Position numbers and translations under genes: made by a program. From positions 1 through 39,726 of the forward strand of contig NZ_JAPSHV010000014.1 in assembly GCF_031179385.1 (NCBI RefSeq): DNA of 39,726 bases. Reading direction: 5' to 3'. The notes under the pieces are model-generated. The model was not told the DNA's origin. It searched no databases and saw only the letters and a program-made list of their open reading frames with translations. Shown here piece after piece: positions 1-39,726 of this stretch; position 1 is the first letter of the stretch, and each line of letters begins with the position of its first letter. This DNA is from Arthrobacter sp. (GTDB lineage Bacteria > Actinomycetota > Actinomycetes > Actinomycetales > Micrococcaceae).

Positions 1-260
1 CACTCAGGAAGGTCAGGCAAAATCTCAGGACGCGCACCGCTTAGTTGCTGCAATTTCTGGTCCAACGTCAAAGCCTTCAGTAGAAGGGCTGAGCGTTCTT
101 GCGGTGTAAGGGCTGTATTCATCCAGGGTAGGTCGGCGGCCGTCGCTTGCGTCTCTGCGCTTGCGGCACCGATAGATCCAAGACCAGCGGCGGAAAGGGC
201 GAGAGGAAGGGCGACAGCCAGCGCAATAAATTTGCGTCTGCGGCTAGAACGTCCGGTCAT
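1..260 (-). CDS. Secreted glycoside hydrolase family 3 protein, N-terminal part (cut by window edge)
   Basis: The gene starts at ATG 260 and runs off the left edge, so only about 86 residues are visible. They comprise a basic N-terminus (RSSRRRK), a hydrophobic stretch and a signal-peptidase-like ASA-E junction, then mature sequence with PWMNTAL, ERSALLL and LPEC. All of these recur in the complete GH3 protein at 18461-21025 (PWMNTAL, ERSALLL, LPEC), so the two are paralogues. The Shine-Dalgarno GAAGGAGA (minus strand, about 265-272) is also the same as in the paralogue. The family hydrolyses terminal beta-linked sugars; this copy is predicted to be exported. It lies downstream of lacI copy 1 on the same strand, with 184 bp between. 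The catalytic residues are outside the window, so the substrate is unknown. The family call rests on similarity to the full paralogue. Confidence 0.8.
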   Translation of the reverse strand, partial: MTGRSSRRRKFIALAVALPLALSAAGLGSIGAASAETQATAADLPWMNTALTPQERSALLLKALTLDQKLQQLSGARPEILPDLPE

Positions 261-444
261 GAAAGTCTCCTTCGACATGAGTTTCAGATAATCAGCGGGT
301 AAATCCGTGTACGGACTTACCTGAGGTGGTAGCCGAACCGGGTGAACAAGTGCTCAATGCAACGCTCACATGATGTTCGTCACATGTTCCATCGGTTGCC
401 GTTTATTGCCCGCAGCGCTCCGATCCCAATGTCGGAACCTGCGG
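261..444 (-). promoter_or_regulatory. Leader between lacI copy 1 and the partial GH3 gene
   Basis: This non-coding stretch is the probable promoter/leader of the partial GH3 gene. It holds two direct TCACATG heptamers (366-372 and 380-386) and a short CCGT-GT-ACGG palindrome (306-315). No clear -35/-10 pair was found. Binding of the adjacent LacI-type repressor here is only an inference from position. Confidence 0.3.
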
Positions 445-1449
445 TTACGGAGTACACGTGGTGGAGTTGCGGACGAGTAGTCGTGTGGGGAGAACTACCG
501 GTTGGTTGGATTGGGATCGGGCTCCTGCGGCGAAGGCCAGGAGGTTGTTCACTGCGGTTGCGCCGAGTGAGTAGAGCGGGGCTTCGATTGTGGTCAGTGA
601 TGGGGTGATGAACGCGGCTCCGTAGCTGTTGTCGTGTCCGACCACGCTGACGTCACCGGGGATGGTGAGCCCGTTCTGCTGGAGGGCGCGGATGAAGCCG
701 ATGGCCATCTGGTCGTTGTAGGCGATCACGCCAGGGGTTCTGTGGCGCAGCCACTCCTTTGCGGCGGCTTCACCTCCGCTGATGGTGGGGTGGTTGGGGT
801 TGGTGCGTCGGACTGTGAGTTCGAGTTCCATGGCGGCTTCACGCAGGGAGCGCCAGCGCATGCCGTCTGCCCAGGATGCCTCCGGTCCGGCCAGGTAGGT
901 GATGGTTCGGTGGCCGAGTTCGCCGAGGTGTTCGGCGGCGCGGCGAATGCCTCGGGGGTTATCCGTTACGACGCTGGCTACGTCTTTGACGGCGCGGTTC
1001 ATGACAATGAGCGGCTTCTGCTTGGCCATCATCCGGATTGCGGAGTCGGACATGCGCGAGCTGGAGAGGACGATGCCGTCGACTGAGGCGAGGGCCCGTT
1101 CAAGGGCCTGGCGTTCCTTCTGTTCGGACTCCTGGGTGTGGGCAAGGAGCATGATGTAGCCGGCTTCCGCTGCGGCGGCTTCAGCGCCGCGGACCATTTC
1201 CGCGTAGACCGGATTCCGGATGTCCGCGATGACCAGCGCGATCATCGATGTTCGTTGCCGGTCGGGATGCTGAATGCCGGCAACATGGGCGGAGCGGTAG
1301 CCTACTTCAACTGCTGCGGAGAAGATTCGCTGTGCGGTGTGGTGGCTCACCCGCCCCGGCCGGGCGAAGGCGCGGGAGACCGTCGACGGCGACACTCCCG
1401 CAACGCGCGCCACGTCATAAATCGTGGGTAAACCAGACGAACCAATCAT
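445..1449 (-). CDS. LacI-family transcriptional regulator, copy 1 (left repeat)
   Basis: This is a 334-residue LacI/GalR-type repressor. It has an N-terminal helix-turn-helix (TIYDVARVAGVSPSTVSRA, about residues 8-26) followed by a periplasmic-binding-protein-like ligand domain (VIADIRNPVYAEMVRG; VSVVGHDNSYGA near the C-terminus). From SGLPT to RNST it is residue-for-residue the same as copy 2 at 6288-7295. Only the ends differ: it begins MIGS instead of MTDL and ends TTCTP instead of GPANS. The ATG at 1449 has no recognisable Shine-Dalgarno sequence, whereas copy 2 has GGAGG, so this copy may be poorly expressed. It lies 130 bp downstream of gntK on the same strand and precedes the GH3 gene. 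It probably regulates uronate genes and possibly the GH3 gene; the effector is not known. Confidence 0.88.
   Translation of the reverse strand: MIGSSGLPTIYDVARVAGVSPSTVSRAFARPGRVSHHTAQRIFSAAVEVGYRSAHVAGIQHPDRQRTSMIALVIADIRNPVYAEMVRGAEAAAAEAGYIMLLAHTQESEQKERQALERALASVDGIVLSSSRMSDSAIRMMAKQKPLIVMNRAVKDVASVVTDNPRGIRRAAEHLGELGHRTITYLAGPEASWADGMRWRSLREAAMELELTVRRTNPNHPTISGGEAAAKEWLRHRTPGVIAYNDQMAIGFIRALQQNGLTIPGDVSVVGHDNSYGAAFITPSLTTIEAPLYSLGATAVNNLLAFAAGARSQSNQPVVLPTRLLVRNSTTCTP
460..1438. repeat. 979-bp direct repeat, left copy (carries lacI copy 1)
   Basis: Position 460 aligns with 6306 and 1438 with 7284 (constant offset 5846); the flanking bases 459/6305 and 1439/7285 differ. Translations in several frames on both strands are the same in the two copies, so the DNA looks identical or almost identical across the unit. 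The same orientation and 4.9 kb of separation make a recombination substrate around the uronate operon. No terminal inverted repeats or transposase are present, so it is a duplication or gene-conversion tract, not an insertion sequence. Confidence 0.93.
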
Positions 1450-1579
1450 GAATGTGCTGGTTCGGTAGGCACATGCGGGAGCAAAATCGCGGCGAGCATC
1501 TGATGCCAGCTAAGCAAGGCTGATCGCATGTCGATCCAGCTGACTGCGGTGGTACTCTGCGCCTTTACGCGGCTCAGCA

Positions 1580-2101
1580 TTATTGACTCTGAACGCCGAT
1601 GTTAATAGCCGTTAGCCACCGGGCGGCATGCGCCGCCAGCATATCCGGCGTATCGGCGATATTGAGTATGACCCCGGCTTCATCCGCTTCCAGCGCTTCA
1701 AGGGTGTGCAGTTGGGACGCCAAGAGCGAGGGCGGCATGAAGTGCCCCGGCCGCGACGCCATGCGTGCGGTCAGCAGTTCCACGGATCCGTGAAGGTGTA
1801 TGAACCGTGTGTCCTCGGCACCGATGCGGATCAGGTTCCGGTAAGAACGCTTCAGCGCACTGCACGCGATGACCAGCGAGCTCCCCTCCGCTGCGGCGAA
1901 ACACCGTCCGATCTCCTCGAGCCATGGCCGGCGGTCGTCGTCGTCCAAAGGAATCCCAGCCGCCATTTTCTCGACGTTGTGGGCCGGGTGCAGCGAATCG
2001 CCGTCGAGGAAACCTGCTCCAAGCTCCCGCGCCAGAAGTGCTCCGACTGTGCTCTTGCCGCAGCCGGAGACACCCATGACTACGACATGGTGTGTGCTCA
2101 C
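1580..2101 (-). CDS. gntK: Gluconokinase (GntK/IdnK type)
   Basis: The protein has 173 residues, the usual size of thermosensitive-type gluconate kinases, and phosphorylates D-gluconate to 6-phosphogluconate in the cytoplasm. A Walker A P-loop GVSGCGKST lies at residues 10-18, followed by the family signatures [29 protein letters not shown] and RPGHFMP. The start is GTG at 2101, which overlaps the TGA of manD (GTGA), so translation is probably coupled. It is the last enzyme gene of the minus-strand uronate operon. Its link to uronate breakdown is indirect: the product of the upstream enzymes is 2-keto-3-deoxygluconate, which needs a KDG kinase that is not in the window. GntK may serve gluconate co-metabolism, or could have a relaxed substrate; the latter is speculation. 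Confidence 0.9.
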
Positions 2102-3327
2102 CAGTCGTGCACCGTACCGTCGGAGAGCCGGTTATAGGGCAGGTACGCCTGCTGGTACGGGAACGACGCCGCTGCCTCCTCGTTCAGCTCGACACCGAGA
2201 CCGGGGTTGTCCCCCGGGTGCAGGAAACCGTCCGCGAAGGTCATGGACTGCTCAAAGACGGTGTTGGTCTTCGCGCTGTGTTCCATGTACTCCTGGATAC
2301 CGAAGTTGTGGATAGCCAGGCCGACGTGCGCCTGGGCCGCAAGGCCAACCGGTGAAACATCGGTAGGTCCGTGGAAGCCGGACTTGATCTGGTACTGCGC
2401 CGCGTAGTCCATGACCTTTTTCAGCGGCGATATGCCGCCGAAGTGCGTGGACGCAGCACGCACGTAGTCGATGAGCTGCTCGCGGATGAGGGTCTGGAAG
2501 TCGAAGACAGTGTTGAAGATCTCGCCAACGGCCAGGGGAGTGGTGGTGTGCTGTCGGATGAGCCGGAAGGAGTCCTGGTTTTCGGCGGGAGTGACGTCTT
2601 CGAGCCAAAACAGGTCATAAGGTTCCAGCGACTTGCCGAGTTTCGCGGCCTGAATCGGGGTCATGCGGTGATGTCCGTCGTGCAGCAGCGGCAGCTCGGG
2701 GCCGAACTCGTTCCGCACAGCTTCGAAGACGGTGGGGATATGACGCAGGTAAGCCCGGGTATCCCAGTCCTCCTCGGTGGGCTGGGCACCGCGGCCCGCG
2801 GGCTCGAAGTCGTAGCGCTCACCGGTGGCCTGGGCCTGCGCTGCAACACCGTACAGGGCCTTGATGCCGGGCACCGAGGTCTGCACACGGATGGACTTGT
2901 AGCCCTCCTCCAGGTGGTGGCGGATGGAGTCGAAGAGCTCCGGCAGGTCGCGGCCGGACGCATGACCGTAGGTGCGCAGCGCTGTGCGGGAGGCACCGCC
3001 CAGCAGCTGGTACACCGGCATGCCGGCGGCCTTGCCCTTGATATCCCACAGGGCCATATCGACGGCAGCGATCGCGGCCATCGTGACCGGCCCACGGCGC
3101 CAGTAGGCGCTGCGGTAGAGGAACTGCCAGGTGTCCTCGATACGGTGCGGGTCCTTGTTGATCAGGAGCTGAGTGACATGTTCCTTGAGGTAGGAGGCAA
3201 CAGCCAGTTCCCGGCCGTTCAGGGTGGCATCACCGAGACCGGTGATGCCCTCATCCGTAGTGATTTTGAGCGTAACGAAGTTCCGGCTCGGGCTGGTGAC
3301 AATGACTTCGGCGGCAATAATTTTCAT
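2098..3327 (-). CDS. manD: D-mannonate dehydratase, enolase superfamily (ManD/RspA type)
   Basis: The protein has 409 residues. It removes water from D-mannonate to give 2-keto-3-deoxy-D-gluconate, using Mg2+. Visible family marks are [20 protein letters not shown] in the capping/barrel junction and three metal-ligand motifs: Asp in LLHDGHHR, Glu in [12 protein letters not shown] and Glu in [18 protein letters not shown] and a C-terminal Trp, typical of ManD proteins, are also present. Characterised members usually read HDVHHR; here Gly replaces Val. The chosen ATG (3327, MKIIAAEV) has AAAGGTCC just upstream; an upstream in-frame extension would run into the preceding gene. A 49-bp gap separates it from the fructuronate reductase gene, and its TGA overlaps the gntK start. 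Some family members are low-activity or gluconate-specific, so the exact substrate rests mainly on the neighbours. Confidence 0.9.
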
Positions 3328-3376
3328 GGTGGACCTTTCAATAAGCAGGCGCGTTAGAGCGCGGAAAGGGGGACTG

Positions 3377-4807
3377 TTACCAGTTGCCCCGAAGGCTGTG
3401 GACGAGATTGACGACGGCGCCATCAGCGCCGAGGTCGGCGCTTAATGCCGTCACAAGGGCTCGGGTGATGGTCTTGCCGGAGAGTTCCAGGATGCCAATG
3501 AGGACCAGGAGGTCAGCTTCGGCATCCGCCGGCCTCGCGCCGTCGACATGCAGTTGGACCAAATAGTCGATCCAGGCAGCAACGATGCGGGCCGCACCCT
3601 CACCAGTACGGCCTGCCGAACGCTCAGCGATCAGAACCGGAACGGCCCGCATACGGAGTTTGGTGGAACCATCGGCGCCGATCTGCCCAAGCAGATGCTC
3701 GATCCGCCCATTGCGGAAGCGACTCAGCAAAGCTTCCCGATAAGCGGGAATGTCGAGCTCGGGCTGGTGCAGATGAGCGGCTGCTTCATTCCAAAACATC
3801 TCCAACTCGGCTGCGCAGGACGGGTCTGTTACAGCCTCCGCGACCGTCCTGAGTCCCCGCAATTGACCGGTGTAGGCGAGCAACGAATGGGCGCCGTTGA
3901 GTAACCAGAGTTTGCGCTGCTCGAACGGCGCTATGTCCTCCACGAAGTAGGCTCCCGCATTTTCCCAGTCGGGGCGACCTGCAGGGAACTTACCGCTGAG
4001 CACCCAATTGGAGAAAGGTTCGGCTATTACGGGAGCTGCGTCAGCGAAACCGGTGGCTTCGCGCACTGTGACGATATCGGGCTCGGTAGTGCGCGGGGTG
4101 ATGCGATCCACCGAAGTGCTCACGAAAGATACGTTCTCGGCAATCCAGTCGGCAAGCTCTGTGGAGACGAGGGCGGCCAAGCCCGCGATCGCTTGAAAAG
4201 CCGCTGCACCGTTGGACCCCAAATTGTCGCAAGGCACGACCGCAAGGGGGCCGGCATTCGTGCGACGGCGCGCATCAAGTCCCGGTAAGACGCGTGCGCC
4301 CATGGTGGCCAATTGAGGATAACCATCTTCTACATCGAGGCTTCCCACCCGGGCCCACACATCATTGAGGGCGCGTGCATCTGCTGCGACAGCGGGAGCG
4401 GAAACATCCAGGAGCCCGTCGGGGCCGAGGTGATAGGCCGGTTCAGTGATGGTAATCGTCATCAGCGCCGTCTCTGGCGCTGATAGAACCGAGGTGAGTC
4501 GGCGGAGGTCCTTACCATCGAATGCGGCGCTGATGCTCGCGATGACGCTGAAGTTGTCACCGTCATCACCGCGTTCCACGAGGGTGTAGAGCCCGTCCTG
4601 CGCGGCAAGAGTTGTTGCTGCCTCCTGACTGCGCCCGGTGAAGGCAGCGATGCCCCACTCGTGCTTCGGGTCGGCCTGCTCGGTGTACCAGGCCTGGTGC
4701 GACCGGTGGAAGGCGCCGAGCCCAATATGCACCATCCGAACCGGTGCCGCGGGGCGGACGCGGGCAGTGGTGCGGTTCAACGCCCGCACATCGTTGCGAA
4801 CGCTCAC
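3377..4807 (-). CDS. uxuB: D-mannonate oxidoreductase (fructuronate reductase), mannitol dehydrogenase family
   Basis: This 476-residue polyol-specific long-chain dehydrogenase/reductase is predicted to reduce D-fructuronate to D-mannonate with NADH. The N-terminal Rossmann fold shows the signature [15 protein letters not shown] (about residues 28-42). The catalytic Lys-x4-Asn-x2-His pattern is present as KLWLLNGAH in the C-terminal domain. Mannitol or altronate oxidoreductases share this fold; the call of fructuronate reductase depends on its place between uxaC and manD. The start is GTG 4807, overlapping the uxaC stop as GTGA, which indicates translational coupling. Its stop lies 49 bp before the manD start. 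Confidence 0.87.
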
Positions 4808-6219
4808 AGCTTGAAGACCCGTCGCGGCGCGGCGTCGACGACGTCAACGATCAGTTCTTCAGCACGGGGGGCACTGATCCGGTGCTCGGCGACGAGTCGA
4901 GCCAGGAACGAGGCTTCGATCCGGCGCGACGCATCATGGCGGGCCGGGATGGAGCAGAATGCCCGGGTATCGTCGATGAAGCCCGACGACCGTGAGAATC
5001 CGGTGGTTTCAGTGATGGCCGAGCGGAAGCGAAGCATGGCATCGGGTGCATCGAGGAACCACCACGGCGCACCGATGTACACCGACGGGTAGAACCCGGC
5101 GAGGGGAGCCAGCTCGCGGGAGAAGACGGTCTCATCGAGCGTGAACAGGACCAAGTGGAAGTCAGGTGCGGTGCCGAAATCCTGCAGGAGCGGGCGGATG
5201 CCCTCTGTATAGCTGACCGGGAATGGGATGTCGTGGCCGGTGTCCCCGCCGAACTTTTCGAAGCTGGGCAGGTGATGGTTGCGGTAGGAACCGGGGTGAA
5301 TTGTCATGACCAGTCCGTCCTGAACCGACATGCGCGCCATTTCGTACATCATGTGCGCTTCGAAGGCGTCCCGGTCCTCGCCCGTCCATTCCCCGCAACG
5401 AGCGCGCGTGAAGAGCTTTTCGGCGTCGGAGCGGTCCAGTTTGAGGGTCAGGGGGGTGCGGACGCCGTGGTCTGCGGACACGGCACCGTGGTCAATGAAA
5501 TAGCGCCGGCGGTTCTCCATCGCGCGGATGTACCCGGCATATCCGGCTGCGCCGTCACCGGCCAGCCCGATCAGGCGGTCTACATTCTCCACCCAGTTGG
5601 GGTGCGCGATATTGATGTACGCGTCAGGGCGGAACGTTGGAACAACTCTGCCGTGGAAGGTGCTGTCCGCTGCGATCGAGGCGTGGTGCTGCAGGTCATC
5701 CAGCGGGTCATCGGTGGTGGCCAGTACCTCGATGTTGAAGTCGCGAAAGAGTTGGCGGGGACGAAATGCCGGCTCGTTGAGGCGCGACTGGAGCGTGGCG
5801 AACGTGCTGTCGGCCGTCGCCTCGGAAATCTCCTCGTCCAGTTTGAAGACATGCTCGAACTCTGAGCGGATCCAATAGCCTGATGCGGTGCCGTCGAACA
5901 GGGGCCATGCCCTGCAGAACTCCCGCCAGACGCTCCGGGGATCTGCATTGGCGATCGGCCCCTGGTTGAGCCGGTCTAGCGGCACTCCGCTGGCATGGAT
6001 GAGGCGCACGACGTAGTGATCCGGGGTCACCAGCAGCGTCGCCGGATCGGGGAAAGGAGTGTCTTGGGCCAGTACGGCGGGATCTACGTGGCCGTGCGGC
6101 GAGATGATCGGGAGAGACTCCACGAGGTCCAGCAGGTCCCGTGCGATTGCCCGCATGCCAGGGTCGGCCGGCAGGAGCCGATCGGGCTCGGCAGCGAGAG
6201 AAGAATTCGAAGAAGGCAT
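4804..6219 (-). CDS. uxaC: Glucuronate/uronate isomerase
   Basis: The protein has 471 residues, matching the normal length of this amidohydrolase-superfamily enzyme. It interconverts D-glucuronate and D-fructuronate (or galacturonate and tagaturonate), the first step of the pathway. The N-terminal metal motif SPHGHVDP (His42, His44) and the family sequences TDDPLDDL, FRPDAY, IHPGSYRNHH and YPSVYIGAPWWFLD are all visible. The ATG at 6219 was chosen because MPSSNSS-EPDRLLPADPG matches the usual family N-terminus; a TTG at 6237 is an in-frame alternative. Neither has a strong Shine-Dalgarno. It is the first enzyme gene of the operon, 68 bp downstream of lacI copy 2, with an operator-like palindrome (6261-6277) in between. 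Its TGA overlaps the next gene. Confidence 0.95.
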   Translation of the reverse strand: MPSSNSSLAAEPDRLLPADPGMRAIARDLLDLVESLPIISPHGHVDPAVLAQDTPFPDPATLLVTPDHYVVRLIHASGVPLDRLNQGPIANADPRSVWREFCRAWPLFDGTASGYWIRSEFEHVFKLDEEISEATADSTFATLQSRLNEPAFRPRQLFRDFNIEVLATTDDPLDDLQHHASIAADSTFHGRVVPTFRPDAYINIAHPNWVENVDRLIGLAGDGAAGYAGYIRAMENRRRYFIDHGAVSADHGVRTPLTLKLDRSDAEKLFTRARCGEWTGEDRDAFEAHMMYEMARMSVQDGLVMTIHPGSYRNHHLPSFEKFGGDTGHDIPFPVSYTEGIRPLLQDFGTAPDFHLVLFTLDETVFSRELAPLAGFYPSVYIGAPWWFLDAPDAMLRFRSAITETTGFSRSSGFIDDTRAFCSIPARHDASRRIEASFLARLVAEHRISAPRAEELIVDVVDAAPRRVFKL

Positions 6220-6260
6220 GCGCCCAATCGTTGCCAAGTGGAACGAGAATGGTCAACGAG

Positions 6261-6277
6261 TTGCCATTTGTTGGCAA
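6261..6277. promoter_or_regulatory. Candidate LacI-type operator before uxaC
   Basis: A perfect inverted repeat TTGCCA-N5-TGGCAA lies between the lacI copy 2 stop and the uxaC start. Further TTGCCAA/TTGGCAA heptamers occur at 6231-6237 and 7337-7343, next to the uxaC and lacI/dctP starts. The position and spread fit an operator for the duplicated LacI regulator; binding is inferred. Confidence 0.55.
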
Positions 6278-6287
6278 AGAGGCAGGC

Positions 6288-7295
6288 TTAGCTGTTCGCG
6301 GGTCCGGTGGAGTTGCGGACGAGTAGTCGTGTGGGGAGAACTACCGGTTGGTTGGATTGGGATCGGGCTCCTGCGGCGAAGGCCAGGAGGTTGTTCACTG
6401 CGGTTGCGCCGAGTGAGTAGAGCGGGGCTTCGATTGTGGTCAGTGATGGGGTGATGAACGCGGCTCCGTAGCTGTTGTCGTGTCCGACCACGCTGACGTC
6501 ACCGGGGATGGTGAGCCCGTTCTGCTGGAGGGCGCGGATGAAGCCGATGGCCATCTGGTCGTTGTAGGCGATCACGCCAGGGGTTCTGTGGCGCAGCCAC
6601 TCCTTTGCGGCGGCTTCACCTCCGCTGATGGTGGGGTGGTTGGGGTTGGTGCGTCGGACTGTGAGTTCGAGTTCCATGGCGGCTTCACGCAGGGAGCGCC
6701 AGCGCATGCCGTCTGCCCAGGATGCCTCCGGTCCGGCCAGGTAGGTGATGGTTCGGTGGCCGAGTTCGCCGAGGTGTTCGGCGGCGCGGCGAATGCCTCG
6801 GGGGTTATCCGTTACGACGCTGGCTACGTCTTTGACGGCGCGGTTCATGACAATGAGCGGCTTCTGCTTGGCCATCATCCGGATTGCGGAGTCGGACATG
6901 CGCGAGCTGGAGAGGACGATGCCGTCGACTGAGGCGAGGGCCCGTTCAAGGGCCTGGCGTTCCTTCTGTTCGGACTCCTGGGTGTGGGCAAGGAGCATGA
7001 TGTAGCCGGCTTCCGCTGCGGCGGCTTCAGCGCCGCGGACCATTTCCGCGTAGACCGGATTCCGGATGTCCGCGATGACCAGCGCGATCATCGATGTTCG
7101 TTGCCGGTCGGGATGCTGAATGCCGGCAACATGGGCGGAGCGGTAGCCTACTTCAACTGCTGCGGAGAAGATTCGCTGTGCGGTGTGGTGGCTCACCCGC
7201 CCCGGCCGGGCGAAGGCGCGGGAGACCGTCGACGGCGACACTCCCGCAACGCGCGCCACGTCATAAATCGTGGGTAAACCAGACAAATCAGTCAT
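6288..7295 (-). CDS. LacI-family transcriptional regulator, copy 2 (right repeat)
   Basis: This 335-residue repressor has an N-terminal helix-turn-helix (TIYDVARVAGVSPSTVSRA) and a sugar-binding-protein-like effector domain. ATG 7295 was chosen because GGAGG (7301-7305) sits at good spacing; the reading frame extends 16 codons further upstream without a better signal. The core is identical to copy 1 (445-1449) while the ends differ (MTDL start, GPANS end). It is transcribed away from the TRAP transporter genes, with a 266-bp shared control region, and heads the uronate operon. This suggests it represses both uptake and breakdown and is relieved by a uronate or pathway intermediate. The inducer is not deducible from sequence. 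Confidence 0.92.
   Translation of the reverse strand: MTDLSGLPTIYDVARVAGVSPSTVSRAFARPGRVSHHTAQRIFSAAVEVGYRSAHVAGIQHPDRQRTSMIALVIADIRNPVYAEMVRGAEAAAAEAGYIMLLAHTQESEQKERQALERALASVDGIVLSSSRMSDSAIRMMAKQKPLIVMNRAVKDVASVVTDNPRGIRRAAEHLGELGHRTITYLAGPEASWADGMRWRSLREAAMELELTVRRTNPNHPTISGGEAAAKEWLRHRTPGVIAYNDQMAIGFIRALQQNGLTIPGDVSVVGHDNSYGAAFITPSLTTIEAPLYSLGATAVNNLLAFAAGARSQSNQPVVLPTRLLVRNSTGPANS
6306..7284. repeat. 979-bp direct repeat, right copy (carries lacI copy 2)
   Basis: This is the second copy of the repeat at 460-1438, in the same orientation. Both borders fall within the ends of the lacI coding region, so each copy has its own first four codons and its own last few codons supplied by unique flanking DNA. 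That pattern is more like gene conversion between two pre-existing lacI genes, or a duplication trimmed to the gene, than an inserted element. Confidence 0.93.
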
Positions 7296-7312
7296 CAAGA
7301 CCTCCGCCACCA

Positions 7313-7379
7313 CCATAGACTCGATGAAGGCAACTATTGGCAACTGCTTTGAAGTTGACTCACCTATTTGAGTCTATGG
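7313..7379. promoter_or_regulatory. Divergent control region lacI copy 2 / dctP with long inverted repeat
   Basis: Perfect 10-bp arms CCATAGACTC (7313-7322) and GAGTCTATGG (7370-7379) enclose 47 bp that include TTGGCAA (7337-7343) and a TTGACT box (near 7355). The arrangement sits between the two divergent start codons. It fits paired operators or a looping site, but no promoter was identified with certainty. Confidence 0.45.
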
Positions 7380-7561
7380 GTGGAGTATTCACTTCACAGC
7401 GCAGGTCGAACAATTCAGCGAGGCAGGGTTCGACGACCACGTATCGGGGTGTATCTGCACGACGGTCACTGCGTCGGCTGGCAAGAGAATTCTCCCGTCA
7501 CGCCGCCGTCGCAGTAAGCCACCAACGATGCTCGCGGATGCGGCAGGAAAAGGTTACGACG

Positions 7562-8572
7562 ATGAACACCAATAAGAAATTAACAGTACTGGGATCAGCA
7601 GCGGCAATGATGCTCGCGCTGTCAGCCTGCGGCGGCGGGGCAGGAACCGCCGGCGGCGATTCGCAGACCCTGCGGCTCGCACTGAACCAGACGGAAACCC
7701 ACCCCTCCTATATCGCGCTGGACAACCTGGGAAAGAACGTTGAGGAAAGCACCGAAGGGCGCGTGAGCGTTGATGTCTTCGCCAATGAGACCCTGGGTGC
7801 GCAGCAGGAAGCCATCCAGCTGGTCAGCGACGGCACCGTTGACATGGCCGTCGTCTCGGGAACCCAGCTCGAGAACCTGAACCCCGACTTCCAGGTCTTC
7901 AACCTCCCCGGTGTCTTCGACAACGTTGAGCACCAGATGGGAGTTATCGGCGACGACGCGGTAGTAGGCGAGCTCTACAAGTCGCTTGAGGACCAGAACC
8001 TCACTGTTCTCGGAGGTTTCACGCAGGGCACCCGCAGCATCTACAACACCCAGGGACCCGTCAACACGCCGGAGGATCTCGCGGGCAAAAAGATTCGCGT
8101 CCAGGAATCCGACGTGCAGATGAAGATGATCGAGCTTATGGGCGGCGCTCCCACACCGATGGCTTTCGGTGAGGTCTACACCGCGCTCCAGTCGGGCGTG
8201 ATCGACGGGGCGGAGAACAACGAGATCTCCTACCTCACGCAGAAGCACAACGAGGTTGCGAAGTACTTCTCCAACACCAACCACCTTGTCGGCCTAGACT
8301 ACGTCGTCATCAATACTGCCGCTTATGAGGCCATGACCGAAGAGGACCGTGCCGCGTTCGAGGAGCAGTGGGCCGCGGCAGTCGAGGAGCACACCACCCT
8401 GTGGCTGGAGGAAACCGAGAAGGCGCACGCTGACCTCGAAGCCAGCGGCACCGAGTTCAACGACGTCGATGAGGAAGCTTTCAGTTCCGCTCTGGAACCG
8501 CTGATCGAGGAATACGTCGACACCGAGGTGGAACAGGCAATTTACGACGCCGCCCGCGCAGCAGCAGAGTAA
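7562..8572 (+). CDS. dctP: TRAP transporter solute-binding lipoprotein (DctP family)
   Basis: The protein has 336 residues and is the extracytoplasmic receptor of a tripartite ATP-independent transporter, predicted here to bind uronate or a related acid. ATG 7562 follows AGGAAAAGG (7545-7553) and gives a lipoprotein signal with lipobox LSAC (Cys23), typical of Gram-positive TRAP receptors. Family marks are LAGKKIRVQES with the Arg that pairs with the ligand carboxylate, GGAPTPMAFGEVYTALQSGVIDGAENN, and LVGLDYVVIN. The reading frame is open for 75 codons upstream, but that part has no signal-peptide logic. It is followed 4 bp later by dctQ and then dctM. Placement divergent from the uronate operon is the main hint for its substrate. 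Confidence 0.93.
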   Translation: MNTNKKLTVLGSAAAMMLALSACGGGAGTAGGDSQTLRLALNQTETHPSYIALDNLGKNVEESTEGRVSVDVFANETLGAQQEAIQLVSDGTVDMAVVSGTQLENLNPDFQVFNLPGVFDNVEHQMGVIGDDAVVGELYKSLEDQNLTVLGGFTQGTRSIYNTQGPVNTPEDLAGKKIRVQESDVQMKMIELMGGAPTPMAFGEVYTALQSGVIDGAENNEISYLTQKHNEVAKYFSNTNHLVGLDYVVINTAAYEAMTEEDRAAFEEQWAAAVEEHTTLWLEETEKAHADLEASGTEFNDVDEEAFSSALEPLIEEYVDTEVEQAIYDAARAAAE

Positions 8573-8576
8573 CCAA

Positions 8577-9206
8577 ATGGAGAATATGAGCAGCGATCAG
8601 CCAGAAGGAACGGGCAACGATCGGTCAACCACTCCAGAACAGGCTCCGGCTGGGGCGAGCGATGCTCGCCCCTCCGGTGGGCCGGTGGTGGCAGCTCTGG
8701 AGACCACACGACAACTGATCGACCGTGTGTTGGCACTGTTGTGTATAGCGATTTTCGCCGCGTTGGTCATCGTCGTCGCCTGGCAGGTGTTTTCCCGCCA
8801 GGTGCTTGGTGCGCCGGCTACCTGGACCGAGGAATCAGCACGCTACGTCTTCGTCGTCCTGGCGCTGCTCGGTGCCGCATTAGTGTTCTCTGAGCGCGGC
8901 CACATCGCCGTCGAACTACTGGTTAACAAGTTTTCCGTACGCGTGCAGAAGATCGTCGCCCTTGCCGTCGAAGGTTCGATTATCTTCTTCGCCGGATACG
9001 TCATGATCTATGGAGGGCTGGCAGTGGCAGCGAACGCCTGGACCCAGAACATCTCCACGATGCCGGTAAGCGTAGGTCAGGTCTACTTAACCCTGCCGGT
9101 CGCCGGCGCGTTGATCATCTTCTTCGCGGTGTGCCACATAGTGGGCATGTTCGCGGGCACCGAGAAGCCTGTGCCCGAAATCGACATAAACAATCAAGGC
9201 ATCTGA
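8577..9206 (+). CDS. dctQ: TRAP transporter small permease (DctQ family)
   Basis: This 209-residue membrane protein starts 4 bp after dctP. An unusually long hydrophilic N-terminus (about 40 residues, rich in Gly, Pro, Ser) precedes four transmembrane segments, beginning with VLALLCIAIFAALVIVVAWQ. The family motif around WTEESARYVFVVLALLGAA is clear. The subunit pairs with DctM in the membrane. ATG 8577 is used; an ATG at 8586 is also possible, and the only nearby GGAG (8579-8582) is badly spaced for both. The gene ends 7 bp before dctM, consistent with one transcript. Confidence 0.92.
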   Translation: MENMSSDQPEGTGNDRSTTPEQAPAGASDARPSGGPVVAALETTRQLIDRVLALLCIAIFAALVIVVAWQVFSRQVLGAPATWTEESARYVFVVLALLGAALVFSERGHIAVELLVNKFSVRVQKIVALAVEGSIIFFAGYVMIYGGLAVAANAWTQNISTMPVSVGQVYLTLPVAGALIIFFAVCHIVGMFAGTEKPVPEIDINNQGI

Positions 9207-9213
9207 GGTCATC

Positions 9214-10524
9214 ATGGAACCCGTCATTCTCGCCTCGATTGTCCTCGTAGGCGGTTTCATCCTGGCGCTTGCCCTGGGCGCACCCGTTGCTGTCGCGATG
9301 GGCCTTCCTTCGGCCCTAGCTATTGTTGTCCTACTTGGCTGGGACTCGGGCGCCCTCACGTCAGCTCAGCGCCTGTTCACGGCGAGCAACTCCTTCGCCT
9401 TGCTTGCGATTCCATTCTTCATTCTTGCCGGCGGGCTGATGAACACTGGAGGAATCGCGCAACGACTCATCGATCTTGCGCAGGTCATAGCCGGGCGGGT
9501 GCCCGCTTCACTGGCGCAGACGACCGTTGTGTCCAATGCGATGTTCGGTGCGGTATCCGGTGCGTCGGTTGCATCTGCTGCGGCAGTAGGCTCCGTGCTC
9601 TCTCCCCCGATGCGAAAGGCCGGCTACGATCCTGCTTTCTCGGCTGCGGTTAATGCGGCAGCTTCTCCCGCAGGAATGTTGATTCCGCCCAGCAACACTT
9701 TCATCATCTACTCGCTCGTATCGAGCACCTCAGTCGCGGCTCTCTTCATGGCTGGAATCGGCCCCGGTTTGTTATGGGCTCTGGTCTGCATGGCGATGGT
9801 TGCGGTGTACGCGCGCAAACGCCCTGAGCTTCGCGGAGGCGAGCGAGTTACCTTGCGCCAAGGCGCCGCTGTGTTGGTGCGTGCTATCCCGGCCCTGCTC
9901 ATGATCGTTATTGTCATTGGCGGGATTCTCACCGGGTTCTTCACCGCTACGGAGTCATCCGTCGTCGCAGTACTGTATTCCCTGGTCCTGGGCATAGTTC
10001 AGAAGACCCTGCCTGTGCGCGCGCTGCCCTCAATTACCCTTGAGGCGGCGAAGACAACGGCGATCGTCATGCTGCTTATCGGCGTATCGGGCATTCTGGC
10101 CTGGGTGATGTCTTTCGCCCGTGTGCCCGTGCTCGTCGCTGACGCGCTCCTTGGCCTCACTGACAATACCGTTGTCCTTCTCATTCTGATCATGATCATT
10201 CTGCTCCTGGTGGGCACCGTGATGGACCCGACCCCGGCAATCTTGATCTTCACGCCGATTTTCTTGCCGATCGTCATTCAGCTCGGAGTCGATCCGATTC
10301 ATTTCGGAGCCATGATGGTGTTCAACATGTGCTTGGGGAACATCTCGCCGCCTGTGGGTAACAACCTCTTCGTAGCCGCAAGAGTGGCGGGCGTTCGTAT
10401 TGAACCAATGATCACTCGGATCATGCCCTTCTTCTGGGCACTTACCGTCGCGCTATTCATTGTCGCTTTCGTCCCTCAGTTATCGATGTGGCTACCGACC
10501 GTCATGGGCCTTGTAACGCCGTAA
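9214..10524 (+). CDS. dctM: TRAP transporter large permease (DctM family)
   Basis: The protein has 436 residues, full length for the ion-coupled transport subunit, and about 12 hydrophobic segments. Typical stretches are LALGAPVAVAMGLPSAL, FFILAGGLMNTGGIAQRLI, SNAMFGAVSGASVASAAAVGS, NAAASPAGMLIPPSN and the C-terminal MDPTPAILIFTPIFLPIV with NMCLGNISPPVGNNLFVAARV. ATG 9214 has TGAGGT upstream. The gene closes the dctPQM operon and is followed by a strong hairpin. A decayed relative of its C-terminal third lies at 17581-18065. Confidence 0.95.
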   Translation: MEPVILASIVLVGGFILALALGAPVAVAMGLPSALAIVVLLGWDSGALTSAQRLFTASNSFALLAIPFFILAGGLMNTGGIAQRLIDLAQVIAGRVPASLAQTTVVSNAMFGAVSGASVASAAAVGSVLSPPMRKAGYDPAFSAAVNAAASPAGMLIPPSNTFIIYSLVSSTSVAALFMAGIGPGLLWALVCMAMVAVYARKRPELRGGERVTLRQGAAVLVRAIPALLMIVIVIGGILTGFFTATESSVVAVLYSLVLGIVQKTLPVRALPSITLEAAKTTAIVMLLIGVSGILAWVMSFARVPVLVADALLGLTDNTVVLLILIMIILLLVGTVMDPTPAILIFTPIFLPIVIQLGVDPIHFGAMMVFNMCLGNISPPVGNNLFVAARVAGVRIEPMITRIMPFFWALTVALFIVAFVPQLSMWLPTVMGLVTP

Positions 10525-10552
10525 CGCCGCCAAGGGCCCGATCGTTCGAACG

Positions 10553-10596
10553 CGCCGGAATGGTGCAGGTTCACTTAGACCTGCTCCATTCCGGCG
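10553..10596. terminator. Hairpin between dctM and lysR
   Basis: An 18-bp stem (CGCCGGAATGG and GCAGGT paired with ACCTGC and CCATTCCGGCG, with one internal T/T mismatch) closes an 8-nt loop. It lies 28 bp after dctM and 21 bp before the end of the convergent lysR gene, so it can serve both. No clear T-run follows. Confidence 0.75.
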
Positions 10597-10617
10597 GGTT
10601 CGGACGTGCCGGCGCTA

Positions 10618-11508
10618 TCAGTCTTTGCTGTTCTCGAGGGCCACACTCAGGAAGGCTCGTGCGGCGGGACTCAGCAACCCGGGACGTTGCACCACGTCGA
10701 TCGATAGAGATTCTTTGATGTCGAGATCCCGCACTGTGAGTCCTGCTGAAGTCGCCAGATCGCGCCAAGACTCGGCCACGACTGCTATTCCCACTCCTGC
10801 CAGTACCAGAGGCAGGAGGGCTTCGCGGTGCTCAATTTCGACGACAGCTACGCTTCGCTCGGCAGCGGCGAGAACCTCCTCAGCGGCCCGGCGCATTCCG
10901 GTTCCTGTTTGCCCAACAATCAACCGGGCATCCGACAGATCCTTCGGCCGTACAGGCCCATTGCCGGGATGCAGCGCAGCGCCATTGCGGGCGACACATA
11001 TATAACGGTGGCACTGCAACGGATGAAGGGTCAGATCGGTGGGTGGAAGCAGCGTTGGTGGACGGGCGATCAGTCCCAGTTCCGCATTGCCGGTCCGAAG
11101 CGCGGAAGCGACATCGTCGGTGGTATCTGCTGAGCGGACACGGACCTGGACTCCTGGATAAAGGGTGAGAAACTGACCCACCAACTGAGCTAAGGGACTA
11201 ACGGCCTGTGAGGGCATGCAGCTCAGCACCAGTCGACCGCCCCTCAGCCCATGGACTGCATCGACGGATGAGCGAGCAAGATCCATGCCATGCAGGACTT
11301 CCCTGGCCGCCGGCACGAGCGCCTCTCCCGCTGCTGTAAGCACCAGCCTGCGACCCGCCCGGTGGAACAGCGGTGTCCGAAGTTCAGTCTCCAAACCTCG
11401 CAAAGCATGAGAGATGGAGGGCTGAGCAACCAGCAGGGCGTCCGCAGCGCGGTGAACTCCACCCTCGTCCACGATCGCCAAAAAGTAGCGCAACTGACGT
11501 ACATCCAT
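10618..11508 (-). CDS. LysR-family transcriptional regulator of the tartrate-type module
   Basis: The protein has 296 residues. The N-terminal winged helix-turn-helix is MDVRQLRYFLAIVDEGGVHR followed by LLVAQPSISHALRGLE; the effector domain has LVLSCMPSQAVSPLA and VLAGVGIAVV. ATG 11508 was preferred to an upstream start because GAGGA lies 7 bp before it and the family normally begins at this point. It is divergent from the gntP-like transporter, the classic LysR layout, with a LysR box (11523-11541) covering its own start region. It likely activates the transporter-dehydrogenase-kinase genes with a hydroxy-acid co-inducer; the inducer is inferred from context. Confidence 0.9.
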   Translation of the reverse strand: MDVRQLRYFLAIVDEGGVHRAADALLVAQPSISHALRGLETELRTPLFHRAGRRLVLTAAGEALVPAAREVLHGMDLARSSVDAVHGLRGGRLVLSCMPSQAVSPLAQLVGQFLTLYPGVQVRVRSADTTDDVASALRTGNAELGLIARPPTLLPPTDLTLHPLQCHRYICVARNGAALHPGNGPVRPKDLSDARLIVGQTGTGMRRAAEEVLAAAERSVAVVEIEHREALLPLVLAGVGIAVVAESWRDLATSAGLTVRDLDIKESLSIDVVQRPGLLSPAARAFLSVALENSKD

Positions 11509-11522
11509 GCGGCAATCCTCAC

Positions 11523-11541
11523 TGATAGTCAACGTCTATCA
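11523..11541. promoter_or_regulatory. LysR box
   Basis: A perfect inverted repeat TGATAG-N7-CTATCA, which includes the T-N11-A pattern of LysR-type sites, lies 15 bp upstream of the lysR ATG. A second inverted repeat CCAAG-N12-CTTGG (11543-11564) follows directly toward the divergent gene. Together these look like recognition and activation sites for autoregulation and divergent control. Confidence 0.65.
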
Positions 11542-11667
11542 ACCAAGCACATTTTAGGTCTTGGAACTTCTCATCTGTGACGTGCTTCACTGGATCGACC
11601 TGAACTTTTCAACCCTGGTGTGAGTATCAACCCACTCGGGATCAACGATGATTCTGGAGCAACTCCC

Positions 11668-13095
11668 GTGAATGTCACTCTTCTTCTCACAGCGATCGCC
11701 ATAGTCGGCATCGTCTTGCTCATCACCGCTTTACGCGTCCCTCCGATCTTTGCCCTGCTGGTCGGTACGTTCTTCCTCGGCCTGACGACCATCGGCGCAG
11801 GCGCCACTCCAGGTGCTGTCACCGGAGGCTTCGGTGAGGTTATGGCCGAGATCGGACTGCTTGTCAGCTTCGGCGTGATTATGGGATCTCTGATCACCAA
11901 AACCGGAGCGCTGCAAGGTCTCATCGAAGCACTGATGCGGACCTTCGGCGCTAAACGATTGCCCTACATCTTCACTCTCTCCCTCAGCTCAATCTTCACG
12001 TCCATCTACTCCGACGTGGTCCTCGTCCTGACCGCCCCCATGGCCAAACGCATCGCACCGCAACTGGGCAAGCGCGGTATCGCACTGATGGGCGGCGCGC
12101 TGACTGCAGGTATTGAAGTAGGACTCGTTTTCGTCGTCCCCGGTGTTGCCGCGTTGGCAGTGGCCGGCCTCCTCGGCGTCCCCCTGGGCGAGATGTTCGT
12201 ATGGGGCATCGTCATCGGACTTCCGACTGCCTTCCTCACCATGTTCATCTTCAACCTGCTGGCGAAACGTGCCCTGAGGTGGAGTCCGGAGAAGGATGAG
12301 CTCGCCGCTGAAATCGGTGGATTCGACGATTCCTCGACAGGTGCCGGTGGCATTGCCCTCCACCAGGAAGGCCAAAGAGACGGCGAGCATCGCAGCGAGA
12401 TGAAGCCTGCGCCAGTCGGCACCCTTGAGGCCGAATCAGCAGCAGTCTGCAAGCTGCCCCTGCCCCTTGCGCTAGCGCCCGTGGTCGTCACCCTCGCACT
12501 GGTCGCAGCCGGAGCGCTCCTTGGAACGCTGAATGTCGAAAGCACGTTCCTTGGCTTCATCACCGATCCCGTGTTCGCCATGTTCCTAGGAGCGTCCTCG
12601 TCCTACCTGCTGGCCTGCCGGACGGCTCCCCGGGCGGAAGTGGACAAAGAGGTGGCCGCAGGCCTGGTCACCTGCGGACCGATCCTCGTTCTCAGCGGCG
12701 TCAGCGGATCTCTTGGTGCCGTCATCGAACAGTCGGGGTTGGCCGACATCCTCTCCGGGTACTTCACCTCAAGCATCCTGCCTCCGCTGCTGTTGGTCTG
12801 GGTGATTGCGGCGGTCCTTCACATTGCGCTGGGCTCCATTTCCATCTCGGCCATCACAGCCGCAGGAATCCTGGCGCCGATCGCCGGCAGCCTGGGTGTT
12901 CCTTTGGTCCTCGTTGCGCTTGCCGCCGGATCAGGTGCACTCTTCCTGCCGCACGTGAGCAGCAACTTCTTCTGGATGTTCAAGGAGATGCTGGGTCTCT
13001 CAACCCGTGGAACCTTCAAGACCCACACCGTTGCCATGAGCCTGGCTTCCGTGGTTTCGCTGGTTCTCATCCTTGGCCTGGGCTTCATCCTCTGA
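11668..13095 (+). CDS. GntP-family sugar-acid/H+ symporter
   Basis: This polytopic membrane protein is 475 residues from GTG 11668. That start has TGGAG with good spacing; an in-frame GTG at 11620 would add 16 residues but has no ribosome-binding site. Family features are the N-terminal hydrophobic pair, SLSSIFTSIYSDVVLVLTAP, the HIALGSISISAITAAGI segment and the C-terminal LPHVSSNFFWMFKEML followed by TFKTHTV, all close to gluconate permeases. A hydrophilic loop of roughly 60 residues in mid-protein (about residues 205-260) is longer than usual. With tartrate/D-malate dehydrogenase and glycerate kinase downstream, tartrate, glycerate or D-malate is a more likely substrate than gluconate. Confidence 0.87.
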   Translation: MNVTLLLTAIAIVGIVLLITALRVPPIFALLVGTFFLGLTTIGAGATPGAVTGGFGEVMAEIGLLVSFGVIMGSLITKTGALQGLIEALMRTFGAKRLPYIFTLSLSSIFTSIYSDVVLVLTAPMAKRIAPQLGKRGIALMGGALTAGIEVGLVFVVPGVAALAVAGLLGVPLGEMFVWGIVIGLPTAFLTMFIFNLLAKRALRWSPEKDELAAEIGGFDDSSTGAGGIALHQEGQRDGEHRSEMKPAPVGTLEAESAAVCKLPLPLALAPVVVTLALVAAGALLGTLNVESTFLGFITDPVFAMFLGASSSYLLACRTAPRAEVDKEVAAGLVTCGPILVLSGVSGSLGAVIEQSGLADILSGYFTSSILPPLLLVWVIAAVLHIALGSISISAITAAGILAPIAGSLGVPLVLVALAAGSGALFLPHVSSNFFWMFKEMLGLSTRGTFKTHTVAMSLASVVSLVLILGLGFIL

Positions 13096-13161
13096 TCCCA
13101 GCTTCTACACGCGACTACGAACAGCTGCAAGTTCCCTGAAAGAAAAGGTAGATCAAACATC

Positions 13162-14265
13162 ATGACCAGAACACACCGGATTGCCGTCATCGCCGGCGAC
13201 GGAATCGGACAGGAAGTAGTTCCCGAAGGCCTGCGTACCCTCGAAGCCGCCGCGGAAGCCTATGACTTTGAACTGAAGACAACGGAATTTGACTACGCGA
13301 ACGCGGACTATTACCTGAAGCACGGAAAGATGCTCCCCGACAACTGGTTCGAGGAACTCAGTACCTTCGACGCCATTTTCTTCGGAGCAGTCGGGTGGCC
13401 GGAGATCGTGCCTGATCACATCTCGCTCTGGGGCAGTCTCCTCCAGTTCCGTAGGCACTTCGACCAGTACGTCAGCTTGCGTCCCGTGAAGCTATTGGCG
13501 GGCATGGACAGTCCACTCGCCGGTCGCAAGCCCGGCGACGTCGACTTCTACGTCGTCCGCGAAAATACCGAGGGTGAGTACTCCAGCATCGGCGGGAAAA
13601 TCTTCGAAGGCACTGACCGCGAAACCGTGATTCAGGAAACCGTCATGACCCGCACGGGCGTGGACCGCATCCTGAAATACGCGTTCGACCTCGCTCAGAG
13701 CAGGCCAAGAAAACATCTCACCTCAGCGACCAAGAGCAACGGCATCTCCATCTCGATGCCGTACTGGGACGAGCGTGTGGAAGAAATGGCCAAGGGGTTC
13801 AATGAATTGAAAGTGGACAAGTACCACATCGACATACTCACGGCGAACTTCGTCATGCACCCGGACTGGTTCGACGTCGTGGTTGCCAGCAACCTTTTCG
13901 GTGACATCCTCTCCGACCTGGGTCCAGCATGCACCGGGACCATTGGAATTGCGCCCAGCGGCAACATCAACCCCGAACGCAAATTCCCGAGCCTCTTCGA
14001 ACCGGTACACGGATCCGCTCCGGATATCGCAGGCAAAGGAATCGCCAACCCGGTCGGACAGATCTGGAGCGCCGCCATGATGCTGGAACATCTCGGCGAA
14101 ACGTCGGCGGCGGCAGGCGTACAGCGCGGTTTCGAAGACGTTCTGGCTCGCGGGGACAAAGCCGTTCTCACCCCCGACCTTGGCGGAAAAGCCACCACTG
14201 AAGTCCTCGGCAAGAGCATCAGCGACGAAATCAAAGCAGCAGCCCTCGCGGGCGTCGGCAAATAG
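13162..14265 (+). CDS. Tartrate dehydrogenase/decarboxylase or D-malate dehydrogenase
   Basis: This 367-residue NAD-dependent beta-decarboxylating dehydrogenase belongs to the isocitrate/isopropylmalate dehydrogenase family. Signatures are IAVIAGDGIGQEVVPEG, LRPVKLL, FYVVRENTEGEYS and NLFGDILSDLGPACTGTIG, then EPVHGSAPDIAGKGIANP. FGAVGWPEIVPDHISLWG and FRRHFDQYVSLRP are typical of the TtuC/DmlA group. Such enzymes convert L- or meso-tartrate to D-glycerate and CO2, or oxidise D-malate to pyruvate. The next gene, glycerate kinase, favours the tartrate role. ATG 13162 is preceded by AAGAAAAGG. It is 66 bp from the transporter gene and probably cotranscribed. Confidence 0.9.
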   Translation: MTRTHRIAVIAGDGIGQEVVPEGLRTLEAAAEAYDFELKTTEFDYANADYYLKHGKMLPDNWFEELSTFDAIFFGAVGWPEIVPDHISLWGSLLQFRRHFDQYVSLRPVKLLAGMDSPLAGRKPGDVDFYVVRENTEGEYSSIGGKIFEGTDRETVIQETVMTRTGVDRILKYAFDLAQSRPRKHLTSATKSNGISISMPYWDERVEEMAKGFNELKVDKYHIDILTANFVMHPDWFDVVVASNLFGDILSDLGPACTGTIGIAPSGNINPERKFPSLFEPVHGSAPDIAGKGIANPVGQIWSAAMMLEHLGETSAAAGVQRGFEDVLARGDKAVLTPDLGGKATTEVLGKSISDEIKAAALAGVGK

Positions 14266-14327
14266 CCCTCCCGGCGAGCTCTCAACCTATCGGAGACCGC
14301 CATCGGATGCTTCCCCAGTAGCACCGC

Positions 14328-14357
14328 AGGAGGTGGATCCGCCCGGTTCCACCTCCT
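14328..14357 (+). terminator. Hairpin in front of the glycerate kinase gene
   Basis: A perfect 10-bp stem AGGAGGTGGA/TCCACCTCCT with a 10-nt loop lies between the dehydrogenase and kinase genes. It has no T-run, so it may be a weak terminator, an mRNA-processing barrier, or a structure that hides the strong AGGAGGT element in its left arm. Which of these applies cannot be decided from sequence. Confidence 0.5.
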
Positions 14358-14383
14358 TCATATGTCTGACGGAGACCCCATAC

Positions 14384-15586
14384 ATGAACGTCCTGAACTG
14401 TACGTCTTCAGCAAGTGTGAACACCTTCCGCGTCCTCCTGGCTCCTGACAAGTTCAAGGGGACACTGAGCGCTTGCGAGGTGGTCTCATTCCTAAAGACC
14501 GGCTTGGAATCCGCTCAAAACGACGTCACTGTCTCGTGCCGCCGTTTACCACTGGCCGACGGTGGAGACGGTAGCGTCCAAGCGGCCCTTATGGCTGGCT
14601 TCCACCCACTCAAGATCCCGGTGGCCGGACCGACAGGCATCCCCACAGAAACGACCCTGGCGCTCAACTCCTCGACTGCGGTAGTGGAAGTGGCCACGAC
14701 TGTTGGGCTGCAAATGCTGCCTGCTAATCAGCCGGCACCCCTGCACAGCAGCAGCGGTGGCTTCGGGGAAGCCGTCTCAGCTGCCTACGCCAGCGGCGTC
14801 CAGCAAATTGTTCTGGCACTTGGCGGTAGTGCTACCACCGACGGCGGAGCCGGGATGCTCAGTGCGCTGGGCGCCCGGTTCTTCGATGGCGAAGGAACAG
14901 CGATTGTGCCTTCGGGCGGAACTTTGAAGGACATTGCATGGATCGATGTCAGCGGGCTAATCGACCTCTCGAAAGTGGATCTGATTGCAGCAAGCGATGT
15001 GCAGAATCCGTTGCTGGGTGCTGCCGGTGCGGCCGCGATCTACGGCCCTCAGAAAGGGGCAACGCCCACTGATGTGGTTCTGCTTGAGCAAGGACTCGCT
15101 CATCTCGCGAGGCGTCTCGACGAAGCAGGGCTACCCGGGACGTCTTACGCGAATGCCACTGGCGCGGGTAGCGCTGGAGGGCTCGGCTACGCTGCACAAC
15201 TGCTAGGGGCACGCCTGGTTTCCGGCGCCGAATTTTTCATGGATCTGCTCGGCTTCGACCAAGCATTGGAGGCCTGCGACCTCGTCATCACCGGTGAAGG
15301 GAAGATGGATGAACAGACCCTCGCGGGGAAGCTTCCGCTCGTCGTCGCCCGCCGAGCGCTACCGGTGCCGGTGATCGCAGTGGTGGGCCATAACGTCCTC
15401 GACCGGGACCAGTTGCCGGAACACAACATTGAGAAAATCTACTCCCTCAGCGGTATGACCAATCTGGACACCTCTGCAGATGCGGTGCTATCGGCATACT
15501 TTCTCAGCGCGATAGGACAGCAAATCGCTCGTACGCTCAACCGTGCTCAACACGTGTCGACGGTCTCGGCAATGAACCTCATGTAG
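14384..15586 (+). CDS. glxK: Glycerate kinase (GlxK/GarK type)
   Basis: The protein has 400 residues, a little longer than the family norm because of a short N-terminal lead. It phosphorylates D-glycerate (this class usually gives 2-phosphoglycerate), feeding lower glycolysis. Signatures in order are APDKFKGTLSA, LPLADGGDGSV, LALGGSATTDGGAGMLSALGA, AAIYGPQKGATP, GAGSAGGLGYAAQLLGA and TGEGKMDEQTLAGKLP. ATG 14384 has GGAG about 10 bp upstream; a GTG about 11 codons later would match the usual family length better. It completes the tartrate-type route after the dehydrogenase. A strong hairpin at 15813-15850 closes the unit. Confidence 0.93.
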   Translation: MNVLNCTSSASVNTFRVLLAPDKFKGTLSACEVVSFLKTGLESAQNDVTVSCRRLPLADGGDGSVQAALMAGFHPLKIPVAGPTGIPTETTLALNSSTAVVEVATTVGLQMLPANQPAPLHSSSGGFGEAVSAAYASGVQQIVLALGGSATTDGGAGMLSALGARFFDGEGTAIVPSGGTLKDIAWIDVSGLIDLSKVDLIAASDVQNPLLGAAGAAAIYGPQKGATPTDVVLLEQGLAHLARRLDEAGLPGTSYANATGAGSAGGLGYAAQLLGARLVSGAEFFMDLLGFDQALEACDLVITGEGKMDEQTLAGKLPLVVARRALPVPVIAVVGHNVLDRDQLPEHNIEKIYSLSGMTNLDTSADAVLSAYFLSAIGQQIARTLNRAQHVSTVSAMNLM

Positions 15587-15961
15587 GGAAGGCGCTAGGT
15601 CCAAGCACGCGCTGCTGCTTTCTCTCCACGGAGGGAGGCTGTGCGTTTAGGTACACCCATACGCGACAGGGGAGGGTCATCGATCTGGTGTGGCGTTAGG
15701 GTGAAGCTCGGGTCGTTGGCATCGCTTGTGGTTAGAAGTCCAGACGAGGCGCCCCACACCCGCACGGGGAGCGCAGGACGACGGTCCATATGCAGCGGGG
15801 TGGCGCGAGGAGCCTCAGTCAGGGTCGGCAAACGCTGACCCTGACTGAGGTGTTTATCTGAGCCTGCCGCTCGGTTGCTCGGACCGGTTCGCCAGTAGGA
15901 CGTCCTCGTTACGTGAAGAAGGGATGACCGGAAGGTCATGGCCCTTGAAAGCAATGTGATG
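15587..15961. other. Non-coding spacer between glxK and the truncated dctA
   Basis: I see no gene here. Short frames exist on both strands but lack ribosome-binding sites and family signatures. The notable element is the hairpin at 15813-15850. Confidence 0.5.
15813..15850. terminator. Strong bidirectional terminator
   Basis: A 14-bp perfect stem (CCTCAGTCAGGGTC paired with GACCCTGACTGAGG) is extended by two more pairs after a mismatch and closes a short AAAC loop. It is followed on the plus strand by TGTTTATC. It lies between the convergent glxK and dctA-like genes. Confidence 0.8.
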
Positions 15962-17077
15962 TCAGTGGGTTAGGGCTGATTGCCGGGTCGGAGTTGTGAT
16001 CCTGTCGGCGTCATCGTCGCACGGTTCGGTTTCGCTGAGCTCGGTGCGCGATGTCCGCATGTTTTTCCGGCCGATTACTGCGGTTGCAATCGCGTTGCCC
16101 AGGATGTTGGTAGCGGTGCGGCCCATATCGAGGATCTGGTCAACGACGAGGAGCAGGGCGATGCCAGCTATGGGGACACCGAAGGAGGGTACGACTGCTG
16201 CGACGATGACGAGGGATCCGCGTGGTGCACCGGCCATACCCTTGCTGCTGATCAGAAGCAGTGCGACCATGGCGAGTTGTTCGCCTAGTCCCATATCCAC
16301 GCCATAGGCGTTGATGAGGAAGACGGAAGCGAACGTCATGTACATCATCGAGCCGTCAAGGTTGAATGAGTAGCCCAGAGGCAGCACGAACCCGGTGGTC
16401 TTGCGGTCCACCCCGAAGCGCGCCATGGATTCGATGAGTTTAGGGAAGGCCGCTTCGCTGCTGGAGGTGGAGAAGGCAACAAACATGGGTTCGCGGATCA
16501 TTGCCACGAGGCGGAACGCGGCACGGCCAAGGAGCAGCGCGGCAATCCCGATCATGAGCGCCCACAGACCTGCAAGTGAGAGGTAGAACCCGCCGATGAA
16601 GGAGCCGTAGGTAGCGAAAGCGTCGATGCCTTCGGAGGTGAACGCTCCTGCTACCGCTGCGAAAACCCCGATAGGGGCAGCCAGCATGACGTAGCTGGTG
16701 AGTTTCAGCATGACAGGGACAAGTTCTTCGATCAGGTCCGAGATTTGGGTGTGCCCCTGGCGTTTCATCGCCAACAAGGCGATTCCGAACAGGAGAGCGA
16801 ATACAAGAATTTGAAGTGCGTTATTCGTGGACATCGCTTCGATGACGCTCTTCGGCACAATGTTCTCGACGAAGGACTGGAAGTCCAGGCTGCTGGTCTC
16901 GAGGGTGCTGGTTTCAGTGCCAGTTGCCGTGAGATTCAGGCCTTTCCCGACGTTCAACAGGTGTGCCATGGAAAAGCCGATGCCGCCGGCAATTACTGAG
17001 GCGCTGACGAACCAGGCTAGTGACTTAGTGAGCATCCCGCCCACGCCCACTTCAGGGTTGTCGGCTGTTCGTGCCAC
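15962..17077 (-). pseudogene. dctA: Dicarboxylate:cation symporter (DctA/DAACS family), N-terminally truncated
   Basis: The frame gives at most 371 residues against 420-440 for intact members. The C-terminal two-thirds is well kept: FSTSSSEAAFPK (serine-rich loop), GYSFNLDGSMMYMTFASVFLINAYG in two parts, RGSLVIVAAVVPSFG and DQILDMGRTATNILGNAIATAV. The visible N-terminus (VGVGGMLTKSLAWFV) corresponds to the region after the second membrane helix of full-length proteins, so about 70-80 residues with the first helices are missing. They are not found in any frame just upstream. The GTG start has no ribosome-binding site. The protein would be a C4-dicarboxylate transporter but is probably non-functional. 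Sequence drift is low, so truncation looks recent. Confidence 0.78.
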
Positions 17078-17580
17078 CTGGCTGTGGTGGCGAACTAGAA
17101 AAAAGGACAGCAGGTGAATTCATCGGCCTGCTGCGGAATGACCTGAATCTGCAGATCCTCGTGCGACAAGTCGGCACCTGGCAGGTTGATGCCTTCGGCG
17201 GTGTCAGAGTCATCGACGTCGATGGTCGATGTCTGCGCCGTCGGCCACAGCTACGCCATTGCGGCTGTTGACCTGTACCGGGTTTACTAGTGGCGAACGT
17301 CGCAATTCAGCAGGCAGTCTCAATGGCGACAGGCTAACACTCAAACCCGTTCGAAACTTTTGGAAATGATGGCGCCCCGCACGCAGACAGGGACAGATGC
17401 AGGGCGCCAGTTCTAAGTCTCCTTCATTGCCCGTCCTCTTCGGAGAGATTGCCACTAGTTGCTTTGCGCGCGCGACAGACGCAAACAACAGCGGCCGACC
17501 CTGAGGCGGTCCTATTCTGAGGTCACTGCGAGTCAGCGATAAGAAGAATCAACGTTGAAACGTAGGCCGCCAGCGCCCCC
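17078..17580. other. Spacer between the two transporter remnants
   Basis: No convincing gene is seen. Frames on either strand have no ribosome-binding site or motif. The missing 5' part of the dctA-like gene is not here, so unrelated DNA has replaced it. Confidence 0.45.
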
Positions 17581-18065
17581 TCACAGTGCAATAGGGGGCG
17601 CTTGATCCTCCTGCGGAGCGATCAGATCCAACTGCCTGGGCAACCAAAGGCTCAGTTCCGGAATGAAGACCACCAGAAACAGCCCGCCGATGATCGCGAT
17701 GAGGAACGGAACGAGTTTCGAGATCACCGGCTCGATCCGTAGACCCGCAACACGGGCACCGACGAACAGAACGTTGCCCACGGGCGGGTGATTGTACCGA
17801 CACACAGGTTGTATACGTGGTGCCAAAGTGCACCGGTTGGATTCCAAACTCCATGACGATGGGCAGGAAGATCGGCGTGAAGATCAGGATTGCCGGCGTC
17901 GGGTCCATGAAGGTTCCGACGAGGAGCAGAATGATCAGAATCAGAATCGCAGTGGGACTATTCGTCAATTCAAGCAGACGGTCCGAGATCTATGCGGGCG
18001 AAGGACATCAACCAAGACATGGCTGTCGAGACGCCGACCAGCAACATGACAACGATACCCGCATG
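17581..18065 (-). pseudogene. C-terminal remnant of a second TRAP DctM permease, frameshifted
   Basis: Translating the minus strand in pieces recovers the last third of a DctM protein: VVMLLVGVS-AMSWLMSFARI, then in another frame ISDRLLELTNSPTAILIL leading to GTFMDPTPAILIFTPIFLPIV, then in a third frame PPVGNVLFVGARVAGLRIEP and the C-terminal helix ending near 17581. At least two frameshifts are needed, near 17990 and near 17800. The intact dctM at 9214-10524 has the same order of motifs but many substitutions, so this is a relic of a different TRAP system and not a recent copy. The rest of the gene is absent. Confidence 0.85.
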
Positions 18066-18460
18066 GCAACTGCGCAGATGCAGTCTGTGAATGACCGCGC
18101 AGCGCCCCTGTGGACAAGAACCCCGATCTTTGGTCGCGTATAGGCGTATAAAGCGTTCGTTGACGACGTGGTAGGTGTCCCTAATAAAGCTGCGAGTGAA
18201 TGGGACGCCAGCGATGTAGATGTCGGCGCGGATAGCTTCCAGCGTCAGTTCGATCCCAAGTGCGGGCCGCTGATCTGTTAGAAGCCCTCAGTTCTGAAGC
18301 AACAAGTGGCAACGGGTGCGCCCTGTGACATTCCTCATGTCAATGTGGGCTTCGCCACACTTCTCCGGGCGCCACTCGGGCTTGTGGCCTCGGCTGGGTG
18401 ATCTTTCGATCACCGCTCCGGCCTCTGATTTCCATTTACTGTGTCGAAGGAGACGTTACA
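18066..18460. promoter_or_regulatory. Upstream region of the complete GH3 gene with two inverted repeats
   Basis: The left part is decayed DNA: a minus-strand frame around 18117-18290 reads like protein but has no start and was not recognised. Two operator-like elements follow: TGACAT-N5-ATGTCA (18326-18342, perfect) and GGTGATC-TTTC-GATCACC (18397-18414, perfect). Their position 45-135 bp before the GH3 start suggests control of that gene. Confidence 0.5.
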
Positions 18461-21025
18461 TTGCAGCAATCAAATAGGAGGGGAAGCATCAGCCGGAAGC
18501 GTCAAATTCTTGCGCTCGCTGTTGCAATCCCCTTAGTGCTGTCCGGAGCGGGCCTGGGGTTCGCTGGCGCTGCCAGTGCGGAGTCCTCTCAGCAGACTGT
18601 TGCTGAATTGCCTTGGATGAACACCGCCCTTTCGCCAGAAGAACGTTCAGCTCTGTTGCTAGAGGCGATGACTCTCGCGCAAAAGATGCAGCAACTCACG
18701 GGCACACCGCCCGAAATCGTTCCTGAACTGCCCGAGTGCTACGGAGGAAGGCATGTTCGTGGGATCCCGGAGTTGGGTATACCCACTCTCCGCATCACCA
18801 ATGGGCCGGTGGGAGTGGGCCAAAACGACTGCGTTGATGCCGCTTTGATGGACCTTCCCCCAGCGCAGCGTCCGTTAGGTATCCCCTACATTCACCACAC
18901 CTCAGCCAAAGCGACGGCATTGCCATCGGCAACAGCCGCAGCAGCTTCTTTCGACCCTGATGTTGCAGGAACCTACGGTGATGTGATCGGTAGGGAGATG
19001 AATAATCTGGCCCTGCACGTGTTCGAAGCGCCGGGCGCCAACATGGCAAGGCTACCCATCCTCGGACGAAATTTTGAGTACTTCGGTGAAGACCCGTATC
19101 TGACGGGCAAGATGGCGGTAGCCGAAACTCAGGCGGTCCAGGACAGGGGGTTGATTGCAATGCCCAAACACTTTGCGGTGAATGAACAGGAAACCAACCG
19201 CCAGATAGTCAATACTCTGGTCGACGAGAGCACAATGCATGAGACGTACTTGTTGCCGTTCGAAATGGCCGTCAAGGATGGCGAAGCAGCCTCGCTCATG
19301 TGCGCATACAACTACGTCGACGGAGTGCCCTCCTGCGAGAACGACTACCTGTTGAACGATGTGCTGCGCGAGCAGTGGGGCTTCGAGGGGTACGTACAGT
19401 CCGACTTCTTCGCCACCAAGAGCACCGTCAACACGCTATTGAACGGCATGGACCACATGATGCCAGTTCCGCTGCAATGGGCTCCGAACCTTCTGCAGTC
19501 CGCTCTTGACAAGGACGAAATCAAAGTCTCGGATATCGACACAGCGCTCGACCGTCGGTACGTGCAGATGTTCAAGTACGGTATTTTCGACCGGCCACTG
19601 GTAGTCACGCCGATTGACTACGAGGCTGGTGGCGAACAGGCCTACGAGGTGGGCACAAAGGGGTCCGTCCTGCTGCAAAACAACGGCGCCCTGCCCATTG
19701 CTTCTGACGTTGAAGACGTCGTGGTTGTCGGCAAGGCGACGCAGGTTTACGCCCAGCAAGCGGTGGCTGGAGGCGCCAGGGTCGGCCACCCGTTCGGCAG
19801 CGGAGGTGGCAGCTCCGACGTCGTCCCTGCATACTCGGTCGCCCCCGTTGAGGGGTTCCAAAACACACTGAGTGAACTTGGTAACACCACTGCGAACGTT
19901 CGGCTTATCCTCGTGGATGATGCCAATCAGACAGCAACAATCGACGGCGAACAGGTCAGCTTCGATGATGCGCTCGCTGAGGCTGCCGGTGCGGATTCCG
20001 TCGTAATCATGGCTGGAACTATCTCTGAGGAGGGTGCCGATCGCGCCACCTTCGCGGACGCTACCGGTACCGAACTGGTGGAGATCGGCGACAATCTGGA
20101 TTGGTACGCACCTAATTCCAGCCAAATCGCCACCGTTAGCGGCACAAACTCCGCCAGCAATAGCAACACGGTCGATATGATCAAAGCCGTCATGGGCGCT
20201 GCTCCGGAAATGCACAAGAAGACAGCCCTTGTTCTCAAAGATAATGCTGGCGTTGCCATGGACCCGGCGCTTGTAGGCGAGCAGGGCCCGTCGATCCTCG
20301 AGGCATGGTTCCCAGGTCAGGAGGATGGGAACATCGTCGCCGACCTTCTCTTCGGCGTGGTTAATCCTTCCGGGAAGTCTCCTGTTACGTATCCGTTCGA
20401 AGGTAAGGGCTTCCTTGACCACCTTCAGAACGAACAGTTCCCCGGCGTCGTGGTTCCGGGCGATCCGGTGCGCATCGGGTTCGGCAATACCGGGGCGGTT
20501 ATCAACGGCAGGCCCACTGTGGAATACACAGAGGAAGGGAATATTGGCTACCGCTGGTACGACAGCAACGTCAGTGGCGACTGCCCAACCGCCGCAGACG
20601 GATCCAATCCATGTGTTGCTTTCCCATTTGGCCATGGCCTTTCCTACACCGACTTCGAGACCTCAAAGTTGACGGTGACTCCCAAGGTCTCGGACGGCAC
20701 CAAGCCGATCAAGGTCCAATTCTTCGTTGAGAACACAGGCCCGGTAGCCGGCGTCGAAACACCGCAAATCTACGTCAGCTTGCCGGAATCAGCGAACGAC
20801 TCACCCAAGCGACTCGTCGGGTTCGACAAGGTTGAGCTGCAGCCTGGAGAGAAAAAGAGGGTTGAAATCGTCATCGATCCGTCTACATCCAACCATCCGC
20901 TCTCCCAATGGGATGCCGAGGCAGATAAATGGTCGACTCCCGCCGGTGATTTCAAGGTGCAAGTGGGTGCATCGGAAGCGCTGACCGAAACAATCAAGGT
21001 CTCCGCTACCCCCCGCGGACGTTAA
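18461..21025 (+). CDS. Secreted glycoside hydrolase family 3 (beta-glucosidase/beta-xylosidase type)
   Basis: From TTG 18461 the protein has 854 residues. That start was chosen because GAAGGAGA lies just upstream exactly as in the paralogue at 1-260; the frame is open for 21 more codons before it. A signal peptide (basic SRKRQ, hydrophobic core, ASA-E cleavage) implies export. The GH3 N-domain contains MPKHFAVNEQETNR (Lys236, His237) and VQSDFFATKS with the likely nucleophile Asp315; SDF in place of the common SDW is noticeable. The C-domain starts near SVLLQNNGALPI and includes a Gly-rich GSGGGSSD loop. A fibronectin-III-like domain begins near FPFGHGLSYTDFE. The enzyme probably frees sugars from plant oligosaccharides outside the cell. 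The exact glycoside is not predictable. Confidence 0.92.
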   Translation: MQQSNRRGSISRKRQILALAVAIPLVLSGAGLGFAGAASAESSQQTVAELPWMNTALSPEERSALLLEAMTLAQKMQQLTGTPPEIVPELPECYGGRHVRGIPELGIPTLRITNGPVGVGQNDCVDAALMDLPPAQRPLGIPYIHHTSAKATALPSATAAAASFDPDVAGTYGDVIGREMNNLALHVFEAPGANMARLPILGRNFEYFGEDPYLTGKMAVAETQAVQDRGLIAMPKHFAVNEQETNRQIVNTLVDESTMHETYLLPFEMAVKDGEAASLMCAYNYVDGVPSCENDYLLNDVLREQWGFEGYVQSDFFATKSTVNTLLNGMDHMMPVPLQWAPNLLQSALDKDEIKVSDIDTALDRRYVQMFKYGIFDRPLVVTPIDYEAGGEQAYEVGTKGSVLLQNNGALPIASDVEDVVVVGKATQVYAQQAVAGGARVGHPFGSGGGSSDVVPAYSVAPVEGFQNTLSELGNTTANVRLILVDDANQTATIDGEQVSFDDALAEAAGADSVVIMAGTISEEGADRATFADATGTELVEIGDNLDWYAPNSSQIATVSGTNSASNSNTVDMIKAVMGAAPEMHKKTALVLKDNAGVAMDPALVGEQGPSILEAWFPGQEDGNIVADLLFGVVNPSGKSPVTYPFEGKGFLDHLQNEQFPGVVVPGDPVRIGFGNTGAVINGRPTVEYTEEGNIGYRWYDSNVSGDCPTAADGSNPCVAFPFGHGLSYTDFETSKLTVTPKVSDGTKPIKVQFFVENTGPVAGVETPQIYVSLPESANDSPKRLVGFDKVELQPGEKKRVEIVIDPSTSNHPLSQWDAEADKWSTPAGDFKVQVGASEALTETIKVSATPRGR

Positions 21026-21036
21026 GGTCTCGTGAT

Positions 21037-21093
21037 CGAGGTGCGGGCTTGTCGAACGGAACAGCGTTCGAAAAGCCCGCACCTCGGCTTTTT
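21037..21093 (+). terminator. Rho-independent terminator of the GH3 gene
   Basis: A long stem (CGAGGTGCGGGCTT and TCGAACG paired with CGTTCGA and AAGCCCGCACCTCG, one mismatch) is followed by GCTTTTTGC. It begins 12 bp after the GH3 stop. Confidence 0.92.
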
Positions 21094-21525
21094 GCATAGC
21101 CAGCGGCAGGAAGTGGACCCTTCCTCCCGAGTGGGATCACGTACCGGTATAAGTGCTTCGGCACTGTACCGATGAAGAGCTGTATCGCCCACTACAGCAC
21201 ACTCCCTGCTTGAATCGCGGCTCTGGCCTTGGCAGAGCAGCGCCTAGTGCGGAAGCAACGCTCGTGCCCGCATGAACGCTTCAGAGCGTGGTCTGGTGAA
21301 CGATGTGCCGCCTCCACGATGTACGCAGGTAGAACGGTGTTCCAGAGGCTGATACCGGCCCATCCGTGTCGAAGATCAGGACCAACGTTTGCTGGGCTAT
21401 AAAGATTTTCGGCGGTCCCGGCGTGGAGACACCGGATCCTACCAATTTGGCCGTACCCATTGAGGGTCATCGCTCCCCGTACAAACTGTCGTGTGCTGGC
21501 ATGTGAACGAAGTCGATAACTCCCG
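21094..21525. other. Non-coding spacer after GH3
   Basis: No supported gene. A hairpin with a UUCG tetraloop (AGTGC-TTCG-GCACT, within 21145-21170) is present without a T-run. A 59-codon minus-strand frame (21281-21460) with a DTDG motif was considered and not called. Confidence 0.45.
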
Positions 21526-22272
21526 TCATGGCGTAGCTCCGGGATCTTTCGCGGCCCGGGCGAGGTTTTCGAGCAGTTCTCCCGACATTTCGGTGAGCGG
21601 GGCAGCCGCTTGAACCTTCTGCGCGCGCGGCAGATTCGTGACTTCTTCGTGCAGGCGCTCCATCGTCCGGTCCAAGCGGTTAGCCACGTCGGCTGCATCC
21701 CTGAGTTCGACCAAGAGGTTCTTGGGTATTGCTCCCTCGTATTTGTAGTAGATCTTGTGCTCTAGGCTCGCCCAGAAATCCATGGCGATGGTTCGGATCT
21801 GCAGTTCCACAGGGACCTGCTCCACCTGGTCCATGGTGAAGACGGGAATGGAAACCAACAGGTGTAGTGACTTGTAGCCGTTTGGTTTGGGTTGACTGAT
21901 GTAGTCCTTGGTCTCCAGCAAGGTGACATCTTCCTGCCGAATGAGTATGTCCCGCAGTCGGTAGACATCGGAGTTGAAACTGCAGGTGATACGTATGCCT
22001 GCAATGTCGAGGATGTTCTTCCGGATGGACGACAGCGATAGTTCGATACCTCTACGTCGAGCTTTCTCGAGAATGCTGTCCGGGCTCTTCATGCGAAAGG
22101 ACACATGCTCAATGGGGCTGTAGTCGTTGTTCAACTCGAACGCTTCTTTGAGGATGTTGATCTTCGTCAGCATCTCGTCGGAACCAAACTTGTACGATAG
22201 AAGGAATCTGGCGAACTCGTCGCGCAGAGCCCTTATTCGATGGAAATCGGGCATCTCGTTGGGGTGCTGCAT
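21526..22272 (-). CDS. Small alarmone synthetase, RelA/SpoT synthetase-domain GTP pyrophosphokinase
   Basis: This is a 248-residue cytoplasmic protein with only the RelA/SpoT nucleotidyltransferase fold. It transfers pyrophosphate from ATP to GTP or GDP to make (p)ppGpp. Motifs are EFARFLLSYKFGSDEM, LSSIRKNILDIAGIRITCSF, KPNGYKSLHLLVS and VELQIRTIAMDFWASLEHK, followed by IYYKYEG. No hydrolase, TGS or ACT domains are present, so it is the small-synthetase class common in Actinobacteria and Firmicutes. ATG 22272 (MQHPNEMPDF) is used; GTG 22311 would add 13 residues, and both have weak ribosome-binding sites. It stands alone, 129 bp from the SnoaL-like gene. Confidence 0.93.
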   Translation of the reverse strand: MQHPNEMPDFHRIRALRDEFARFLLSYKFGSDEMLTKINILKEAFELNNDYSPIEHVSFRMKSPDSILEKARRRGIELSLSSIRKNILDIAGIRITCSFNSDVYRLRDILIRQEDVTLLETKDYISQPKPNGYKSLHLLVSIPVFTMDQVEQVPVELQIRTIAMDFWASLEHKIYYKYEGAIPKNLLVELRDAADVANRLDRTMERLHEEVTNLPRAQKVQAAAPLTEMSGELLENLARAAKDPGATP

Positions 22273-22401
22273 CAGGGTCTGCCTGTCTGTGCGACCGGCA
22301 ACGCTGTCCACTCGTTCATGGCATTCCCGGTGAGCAGCGGTGACCGATGTGGCCGGCTCTCTGCTGTCCAGGTCGAGGTACAGGTCATTGTGCCCTTACT
22401 C

Positions 22402-22860
22402 TCAGTAACCGACCGCGGATCGATCCAGCGAGTTCCTTGCCTCGAGGATTCGAACGCGCCGGTGAAGACTGCGCAGCGCGTCCCGCGTATCTGAAACGTC
22501 CCACCATTCCACTGCCTCCCCATCGGAAAAGTGCAAGATGTAGAAGGACTCGAACTCAAGGTAGGAGTCTGAGGGTGGGGTGCCCAGTAGTTCACCGGTG
22601 TGGGTTCCAGCCCAGTGCACTCGTGCTGCTATTTTGTTGGTCTCGCTGACCGTGTCATGAATTTGGGCGGTGAGGTCGGGCATCGCGGTGCGCATCGTTC
22701 TGGCCCAATACTTGAGCCCGGGCAGACCGTCGCCCTGCCCCAGAATCAGGTTGTGATCGATGATGTCGTATCGAACAAGCGGATCGAGCTCATCGAGTTT
22801 CCCTTCAGTGATAGCAGCGATGATCGACGTGAACGTGTTGACTAGTTGTGGATTGGACAC
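22402..22860 (-). CDS. SnoaL-like / NTF2-fold protein
   Basis: The protein has 152 residues from GTG 22860, chosen for the strong AAGGAGA 7-8 bp upstream. It fits the SnoaL-like cone-fold group: an N-terminal helix, LVRYDIIDHNLILGQGDGLPGLKYW, MPDLTAQIHDTVSETNKIAARVHWAGTHTG and FYILHFSDGEAVEWWDV. Members act as polyketide cyclases, isomerases or ligand-binding proteins, and the activity here is not predictable. Two copies of a regulatory repeat (22993-23030) lie 130-170 bp upstream, shared with the SDR and GtrA-kinase operons. It may therefore belong to the same response. Confidence 0.82.
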   Translation of the reverse strand: MSNPQLVNTFTSIIAAITEGKLDELDPLVRYDIIDHNLILGQGDGLPGLKYWARTMRTAMPDLTAQIHDTVSETNKIAARVHWAGTHTGELLGTPPSDSYLEFESFYILHFSDGEAVEWWDVSDTRDALRSLHRRVRILEARNSLDRSAVGY

Positions 22861-22992
22861 GGTACTTCTCCTTATCAAAGCGGTGAGTGTGCGCCGGCCG
22901 GAAAGGCGGTAGGTCCTTCAACGTGGCCACCAACTGGTCGCTGACCTGGCTGCATTACACCCCAAGTCTTTCAACAGTGATCACTGAGCACA

Positions 22993-23030
22993 TCCGCCAT
23001 ACGGTGTGTAGTCCTACCCCCCTGGGTGTA
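22993..23030. promoter_or_regulatory. Tandem CACC-N4-GGTG operators upstream of the SnoaL-like gene
   Basis: TACCCC-CCTG-GGTGTA (23015-23030) has one arm mismatch to the TACACC-N4-GGTGTA repeats at 27201 and 32370. A degenerate second site TCCGCC-ATAC-GGTGTG (22993-23008) starts 22 bp to the left. No assigned -10/-35. Confidence 0.5.
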
Positions 23031-23119
23031 CTTTTCCAAGCTCAACGGATGGGCCAGGTAAGACGCTGAAACGCCTTGCCGGCAGCCCGCTACTGCTCCT
23101 CAGTTCTCGCGAGCTGGCG

Positions 23120-24163
23120 TCAGCCGCCGTTGGATTGACGTATCCCCTCGGCGAAGGCATTGAAGGTGTAGAGGAAACCGCCGTCGTCACCGCTGATGGT
23201 GGCGTACGCCTCTGTGGTGCCGGGCCTGATGGCGACGTTCGTCGCCGAGTTCAGCCCCGCCTGGTCGTCCGTGGGTACTGAGATCGTTGTCAGGAACGCG
23301 CCACCGGTGTCGTAGACGAGGATTTCCGGGCGGCCGTGCAGCCCGATGTAAAGATTGCCCGCCGCGTCAACAGCGATGGAGTCCAGTTGGCCCACACCCG
23401 CTGAGACGTAGACAGCGGGGAAGGCGGTGGACACCTCGGTGCCGTCGTCGGACAGGGTCAGGTGGTCTATCCTGTTGCCGGTATTCAGGCTGATCCACAA
23501 CCCACCGAAGTCGGCGGAGAATCCGATCCCGTTGGGTGATTCCAGTTCGTCGGCTAGTACAGTCGCGTCTCCCGTGGTCCCGTCTAGCCGGATGATGCGC
23601 CCTGTGGGCTCCCAATAGGGATCGCGTGCACCGGCGGCATCCGTGACGTAAAGGTTCCCGTCCATGTCGAAGGAAACGTCGTCAGGTTGCATGGGGGTAC
23701 CGTCGATCTCCCCTGTGAACTCGTCCCGGACGTCCTGTCCTTCCGGGGTCATGCTGCGGATGGATCCAGAGAGAAAATCGGTGACGTAGAGACGCTCGTC
23801 CGCCGGGCCGAACTGCGCCGAGGTTAGGGCGCTGCCATCATCGGTGTAGATCGTCTCCACCTCCTGGGTGTCGACATCAACCCTTAGCACCTTCCCCGCC
23901 CCGGGCGGGGCGGTGACGTCCACGACGTAGAGAGCACCGTCCGGCCCGAAGGTGGGGCCTTCAAGGAGAGTCATCCCGGTTCCCTCGTGCACATTGGTGA
24001 CCTGCATCACTCGCTGGGATGCCGGTGCTGTTGTGCGGGTGGTCGCGCTGGGCTCCGCCCCCGCGTCGGGTTCGGACGGGCTTGCCGAGCATCCGGCGAG
24101 AAGCACGCCCAGCACCAGGACGGTCGGTGCCATGACGTACCGATGCCTTCGAGTGGACGTCAT
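23120..24163 (-). CDS. Lipoprotein with SMP-30/NHL-like beta-propeller (possible lactonase)
   Basis: The protein has 347 residues. ATG 24163 overlaps the TGA of the monooxygenase gene (ATGA) and gives a lipoprotein signal with lipobox LLAGC (Cys25). The rest is a six-bladed-propeller-type sequence with repeated GPDGALYVVD, DMDGNLYVTDAAG, GRIIRLDGTTGD, ESPNGIGFSADF and DAAGNLYIGLHG motifs, close to gluconolactonase/SMP-30 proteins. Such enzymes open lactones using a divalent metal; candidate metal residues are spread over the blades and cannot be assigned safely by eye. Strict coupling to a Baeyer-Villiger enzyme, which makes lactones or esters, supports a hydrolase role. Predicted surface anchoring is odd for a partner of a cytoplasmic flavoenzyme. 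It may instead be only a binding protein. Confidence 0.82.
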   Translation of the reverse strand: MTSTRRHRYVMAPTVLVLGVLLAGCSASPSEPDAGAEPSATTRTTAPASQRVMQVTNVHEGTGMTLLEGPTFGPDGALYVVDVTAPPGAGKVLRVDVDTQEVETIYTDDGSALTSAQFGPADERLYVTDFLSGSIRSMTPEGQDVRDEFTGEIDGTPMQPDDVSFDMDGNLYVTDAAGARDPYWEPTGRIIRLDGTTGDATVLADELESPNGIGFSADFGGLWISLNTGNRIDHLTLSDDGTEVSTAFPAVYVSAGVGQLDSIAVDAAGNLYIGLHGRPEILVYDTGGAFLTTISVPTDDQAGLNSATNVAIRPGTTEAYATISGDDGGFLYTFNAFAEGIRQSNGG

Positions 24164-26013
24164 CGGGGAGCTCCGACAGTCTCGGCGGCAGGCCGCTCTG
24201 CCCGGGCGGACACGAGGACCTCGTCGAGGTGTTCTTCCCGCCACGTGCGCAGCAGCCGATGGAAGGCAATCGGACCGGGACTGTAGCTCGCACCTGCGAT
24301 GGACCGACTACCTTCGCCGTTGTAGTACCCCGGCGTGCACTCCGCCTGGAACGCCCGGTTGTCGTGGGCGGTCTCGTGGACGGTACGGACCCAGGCGTCC
24401 TCCGTCTCGGCACTCGGCTCGATGACGTGGTAGCCCCGGTTGCGGGCGTGCCCGATGACGGCAGCGATGTGTTCTGCCTGCTCAAGAAGGATGTGAGCGA
24501 AGTTCACCGAGTTCGCGTTCTGGATGCCGCTGAGGTGGAACAAGTTGGGGAACCCGTTCGAGGTGAACCCATGCAGGGTACGAGGTCCTTTGGACCAGGC
24601 TTCCAGCAGCGTACGCCCATCACGGCCTGCCACAGGTAGGGTGCCGGACATCACTCCGGAGATGCCGACGTCGAAGCCGGTGGCGAAGATGACACAGTCC
24701 ACCTCGTACTCGGTGTCGCCAACGACGACGGAGGTCTCCGTCATGCGAGTGATACCGCCGGTGTCCGCCGTATCGACAAGGTGTACGTTAGGCCGGTTGA
24801 ACGTTTGGAGGTAGGTGTCGCTGAAGCCGGGGCGCTTGCACATGTACCGGTACCAAGGCTTCAGCGCCTCGGCCGTGGCAGGATCCTCGACCACCTCGTC
24901 CACGCGGGCGCGTAGCCGGTTCATCGTGATCGCGTCGGTGATCTCGTCGCGTCGCTCGCGTTCCTCGGGTGGAATGGTCGTGTCGACCGCTCCTGACAGG
25001 ATCTGCCGTTGAAGCGACGTCGTCGCGGTCCAACCATCCTGCACCAGGCTTTCCTCGACCGGTTCACCCGCGAGCACGGCGAGGAAGTTCTCCATCCGCT
25101 CCCGCTGCCAGCCCGGCTTCAACGATGCTGCCCACTCAGGGTCAGTGGGACGGTTATCCCGGACATCGACGGTGGAAGGGGTGCGCTGAAAGACGAAGAG
25201 TTCCTGCGCATCGGCTCCGACGTGTGGAACCACCTGGAGCCCTGTCGCTCCCGTGCCCACGACGGCCACCCGCTTGTCCGCCAGTCCAGTCAGCCCACCG
25301 TCCTGGTTTCCGCCGGTGTAGCCATAGTCCCACCGACTGGTATGGAAGGTATGACCTCGGAAGGTCTCGATTCCAGGAATGCCCGGAAGCTTCGGTTGCG
25401 TCAGGGTCCCGGAGGACGTGATGACGAAGCGGGCACGGAAGCTGTCGCCGCGATCCGTCTCGACCATCCACTCCTCGTTCACCTCGTCCCAAGCAAGCCG
25501 AGTGGCCCGGGTCTGGAAAAGGGCTTCGCGATAAAGATCGAACCGCTCGGCGATGGCGACAGCGTGCTGACGGATCTCCTCCCCCGGTGCGTAACGCCAC
25601 TTCGGCATGTATCCGACCTCTTCCAGGAGCGGCATGTAGACGTAGGACTCGATGTCGCAGTGGATACCCGGGTACCGGTTCCAGTACCAAGTACCTCCGA
25701 CATCACCCGCCTCATCCATCAACCGGAGAGATTCCACACCCTGCTCCCGCAACCGCGCGGCGGTAAGCAGGCCACCGAATCCGGCACCGATGACGAGTAC
25801 GTCGACGCGATCGGATTTCGGTTCGCGGGGTATGCGTTCGGTGTACGGGTCCTTGGCGTAGTACCCAAATTCACCGGATGTGCGGCGGTATTGTGCCGCG
25901 CCATCGGGACGAAGGCGGCGATCCCGCTCGTGACGGTATTTCGCACGCAATTCCTCGAGGTTTAAAGTGGCAATCAAATCGTTCGTGGTGACCGTGTGAG
26001 GGTTGGGGTCCAT
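24160..26013 (-). CDS. Baeyer-Villiger monooxygenase (FAD/NADPH, type I)
   Basis: This 617-residue flavoenzyme inserts oxygen next to a ketone carbonyl to make an ester or lactone. ATG 26013 has AGGAG 9 bp upstream. An N-terminal extension of about 70 residues precedes the FAD-binding GAGFGG (76-81), then DVGGTWYWNRYPG, the diagnostic type I fingerprint FRGHTFHTSRWD (F218-D229, F-x-G-x3-H-x3-W-D) and the NADPH-binding GTGATG (253-258). The extended N-terminus places it with the larger monooxygenases acting on bulky or cyclic ketones such as the cyclopentadecanone and hydroxyacetophenone types; the substrate is unknown. It lies 92 bp after the SDR gene and overlaps the lipoprotein gene, suggesting one transcript. 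Confidence 0.94.
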   Translation of the reverse strand: MDPNPHTVTTNDLIATLNLEELRAKYRHERDRRLRPDGAAQYRRTSGEFGYYAKDPYTERIPREPKSDRVDVLVIGAGFGGLLTAARLREQGVESLRLMDEAGDVGGTWYWNRYPGIHCDIESYVYMPLLEEVGYMPKWRYAPGEEIRQHAVAIAERFDLYREALFQTRATRLAWDEVNEEWMVETDRGDSFRARFVITSSGTLTQPKLPGIPGIETFRGHTFHTSRWDYGYTGGNQDGGLTGLADKRVAVVGTGATGLQVVPHVGADAQELFVFQRTPSTVDVRDNRPTDPEWAASLKPGWQRERMENFLAVLAGEPVEESLVQDGWTATTSLQRQILSGAVDTTIPPEERERRDEITDAITMNRLRARVDEVVEDPATAEALKPWYRYMCKRPGFSDTYLQTFNRPNVHLVDTADTGGITRMTETSVVVGDTEYEVDCVIFATGFDVGISGVMSGTLPVAGRDGRTLLEAWSKGPRTLHGFTSNGFPNLFHLSGIQNANSVNFAHILLEQAEHIAAVIGHARNRGYHVIEPSAETEDAWVRTVHETAHDNRAFQAECTPGYYNGEGSRSIAGASYSPGPIAFHRLLRTWREEHLDEVLVSARAERPAAETVGAPR

Positions 26014-26105
26014 GGTGTCGTGCTCCTGTTCTGGCCATGATGACGGAGGCGCTGTGAGGGGCGCCACTGTGAGGGCTTGGCGGCATGAGGGGGGCGACGT
26101 GGTGG

Positions 26106-27110
26106 TTATTGGACGGACCAGCCTCCGTCGGAGGCGAGGACAACGCCGTTGACGTTTGTGGAGTCTTCACTGAGTAGCCACGTGATCGATGCCGCCATCG
26201 TTTGCGCATCGACCACCGGAGGAATCAGCGCCATGAACGCGCCGAGACGCTCACGTGCGAAGGGAGAGGACATGGTGCCCTCGATGGCTGTGGCCGTCGG
26301 ACCTGGAGCGACCGCATTGGTTCGCACGCCCGAAGGACCGTAGAGGAACGCCGAGCTCCTTGTAATACCCACCACTGCGTGCTTCGACGCCGTATACGCT
26401 GTACCGGCAGCGTTGCCTCGCAGTGACGCTTCGGAGGCCACGTTCACGATCGATCCACGCCCTTGGGCCATCATCACCGGCAACACCGCGCGGCTCAACG
26501 CGAACGTCCCGTCCACGTTCACAGAGAACACCCGATGCCACAATGCGTCCTCGGTCTCGTGCAACGGCATCATGCCGTCCATGATCCCGGCGACATTGGC
26601 AAGCCCGTCGATCCGCTCACCAGCAGCCGAAACGATCGCCTCGACTCCCTTGGAGGAAGTGATGTCAGCAACCACAGAAACCACAGTCCCATCCGGGGAG
26701 TCCTCAACGAGATTATTCAGACGGTCCCCCGCGACGTCGACAGCGACGACACGCCCGCCCTCGGCGACGATTCGCTGCGCCGTTGCACGTCCGATACCCG
26801 AGCCCGCACCGGTCACGATCACGGTCTTTCCGGTGAAACGTGAACCGCCGACTGCCGGACTCGGCTCGTCGGTCTCTTCGGGAGGCATCACGCCACCGTT
26901 CGCTTCCCTGACGAGCGTGTCCACCAGCTCCTGGGGGAACCGGCCACCACCGAGCTCCACCAACGACTGCAAACTCAACCCGCGCACCGGCCGCAGATCG
27001 TCCTCGCTTTGCCCGCCACGGGCGAGCAGTCCACGCAGGATCGGGCCGCCCACCGCGTCCTCCAGCCACTCCTGAACCGTGTTCCTCGACGTCAAAGGTG
27101 CTGTACTCAT
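26106..27110 (-). CDS. Short-chain dehydrogenase/reductase with N-terminal helical module
   Basis: The protein has 334 residues, about 85 more than a classical SDR. The C-terminal part is complete: NAD(P) motif TGAGSGIG (100-107), NVAG (172-175), the catalytic Ser226, Tyr239 and Lys243 (YTASK), and the closing LASDGGW. The additional N-terminus (residues 10-75; EWLEDAVGGPILRGLL, LSLQSLVELGGGRFPQELV) looks like a compact helical domain and is joined by an acidic, proline-containing linker. ATG 27110 has GAGGAG at ideal spacing. As the gene just before the Baeyer-Villiger enzyme, it probably oxidises an alcohol to the ketone substrate. An inverted repeat (27201-27216) lies about 90 bp upstream. 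Confidence 0.92.
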   Translation of the reverse strand: MSTAPLTSRNTVQEWLEDAVGGPILRGLLARGGQSEDDLRPVRGLSLQSLVELGGGRFPQELVDTLVREANGGVMPPEETDEPSPAVGGSRFTGKTVIVTGAGSGIGRATAQRIVAEGGRVVAVDVAGDRLNNLVEDSPDGTVVSVVADITSSKGVEAIVSAAGERIDGLANVAGIMDGMMPLHETEDALWHRVFSVNVDGTFALSRAVLPVMMAQGRGSIVNVASEASLRGNAAGTAYTASKHAVVGITRSSAFLYGPSGVRTNAVAPGPTATAIEGTMSSPFARERLGAFMALIPPVVDAQTMAASITWLLSEDSTNVNGVVLASDGGWSVQ

Positions 27111-27161
27111 CGAAACTCTCCTCGATAGATGGTGTGTTCGTTCTTCCAGTTTGGTCGGTGG

Positions 27162-27178
27162 TGACGCCGGGGGCGTCA
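27162..27178. promoter_or_regulatory. Inverted repeat upstream of the SDR gene
   Basis: A perfect TGACGCC-GGG-GGCGTCA palindrome lies 52 bp before the SDR start, between it and the TACACC repeat. It could be an operator or an RNA hairpin; function unknown. Confidence 0.4.
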
Positions 27179-27200
27179 GCTGTCAGTGGTGTCTTTCGTG

Positions 27201-27216
27201 TACACCTGGTGGTGTA
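27201..27216. promoter_or_regulatory. TACACC-N4-GGTGTA operator upstream of the SDR gene
   Basis: A perfect inverted repeat, extendable to 7-bp arms (GTACACC/GGTGTAC, 27200-27217), lies in the 107-bp gap between the MFS stop and the SDR start. It is the same element as at 32370-32385. It suggests the SDR has its own promoter besides read-through from the MFS gene. Confidence 0.6.
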
Positions 27217-27217
27217 C

Positions 27218-28675
27218 TCATGGCATCCGCACAGCATCCTCGGTGAAGGCTGTTTCCTCGCTAGGGATCTTCTCGGGTTTCGGGATCAGGCTTGCGAGTA
27301 CTGCACAGAGGACTGCGGCCCCGAGCCCGAAGAGCAGCGCCAACCTGAACCCGGCCTCACTGGGCAATGACACATCCCCGGCCTGAACCGCGGAGCTGGC
27401 CAAGACCGCAGCGACCACCGCGGAGGCGACACTTGTGCCGAGGGCCCGCATGAGGGTGTTCAAGCCGTTCGCAGCGCCGGTCTCGTGGACGGGCACCGCC
27501 TGCATGATGAGCGTCGGCATGGCGGCATATCCTAGGCCGATCCCGATCCCGATGACCGTGTTGATCACTAGGACCCACCACATGGTGAGATCGAGGGAGA
27601 CGGCAGCCAGATAAGAGACCGCAATGATGAGCGCTCCTACGACCAGAAGCGGTTTCGGGCCAGCCCGGCGCCCGAGCCGACCAGCGACCGGTGACATCGC
27701 GAGCATGGCTAGGCCAGCAGGCATCAGGATCAGGCTGGCCTGCAGCAACGGAAGACCAAGCCCTCCCGTGGTCTCGGGCAACTGTAGAAGCTGGGGGAAG
27801 ACGATGCTGGAGGAAAACAGGGCGAAGCCCATGGCAACGGACGCGAAATTCGTCATCAGGACCGGGCCGCGGGCGCTTACCCGCAAGTCCACGAGCGGGT
27901 TCGTCCGCTTCAGCTCGTACCACCCCCAAATCAGCAGTGCCAGGACACCGATGCCGAGAGAGGACAACGTGGCAGGACTGACCCACCCCCAGTCATTCCC
28001 GCGCGACACTCCGAGGAGGAGACCCACTAATCCCACGGCGAGACCTACAGCCCCCCAATAGTCGAATCGGCCGTGCTGACCGGGATCACCCGCGGGAACG
28101 ACGATCAGGTAGAGGGCCAGCGCGGTGAGGCCGATCCCGGCGGACAGCCAGAACAGCGCATGCCAATCCAGGTGCTCGGTGACGAGCGCACTGATCGGAA
28201 GCCCCAGGGCGCCGCCCACGCCCAACGTCGCGCTCACAAGTGCGACGGCGGATCCCAGCCGCTCCTTGGGCAGGATGTCGCGGAGGATCGAAATTCCCAG
28301 CGGGATCACGCCCATCCCGGTCCCCTGCAGCCCGCGTCCGAGGATCAGGGGTGCGACGGTCGGCGACATCGCGCTGATGATTGAACCAGCCACCAACAAT
28401 GCCAGCAATACGATCGCGACGCGTCGCTTGCCGTACATGTCCCCCAGCTTGCCTGAGATGGGCGTACAGATCGCCGACACCAGAAGGGTCACGGTGATGA
28501 CCCACGCGGTGGCACCGCGTTCGGCACCGAGGAGCTCTGGCAGCTCGGCTTGGATAGGGATAAGTATCGTCTGCATGAATGCAGCTCCCATCCCAGCGAA
28601 AGCTAGGACCGCGATGACGACGTTGGGGTTTGCTACGGTCTCGCGTCGGCCGGACGTAGGTTGGATGGTCTGCAT
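27218..28675 (-). CDS. MFS transporter, DHA2-like 14-helix drug exporter
   Basis: The membrane protein has 485 residues with about 14 hydrophobic helices, the pattern of DHA2 proton-driven exporters. Recognisable are SGKLGDMYGKRRV (loop 2-3 motif A type), GRGLQGTGMGVIPLGISIL (motif C-like region) and MSPVAGRLGRRAG. ATG 28675 is preceded by AGGAAGGGTG. The gene is divergent from a TetR regulator, the usual arrangement for a drug- or metabolite-responsive pump, and heads the minus-strand set with SDR, monooxygenase and lipoprotein. It may export the toxic substrate or product of that pathway. Confidence 0.92.
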   Translation of the reverse strand: MQTIQPTSGRRETVANPNVVIAVLAFAGMGAAFMQTILIPIQAELPELLGAERGATAWVITVTLLVSAICTPISGKLGDMYGKRRVAIVLLALLVAGSIISAMSPTVAPLILGRGLQGTGMGVIPLGISILRDILPKERLGSAVALVSATLGVGGALGLPISALVTEHLDWHALFWLSAGIGLTALALYLIVVPAGDPGQHGRFDYWGAVGLAVGLVGLLLGVSRGNDWGWVSPATLSSLGIGVLALLIWGWYELKRTNPLVDLRVSARGPVLMTNFASVAMGFALFSSSIVFPQLLQLPETTGGLGLPLLQASLILMPAGLAMLAMSPVAGRLGRRAGPKPLLVVGALIIAVSYLAAVSLDLTMWWVLVINTVIGIGIGLGYAAMPTLIMQAVPVHETGAANGLNTLMRALGTSVASAVVAAVLASSAVQAGDVSLPSEAGFRLALLFGLGAAVLCAVLASLIPKPEKIPSEETAFTEDAVRMP

Positions 28676-28731
28676 CCGTTCACCCTTCCTGATGGAACTA
28701 AATACCACTAATGATACTGCGTCTCACATCC

Positions 28732-28737
28732 TATACT
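28732..28737 (+). promoter_or_regulatory. -10 element of the tetR gene (leaderless candidate)
   Basis: TATACT ends 6 bp before ATG 28744, so transcription would begin at or next to the start codon. The -35 region (about TAATGA) is weak. This fits a leaderless mRNA, common in Actinobacteria. Confidence 0.5.
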
Positions 28738-28743
28738 CAGAGG

Positions 28744-29349
28744 ATGACATCAGGAATCCGGGATCGAACACGGGAGCTGTTGCGCGTTCAGCTCGCGGAG
28801 GCGATACTCGCTGTCTTCTTGGAGCGCGGGTACTCCTCCGTCACGGTCGAGGACGCAGCGCGTGAGGTGGGAATTTCCCGGGCCACGTTTTTTCGCTACT
28901 TCAGAAGCAAGGAGGATGTGGTCGTCGCATCGGTCGACGACACCCGTATCGACTATGCGAAGGGCATCAGCGCCATCCCCGACGACGCTGATGTCACCGG
29001 GTGGGGCCTCGTGCGCGCAGCGATCGAACCCGTGGTCCTCACAGCAATGAGTGACCCGTCGGCACTCCGCGCCCGCCTCAACCTCATCTCGGGAGAGCCG
29101 AGCTTGAGGGCTCGTCTGCGCGAACGCCGAAGCGAGAATGTCGATGTATTGACGACTGCTCTGGCCCAACGAACCGGGGACGGTTTCTACGCCAGAATCC
29201 TTGCCGTCGCAGGACTCGCTGCCGTCGATATCGCGTGGGAACGTTGGGCATCCGATGAGAACGAGGACTTTCGGATGGTCATCGATTCCGCCTTCGAGAG
29301 ACTGGGGTGGGCGGGTCAGTCCGGCACAGAGTCCCCTCGGCACACCTGA
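28744..29349 (+). CDS. TetR-family transcriptional regulator
   Basis: This 201-residue regulator has an N-terminal helix-turn-helix of TetR type: LAEAILAVFLERGYSSVTVEDAAREVGISR read in two parts, then ATFFRYFRSKEDVV. A C-terminal all-helical ligand domain with weakly conserved sequence follows (VLTTALAQRTGDGFYARILAVAG). ATG 28744 was chosen because the sequence from MTSGIRDR fits the family start and a TATACT -10 lies directly before it; ATG 28711 would add 11 residues. It is divergent from the MFS exporter and probably represses it. Ligand and operator were not identified. Confidence 0.92.
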   Translation: MTSGIRDRTRELLRVQLAEAILAVFLERGYSSVTVEDAAREVGISRATFFRYFRSKEDVVVASVDDTRIDYAKGISAIPDDADVTGWGLVRAAIEPVVLTAMSDPSALRARLNLISGEPSLRARLRERRSENVDVLTTALAQRTGDGFYARILAVAGLAAVDIAWERWASDENEDFRMVIDSAFERLGWAGQSGTESPRHT

Positions 29350-29425
29350 CTTCGCCAACGCGTCCGCGCGGACCTCGCGGAAGCGCGGAAACGGGGCGCC
29401 AGATGCCCTAACGAACGACCTCAGA

Positions 29426-29456
29426 GGTGTTTGCCGGGCTGTACACGGCAAACACC
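29426..29456. terminator. Terminator after tetR
   Basis: A perfect 11-bp stem GGTGTTTGCCG/CGGCAAACACC with a 9-nt loop lies 76 bp after the tetR stop. A weak CCTTAG tail follows. Confidence 0.75.
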
Positions 29457-29536
29457 CCTTAGAACCCATTTGTCTGCTCCATTGAGTTATGAAATAGGAC
29501 CTGTCCGGATCAGGGAGATCATGACGCCTCGGGAGG

Positions 29537-29588
29537 AGAGGGGTTCCAGCCGCCGTTCGCTGCCACCGGAACCCCTCTTCCCTGCGAG
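29537..29588. terminator. Second hairpin in the convergent spacer
   Basis: An 11-bp perfect stem AGAGGGGTTCC/GGAACCCCTCT encloses 30 bp. On the minus strand it could terminate transcripts from the kinase-regulator operon, although it is 313 bp beyond the stop. Confidence 0.5.
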
Positions 29589-29733
29589 AGGAGGCGAAGC
29601 CTTCTCCTAGCTGCTCGGGTCAGACCGTCTTCCCACCCAGGGAGCTCGTCGCCGCCGAGGAGCAGTGTCCCAGCACTTCCGCGGACTTGGGCCAGTGTGA
29701 TTCCTACACTTCCGAGAATTACAGGTTGATACA

Positions 29734-29749
29734 TCCACCCGGCGGTGTG
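29734..29749. promoter_or_regulatory. Degenerate CACC-N4-GGTG repeat
   Basis: TCCACC-CGGC-GGTGTG matches the TACACC-N4-GGTGTA element with one mismatch in each arm. It lies in a convergent region with no recognised gene start, so its meaning is unclear. Confidence 0.3.
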
Positions 29750-29901
29750 CTTTGTACTACTGCCTCTGATGTACTTCGAGCAGTCAGCTATCGATCAGCA
29801 CACCGACACAGGGCTTATGACAAGACTCCGCATGCTCTGTGTGCACAACCGTCACCTCGAGAACGCCCGCGGACCTAGAACAAGGCGCGGTGGCGCTGGG
29901 A

Positions 29902-30576
29902 TCAGTGGGTTGTCCCCGGCTGGACGAGACCGTTCTGATAGGCGAAAACGACAAGTTGGGCGCGGTCTCGGGCGCCAGTCTTGGTCATGGCGCGGTGGAG
30001 ATGCGTCTTCGCCGTCGCAGGACTGATGAAAAGATGCTCGGCGATCTCGGTGTTGGACAAACCACTGCCCACCAACGCTGTGATCTCCAGCTCTCGTGGA
30101 GTGAGATCGGTGACGCCTGCGATGAAGGAGGATGGTTCGTGGTGGGGTCTCGCGAGGAACTGATTAATCAATGCTGTTGTTGCATTCGGCGAGAGCAAGG
30201 ATTCCCCCGCGGCGATCGTCCTAATTGCTTGAACGAGTTCCTGAGGTTCGACTCCTTTGCCGAGAAAACCGCTGGCCCCGGCGCGGAGCGCTTCCATGAC
30301 GAGTTCGTCGGTTTCGAAGGTTGTCAGGACCAGGATCTTCACACCTGCCATGGCCTCGTCGGCGGTGATCCGTTTAGTTGCTTCTATACCGTCCATCCCG
30401 GGCATACGAATGTCCATCAGGACGACATCTGCACGTTGGGTACGCGCCCGTTGAACAGCTTCCATCCCGGTAGATGCTTCTCCGACCACTTCGATGTCGG
30501 GCACGGCGTCGAGGAGTAGTTTGAAGGTTCCGCGCAGGAGCGCCTGGTCGTCTGCTAGCAGGATCCGGATCGTCAT
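29902..30576 (-). CDS. NarL/FixJ-type response regulator
   Basis: The protein has 224 residues. The receiver domain shows the acidic pair in LLADDQALLR, the phosphoacceptor Asp55 in VLMDIRMPGMDG and the conserved Lys in GFLGKG. The C-terminal LuxR-type helix-turn-helix is LTPRELEITALVGSGLSNTE followed by IAEHLFISPATAKTHL. ATG 30576 has AAGGAG upstream and overlaps the kinase stop (ATGA), so the pair is cotranslated. It probably binds the inverted repeats found before its own operon at 32346-32385. Confidence 0.95.
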   Translation of the reverse strand: MTIRILLADDQALLRGTFKLLLDAVPDIEVVGEASTGMEAVQRARTQRADVVLMDIRMPGMDGIEATKRITADEAMAGVKILVLTTFETDELVMEALRAGASGFLGKGVEPQELVQAIRTIAAGESLLSPNATTALINQFLARPHHEPSSFIAGVTDLTPRELEITALVGSGLSNTEIAEHLFISPATAKTHLHRAMTKTGARDRAQLVVFAYQNGLVQPGTTH

Positions 30577-31910
30577 GGTGCTCCTTGTTGTTCATGATGT
30601 CCTATAGGAATACAGGCGTGGACCTTGAACCCGCCGTCGGGTAGTGGGCTCGCGGTGAAGGTCCCACCCGCGGTTAGTGCTCGTTCGCGCATCCCGATGA
30701 GCCCGTGACCGGTACCCGCAGGCCGGTGGGGCCGGGGGCGCTCCCTAGTTTCGGGAGGCGGTGGGGCATTGGTCACCGTGATATCCACTGCGCTTTCGTG
30801 CCACTGTAGCGTGACCCTAATCCGTGCTCGTGGGGCATGTTTGGCCGCATTAGTCAATGATTCCTGGATGATGCGGTACGCGCTCAGATCACTAAGCGGG
30901 GGCAGATCCGCCGGTTTCCCGTCCTCGCTGCTGACCACTAAGTTTCCGGCGCTGCGGAACATCTCGAGCATTTCCGGCAGGTGCTCGAGCGTGTGGGTCG
31001 GAGCCAGGTCATCCGGTTGGAGCGATGTGGTTTGACTTTCCGTCCTTTCCGTCCTTGCGCTGGCCGCGTCCGGGATTGTTGATTCGCCGCGGGCATGGGT
31101 GGGATTGTTCGCTGAGGGGTTGTCGTCGCGGAGTAGTCCTACTGTCGAACGAAGGTCGTCGATGGCTTTGCGGGTATGGATAGTGATGTTGCCCAGAGCC
31201 GTCTCTGCCGCAGATGGGTCGGTTTGCAGCAGATACTTCGCGACTCCGGCCTGGGCATTGACGAGCGTCAAGTTGTGGGCGAGAACGTCGTGGAGCTCCC
31301 GGGCAATACGCATCCGTTCTGCCAGCACCTCCCGGCGGACATGCTGTCGATGTGCTTCCTCGCGCTCGGCTCGGCTTGTCCGGCGGTGGCGCACGGCGGT
31401 GCCGATGGCTGTCGCGATGATGATGAGATTTCCCAGTACCAGTGTCGTGGCAAGCAGATTCATCGGATACAGGATGGATGCCGTCCCGAAGAGTGTGCCT
31501 GCTGCAGCCAACCCGGCGACCCAGGCGGTAGCGGGCTCCTTCCGCAGTGCCACTGTGTAGATGGCGGCCATCGTCGCGACCGGGACCGGCTGGAACGTGG
31601 CAATACTGGCCGAGGAGGTGTGCACGCTCTCCACGAGAAGGGGCAGCAGGATCAGGTGGAGGACCTCCAGAGCGACGACGATGCCCAGGACCAAAACCGG
31701 CCAGCGTTTCCTGAAGAACAGTGGCACATACGACGCAGCCGCAACGATGATCAGGCTCGGTTCCGGGATCGAGGCGTAGTCGTCGCGCCCCCAAAGGCCA
31801 GCCGTCATGGCGATCAGAGTGACAGCCATGAACACTCCACCACGCCACGGCGCCTCAGAGGTTTGGACATCGGAGGCGTTGGTGAGTGCCGCGGGCATGG
31901 CCAGTTTCAT
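30573..31910 (-). CDS. Sensor histidine kinase, HisKA_3 (NarL-partner) type
   Basis: The protein has 445 residues. Several membrane helices fill residues 25-175 with very little outside the membrane, pointing to an intramembrane or envelope-sensing kinase. The dimerisation/phosphoacceptor segment is RMRIARELHDVLAHNLTL (His207). The ATPase domain carries the N-box-like LSAYRIIQESLTNAAKHA and GTGHGLIGMRERA, the form that pairs with LuxR-type regulators. A low-complexity acidic/polar insert (about residues 260-310) separates the two. The gene overlaps by ATGA both with the upstream GtrA-like gene and the downstream regulator. Confidence 0.95.
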   Translation of the reverse strand: MKLAMPAALTNASDVQTSEAPWRGGVFMAVTLIAMTAGLWGRDDYASIPEPSLIIVAAASYVPLFFRKRWPVLVLGIVVALEVLHLILLPLLVESVHTSSASIATFQPVPVATMAAIYTVALRKEPATAWVAGLAAAGTLFGTASILYPMNLLATTLVLGNLIIIATAIGTAVRHRRTSRAEREEAHRQHVRREVLAERMRIARELHDVLAHNLTLVNAQAGVAKYLLQTDPSAAETALGNITIHTRKAIDDLRSTVGLLRDDNPSANNPTHARGESTIPDAASARTERTESQTTSLQPDDLAPTHTLEHLPEMLEMFRSAGNLVVSSEDGKPADLPPLSDLSAYRIIQESLTNAAKHAPRARIRVTLQWHESAVDITVTNAPPPPETRERPRPHRPAGTGHGLIGMRERALTAGGTFTASPLPDGGFKVHACIPIGHHEQQGAP

Positions 31911-32224
31911 GCGTGCACCCGGCCCATGATGTCACCCGTGGCGTAGGGGGTAGCACTGGTGGCAGCCGACAGCAAGACGGTGCTGGGCCGGAACACGACG
32001 TACCGGTAGGAAAAGTAACGAGGGACATTACCGAGCAGTTCCCTGAAGGTGACGTAGCGGCTGCCCGCCCAGGAGACAGCGGTCGCCGCTGCCACGGACA
32101 GGACCTTGGCCACCACCGGATCCGCGCCGAGCCAGGAGGAGAAGACGTTGAACAAGCAAAAGTCCACCACGAACGCCACGAGACCGACGATCGTGAAGGA
32201 ATCCAACCTTTGTACGATGCTCAT
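31907..32224 (-). CDS. GtrA-like small membrane protein
   Basis: The protein has 105 residues from ATG 32224. The first part fits the GtrA family: SFTIVGLVAFVVDFCLFNVF, a second hydrophobic segment (AKVLSVAAATAVSWAGSRYV) and the TFRE motif after it. GtrA proteins usually have four helices in 120-150 residues and help translocate polyprenyl-linked sugars. Here the part after TFRE is short and not clearly membrane-spanning, so the protein is truncated or altered. It is joined by ATGA overlap to the histidine kinase, which suggests a role as accessory sensor or a link to cell-envelope glycan state. Confidence 0.72.
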   Translation of the reverse strand: MSIVQRLDSFTIVGLVAFVVDFCLFNVFSSWLGADPVVAKVLSVAAATAVSWAGSRYVTFRELLGNVPRYFSYRYVVFRPSTVLLSAATSATPYATGDIMGRVHA

Positions 32225-32345
32225 CCTGGTGCTTTCCGTTCTCACGTCAGTTGGTAGTCTTCTTACCTGTCCTCGCGCCAGCGGGCAGGCGCCTGCCGGT
32301 GCGGTCGTTCTTCTTCCATTCTGGCGACACAGCGCGTCGAGGACG

Positions 32346-32385
32346 TCCACCACACGGTGCGTCTTGCCCTACACCTGACGGTGTA
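32346..32385. promoter_or_regulatory. Tandem operators upstream of gtrA-kinase-regulator
   Basis: TACACC-TGAC-GGTGTA (32370-32385) is perfect and extends to 9-bp arms (32367-32388). A degenerate partner TCCACC-ACAC-GGTGCG (32346-32361) starts 24 bp to the left. They lie about 120-160 bp before the gtrA-like start, which fits autoregulation by the NarL-type regulator. Confidence 0.62.
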
Positions 32386-32430
32386 GGGGCGCGAGCCCGC
32401 TGCTGCACTTGCTCATTGGTGGCCACCTGC

Positions 32431-32465
32431 CTGTAGGCCCCACCCTGGAGAGGTGAGGCCTACAG
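32431..32465. terminator. Hairpin after the MmpL-type gene
   Basis: A CTGTAGGCC/GGCCTACAG stem with an inner CACC/GGTG pairing lies 13 bp beyond the stop of the MMPL gene on the minus strand. No T-run. Confidence 0.65.
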
Positions 32466-32478
32466 TCAATGTCGGGGA

Positions 32479-34710
32479 TCAGGCGTCAACGAGTTCGCGG
32501 GTCTCTTTACGTTCCTTGTCCTCAGTGGACTCGTGGGCATCGAGGGCGTGTCCCTCGATGTCGATGTTCGGGATGATGCGGTCCATCCACTTCGGCATCC
32601 ACCATGCGGCGCCACCGAGCAGCGAGAGCAGTGCCGGCATGAGGATCAGGCGGACGATGAACACATCAGCGATGACGCCGACGACCAGCCCGAAGGCGAT
32701 GGATGCGGCGATGGCCATGGTGCTGGAGGCGAAGCCGGCGAACACGACGGCCATGATGGTGCCTGCGGCGATCAGCACGGGCGCTGACCTGGTGAACCCT
32801 TCCACGATCGCGTCCTTGGGTTTCATACCCTTGGAGTGCATTTCCTGGATGCGGGAGACGAGGAACACCTGGTAGTCCATGGCCAGACCGAACAGCACCC
32901 CGACGAGCAGGATCGGTAGCAGGCTCAGCATCGGGTCCCCCTGGGGTGCAGGGATCATTGCATCGAGCCACCCCCACTGGAAGATCGCGACGCTGCCACC
33001 GAAGGACGCGGCGACGGAGAGCAGGAACCCGAGGGTCGCGATGACGGGGACGAGGATGGAACGGAACATGATGGTCAGCAACACCAGGGACAGTGCGACG
33101 ATCACGATGAGGTACTGGATCAGGGCCGCGTTCAGGTCGGCGTCCTCATCAATGTAGGTCACGGCTTCACCGGTGACTTGAAGGGTGACCCCGGAAACCG
33201 CCGAGTCCTCACGGATGGAACTGACCAAATCTTTGGTCTGGTCATCGATGGGGCTTCCCTCAGGGATGACCGTCAGGAGCGCGGCGTCGTTACTGCCGTT
33301 GACCTGCCCGGGGACGACCTGCTGGACACCGTCGAGGGTGGCGAGTTCTTCTTCGATGGCGGGAAGCTGTGCGTCAATATCTGATCCCTCGGCGAAGACG
33401 ACCAGGGGGCTCTGGGTGCCGCCGAACTCGTCGAGAACGAGGTTGTAGGCGGTGCGCTGGGTGGACAGCGGGTCATCGCCGCCGGGAATGTTGTACGCGG
33501 TCTTCAGGTCCAGGACCGGGATCGCGACGATGCCGAGGACGAGGACCCCTCCCAGGATCGAGCGGACCGGACGGTTGACCACGGTCTTCGCCCACCCGTT
33601 CAGGAACCCATTGCCTGTGCGGGCCGGGTTCTCCGTGACCACGACAGTATCTTCGGGGAGGTTGCGTTCCTTACGGGGCAGGACTTTCCTGCCCATGGTC
33701 CGCATGAAGACCGGCAGCAGGGTCAGTGCCATAAGGACGGCAATGAGGACCGCGAAGGCTGCGGCCATACCCATCTCGGTGATGACGGTGATATTTACAA
33801 CGCTCAAACCCACGAGCGCGATGAGGACGGTCAGGCCCGCGAAGACGACGGCGGTGCCGGCGGTACCGGTGGCGCGAGCAACGGCATCGATGACCGTCCT
33901 GCCTTCGCGGAGCTCGGTGCGGAACCGGGACATGATGAACAGGCTGTAGTCGATCCCCACTGCAAGGCCGAGCATGGCGGCGAGGATGATCACGGTGTCA
34001 CCGACCGGGAAGAACGCACCGTAGGCGAGGATGCCGACTAAACCGACGCCGACGCCGAAAGCCGCGACCAGGAGGTTCGACCCGGCTGCGCGCAGGGATC
34101 CGAAAGTGACCAGGAGGACGACGAACGCGACGAGAACGCCGATCACCTCACCCGGGCCAGGTTCCGGTGCGCTGGTGTCCAGAAGGTTCCCACCCAATTC
34201 GACGCGCACCTCCTCGGGTGCGTCGTTGCGCAGATCCAGCGCCGCCTGGTAGTCCGCTTCCTTTTGCTCGGTGTCCCCAAGTTGTGCGTAGCTCAAGGTG
34301 GCGACTGCGAGACTGTTATCCGCCGAGATGTACGGGGCCGCAGGATCCAGGGGATTGGACACCTCGCTCACACCGGGAAGCTCCGCGGCCCGTGTCAGCA
34401 TCCCCGCGATGGCCTCAGCCGTCACGGGATCGGTCACAGCGGCACCGTCCGGTGCTTCGAACACCAGCTGCAGTGTGTCTGCCGGGCCGGAGTCCCCGCC
34501 CATGGTGGGGAACTCCTCCTTCACCCTGTCCAGGGTGCGGGCAGCCTCGGTGTCAGACGCGGACTGCCCGGCAGCAGCCTCGGGTTCGCTGCCACCAGAA
34601 CCTCCAGCGGACAGGCCGATCAGGGAAGCGAAGATCAAAAGCCAGGCGCCGATGACGATCAGCCGGTGCCGGGCGCTGAAGCGCCCGAGGCGGGAGAGGA
34701 AAGTGGACAT
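32479..34710 (-). CDS. MMPL-family RND transporter
   Basis: The protein has 743 residues, the typical size of short actinobacterial MmpL proteins. It has the two-halves RND layout: helix 1 (IVIGAWLLIFASLIGL), a first extracytoplasmic domain, helices 2-6 with GLAVGIDYSLFIMSRFRTEL, then a second domain and helices 8-12 with LFGLAMDYQVFLVSRIQEMH. The GxxxDY motifs in both halves mark proton-relay positions. Such pumps export lipids or hydrophobic compounds to the cell envelope. ATG 34710 has AAAGGTCC upstream. It lies directly before the GtrA-kinase-regulator operon on the same strand, separated by a hairpin and operators, so it may belong to the same envelope-related response. Confidence 0.95.
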   Translation of the reverse strand: MSTFLSRLGRFSARHRLIVIGAWLLIFASLIGLSAGGSGGSEPEAAAGQSASDTEAARTLDRVKEEFPTMGGDSGPADTLQLVFEAPDGAAVTDPVTAEAIAGMLTRAAELPGVSEVSNPLDPAAPYISADNSLAVATLSYAQLGDTEQKEADYQAALDLRNDAPEEVRVELGGNLLDTSAPEPGPGEVIGVLVAFVVLLVTFGSLRAAGSNLLVAAFGVGVGLVGILAYGAFFPVGDTVIILAAMLGLAVGIDYSLFIMSRFRTELREGRTVIDAVARATGTAGTAVVFAGLTVLIALVGLSVVNITVITEMGMAAAFAVLIAVLMALTLLPVFMRTMGRKVLPRKERNLPEDTVVVTENPARTGNGFLNGWAKTVVNRPVRSILGGVLVLGIVAIPVLDLKTAYNIPGGDDPLSTQRTAYNLVLDEFGGTQSPLVVFAEGSDIDAQLPAIEEELATLDGVQQVVPGQVNGSNDAALLTVIPEGSPIDDQTKDLVSSIREDSAVSGVTLQVTGEAVTYIDEDADLNAALIQYLIVIVALSLVLLTIMFRSILVPVIATLGFLLSVAASFGGSVAIFQWGWLDAMIPAPQGDPMLSLLPILLVGVLFGLAMDYQVFLVSRIQEMHSKGMKPKDAIVEGFTRSAPVLIAAGTIMAVVFAGFASSTMAIAASIAFGLVVGVIADVFIVRLILMPALLSLLGGAAWWMPKWMDRIIPNIDIEGHALDAHESTEDKERKETRELVDA

Positions 34711-34859
34711 CAGAAGGACCTTTCACAGGACGAAAACTATCTCCTTCAGTCTTCCCGGAACCGCCTTCCGTCGCGTCCGCCAACCGGCGCGACTTCACCT
34801 ACATCCTGTGCAGTACGACAGGGTCCCTGCTAGACCCGGGAGAGCGCCCCACGATACGC

Positions 34860-36512
34860 CTAGCGTGCCACCGAGCGCTCGAGCGCCGCGTCGGAGTACT
34901 CGGCCGCAACACGGTCCCGGACGAACAGGAATAGCGTGCAGATCCCCGCGATCAGGAGGTACTGGCCCAGTTGCAGGACATAGAAGGGCATCACGCGGTC
35001 GACCGTGGACAGCATCACGATCGCGAACAGCAACGACACGACAGCGCTCACTGCCAGTGATCCTCCGATAACGCCCCGGCGGGGTGACTGGTAGAACATA
35101 GTCAGAGCACGCCGGCCAGTGCTCCACGCGTATACGACCAGGGCTGCACTCAGGAGTAGGTTCCTGGGGATCGTGAACGCGTGGAGCTGAGCGCCCCAGA
35201 CCAACAACACCAGAAACAGCGCCGGCAGTATCAGCACCTGCCAGCGCAACCGGTGCTCCCGGTAGTAGCGCGCAAAATACCTGCGAAGGCGACCGGCAAG
35301 GTAGACGCAGATGACGAAAGCGGCCAACCCACCGAGTACCTGGACCCCGAGACTGGGTACGGCGATGAAATAGAGACCGATGACGGTGAGCATTACACCC
35401 CGGAGAATCGCCTTCTGCTGCAACAAACCCGAAAAATCGGCGGCAGTGAAAGCCTGAACCAGAGCACCAGCACCGATCCGCAAACTTCTCCTGGTCTTCG
35501 TACGGCTCCGCACGAAAGAGAAAATCACAGATTCGAAGCTACCGCTGCCCTTACTCGGAATATCCTGCAACAACACAGCACCGCCGGCACTCAGAGCACC
35601 GAACACCGCGTCAGTGAAGTCCCGCCGGTCAGCAGGTGCGGCGCCCTCGATCCAGATATCGACGGCACGGTTCAGGATCGCCGCACGGCGGGACTGCGCC
35701 GACCGCTCCTCGAGCCGGACACCCTCCACCTGCCAGGTCATGATGTCATGCTGCATGAGCCCGCGAGCACTGCTCGCGACGATGTGCGTCGACACGTCAC
35801 CATCGAAGATCCGGCCGATGACGGCGAACTCCGGAACGATCCGTACGATCCGGCCACTGATCCTCGCCAACGCCACGTCATCGGCGATGCCAGGTCCCAA
35901 CCCCGGCCCGTCACTGTTGTAGACCGCAACGATCCGCTCCTGCGCGGGCGCATCCTGTTTCATCGCCGCATAGACCGCGAGATTCCCACCCTTGGAATGT
36001 CCACCGACGATGAGCGAACCGGTTGTCTCCGCGAGCCGGTGGCCCAAGTACTCCGCGGCCCAGGGCTGCGCCGGCACGAGGTCGAAGCTCATGGTGAAGT
36101 CCTCGCGCCACCCCGTAATCGTCGAATCGGTCCCACGATAGGAGACATATGTGTGACCATCATCGAGGTGGATCGTGACAGCTGCGAACTGCATCCCTGT
36201 CACGTGATCGGTCTCGTCCACATAAGCCGACAAAGCGGCATTACCGAACCTCGCTGATGCCCCCATCGCCTCCAGCAGCGCAACAGGAACAAACACCAGG
36301 CGCCGGTCACCCACGCCGCTACTCGGCCGCTCCGACAACGCGGCGGCCGCATCACGAACCAGGATGCTCTCACCGGTTCCGGCCTCTGGCACTATTCCGG
36401 CCAGATCGATGTTCGACAGTGCGGTCAGCACGAGATTATCGACAACCTTGAACGGACGCTCACCGAGGGTGATGTCGCCGCGCCAATGCACGTAATCGAG
36501 CAAACTCGGCAT
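34860..36512 (-). CDS. Mbeg1-like (DUF2974) alpha/beta hydrolase fused to membrane helices
   Basis: The protein has 550 residues from ATG 36512, where AGAGGT is well placed. The N-terminal 330 residues match the Mbeg1-like lipase-related group: MPSLLDYVHWRGDITL, VSYRGTDSTITGWREDF and the nucleophile elbow GGHSKGGN (Ser173), then YNSDGPG. The C-terminal 180 residues contain about six membrane helices (from MLTVIGLYFIAVPSLGV to AGICTLFLFV), anchoring the hydrolase in the membrane. The substrate is unknown; lipid or ester hydrolysis is inferred from the fold. It lies 149 bp upstream of the MMPL gene on the same strand. Confidence 0.85.
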   Translation of the reverse strand: MPSLLDYVHWRGDITLGERPFKVVDNLVLTALSNIDLAGIVPEAGTGESILVRDAAAALSERPSSGVGDRRLVFVPVALLEAMGASARFGNAALSAYVDETDHVTGMQFAAVTIHLDDGHTYVSYRGTDSTITGWREDFTMSFDLVPAQPWAAEYLGHRLAETTGSLIVGGHSKGGNLAVYAAMKQDAPAQERIVAVYNSDGPGLGPGIADDVALARISGRIVRIVPEFAVIGRIFDGDVSTHIVASSARGLMQHDIMTWQVEGVRLEERSAQSRRAAILNRAVDIWIEGAAPADRRDFTDAVFGALSAGGAVLLQDIPSKGSGSFESVIFSFVRSRTKTRRSLRIGAGALVQAFTAADFSGLLQQKAILRGVMLTVIGLYFIAVPSLGVQVLGGLAAFVICVYLAGRLRRYFARYYREHRLRWQVLILPALFLVLLVWGAQLHAFTIPRNLLLSAALVVYAWSTGRRALTMFYQSPRRGVIGGSLAVSAVVSLLFAIVMLSTVDRVMPFYVLQLGQYLLIAGICTLFLFVRDRVAAEYSDAALERSVAR

Positions 36513-37204
36513 GCGCCCATGACCTCTCACACGAAGAATGCAACCCACCAAAGCCTAGAGCAGATGCCGGTTCGGAAATGATCCCCGGGGTGCCTTCCAT
36601 TGCCGTTCACTTCAACGGAAGGCTCCCCTACAAGAGAGCTGCGACGCCCCCGCCGGACCACCCGGAGGGGACGTGTGCGCATCCTCCTACCCGGGAAGTA
36701 GCGTCAGCCCTCACCGAAGACCGGGAAACGCTTCCGTGAGGCTTCGTCTTCGGGATCCGCTGACAGATACAACAATGCCGCAATCAACCGCCCTCACACA
36801 TCCACCCCCTGTCGTACTTCCGTAGTACGTCTGCGGAAGTAGACGGCACCGATTCATGAGCGCACCAACCAGGAAGCGAGGGGGTTGCCGTCAGAACGAC
36901 TCGCATCAGACCACTGAGACGACAGAACTGACGACGCACACCGGAGTTACTGGTGACTCGGTGAAGGTGACGCGTCCTGATCGTTCGATGTCTCTGGGTA
37001 CGCTGCCCTGCCGTGGCAACTGCTCCGATGAGAACTCCTGCCGGGCAGTCGTCTTCTGGCTCGAATGAGAAAGGATGAGCGGTTCAGTCCGTCCTAGAAG
37101 CATGGGCGTACGGGCGAGCGTTGCGGACCGCCTCGACGAGTTGGCGTGCCGCCTCCAACGACGAGTGAACGTCGTGCCGTGGTGGATAAGTCGAGTTTGG
37201 CTGA
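36513..37204. other. Intergenic region upstream of the Mbeg1-like gene
   Basis: No gene is firmly supported. Features are a GCCTTCC/GGAAGGC hairpin (36592-36623) and nested inverted repeats at 36814-36842. A 70-codon plus-strand frame (36856-37068) has no ribosome-binding site. A minus-strand frame with coding-like codon use ends at 37075 (reads LEAARQLVEAVRNARPYAH) but has no start, so it may be a gene remnant. Confidence 0.45.
36814..36842. promoter_or_regulatory. Nested inverted repeats
   Basis: GTACT-N5-AGTAC (36814-36828) overlaps TACTTCCG-N11-CGGAAGTA (36815-36841). Such density in a non-coding region about 300 bp before the Mbeg1-like gene suggests a protein-binding site, but no partner can be named. 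Confidence 0.35.
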
Positions 37205-37729
37205 TCAGTGAGGCAGTACTGCTTTGATGAGCACGATTACCAGTGCCACAACCGCTAGGCCGATCCCGGCCCAGACGGGTCCCGGCGAGGCCGGTCGGCT
37301 CTGCAGGCGGGCCACGACCACGCCCAGCAAAGCTAGACGTAGCACCAAAAGGAATTCCGCCAGTAGCAGGGCCACAAGCGCAGGGGCCCCGAGCAGCGCG
37401 GCTAAGACCAGCACGGCGGGGAGGACGCCTGAGGTGAGGATGGGCGCGGAGTCTCTGGCTCCGCGGCGGATGCTCTCCTTAGACCAAGGTGATGTCACGA
37501 CGTCGGCGAAGACGTGGACCAAGAAGGTGGTGACCGCGATCCCCGAAACAGTTATTAAGTCTTTGCCTCCGATCTCGTGGAAATTGATCGGCACCAGCGC
37601 TGCGAGGACCACGACGTTGCCGTAGATAAAGGCCGTCGTGCGATGCCGGGCATCATGGGGTGGTAGCGGGTGCCGAAGGTCAAACCAGCGCCGGGGCACG
37701 ACCGGGGATGGTGGTTGCGGCTTGTCCAT
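37205..37729 (-). CDS. Four-helix membrane protein of unknown function
   Basis: The protein has 174 residues from ATG 37729 (MDKPQPPSP), with GAGAAG upstream; the frame is open further 5' but without a better start. A proline-rich N-terminus with RRWFDLRHPLPPHDARHRT is followed by four hydrophobic segments: TTAFIYGNVVVLAALVPI, DLITVSGIAVTTFLVHVF, the block from TSGVLPAVLVLAALLGA through ALVALLLAEFLLVLRLALLG, and the C-terminal WAGIGLAVVALVIVLIKAVL. A polar stretch ADVVTSPWSKESIRRGARD links helices 2 and 3. I do not recognise a function; it resembles conserved small actinobacterial membrane proteins. Confidence 0.75.
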   Translation of the reverse strand: MDKPQPPSPVVPRRWFDLRHPLPPHDARHRTTAFIYGNVVVLAALVPINFHEIGGKDLITVSGIAVTTFLVHVFADVVTSPWSKESIRRGARDSAPILTSGVLPAVLVLAALLGAPALVALLLAEFLLVLRLALLGVVVARLQSRPASPGPVWAGIGLAVVALVIVLIKAVLPH

Positions 37730-37988
37730 GAGCTCATTTCTTCTCGGACGGCGGGAGATCAGGTGAGGAAACGGTGGGGTCACCTTGCGCCAGAAAAGCA
37801 GGATCGAAGCAAGGATTGGAAACTGTAATGTGTTCGGGTGGCAGCATGCCTGAAGCTCTGGCACCACATAGCCCGACCGCGTTCGAGGTGTAGCAGGCAG
37901 GCCGAGTGGCGAGCCTACACATGGTCAGGTATGAGGGTAGGGCGACCCCTATAGGCTACTGCCGTGGTGGGTTGCCCCTTCAGTCAAT

Positions 37989-38165
37989 GACTCGTTTTCG
38001 GAAGCGAGCACATGAGACCCGACAAAGGGCTTCCCCACGGGGGAGGCAATCATGGCAGGGCTGGTTGTCTCCCCCGTGCTCCGGCAAGGCCCGCCTGCGG
38101 CGAGTGGTGGTGCTGGGCGGCCCGCGCGGTGGGAGGCGATCCGGTGCACCGCCGGGAGTCCTCGG
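37989..38165. terminator. Hairpins between the DUF1269-like gene and the four-helix protein gene
   Basis: A perfect 10-bp stem CACGGGGGAG/CTCCCCCGTG (38036-38045 with 38069-38078) lies about 90 bp beyond the DUF1269-like stop. A smaller CTCG...CGAG hairpin with T residues in its loop follows at 37989-38006. They probably end minus-strand transcripts. No gene was seen in 37730-38165. Confidence 0.55.
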
Positions 38166-38651
38166 TTACTCGCTGACTGGCTCAATCTGGTCGTCGAAGA
38201 GGTGGGCGACGTTAGCGTCGATGTCGGTGACGACCACGTCGATCACGCCCAGGGGCTGGAGCAGATCCCGGGCGGTCCCGACGGCTTCGCCTGCAATGTC
38301 GACCACGATCGCCGAGGAGTTGGGCGCCAACTGGTGTCCAAGCTTCTCCAACTGCTTGTCGGGAAAGCCGGAGTCGCGCAGCTTGGCAGCGAGGGCGCCG
38401 AGACCGCCAACCGTCAGCATGCCCAGGGGCCCAATGATCAGCCCTACGGCCCCACCGAGCAGCGCTCCGCGGCCGGGGCCCCAGTCCTTTGTCTCGACGA
38501 ACTTAGCCTTCCCGTCGGATTGCACGATGAATATGGCGGTGTTGGCAATGTTCCCGGCGACGCCGCCAGCGAGCACGGTGGCTGCACGAGTAGCGCCGTC
38601 AGGGCCGGCGAAGGTCGCGGCCAGGATCTTACGGTTCAGTGACTTCGTCAT
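38166..38651 (-). CDS. DUF1269-like protein
   Basis: The protein has 161 residues from ATG 38651, with GAGAGGA upstream. An alpha/beta start (RKILAATFAGPDGATRAATVLAG) precedes a Gly-rich hydrophobic hairpin (RGALLGGAVGLIIGPLGML, TVGGLGALAAKL) and a C-terminal ferredoxin-like part (LAPNSSAIVVDIAGE, IDVVVTDIDANVAHLF). This order is typical of DUF1269, proteins of unknown function that often occur among stress genes. A perfect palindrome (38761-38778) lies about 110 bp upstream. Confidence 0.8.
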   Translation of the reverse strand: MTKSLNRKILAATFAGPDGATRAATVLAGGVAGNIANTAIFIVQSDGKAKFVETKDWGPGRGALLGGAVGLIIGPLGMLTVGGLGALAAKLRDSGFPDKQLEKLGHQLAPNSSAIVVDIAGEAVGTARDLLQPLGVIDVVVTDIDANVAHLFDDQIEPVSE

Positions 38652-38666
38652 GGTGTGTCCTCTCAT

Positions 38667-39012
38667 TGCTCGTATCGGGGCATGTTGCCCTCACGAGGTC
38701 GATAAGTCCATCGTGTCGCGATAACGCCGCCTGCGCGTCAATCTGACGGATCGATCACGGCTACTGCATTTGCAGTAGTCAGGCATAGTCACATGACCCA
38801 GCCGGAGCGAAAGGCAAACCGGACGTCACACTCATGTGTCCTGGAATGCGCCTTTGACGCGCTGGAAGAGGATTCGGCTGTTTCCAGCATCCATAGCTGA
38901 GTCCTCCCGCGCACGTATCATGGACGAGGAGCCGCGCGGTGAGGGCGGGAGATGCGCTCACACTTAACGGAACAGGGTCGCCCTTTCCCCTATGAGCCCT
39001 AGGTAAGTTGCC
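38667..39012. other. Non-coding spacer
   Basis: No gene was found. It includes the palindrome at 38761-38778. The C-terminal ANTAR part expected for the adjacent GAF gene was looked for here and was not seen in any frame. Confidence 0.45.
38761..38778. promoter_or_regulatory. Perfect operator-like palindrome
   Basis: CTACTGCA-TT-TGCAGTAG lies 110 bp upstream of the DUF1269-like start. Its symmetry suggests a dimeric repressor site; the regulator is unknown. Confidence 0.5.
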
Positions 39013-39414
39013 TTACGCACTAGATCTTTCAAATTCGAGGGTACTGGCGAGGACTGGATGAGTCTGGGCTACGGCGCGGGTATATTCGGGCCAACGGTGT
39101 TCCGTCGATACGTCAGGGACGTACACGGTGGTCCCGGTACGCATCGCTGTGAGGCAGGGCCCGTCACCAAATGCGTATTGGAGCTCATCCATGGCCCTGG
39201 CCCTGAGGTCGCTGCAGGCGACAGTGATGGGCTTTTTCCTGCGCACTACGGTGACGTTGCAGTGAACCTCCGACTCCGGCGGTGAGAGAAGCGCGGCGGA
39301 AAAGACGGCAAGTTCCTGGAAGAACTCTTCGGCGTCGGAAGTCTCCAGGACCATGTCCTGAAGCCGGGAGGCAACTCCCTCCTGAAGTTCCGGAGAGAGA
39401 GGCAGAGCATTCAT
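39013..39414 (-). CDS. Short GAF-domain protein, likely lacking its ANTAR domain
   Basis: The protein has 133 residues from ATG 39414, with AAGGACC upstream. LQEGVASRLQDMVLETSDAEEF is followed by a GAF core (CNVTVVRRKKPITVACSD, DELQYAFGDGPCLTAMRTG, VYVPDVSTEHRWPEYTRAV). This is the N-terminal half of the actinobacterial GAF-ANTAR RNA-binding antiterminators, normally 230-250 residues. Here the frame stops within the last GAF strand (LASTLEFERSSA), so it is either a truncated gene or a stand-alone sensor. A frameshifted ANTAR part was not found downstream. Confidence 0.72.
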   Translation of the reverse strand: MNALPLSPELQEGVASRLQDMVLETSDAEEFFQELAVFSAALLSPPESEVHCNVTVVRRKKPITVACSDLRARAMDELQYAFGDGPCLTAMRTGTTVYVPDVSTEHRWPEYTRAVAQTHPVLASTLEFERSSA

Positions 39415-39534
39415 GTCAGGTCCTTAGGAAGTATCTTCCACCGCGCAGCGTCCCGCTCGGCGTGAAGGCGCCCACCTCTAGACGGATCATTCTCAGCGTA
39501 CTCCACAACCTTGAGGTTGCAGTGGTAAGAACAA

Positions 39535-39597
39535 CGCCTAGGTAGTCGCCACACGCCGCCTTGGAAGACACCCTTCTCTAGCGCGCCTACCTAGGCG
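39535..39597. repeat. Long inverted repeat
   Basis: Perfect 11-bp arms CGCCTAGGTAG (39535-39545) and CTACCTAGGCG (39587-39597) enclose 41 bp. They lie between the GAF gene and the malic enzyme start and could act as paired operators or a terminator-like RNA structure. Confidence 0.55.
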
Positions 39598-39607
39598 GCC
39601 CAGCTTG

Positions 39608-39649
39608 TGTTTCCATCAGACAGATAATAATATCCATATTACGGAAACA
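39608..39649. promoter_or_regulatory. AT-rich control region of the malic enzyme gene
   Basis: TGTTTCC (39608-39614) and GGAAACA (39643-39649) frame an AT-rich core containing AATAT-CC-ATATT, very unlike the GC-rich surroundings. It ends 40 bp before ATG 39690 and probably contains the promoter (-10 such as TAATAT) and an operator. Confidence 0.5.
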
Positions 39650-39689
39650 ATGAAGCGGCCGGGAACGGCCATAACCAGAAGGATCTTCA

Positions 39690-39726
39690 ATGGCGAGTCC
39701 TAGCCCCGGTTACTCCATCACCCTGC
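39690..39726 (+). CDS. Malic enzyme, first residues (cut by window edge)
   Basis: Only twelve residues are visible: MASPSPGYSITL. This opening is characteristic of the actinobacterial NAD-dependent malic enzyme with an N-terminal ACT domain, which decarboxylates malate to pyruvate. AGAAGGA (39677-39683) gives a proper ribosome-binding site. The call depends on recall of the family N-terminus and cannot be checked within the window. Confidence 0.5.
   Translation, partial: MASPSPGYSITL

Follow-up and report, generated by a model that had tools for sequence, protein, structure and literature searches.

A gene for a LacI-family regulator occurs twice in an Arthrobacter genome, in the same orientation on both sides of the uronate catabolism operon uxaC-uxuB-manD-gntK, and the two copies, as assembled, are identical over nearly their entire coding length. 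We interpret this arrangement as a real and very recent transfer of sequence from the copy next to uxaC (copy 2) to the copy behind gntK (copy 1), either by gene conversion or by duplication, and assign to this interpretation, which overlaps with the plain duplication discussed below, a probability of roughly 0.6. The process behind it, recent gene copying or gene conversion, is an ordinary one, seen here in unusually clean form. The window, i.e., the whole stretch of 39,726 nucleotides that was analyzed, is the entire contig C106 of a draft assembly (3,195,510 bases in 233 contigs, 92.19% complete) whose named near relatives are Arthrobacter and Pseudarthrobacter; the contig ends 445 bases from the stop codon of lacI copy 1.

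Base-by-base comparison of the two tracts (Table 1) gives 979 matches out of 979 as assembled, on the same strand and at an offset of 5846, exactly as the earlier note had described, and none of the many differences that would have spoken against its account was found. BLASTN lengthens the alignment to 990 bases; its 3 mismatches all fall within the final 11 bases adjoining the start codon, and the next-best repeat in the BLASTN self-search of the window is a 95-base inverted match of 87% identity. Both lacI-family frames are intact, and the tract borders lie just inside their coding ends, as previously claimed: the copy 1 protein reads MIGS/SGLPT...RNST/TCTP and the copy 2 protein MTDL/SGLPT...RNST/GPANS (slashes denote the tract borders; each sequence ends at a stop codon), such that the differences between the two proteins are confined to residues 2-4 and the tails. 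Given that the exact 979-base repeat is known from the 233-contig draft alone and that the assembler may have merged small differences between the copies, the perfect identity and the lacI copy number are those of the assembly, from which the number of units (one or several) is not readable.

Table 1. Positions of the lacI copies, the neighboring genes and the operator-like sites in the window
Feature	Position	Strand	Basis or remark
Secreted GH3-type gene, 5' end, cut by contig end	1..260	-	68% identical over 85 residues to the GH3 protein of 18398-21025
Operator-like site, lacI copy 1/left GH3-type gene	395..410	.	GGCAATAAACGGCAAC
lacI copy 1, putative derived copy, 334 aa	445..1449	-	after gntK, directly upstream of the GH3-type gene
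Identical tract, copy 1, 979 bases	460..1438	-	sequence comparison
11 bases diverged but similar to copy 2	1439..1449	-	8/11 match, 3 transitions, shared ATG included
gntK, gluconokinase type	1580..2101	-	TIGR01313 over cut-off
manD, D-mannonate dehydratase	2098..3327	-	NF043051 over cut-off
uxuB-like mannitol-dehydrogenase-family oxidoreductase	3377..4807	-	NCBIfam scores below cut-off
uxaC, glucuronate isomerase, start codon uncertain	4804..6237	-	NF002794 over cut-off for 4804-6213
Operator-like site, lacI copy 2/uxaC	6260..6277	.	TTGCCATTTGTTGGCAA on +, conserved in close relatives
lacI copy 2, putative ancestral copy, 335 aa from ATG 7293-7295	6288..7295	-	between dctP and uxaC
Identical tract, copy 2, 979 bases	6306..7284	-	sequence comparison
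Operator-like site upstream of lacI copy 2	7329..7344	.	GGCAACTATTGGCAAC, conserved in relatives
dctP-dctQ-dctM TRAP transporter, divergent from lacI copy 2	7562..10524	+	dctQ: weak match and position
Operator-like site, one mismatch, upstream of second GH3 gene	18298..18313	.	pattern scan
Second GH3 gene, whole, start codon uncertain	18398..21025	+	Glyco_hydro_3, Glyco_hydro_3_C, Fn3-like

It appears improbable that the assembler created the second copy, or its perfect identity, at a repeat close to a contig end. The fragmentation of the draft and the position of copy 1 are compatible with such an error, as is the fact that ordinary short reads are shorter than 979 bases and thus are exceeded by the exact repeat; however, two separate false joins (gntK to lacI and lacI to GH3) would be required, each leaving an intact frame by chance, and the distinct end codons together with the 11 diverged bases are unlike the product of assembler copying.

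The earlier description of the enclosed genes holds for uxaC, manD and gntK, which score over the NCBIfam cut-offs; the name uxuB comes from context, and the product is a probable fructuronate reductase. The middle unit of four genes is present once in the assembly and the other genomic LacI-family matches are at most 34% identical, on which grounds a duplicated operon was rejected. A transposase was found in none of the proteins scanned (two sets of ten from the window), in agreement with the earlier note, and, the repeats themselves being lacI coding sequence, a composite mobile element was rejected as well. Both copies belong to the LacI family, with an N-terminal helix-turn-helix and a periplasmic-binding-protein-like sensor domain: copy 1 matches PF00356 with 49 bits (cut-off 27) and PF13377 with 113.7 bits (cut-off 26.5), and copy 2 is identical to it across both domains. 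All 18 NCBIfam matches of this LacI are far below the cut-offs (the best, lactose_RbsR, reaches 200 of 382 bits), and none of the 18 is a uronate repressor (UxuR, UxaR, ExuR or KdgR). From the gene context, this LacI is probably a repressor of uronate uptake and catabolism; among open-licence papers, we found none on this regulator in Arthrobacter.

The single-copy state of the gene in relatives, their gene order and the protein tails allow the two copies to be sharpened into a putative ancestral copy 2 and newcomer copy 1. In a search of 394 other genomes of the family (E <= 1e-85, at most five best candidates scored per genome), this LacI was detected in 42 of the 395 family genomes, with two copies only in the genome of the window and one in each of the other 41; among the 37 other congeneric genomes, 5 encode it, in one copy each (E <= 1e-90). 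The comparison of related genomes for one versus two lacI genes, suggested in the earlier note, thus sets this genome apart. At the level of loci, for which the best 80 of 126 relatives were taken (contigs fetched twice were counted once: L008/L111, L009/L153, L011/L112, L012/L113, L013/L120, L014/L119, L015/L122 and L016/L121), a second near-identical copy is present in none of the other loci among the 40 listed. More distant second LacI proteins are encoded in L028 (54%) and L034 (38%), and weak relatives (25-32%) occur elsewhere in L113, L114, L153 and L154. The metagenome-assembled genome behind L010, considered as a second duplicated case, was rejected: it has one close copy, with the next best at 39%, so that the contig break near its lacI end gives no sign of duplication.

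The commonest order among the relatives' loci compared is dctP, lacI, uxaC, as at copy 2 (nine loci: L008, L109, L009, L154, L012, L015, L016, L020 and L021). In five loci (L011, L013, L014, L117 and L118), lacI meets gntK end to end on opposite strands, and in the remaining loci lacI has no dct genes nearby or the sequence is too short to judge; none of the relatives' loci listed has a lacI in the position of copy 1, next after gntK and on its strand. Copy 2 retains the Shine-Dalgarno sequence and the flanking operator-like sites of the relatives, and its tail TGPANS resembles their tails TAPAAG and TRPATS; upstream of copy 1, neither a Shine-Dalgarno sequence nor an operator-like site was found, and its tail is unlike those of the relatives. 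Predicted pairing with the 16S end upstream of copy 2 amounts to -10.7 kcal/mol and upstream of copy 1 to 0.1, to be read against a median of -3.8 kcal/mol for 1500 random 22-mers. Because it keeps the flanking sites, the ribosome site and the tail of the relatives, copy 2 is taken here as the ancestral gene and copy 1 as the newcomer. The left flank of copy 1 (1-459) has no DNA match in the other 37 congeners, and for 1439-2140 the best matches show no likeness before 1614. By eye, the sequence 3' of gntK is unlike in the two relatives inspected.

The copying appears recent given that 0 of 206 fourfold sites in the tract differ between the copies (upper 95% bound of the divergence, 1.4%), whereas copy 2 and the orthologue of the congener G037 differ at 109 of 189; with the single copies in the relatives, this bears out the earlier proposal of a very recent duplication or gene conversion. 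Conversion that keeps two long-lived regulators identical is not supported: only 1 of the 42 genomes with this LacI has two copies, and with no other searched genome in that state, concerted evolution cannot be seen. At the DNA level, copy 2 is 80.5% identical to the gene of G037 and 81.3% to that of G035, near the values for uxaC (83.3% and 83.4%), with the other genes of the cluster between 65% and 88%; therefore the tract looks native, and it bears no apparent mark of import.

Two routes by which copy 1 could have acquired the sequence have to be considered. The simplest would be gene conversion in one direction and within the coding region, with copy 2 overwriting an older lacI relic that was in place ahead of the GH3 gene before the event. 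The alternative, to which we give a distinctly less than even chance, is a plain recent duplication, in which illegitimate recombination would have placed a piece of copy 2 the size of the coding region into a gntK-GH3 junction that had held no lacI. The identity of the copies and the single-copy state of the relatives are in line with a plain duplication, as are the missing Shine-Dalgarno sequence and the lack of flank homology, both expected of an insertion into unrelated DNA: the local alignment score of the flanks is reached by a fraction of 0.81 (upstream) and 0.13 (downstream) of 300 shuffles, and by 0.88 when the 11 bases are included in the upstream flank. A plain duplication fits less well with both breakpoints falling so close to the codon ends (11 bases in from the start codon, 12-15 bases short of the stop codon), each end nevertheless having its own in-frame start or stop, and with the resemblance to copy 2 of the 11 bases that adjoin the tract. 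These 11 bases, up to and including the ATG, match at 8 positions with transitions only, a likeness reached by 2 of the 1164 11-mers of the window that end in CAT (17 of the 1164 have at least 8 matches of any kind when transitions are not required); beyond the other end of the tract, 1 of 15 bases agrees. Random placement would put all three differences into one terminal 11 bases with a probability of 1e-6, a number that is biased because BLAST stops where likeness stops. The coding-limited tract and the 11 diverged but similar bases weakly favor conversion, which we place slightly ahead of a plain duplication that is nearly as likely. In the absence of flank homology, the lacI relic rests on the 11 bases; against conversion counts that a once-working paralogue at the place of copy 1 should have left a Shine-Dalgarno sequence, of which there is none, and an unconverted lacI at that place is present in no genome searched.

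For the putative regulatory sites, the pattern GTTGCC-N5-TTGCC with at most one mismatch has 5 matches in the window versus 0.64 expected, and 0 of 100 shuffles reach 5. The matches start at 395, 6260, 7329, 18298 and 36589; four of the five precede the left GH3-type gene, uxaC, lacI copy 2 and the second GH3 gene, and the fifth is located just before the frame 34860-36551. Genome-wide, the exact GGCAANNNNNGGCAAC yields 4 matches versus 5 for the reversed control, i.e., no enrichment (among these matches, C5:2187 is within a coding frame and C41:2812 before a GH3-family frame), and a genome-wide regulon derived from the pattern by itself was dropped for this reason; hence the operator case is built on the scan of the window and on the positional conservation of the site among relatives. 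The sequence GGCAA-N5-GGCAA, which the window has at 7329-7344, starts 48-50 bases ahead of the matched lacI start in L109, L111-L114, L153, L154 and L008-L012 (the same distance being counted on the other strand too) and 60-93 bases ahead of it in L014, L015 and L016, altogether in 11 genomes after removing repeats. In L020 it lies about 100 bases upstream of lacI and in L017-L019 only after the gene; among the lacI loci listed, L013 and L021-L024 have none at the upstream place.

A fuller site, GGCAA-N5-GGCAAyCGrTTGCC, is found before uxaC in L035 and before a GH3 gene in L043, with variants in L015-L018 and L031. Its right part is, in several distant relatives, an even, CG-centered palindrome of the TGGCAAyCGrTTGCCA type, a form described as typical of LacI-family operators in PMC4052901. 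The sites of the window preserve GGCAAC, the left half, next to a degenerate right half, and a search of the window for the loose palindrome TTGCCAN5TGGCAA, allowing up to 3 mismatches, shows no enrichment (10 versus 14.2 expected). A direct-repeat operator of a new type was considered and discarded, since in the relatives the repeated GGCAA forms part of a more extended site that includes an ordinary palindrome.

Upstream of the two GH3 genes, the sequences are homologous to each other (0 of 500 shuffles), and each is homologous to the region before a GH3 relative in G528 (0 and 2 of 500 shuffles), where the site is present as well; no significance is reached against L043 (92 and 44 of 500 shuffles) or against the uxaC upstream region (58 of 500). 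The remainder of the left GH3-type gene was not found in the three genome places detected by the Glyco_hydro_3 search, one of which is the second GH3 gene and the other two of which are unlike its continuation. The operator-like sites suggest a single regulon comprising lacI/dctPQM, uxaC and the two GH3 genes, with LacI predicted to bind at these putative operators. This footprint makes the regulon, in which two GH3 hydrolases and a TRAP transporter would be linked to uronate catabolism, open to direct testing.

Judging from the protein family and the gene context, the repressor made from copy 2 would shut lacI/dctPQM, uxaC-uxuB-manD-gntK and the two GH3 genes, and a uronate-derived signal would release it. 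Both LacI proteins should bind the same operators, those of uxaC, lacI/dctP and the two GH3 genes, but, lacking a Shine-Dalgarno sequence and an operator of its own, copy 1 probably adds little repressor. It is unlikely that copy 1 has been kept by selection for extra negative feedback in the induced operon or for local service of the GH3 promoter. Such a two-repressor design would be compatible with the operator-like site between copy 1 and the GH3 gene, with the common strand of copy 1 and the operon, and with the lack of a terminator-like site from gntK to copy 1 (the scan found neither promoters nor terminators anywhere in 1-8000, where shuffles average 4.9 terminator-like sites); however, apart from the missing translation signal, a gap of 130 bases follows gntK, and the identity of the copies means that copy 1 is too young to show selection.

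Long identical direct repeats are a substrate for RecA-dependent loss or tandem gain of the enclosed unit, and gene amplification and deletion occur between flanking direct repeats. Crossing-over between the two tracts would delete 5846 bases, with the loss of uxaC-uxuB-manD-gntK, and leave a full lacI, with the start of copy 2 and the tail of copy 1, directly in front of the left GH3 gene, and an extra unit would arise if sister chromosomes exchanged unequally. That the 5.85-kb unit could be lost or amplified, as proposed in the earlier note, would be a sound expectation from the repeat itself. That the lacI arms, kept identical by ongoing conversion, form a recombination switch that removes or multiplies the operon seems very improbable; if it were true, loss would put the GH3 gene directly behind an autoregulated lacI, and the population would mix uronate users with cells that keep only the uptake and hydrolase genes. 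If the arrangement is real, it provides a natural strain in which loss, gain and conversion could be measured at a catabolic operon flanked by two identical regulators. Recent, coding-limited copies of regulators are raw material for new regulons, here caught before divergence.

Several known systems resemble parts of this arrangement. As in repeat-mediated amplification systems, a catabolic unit is enclosed by long direct repeats that are identical, but no variant in which units had been lost or added turned up in this analysis. PMC4052901 notes recent duplications of LacI-family regulators that are specific to one genome, and, as in the cases covered there, a sugar regulator of this family is present twice in one genome and once in its relatives; unlike those cases, the copies here are identical over 979 bases and stand as direct repeats at both ends of an operon. 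Similarly, PMC6053082, on gene conversion and concerted evolution of prokaryotic paralogues, describes long-lasting cases in which, as here, copies within a genome are more alike than orthologues; the present case differs in that only one genome has two copies, with no sign of repetition over time. In Cellulomonas aerilata (L043), a LacI relative, an operator-like site and a GH3 gene are arranged, in both order and orientation, like copy 1 and the left GH3-type gene (LacI 57% and GH3 79% identical). By analogy, this order may count in favor of conversion. The locus differs in that no uxaC relative is present within 20,978 bases and in that its LacI is only 57% identical; the 79% GH3 match is to the whole GH3 gene of the window, which is not beside lacI, and the left GH3 piece is 57% identical to the L043 protein over 53 residues.

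Only 2 of the 396 genomes drawn from the order, one of them the window's own, contain a match to the second GH3 gene of the window at E <= 1e-200. This gene is 79% identical to the GH3 gene of the Cellulomonas aerilata locus, which also comprises a lacI gene and a palindromic operator-like site. Elsewhere in the genome that holds the window, an operator-like site, GGCAACAGATGGCAACTGCTTT, lies upstream of another GH3-family frame, and the two are possibly another regulon member. In the same genome, the gene for another GH3-family protein is truncated by a contig end, as is the left GH3-type gene of the window.

Adjoining dctPQM, a LysR-like regulator, a dehydrogenase-like protein (both names given by eye), a GntP-family permease and a glycerate kinase are encoded in a row and probably represent a further sugar-acid cluster. 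For the frame of the DctA-like dicarboxylate transporter, matches to the family models begin near model position 70, so that the start seems to be missing. The decayed dctM-like remnant consists of pieces (39-54% identical) spread over more than one frame; within it, 95 bases (17853-17947) show 87% DNA identity to dctM (10183-10277), in inverted orientation.

Coordinates of the features in the window, in its own draft genome (G000) and in Cellulomonas aerilata
Feature	Location	Coordinates	Strand
Probable sugar-acid cluster	window	10618-15586	
DctA-like frame	window	15962-17077	-
dctM-like remnant	window	17549-18092	-
lacI, operator-like site, GH3	L043 (C. aerilata)	10001-13834	
Operator-like site	L162 (G000:C41)	2812-2827	
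Truncated GH3-family gene	L161 (G000:C5)	1-1512	-
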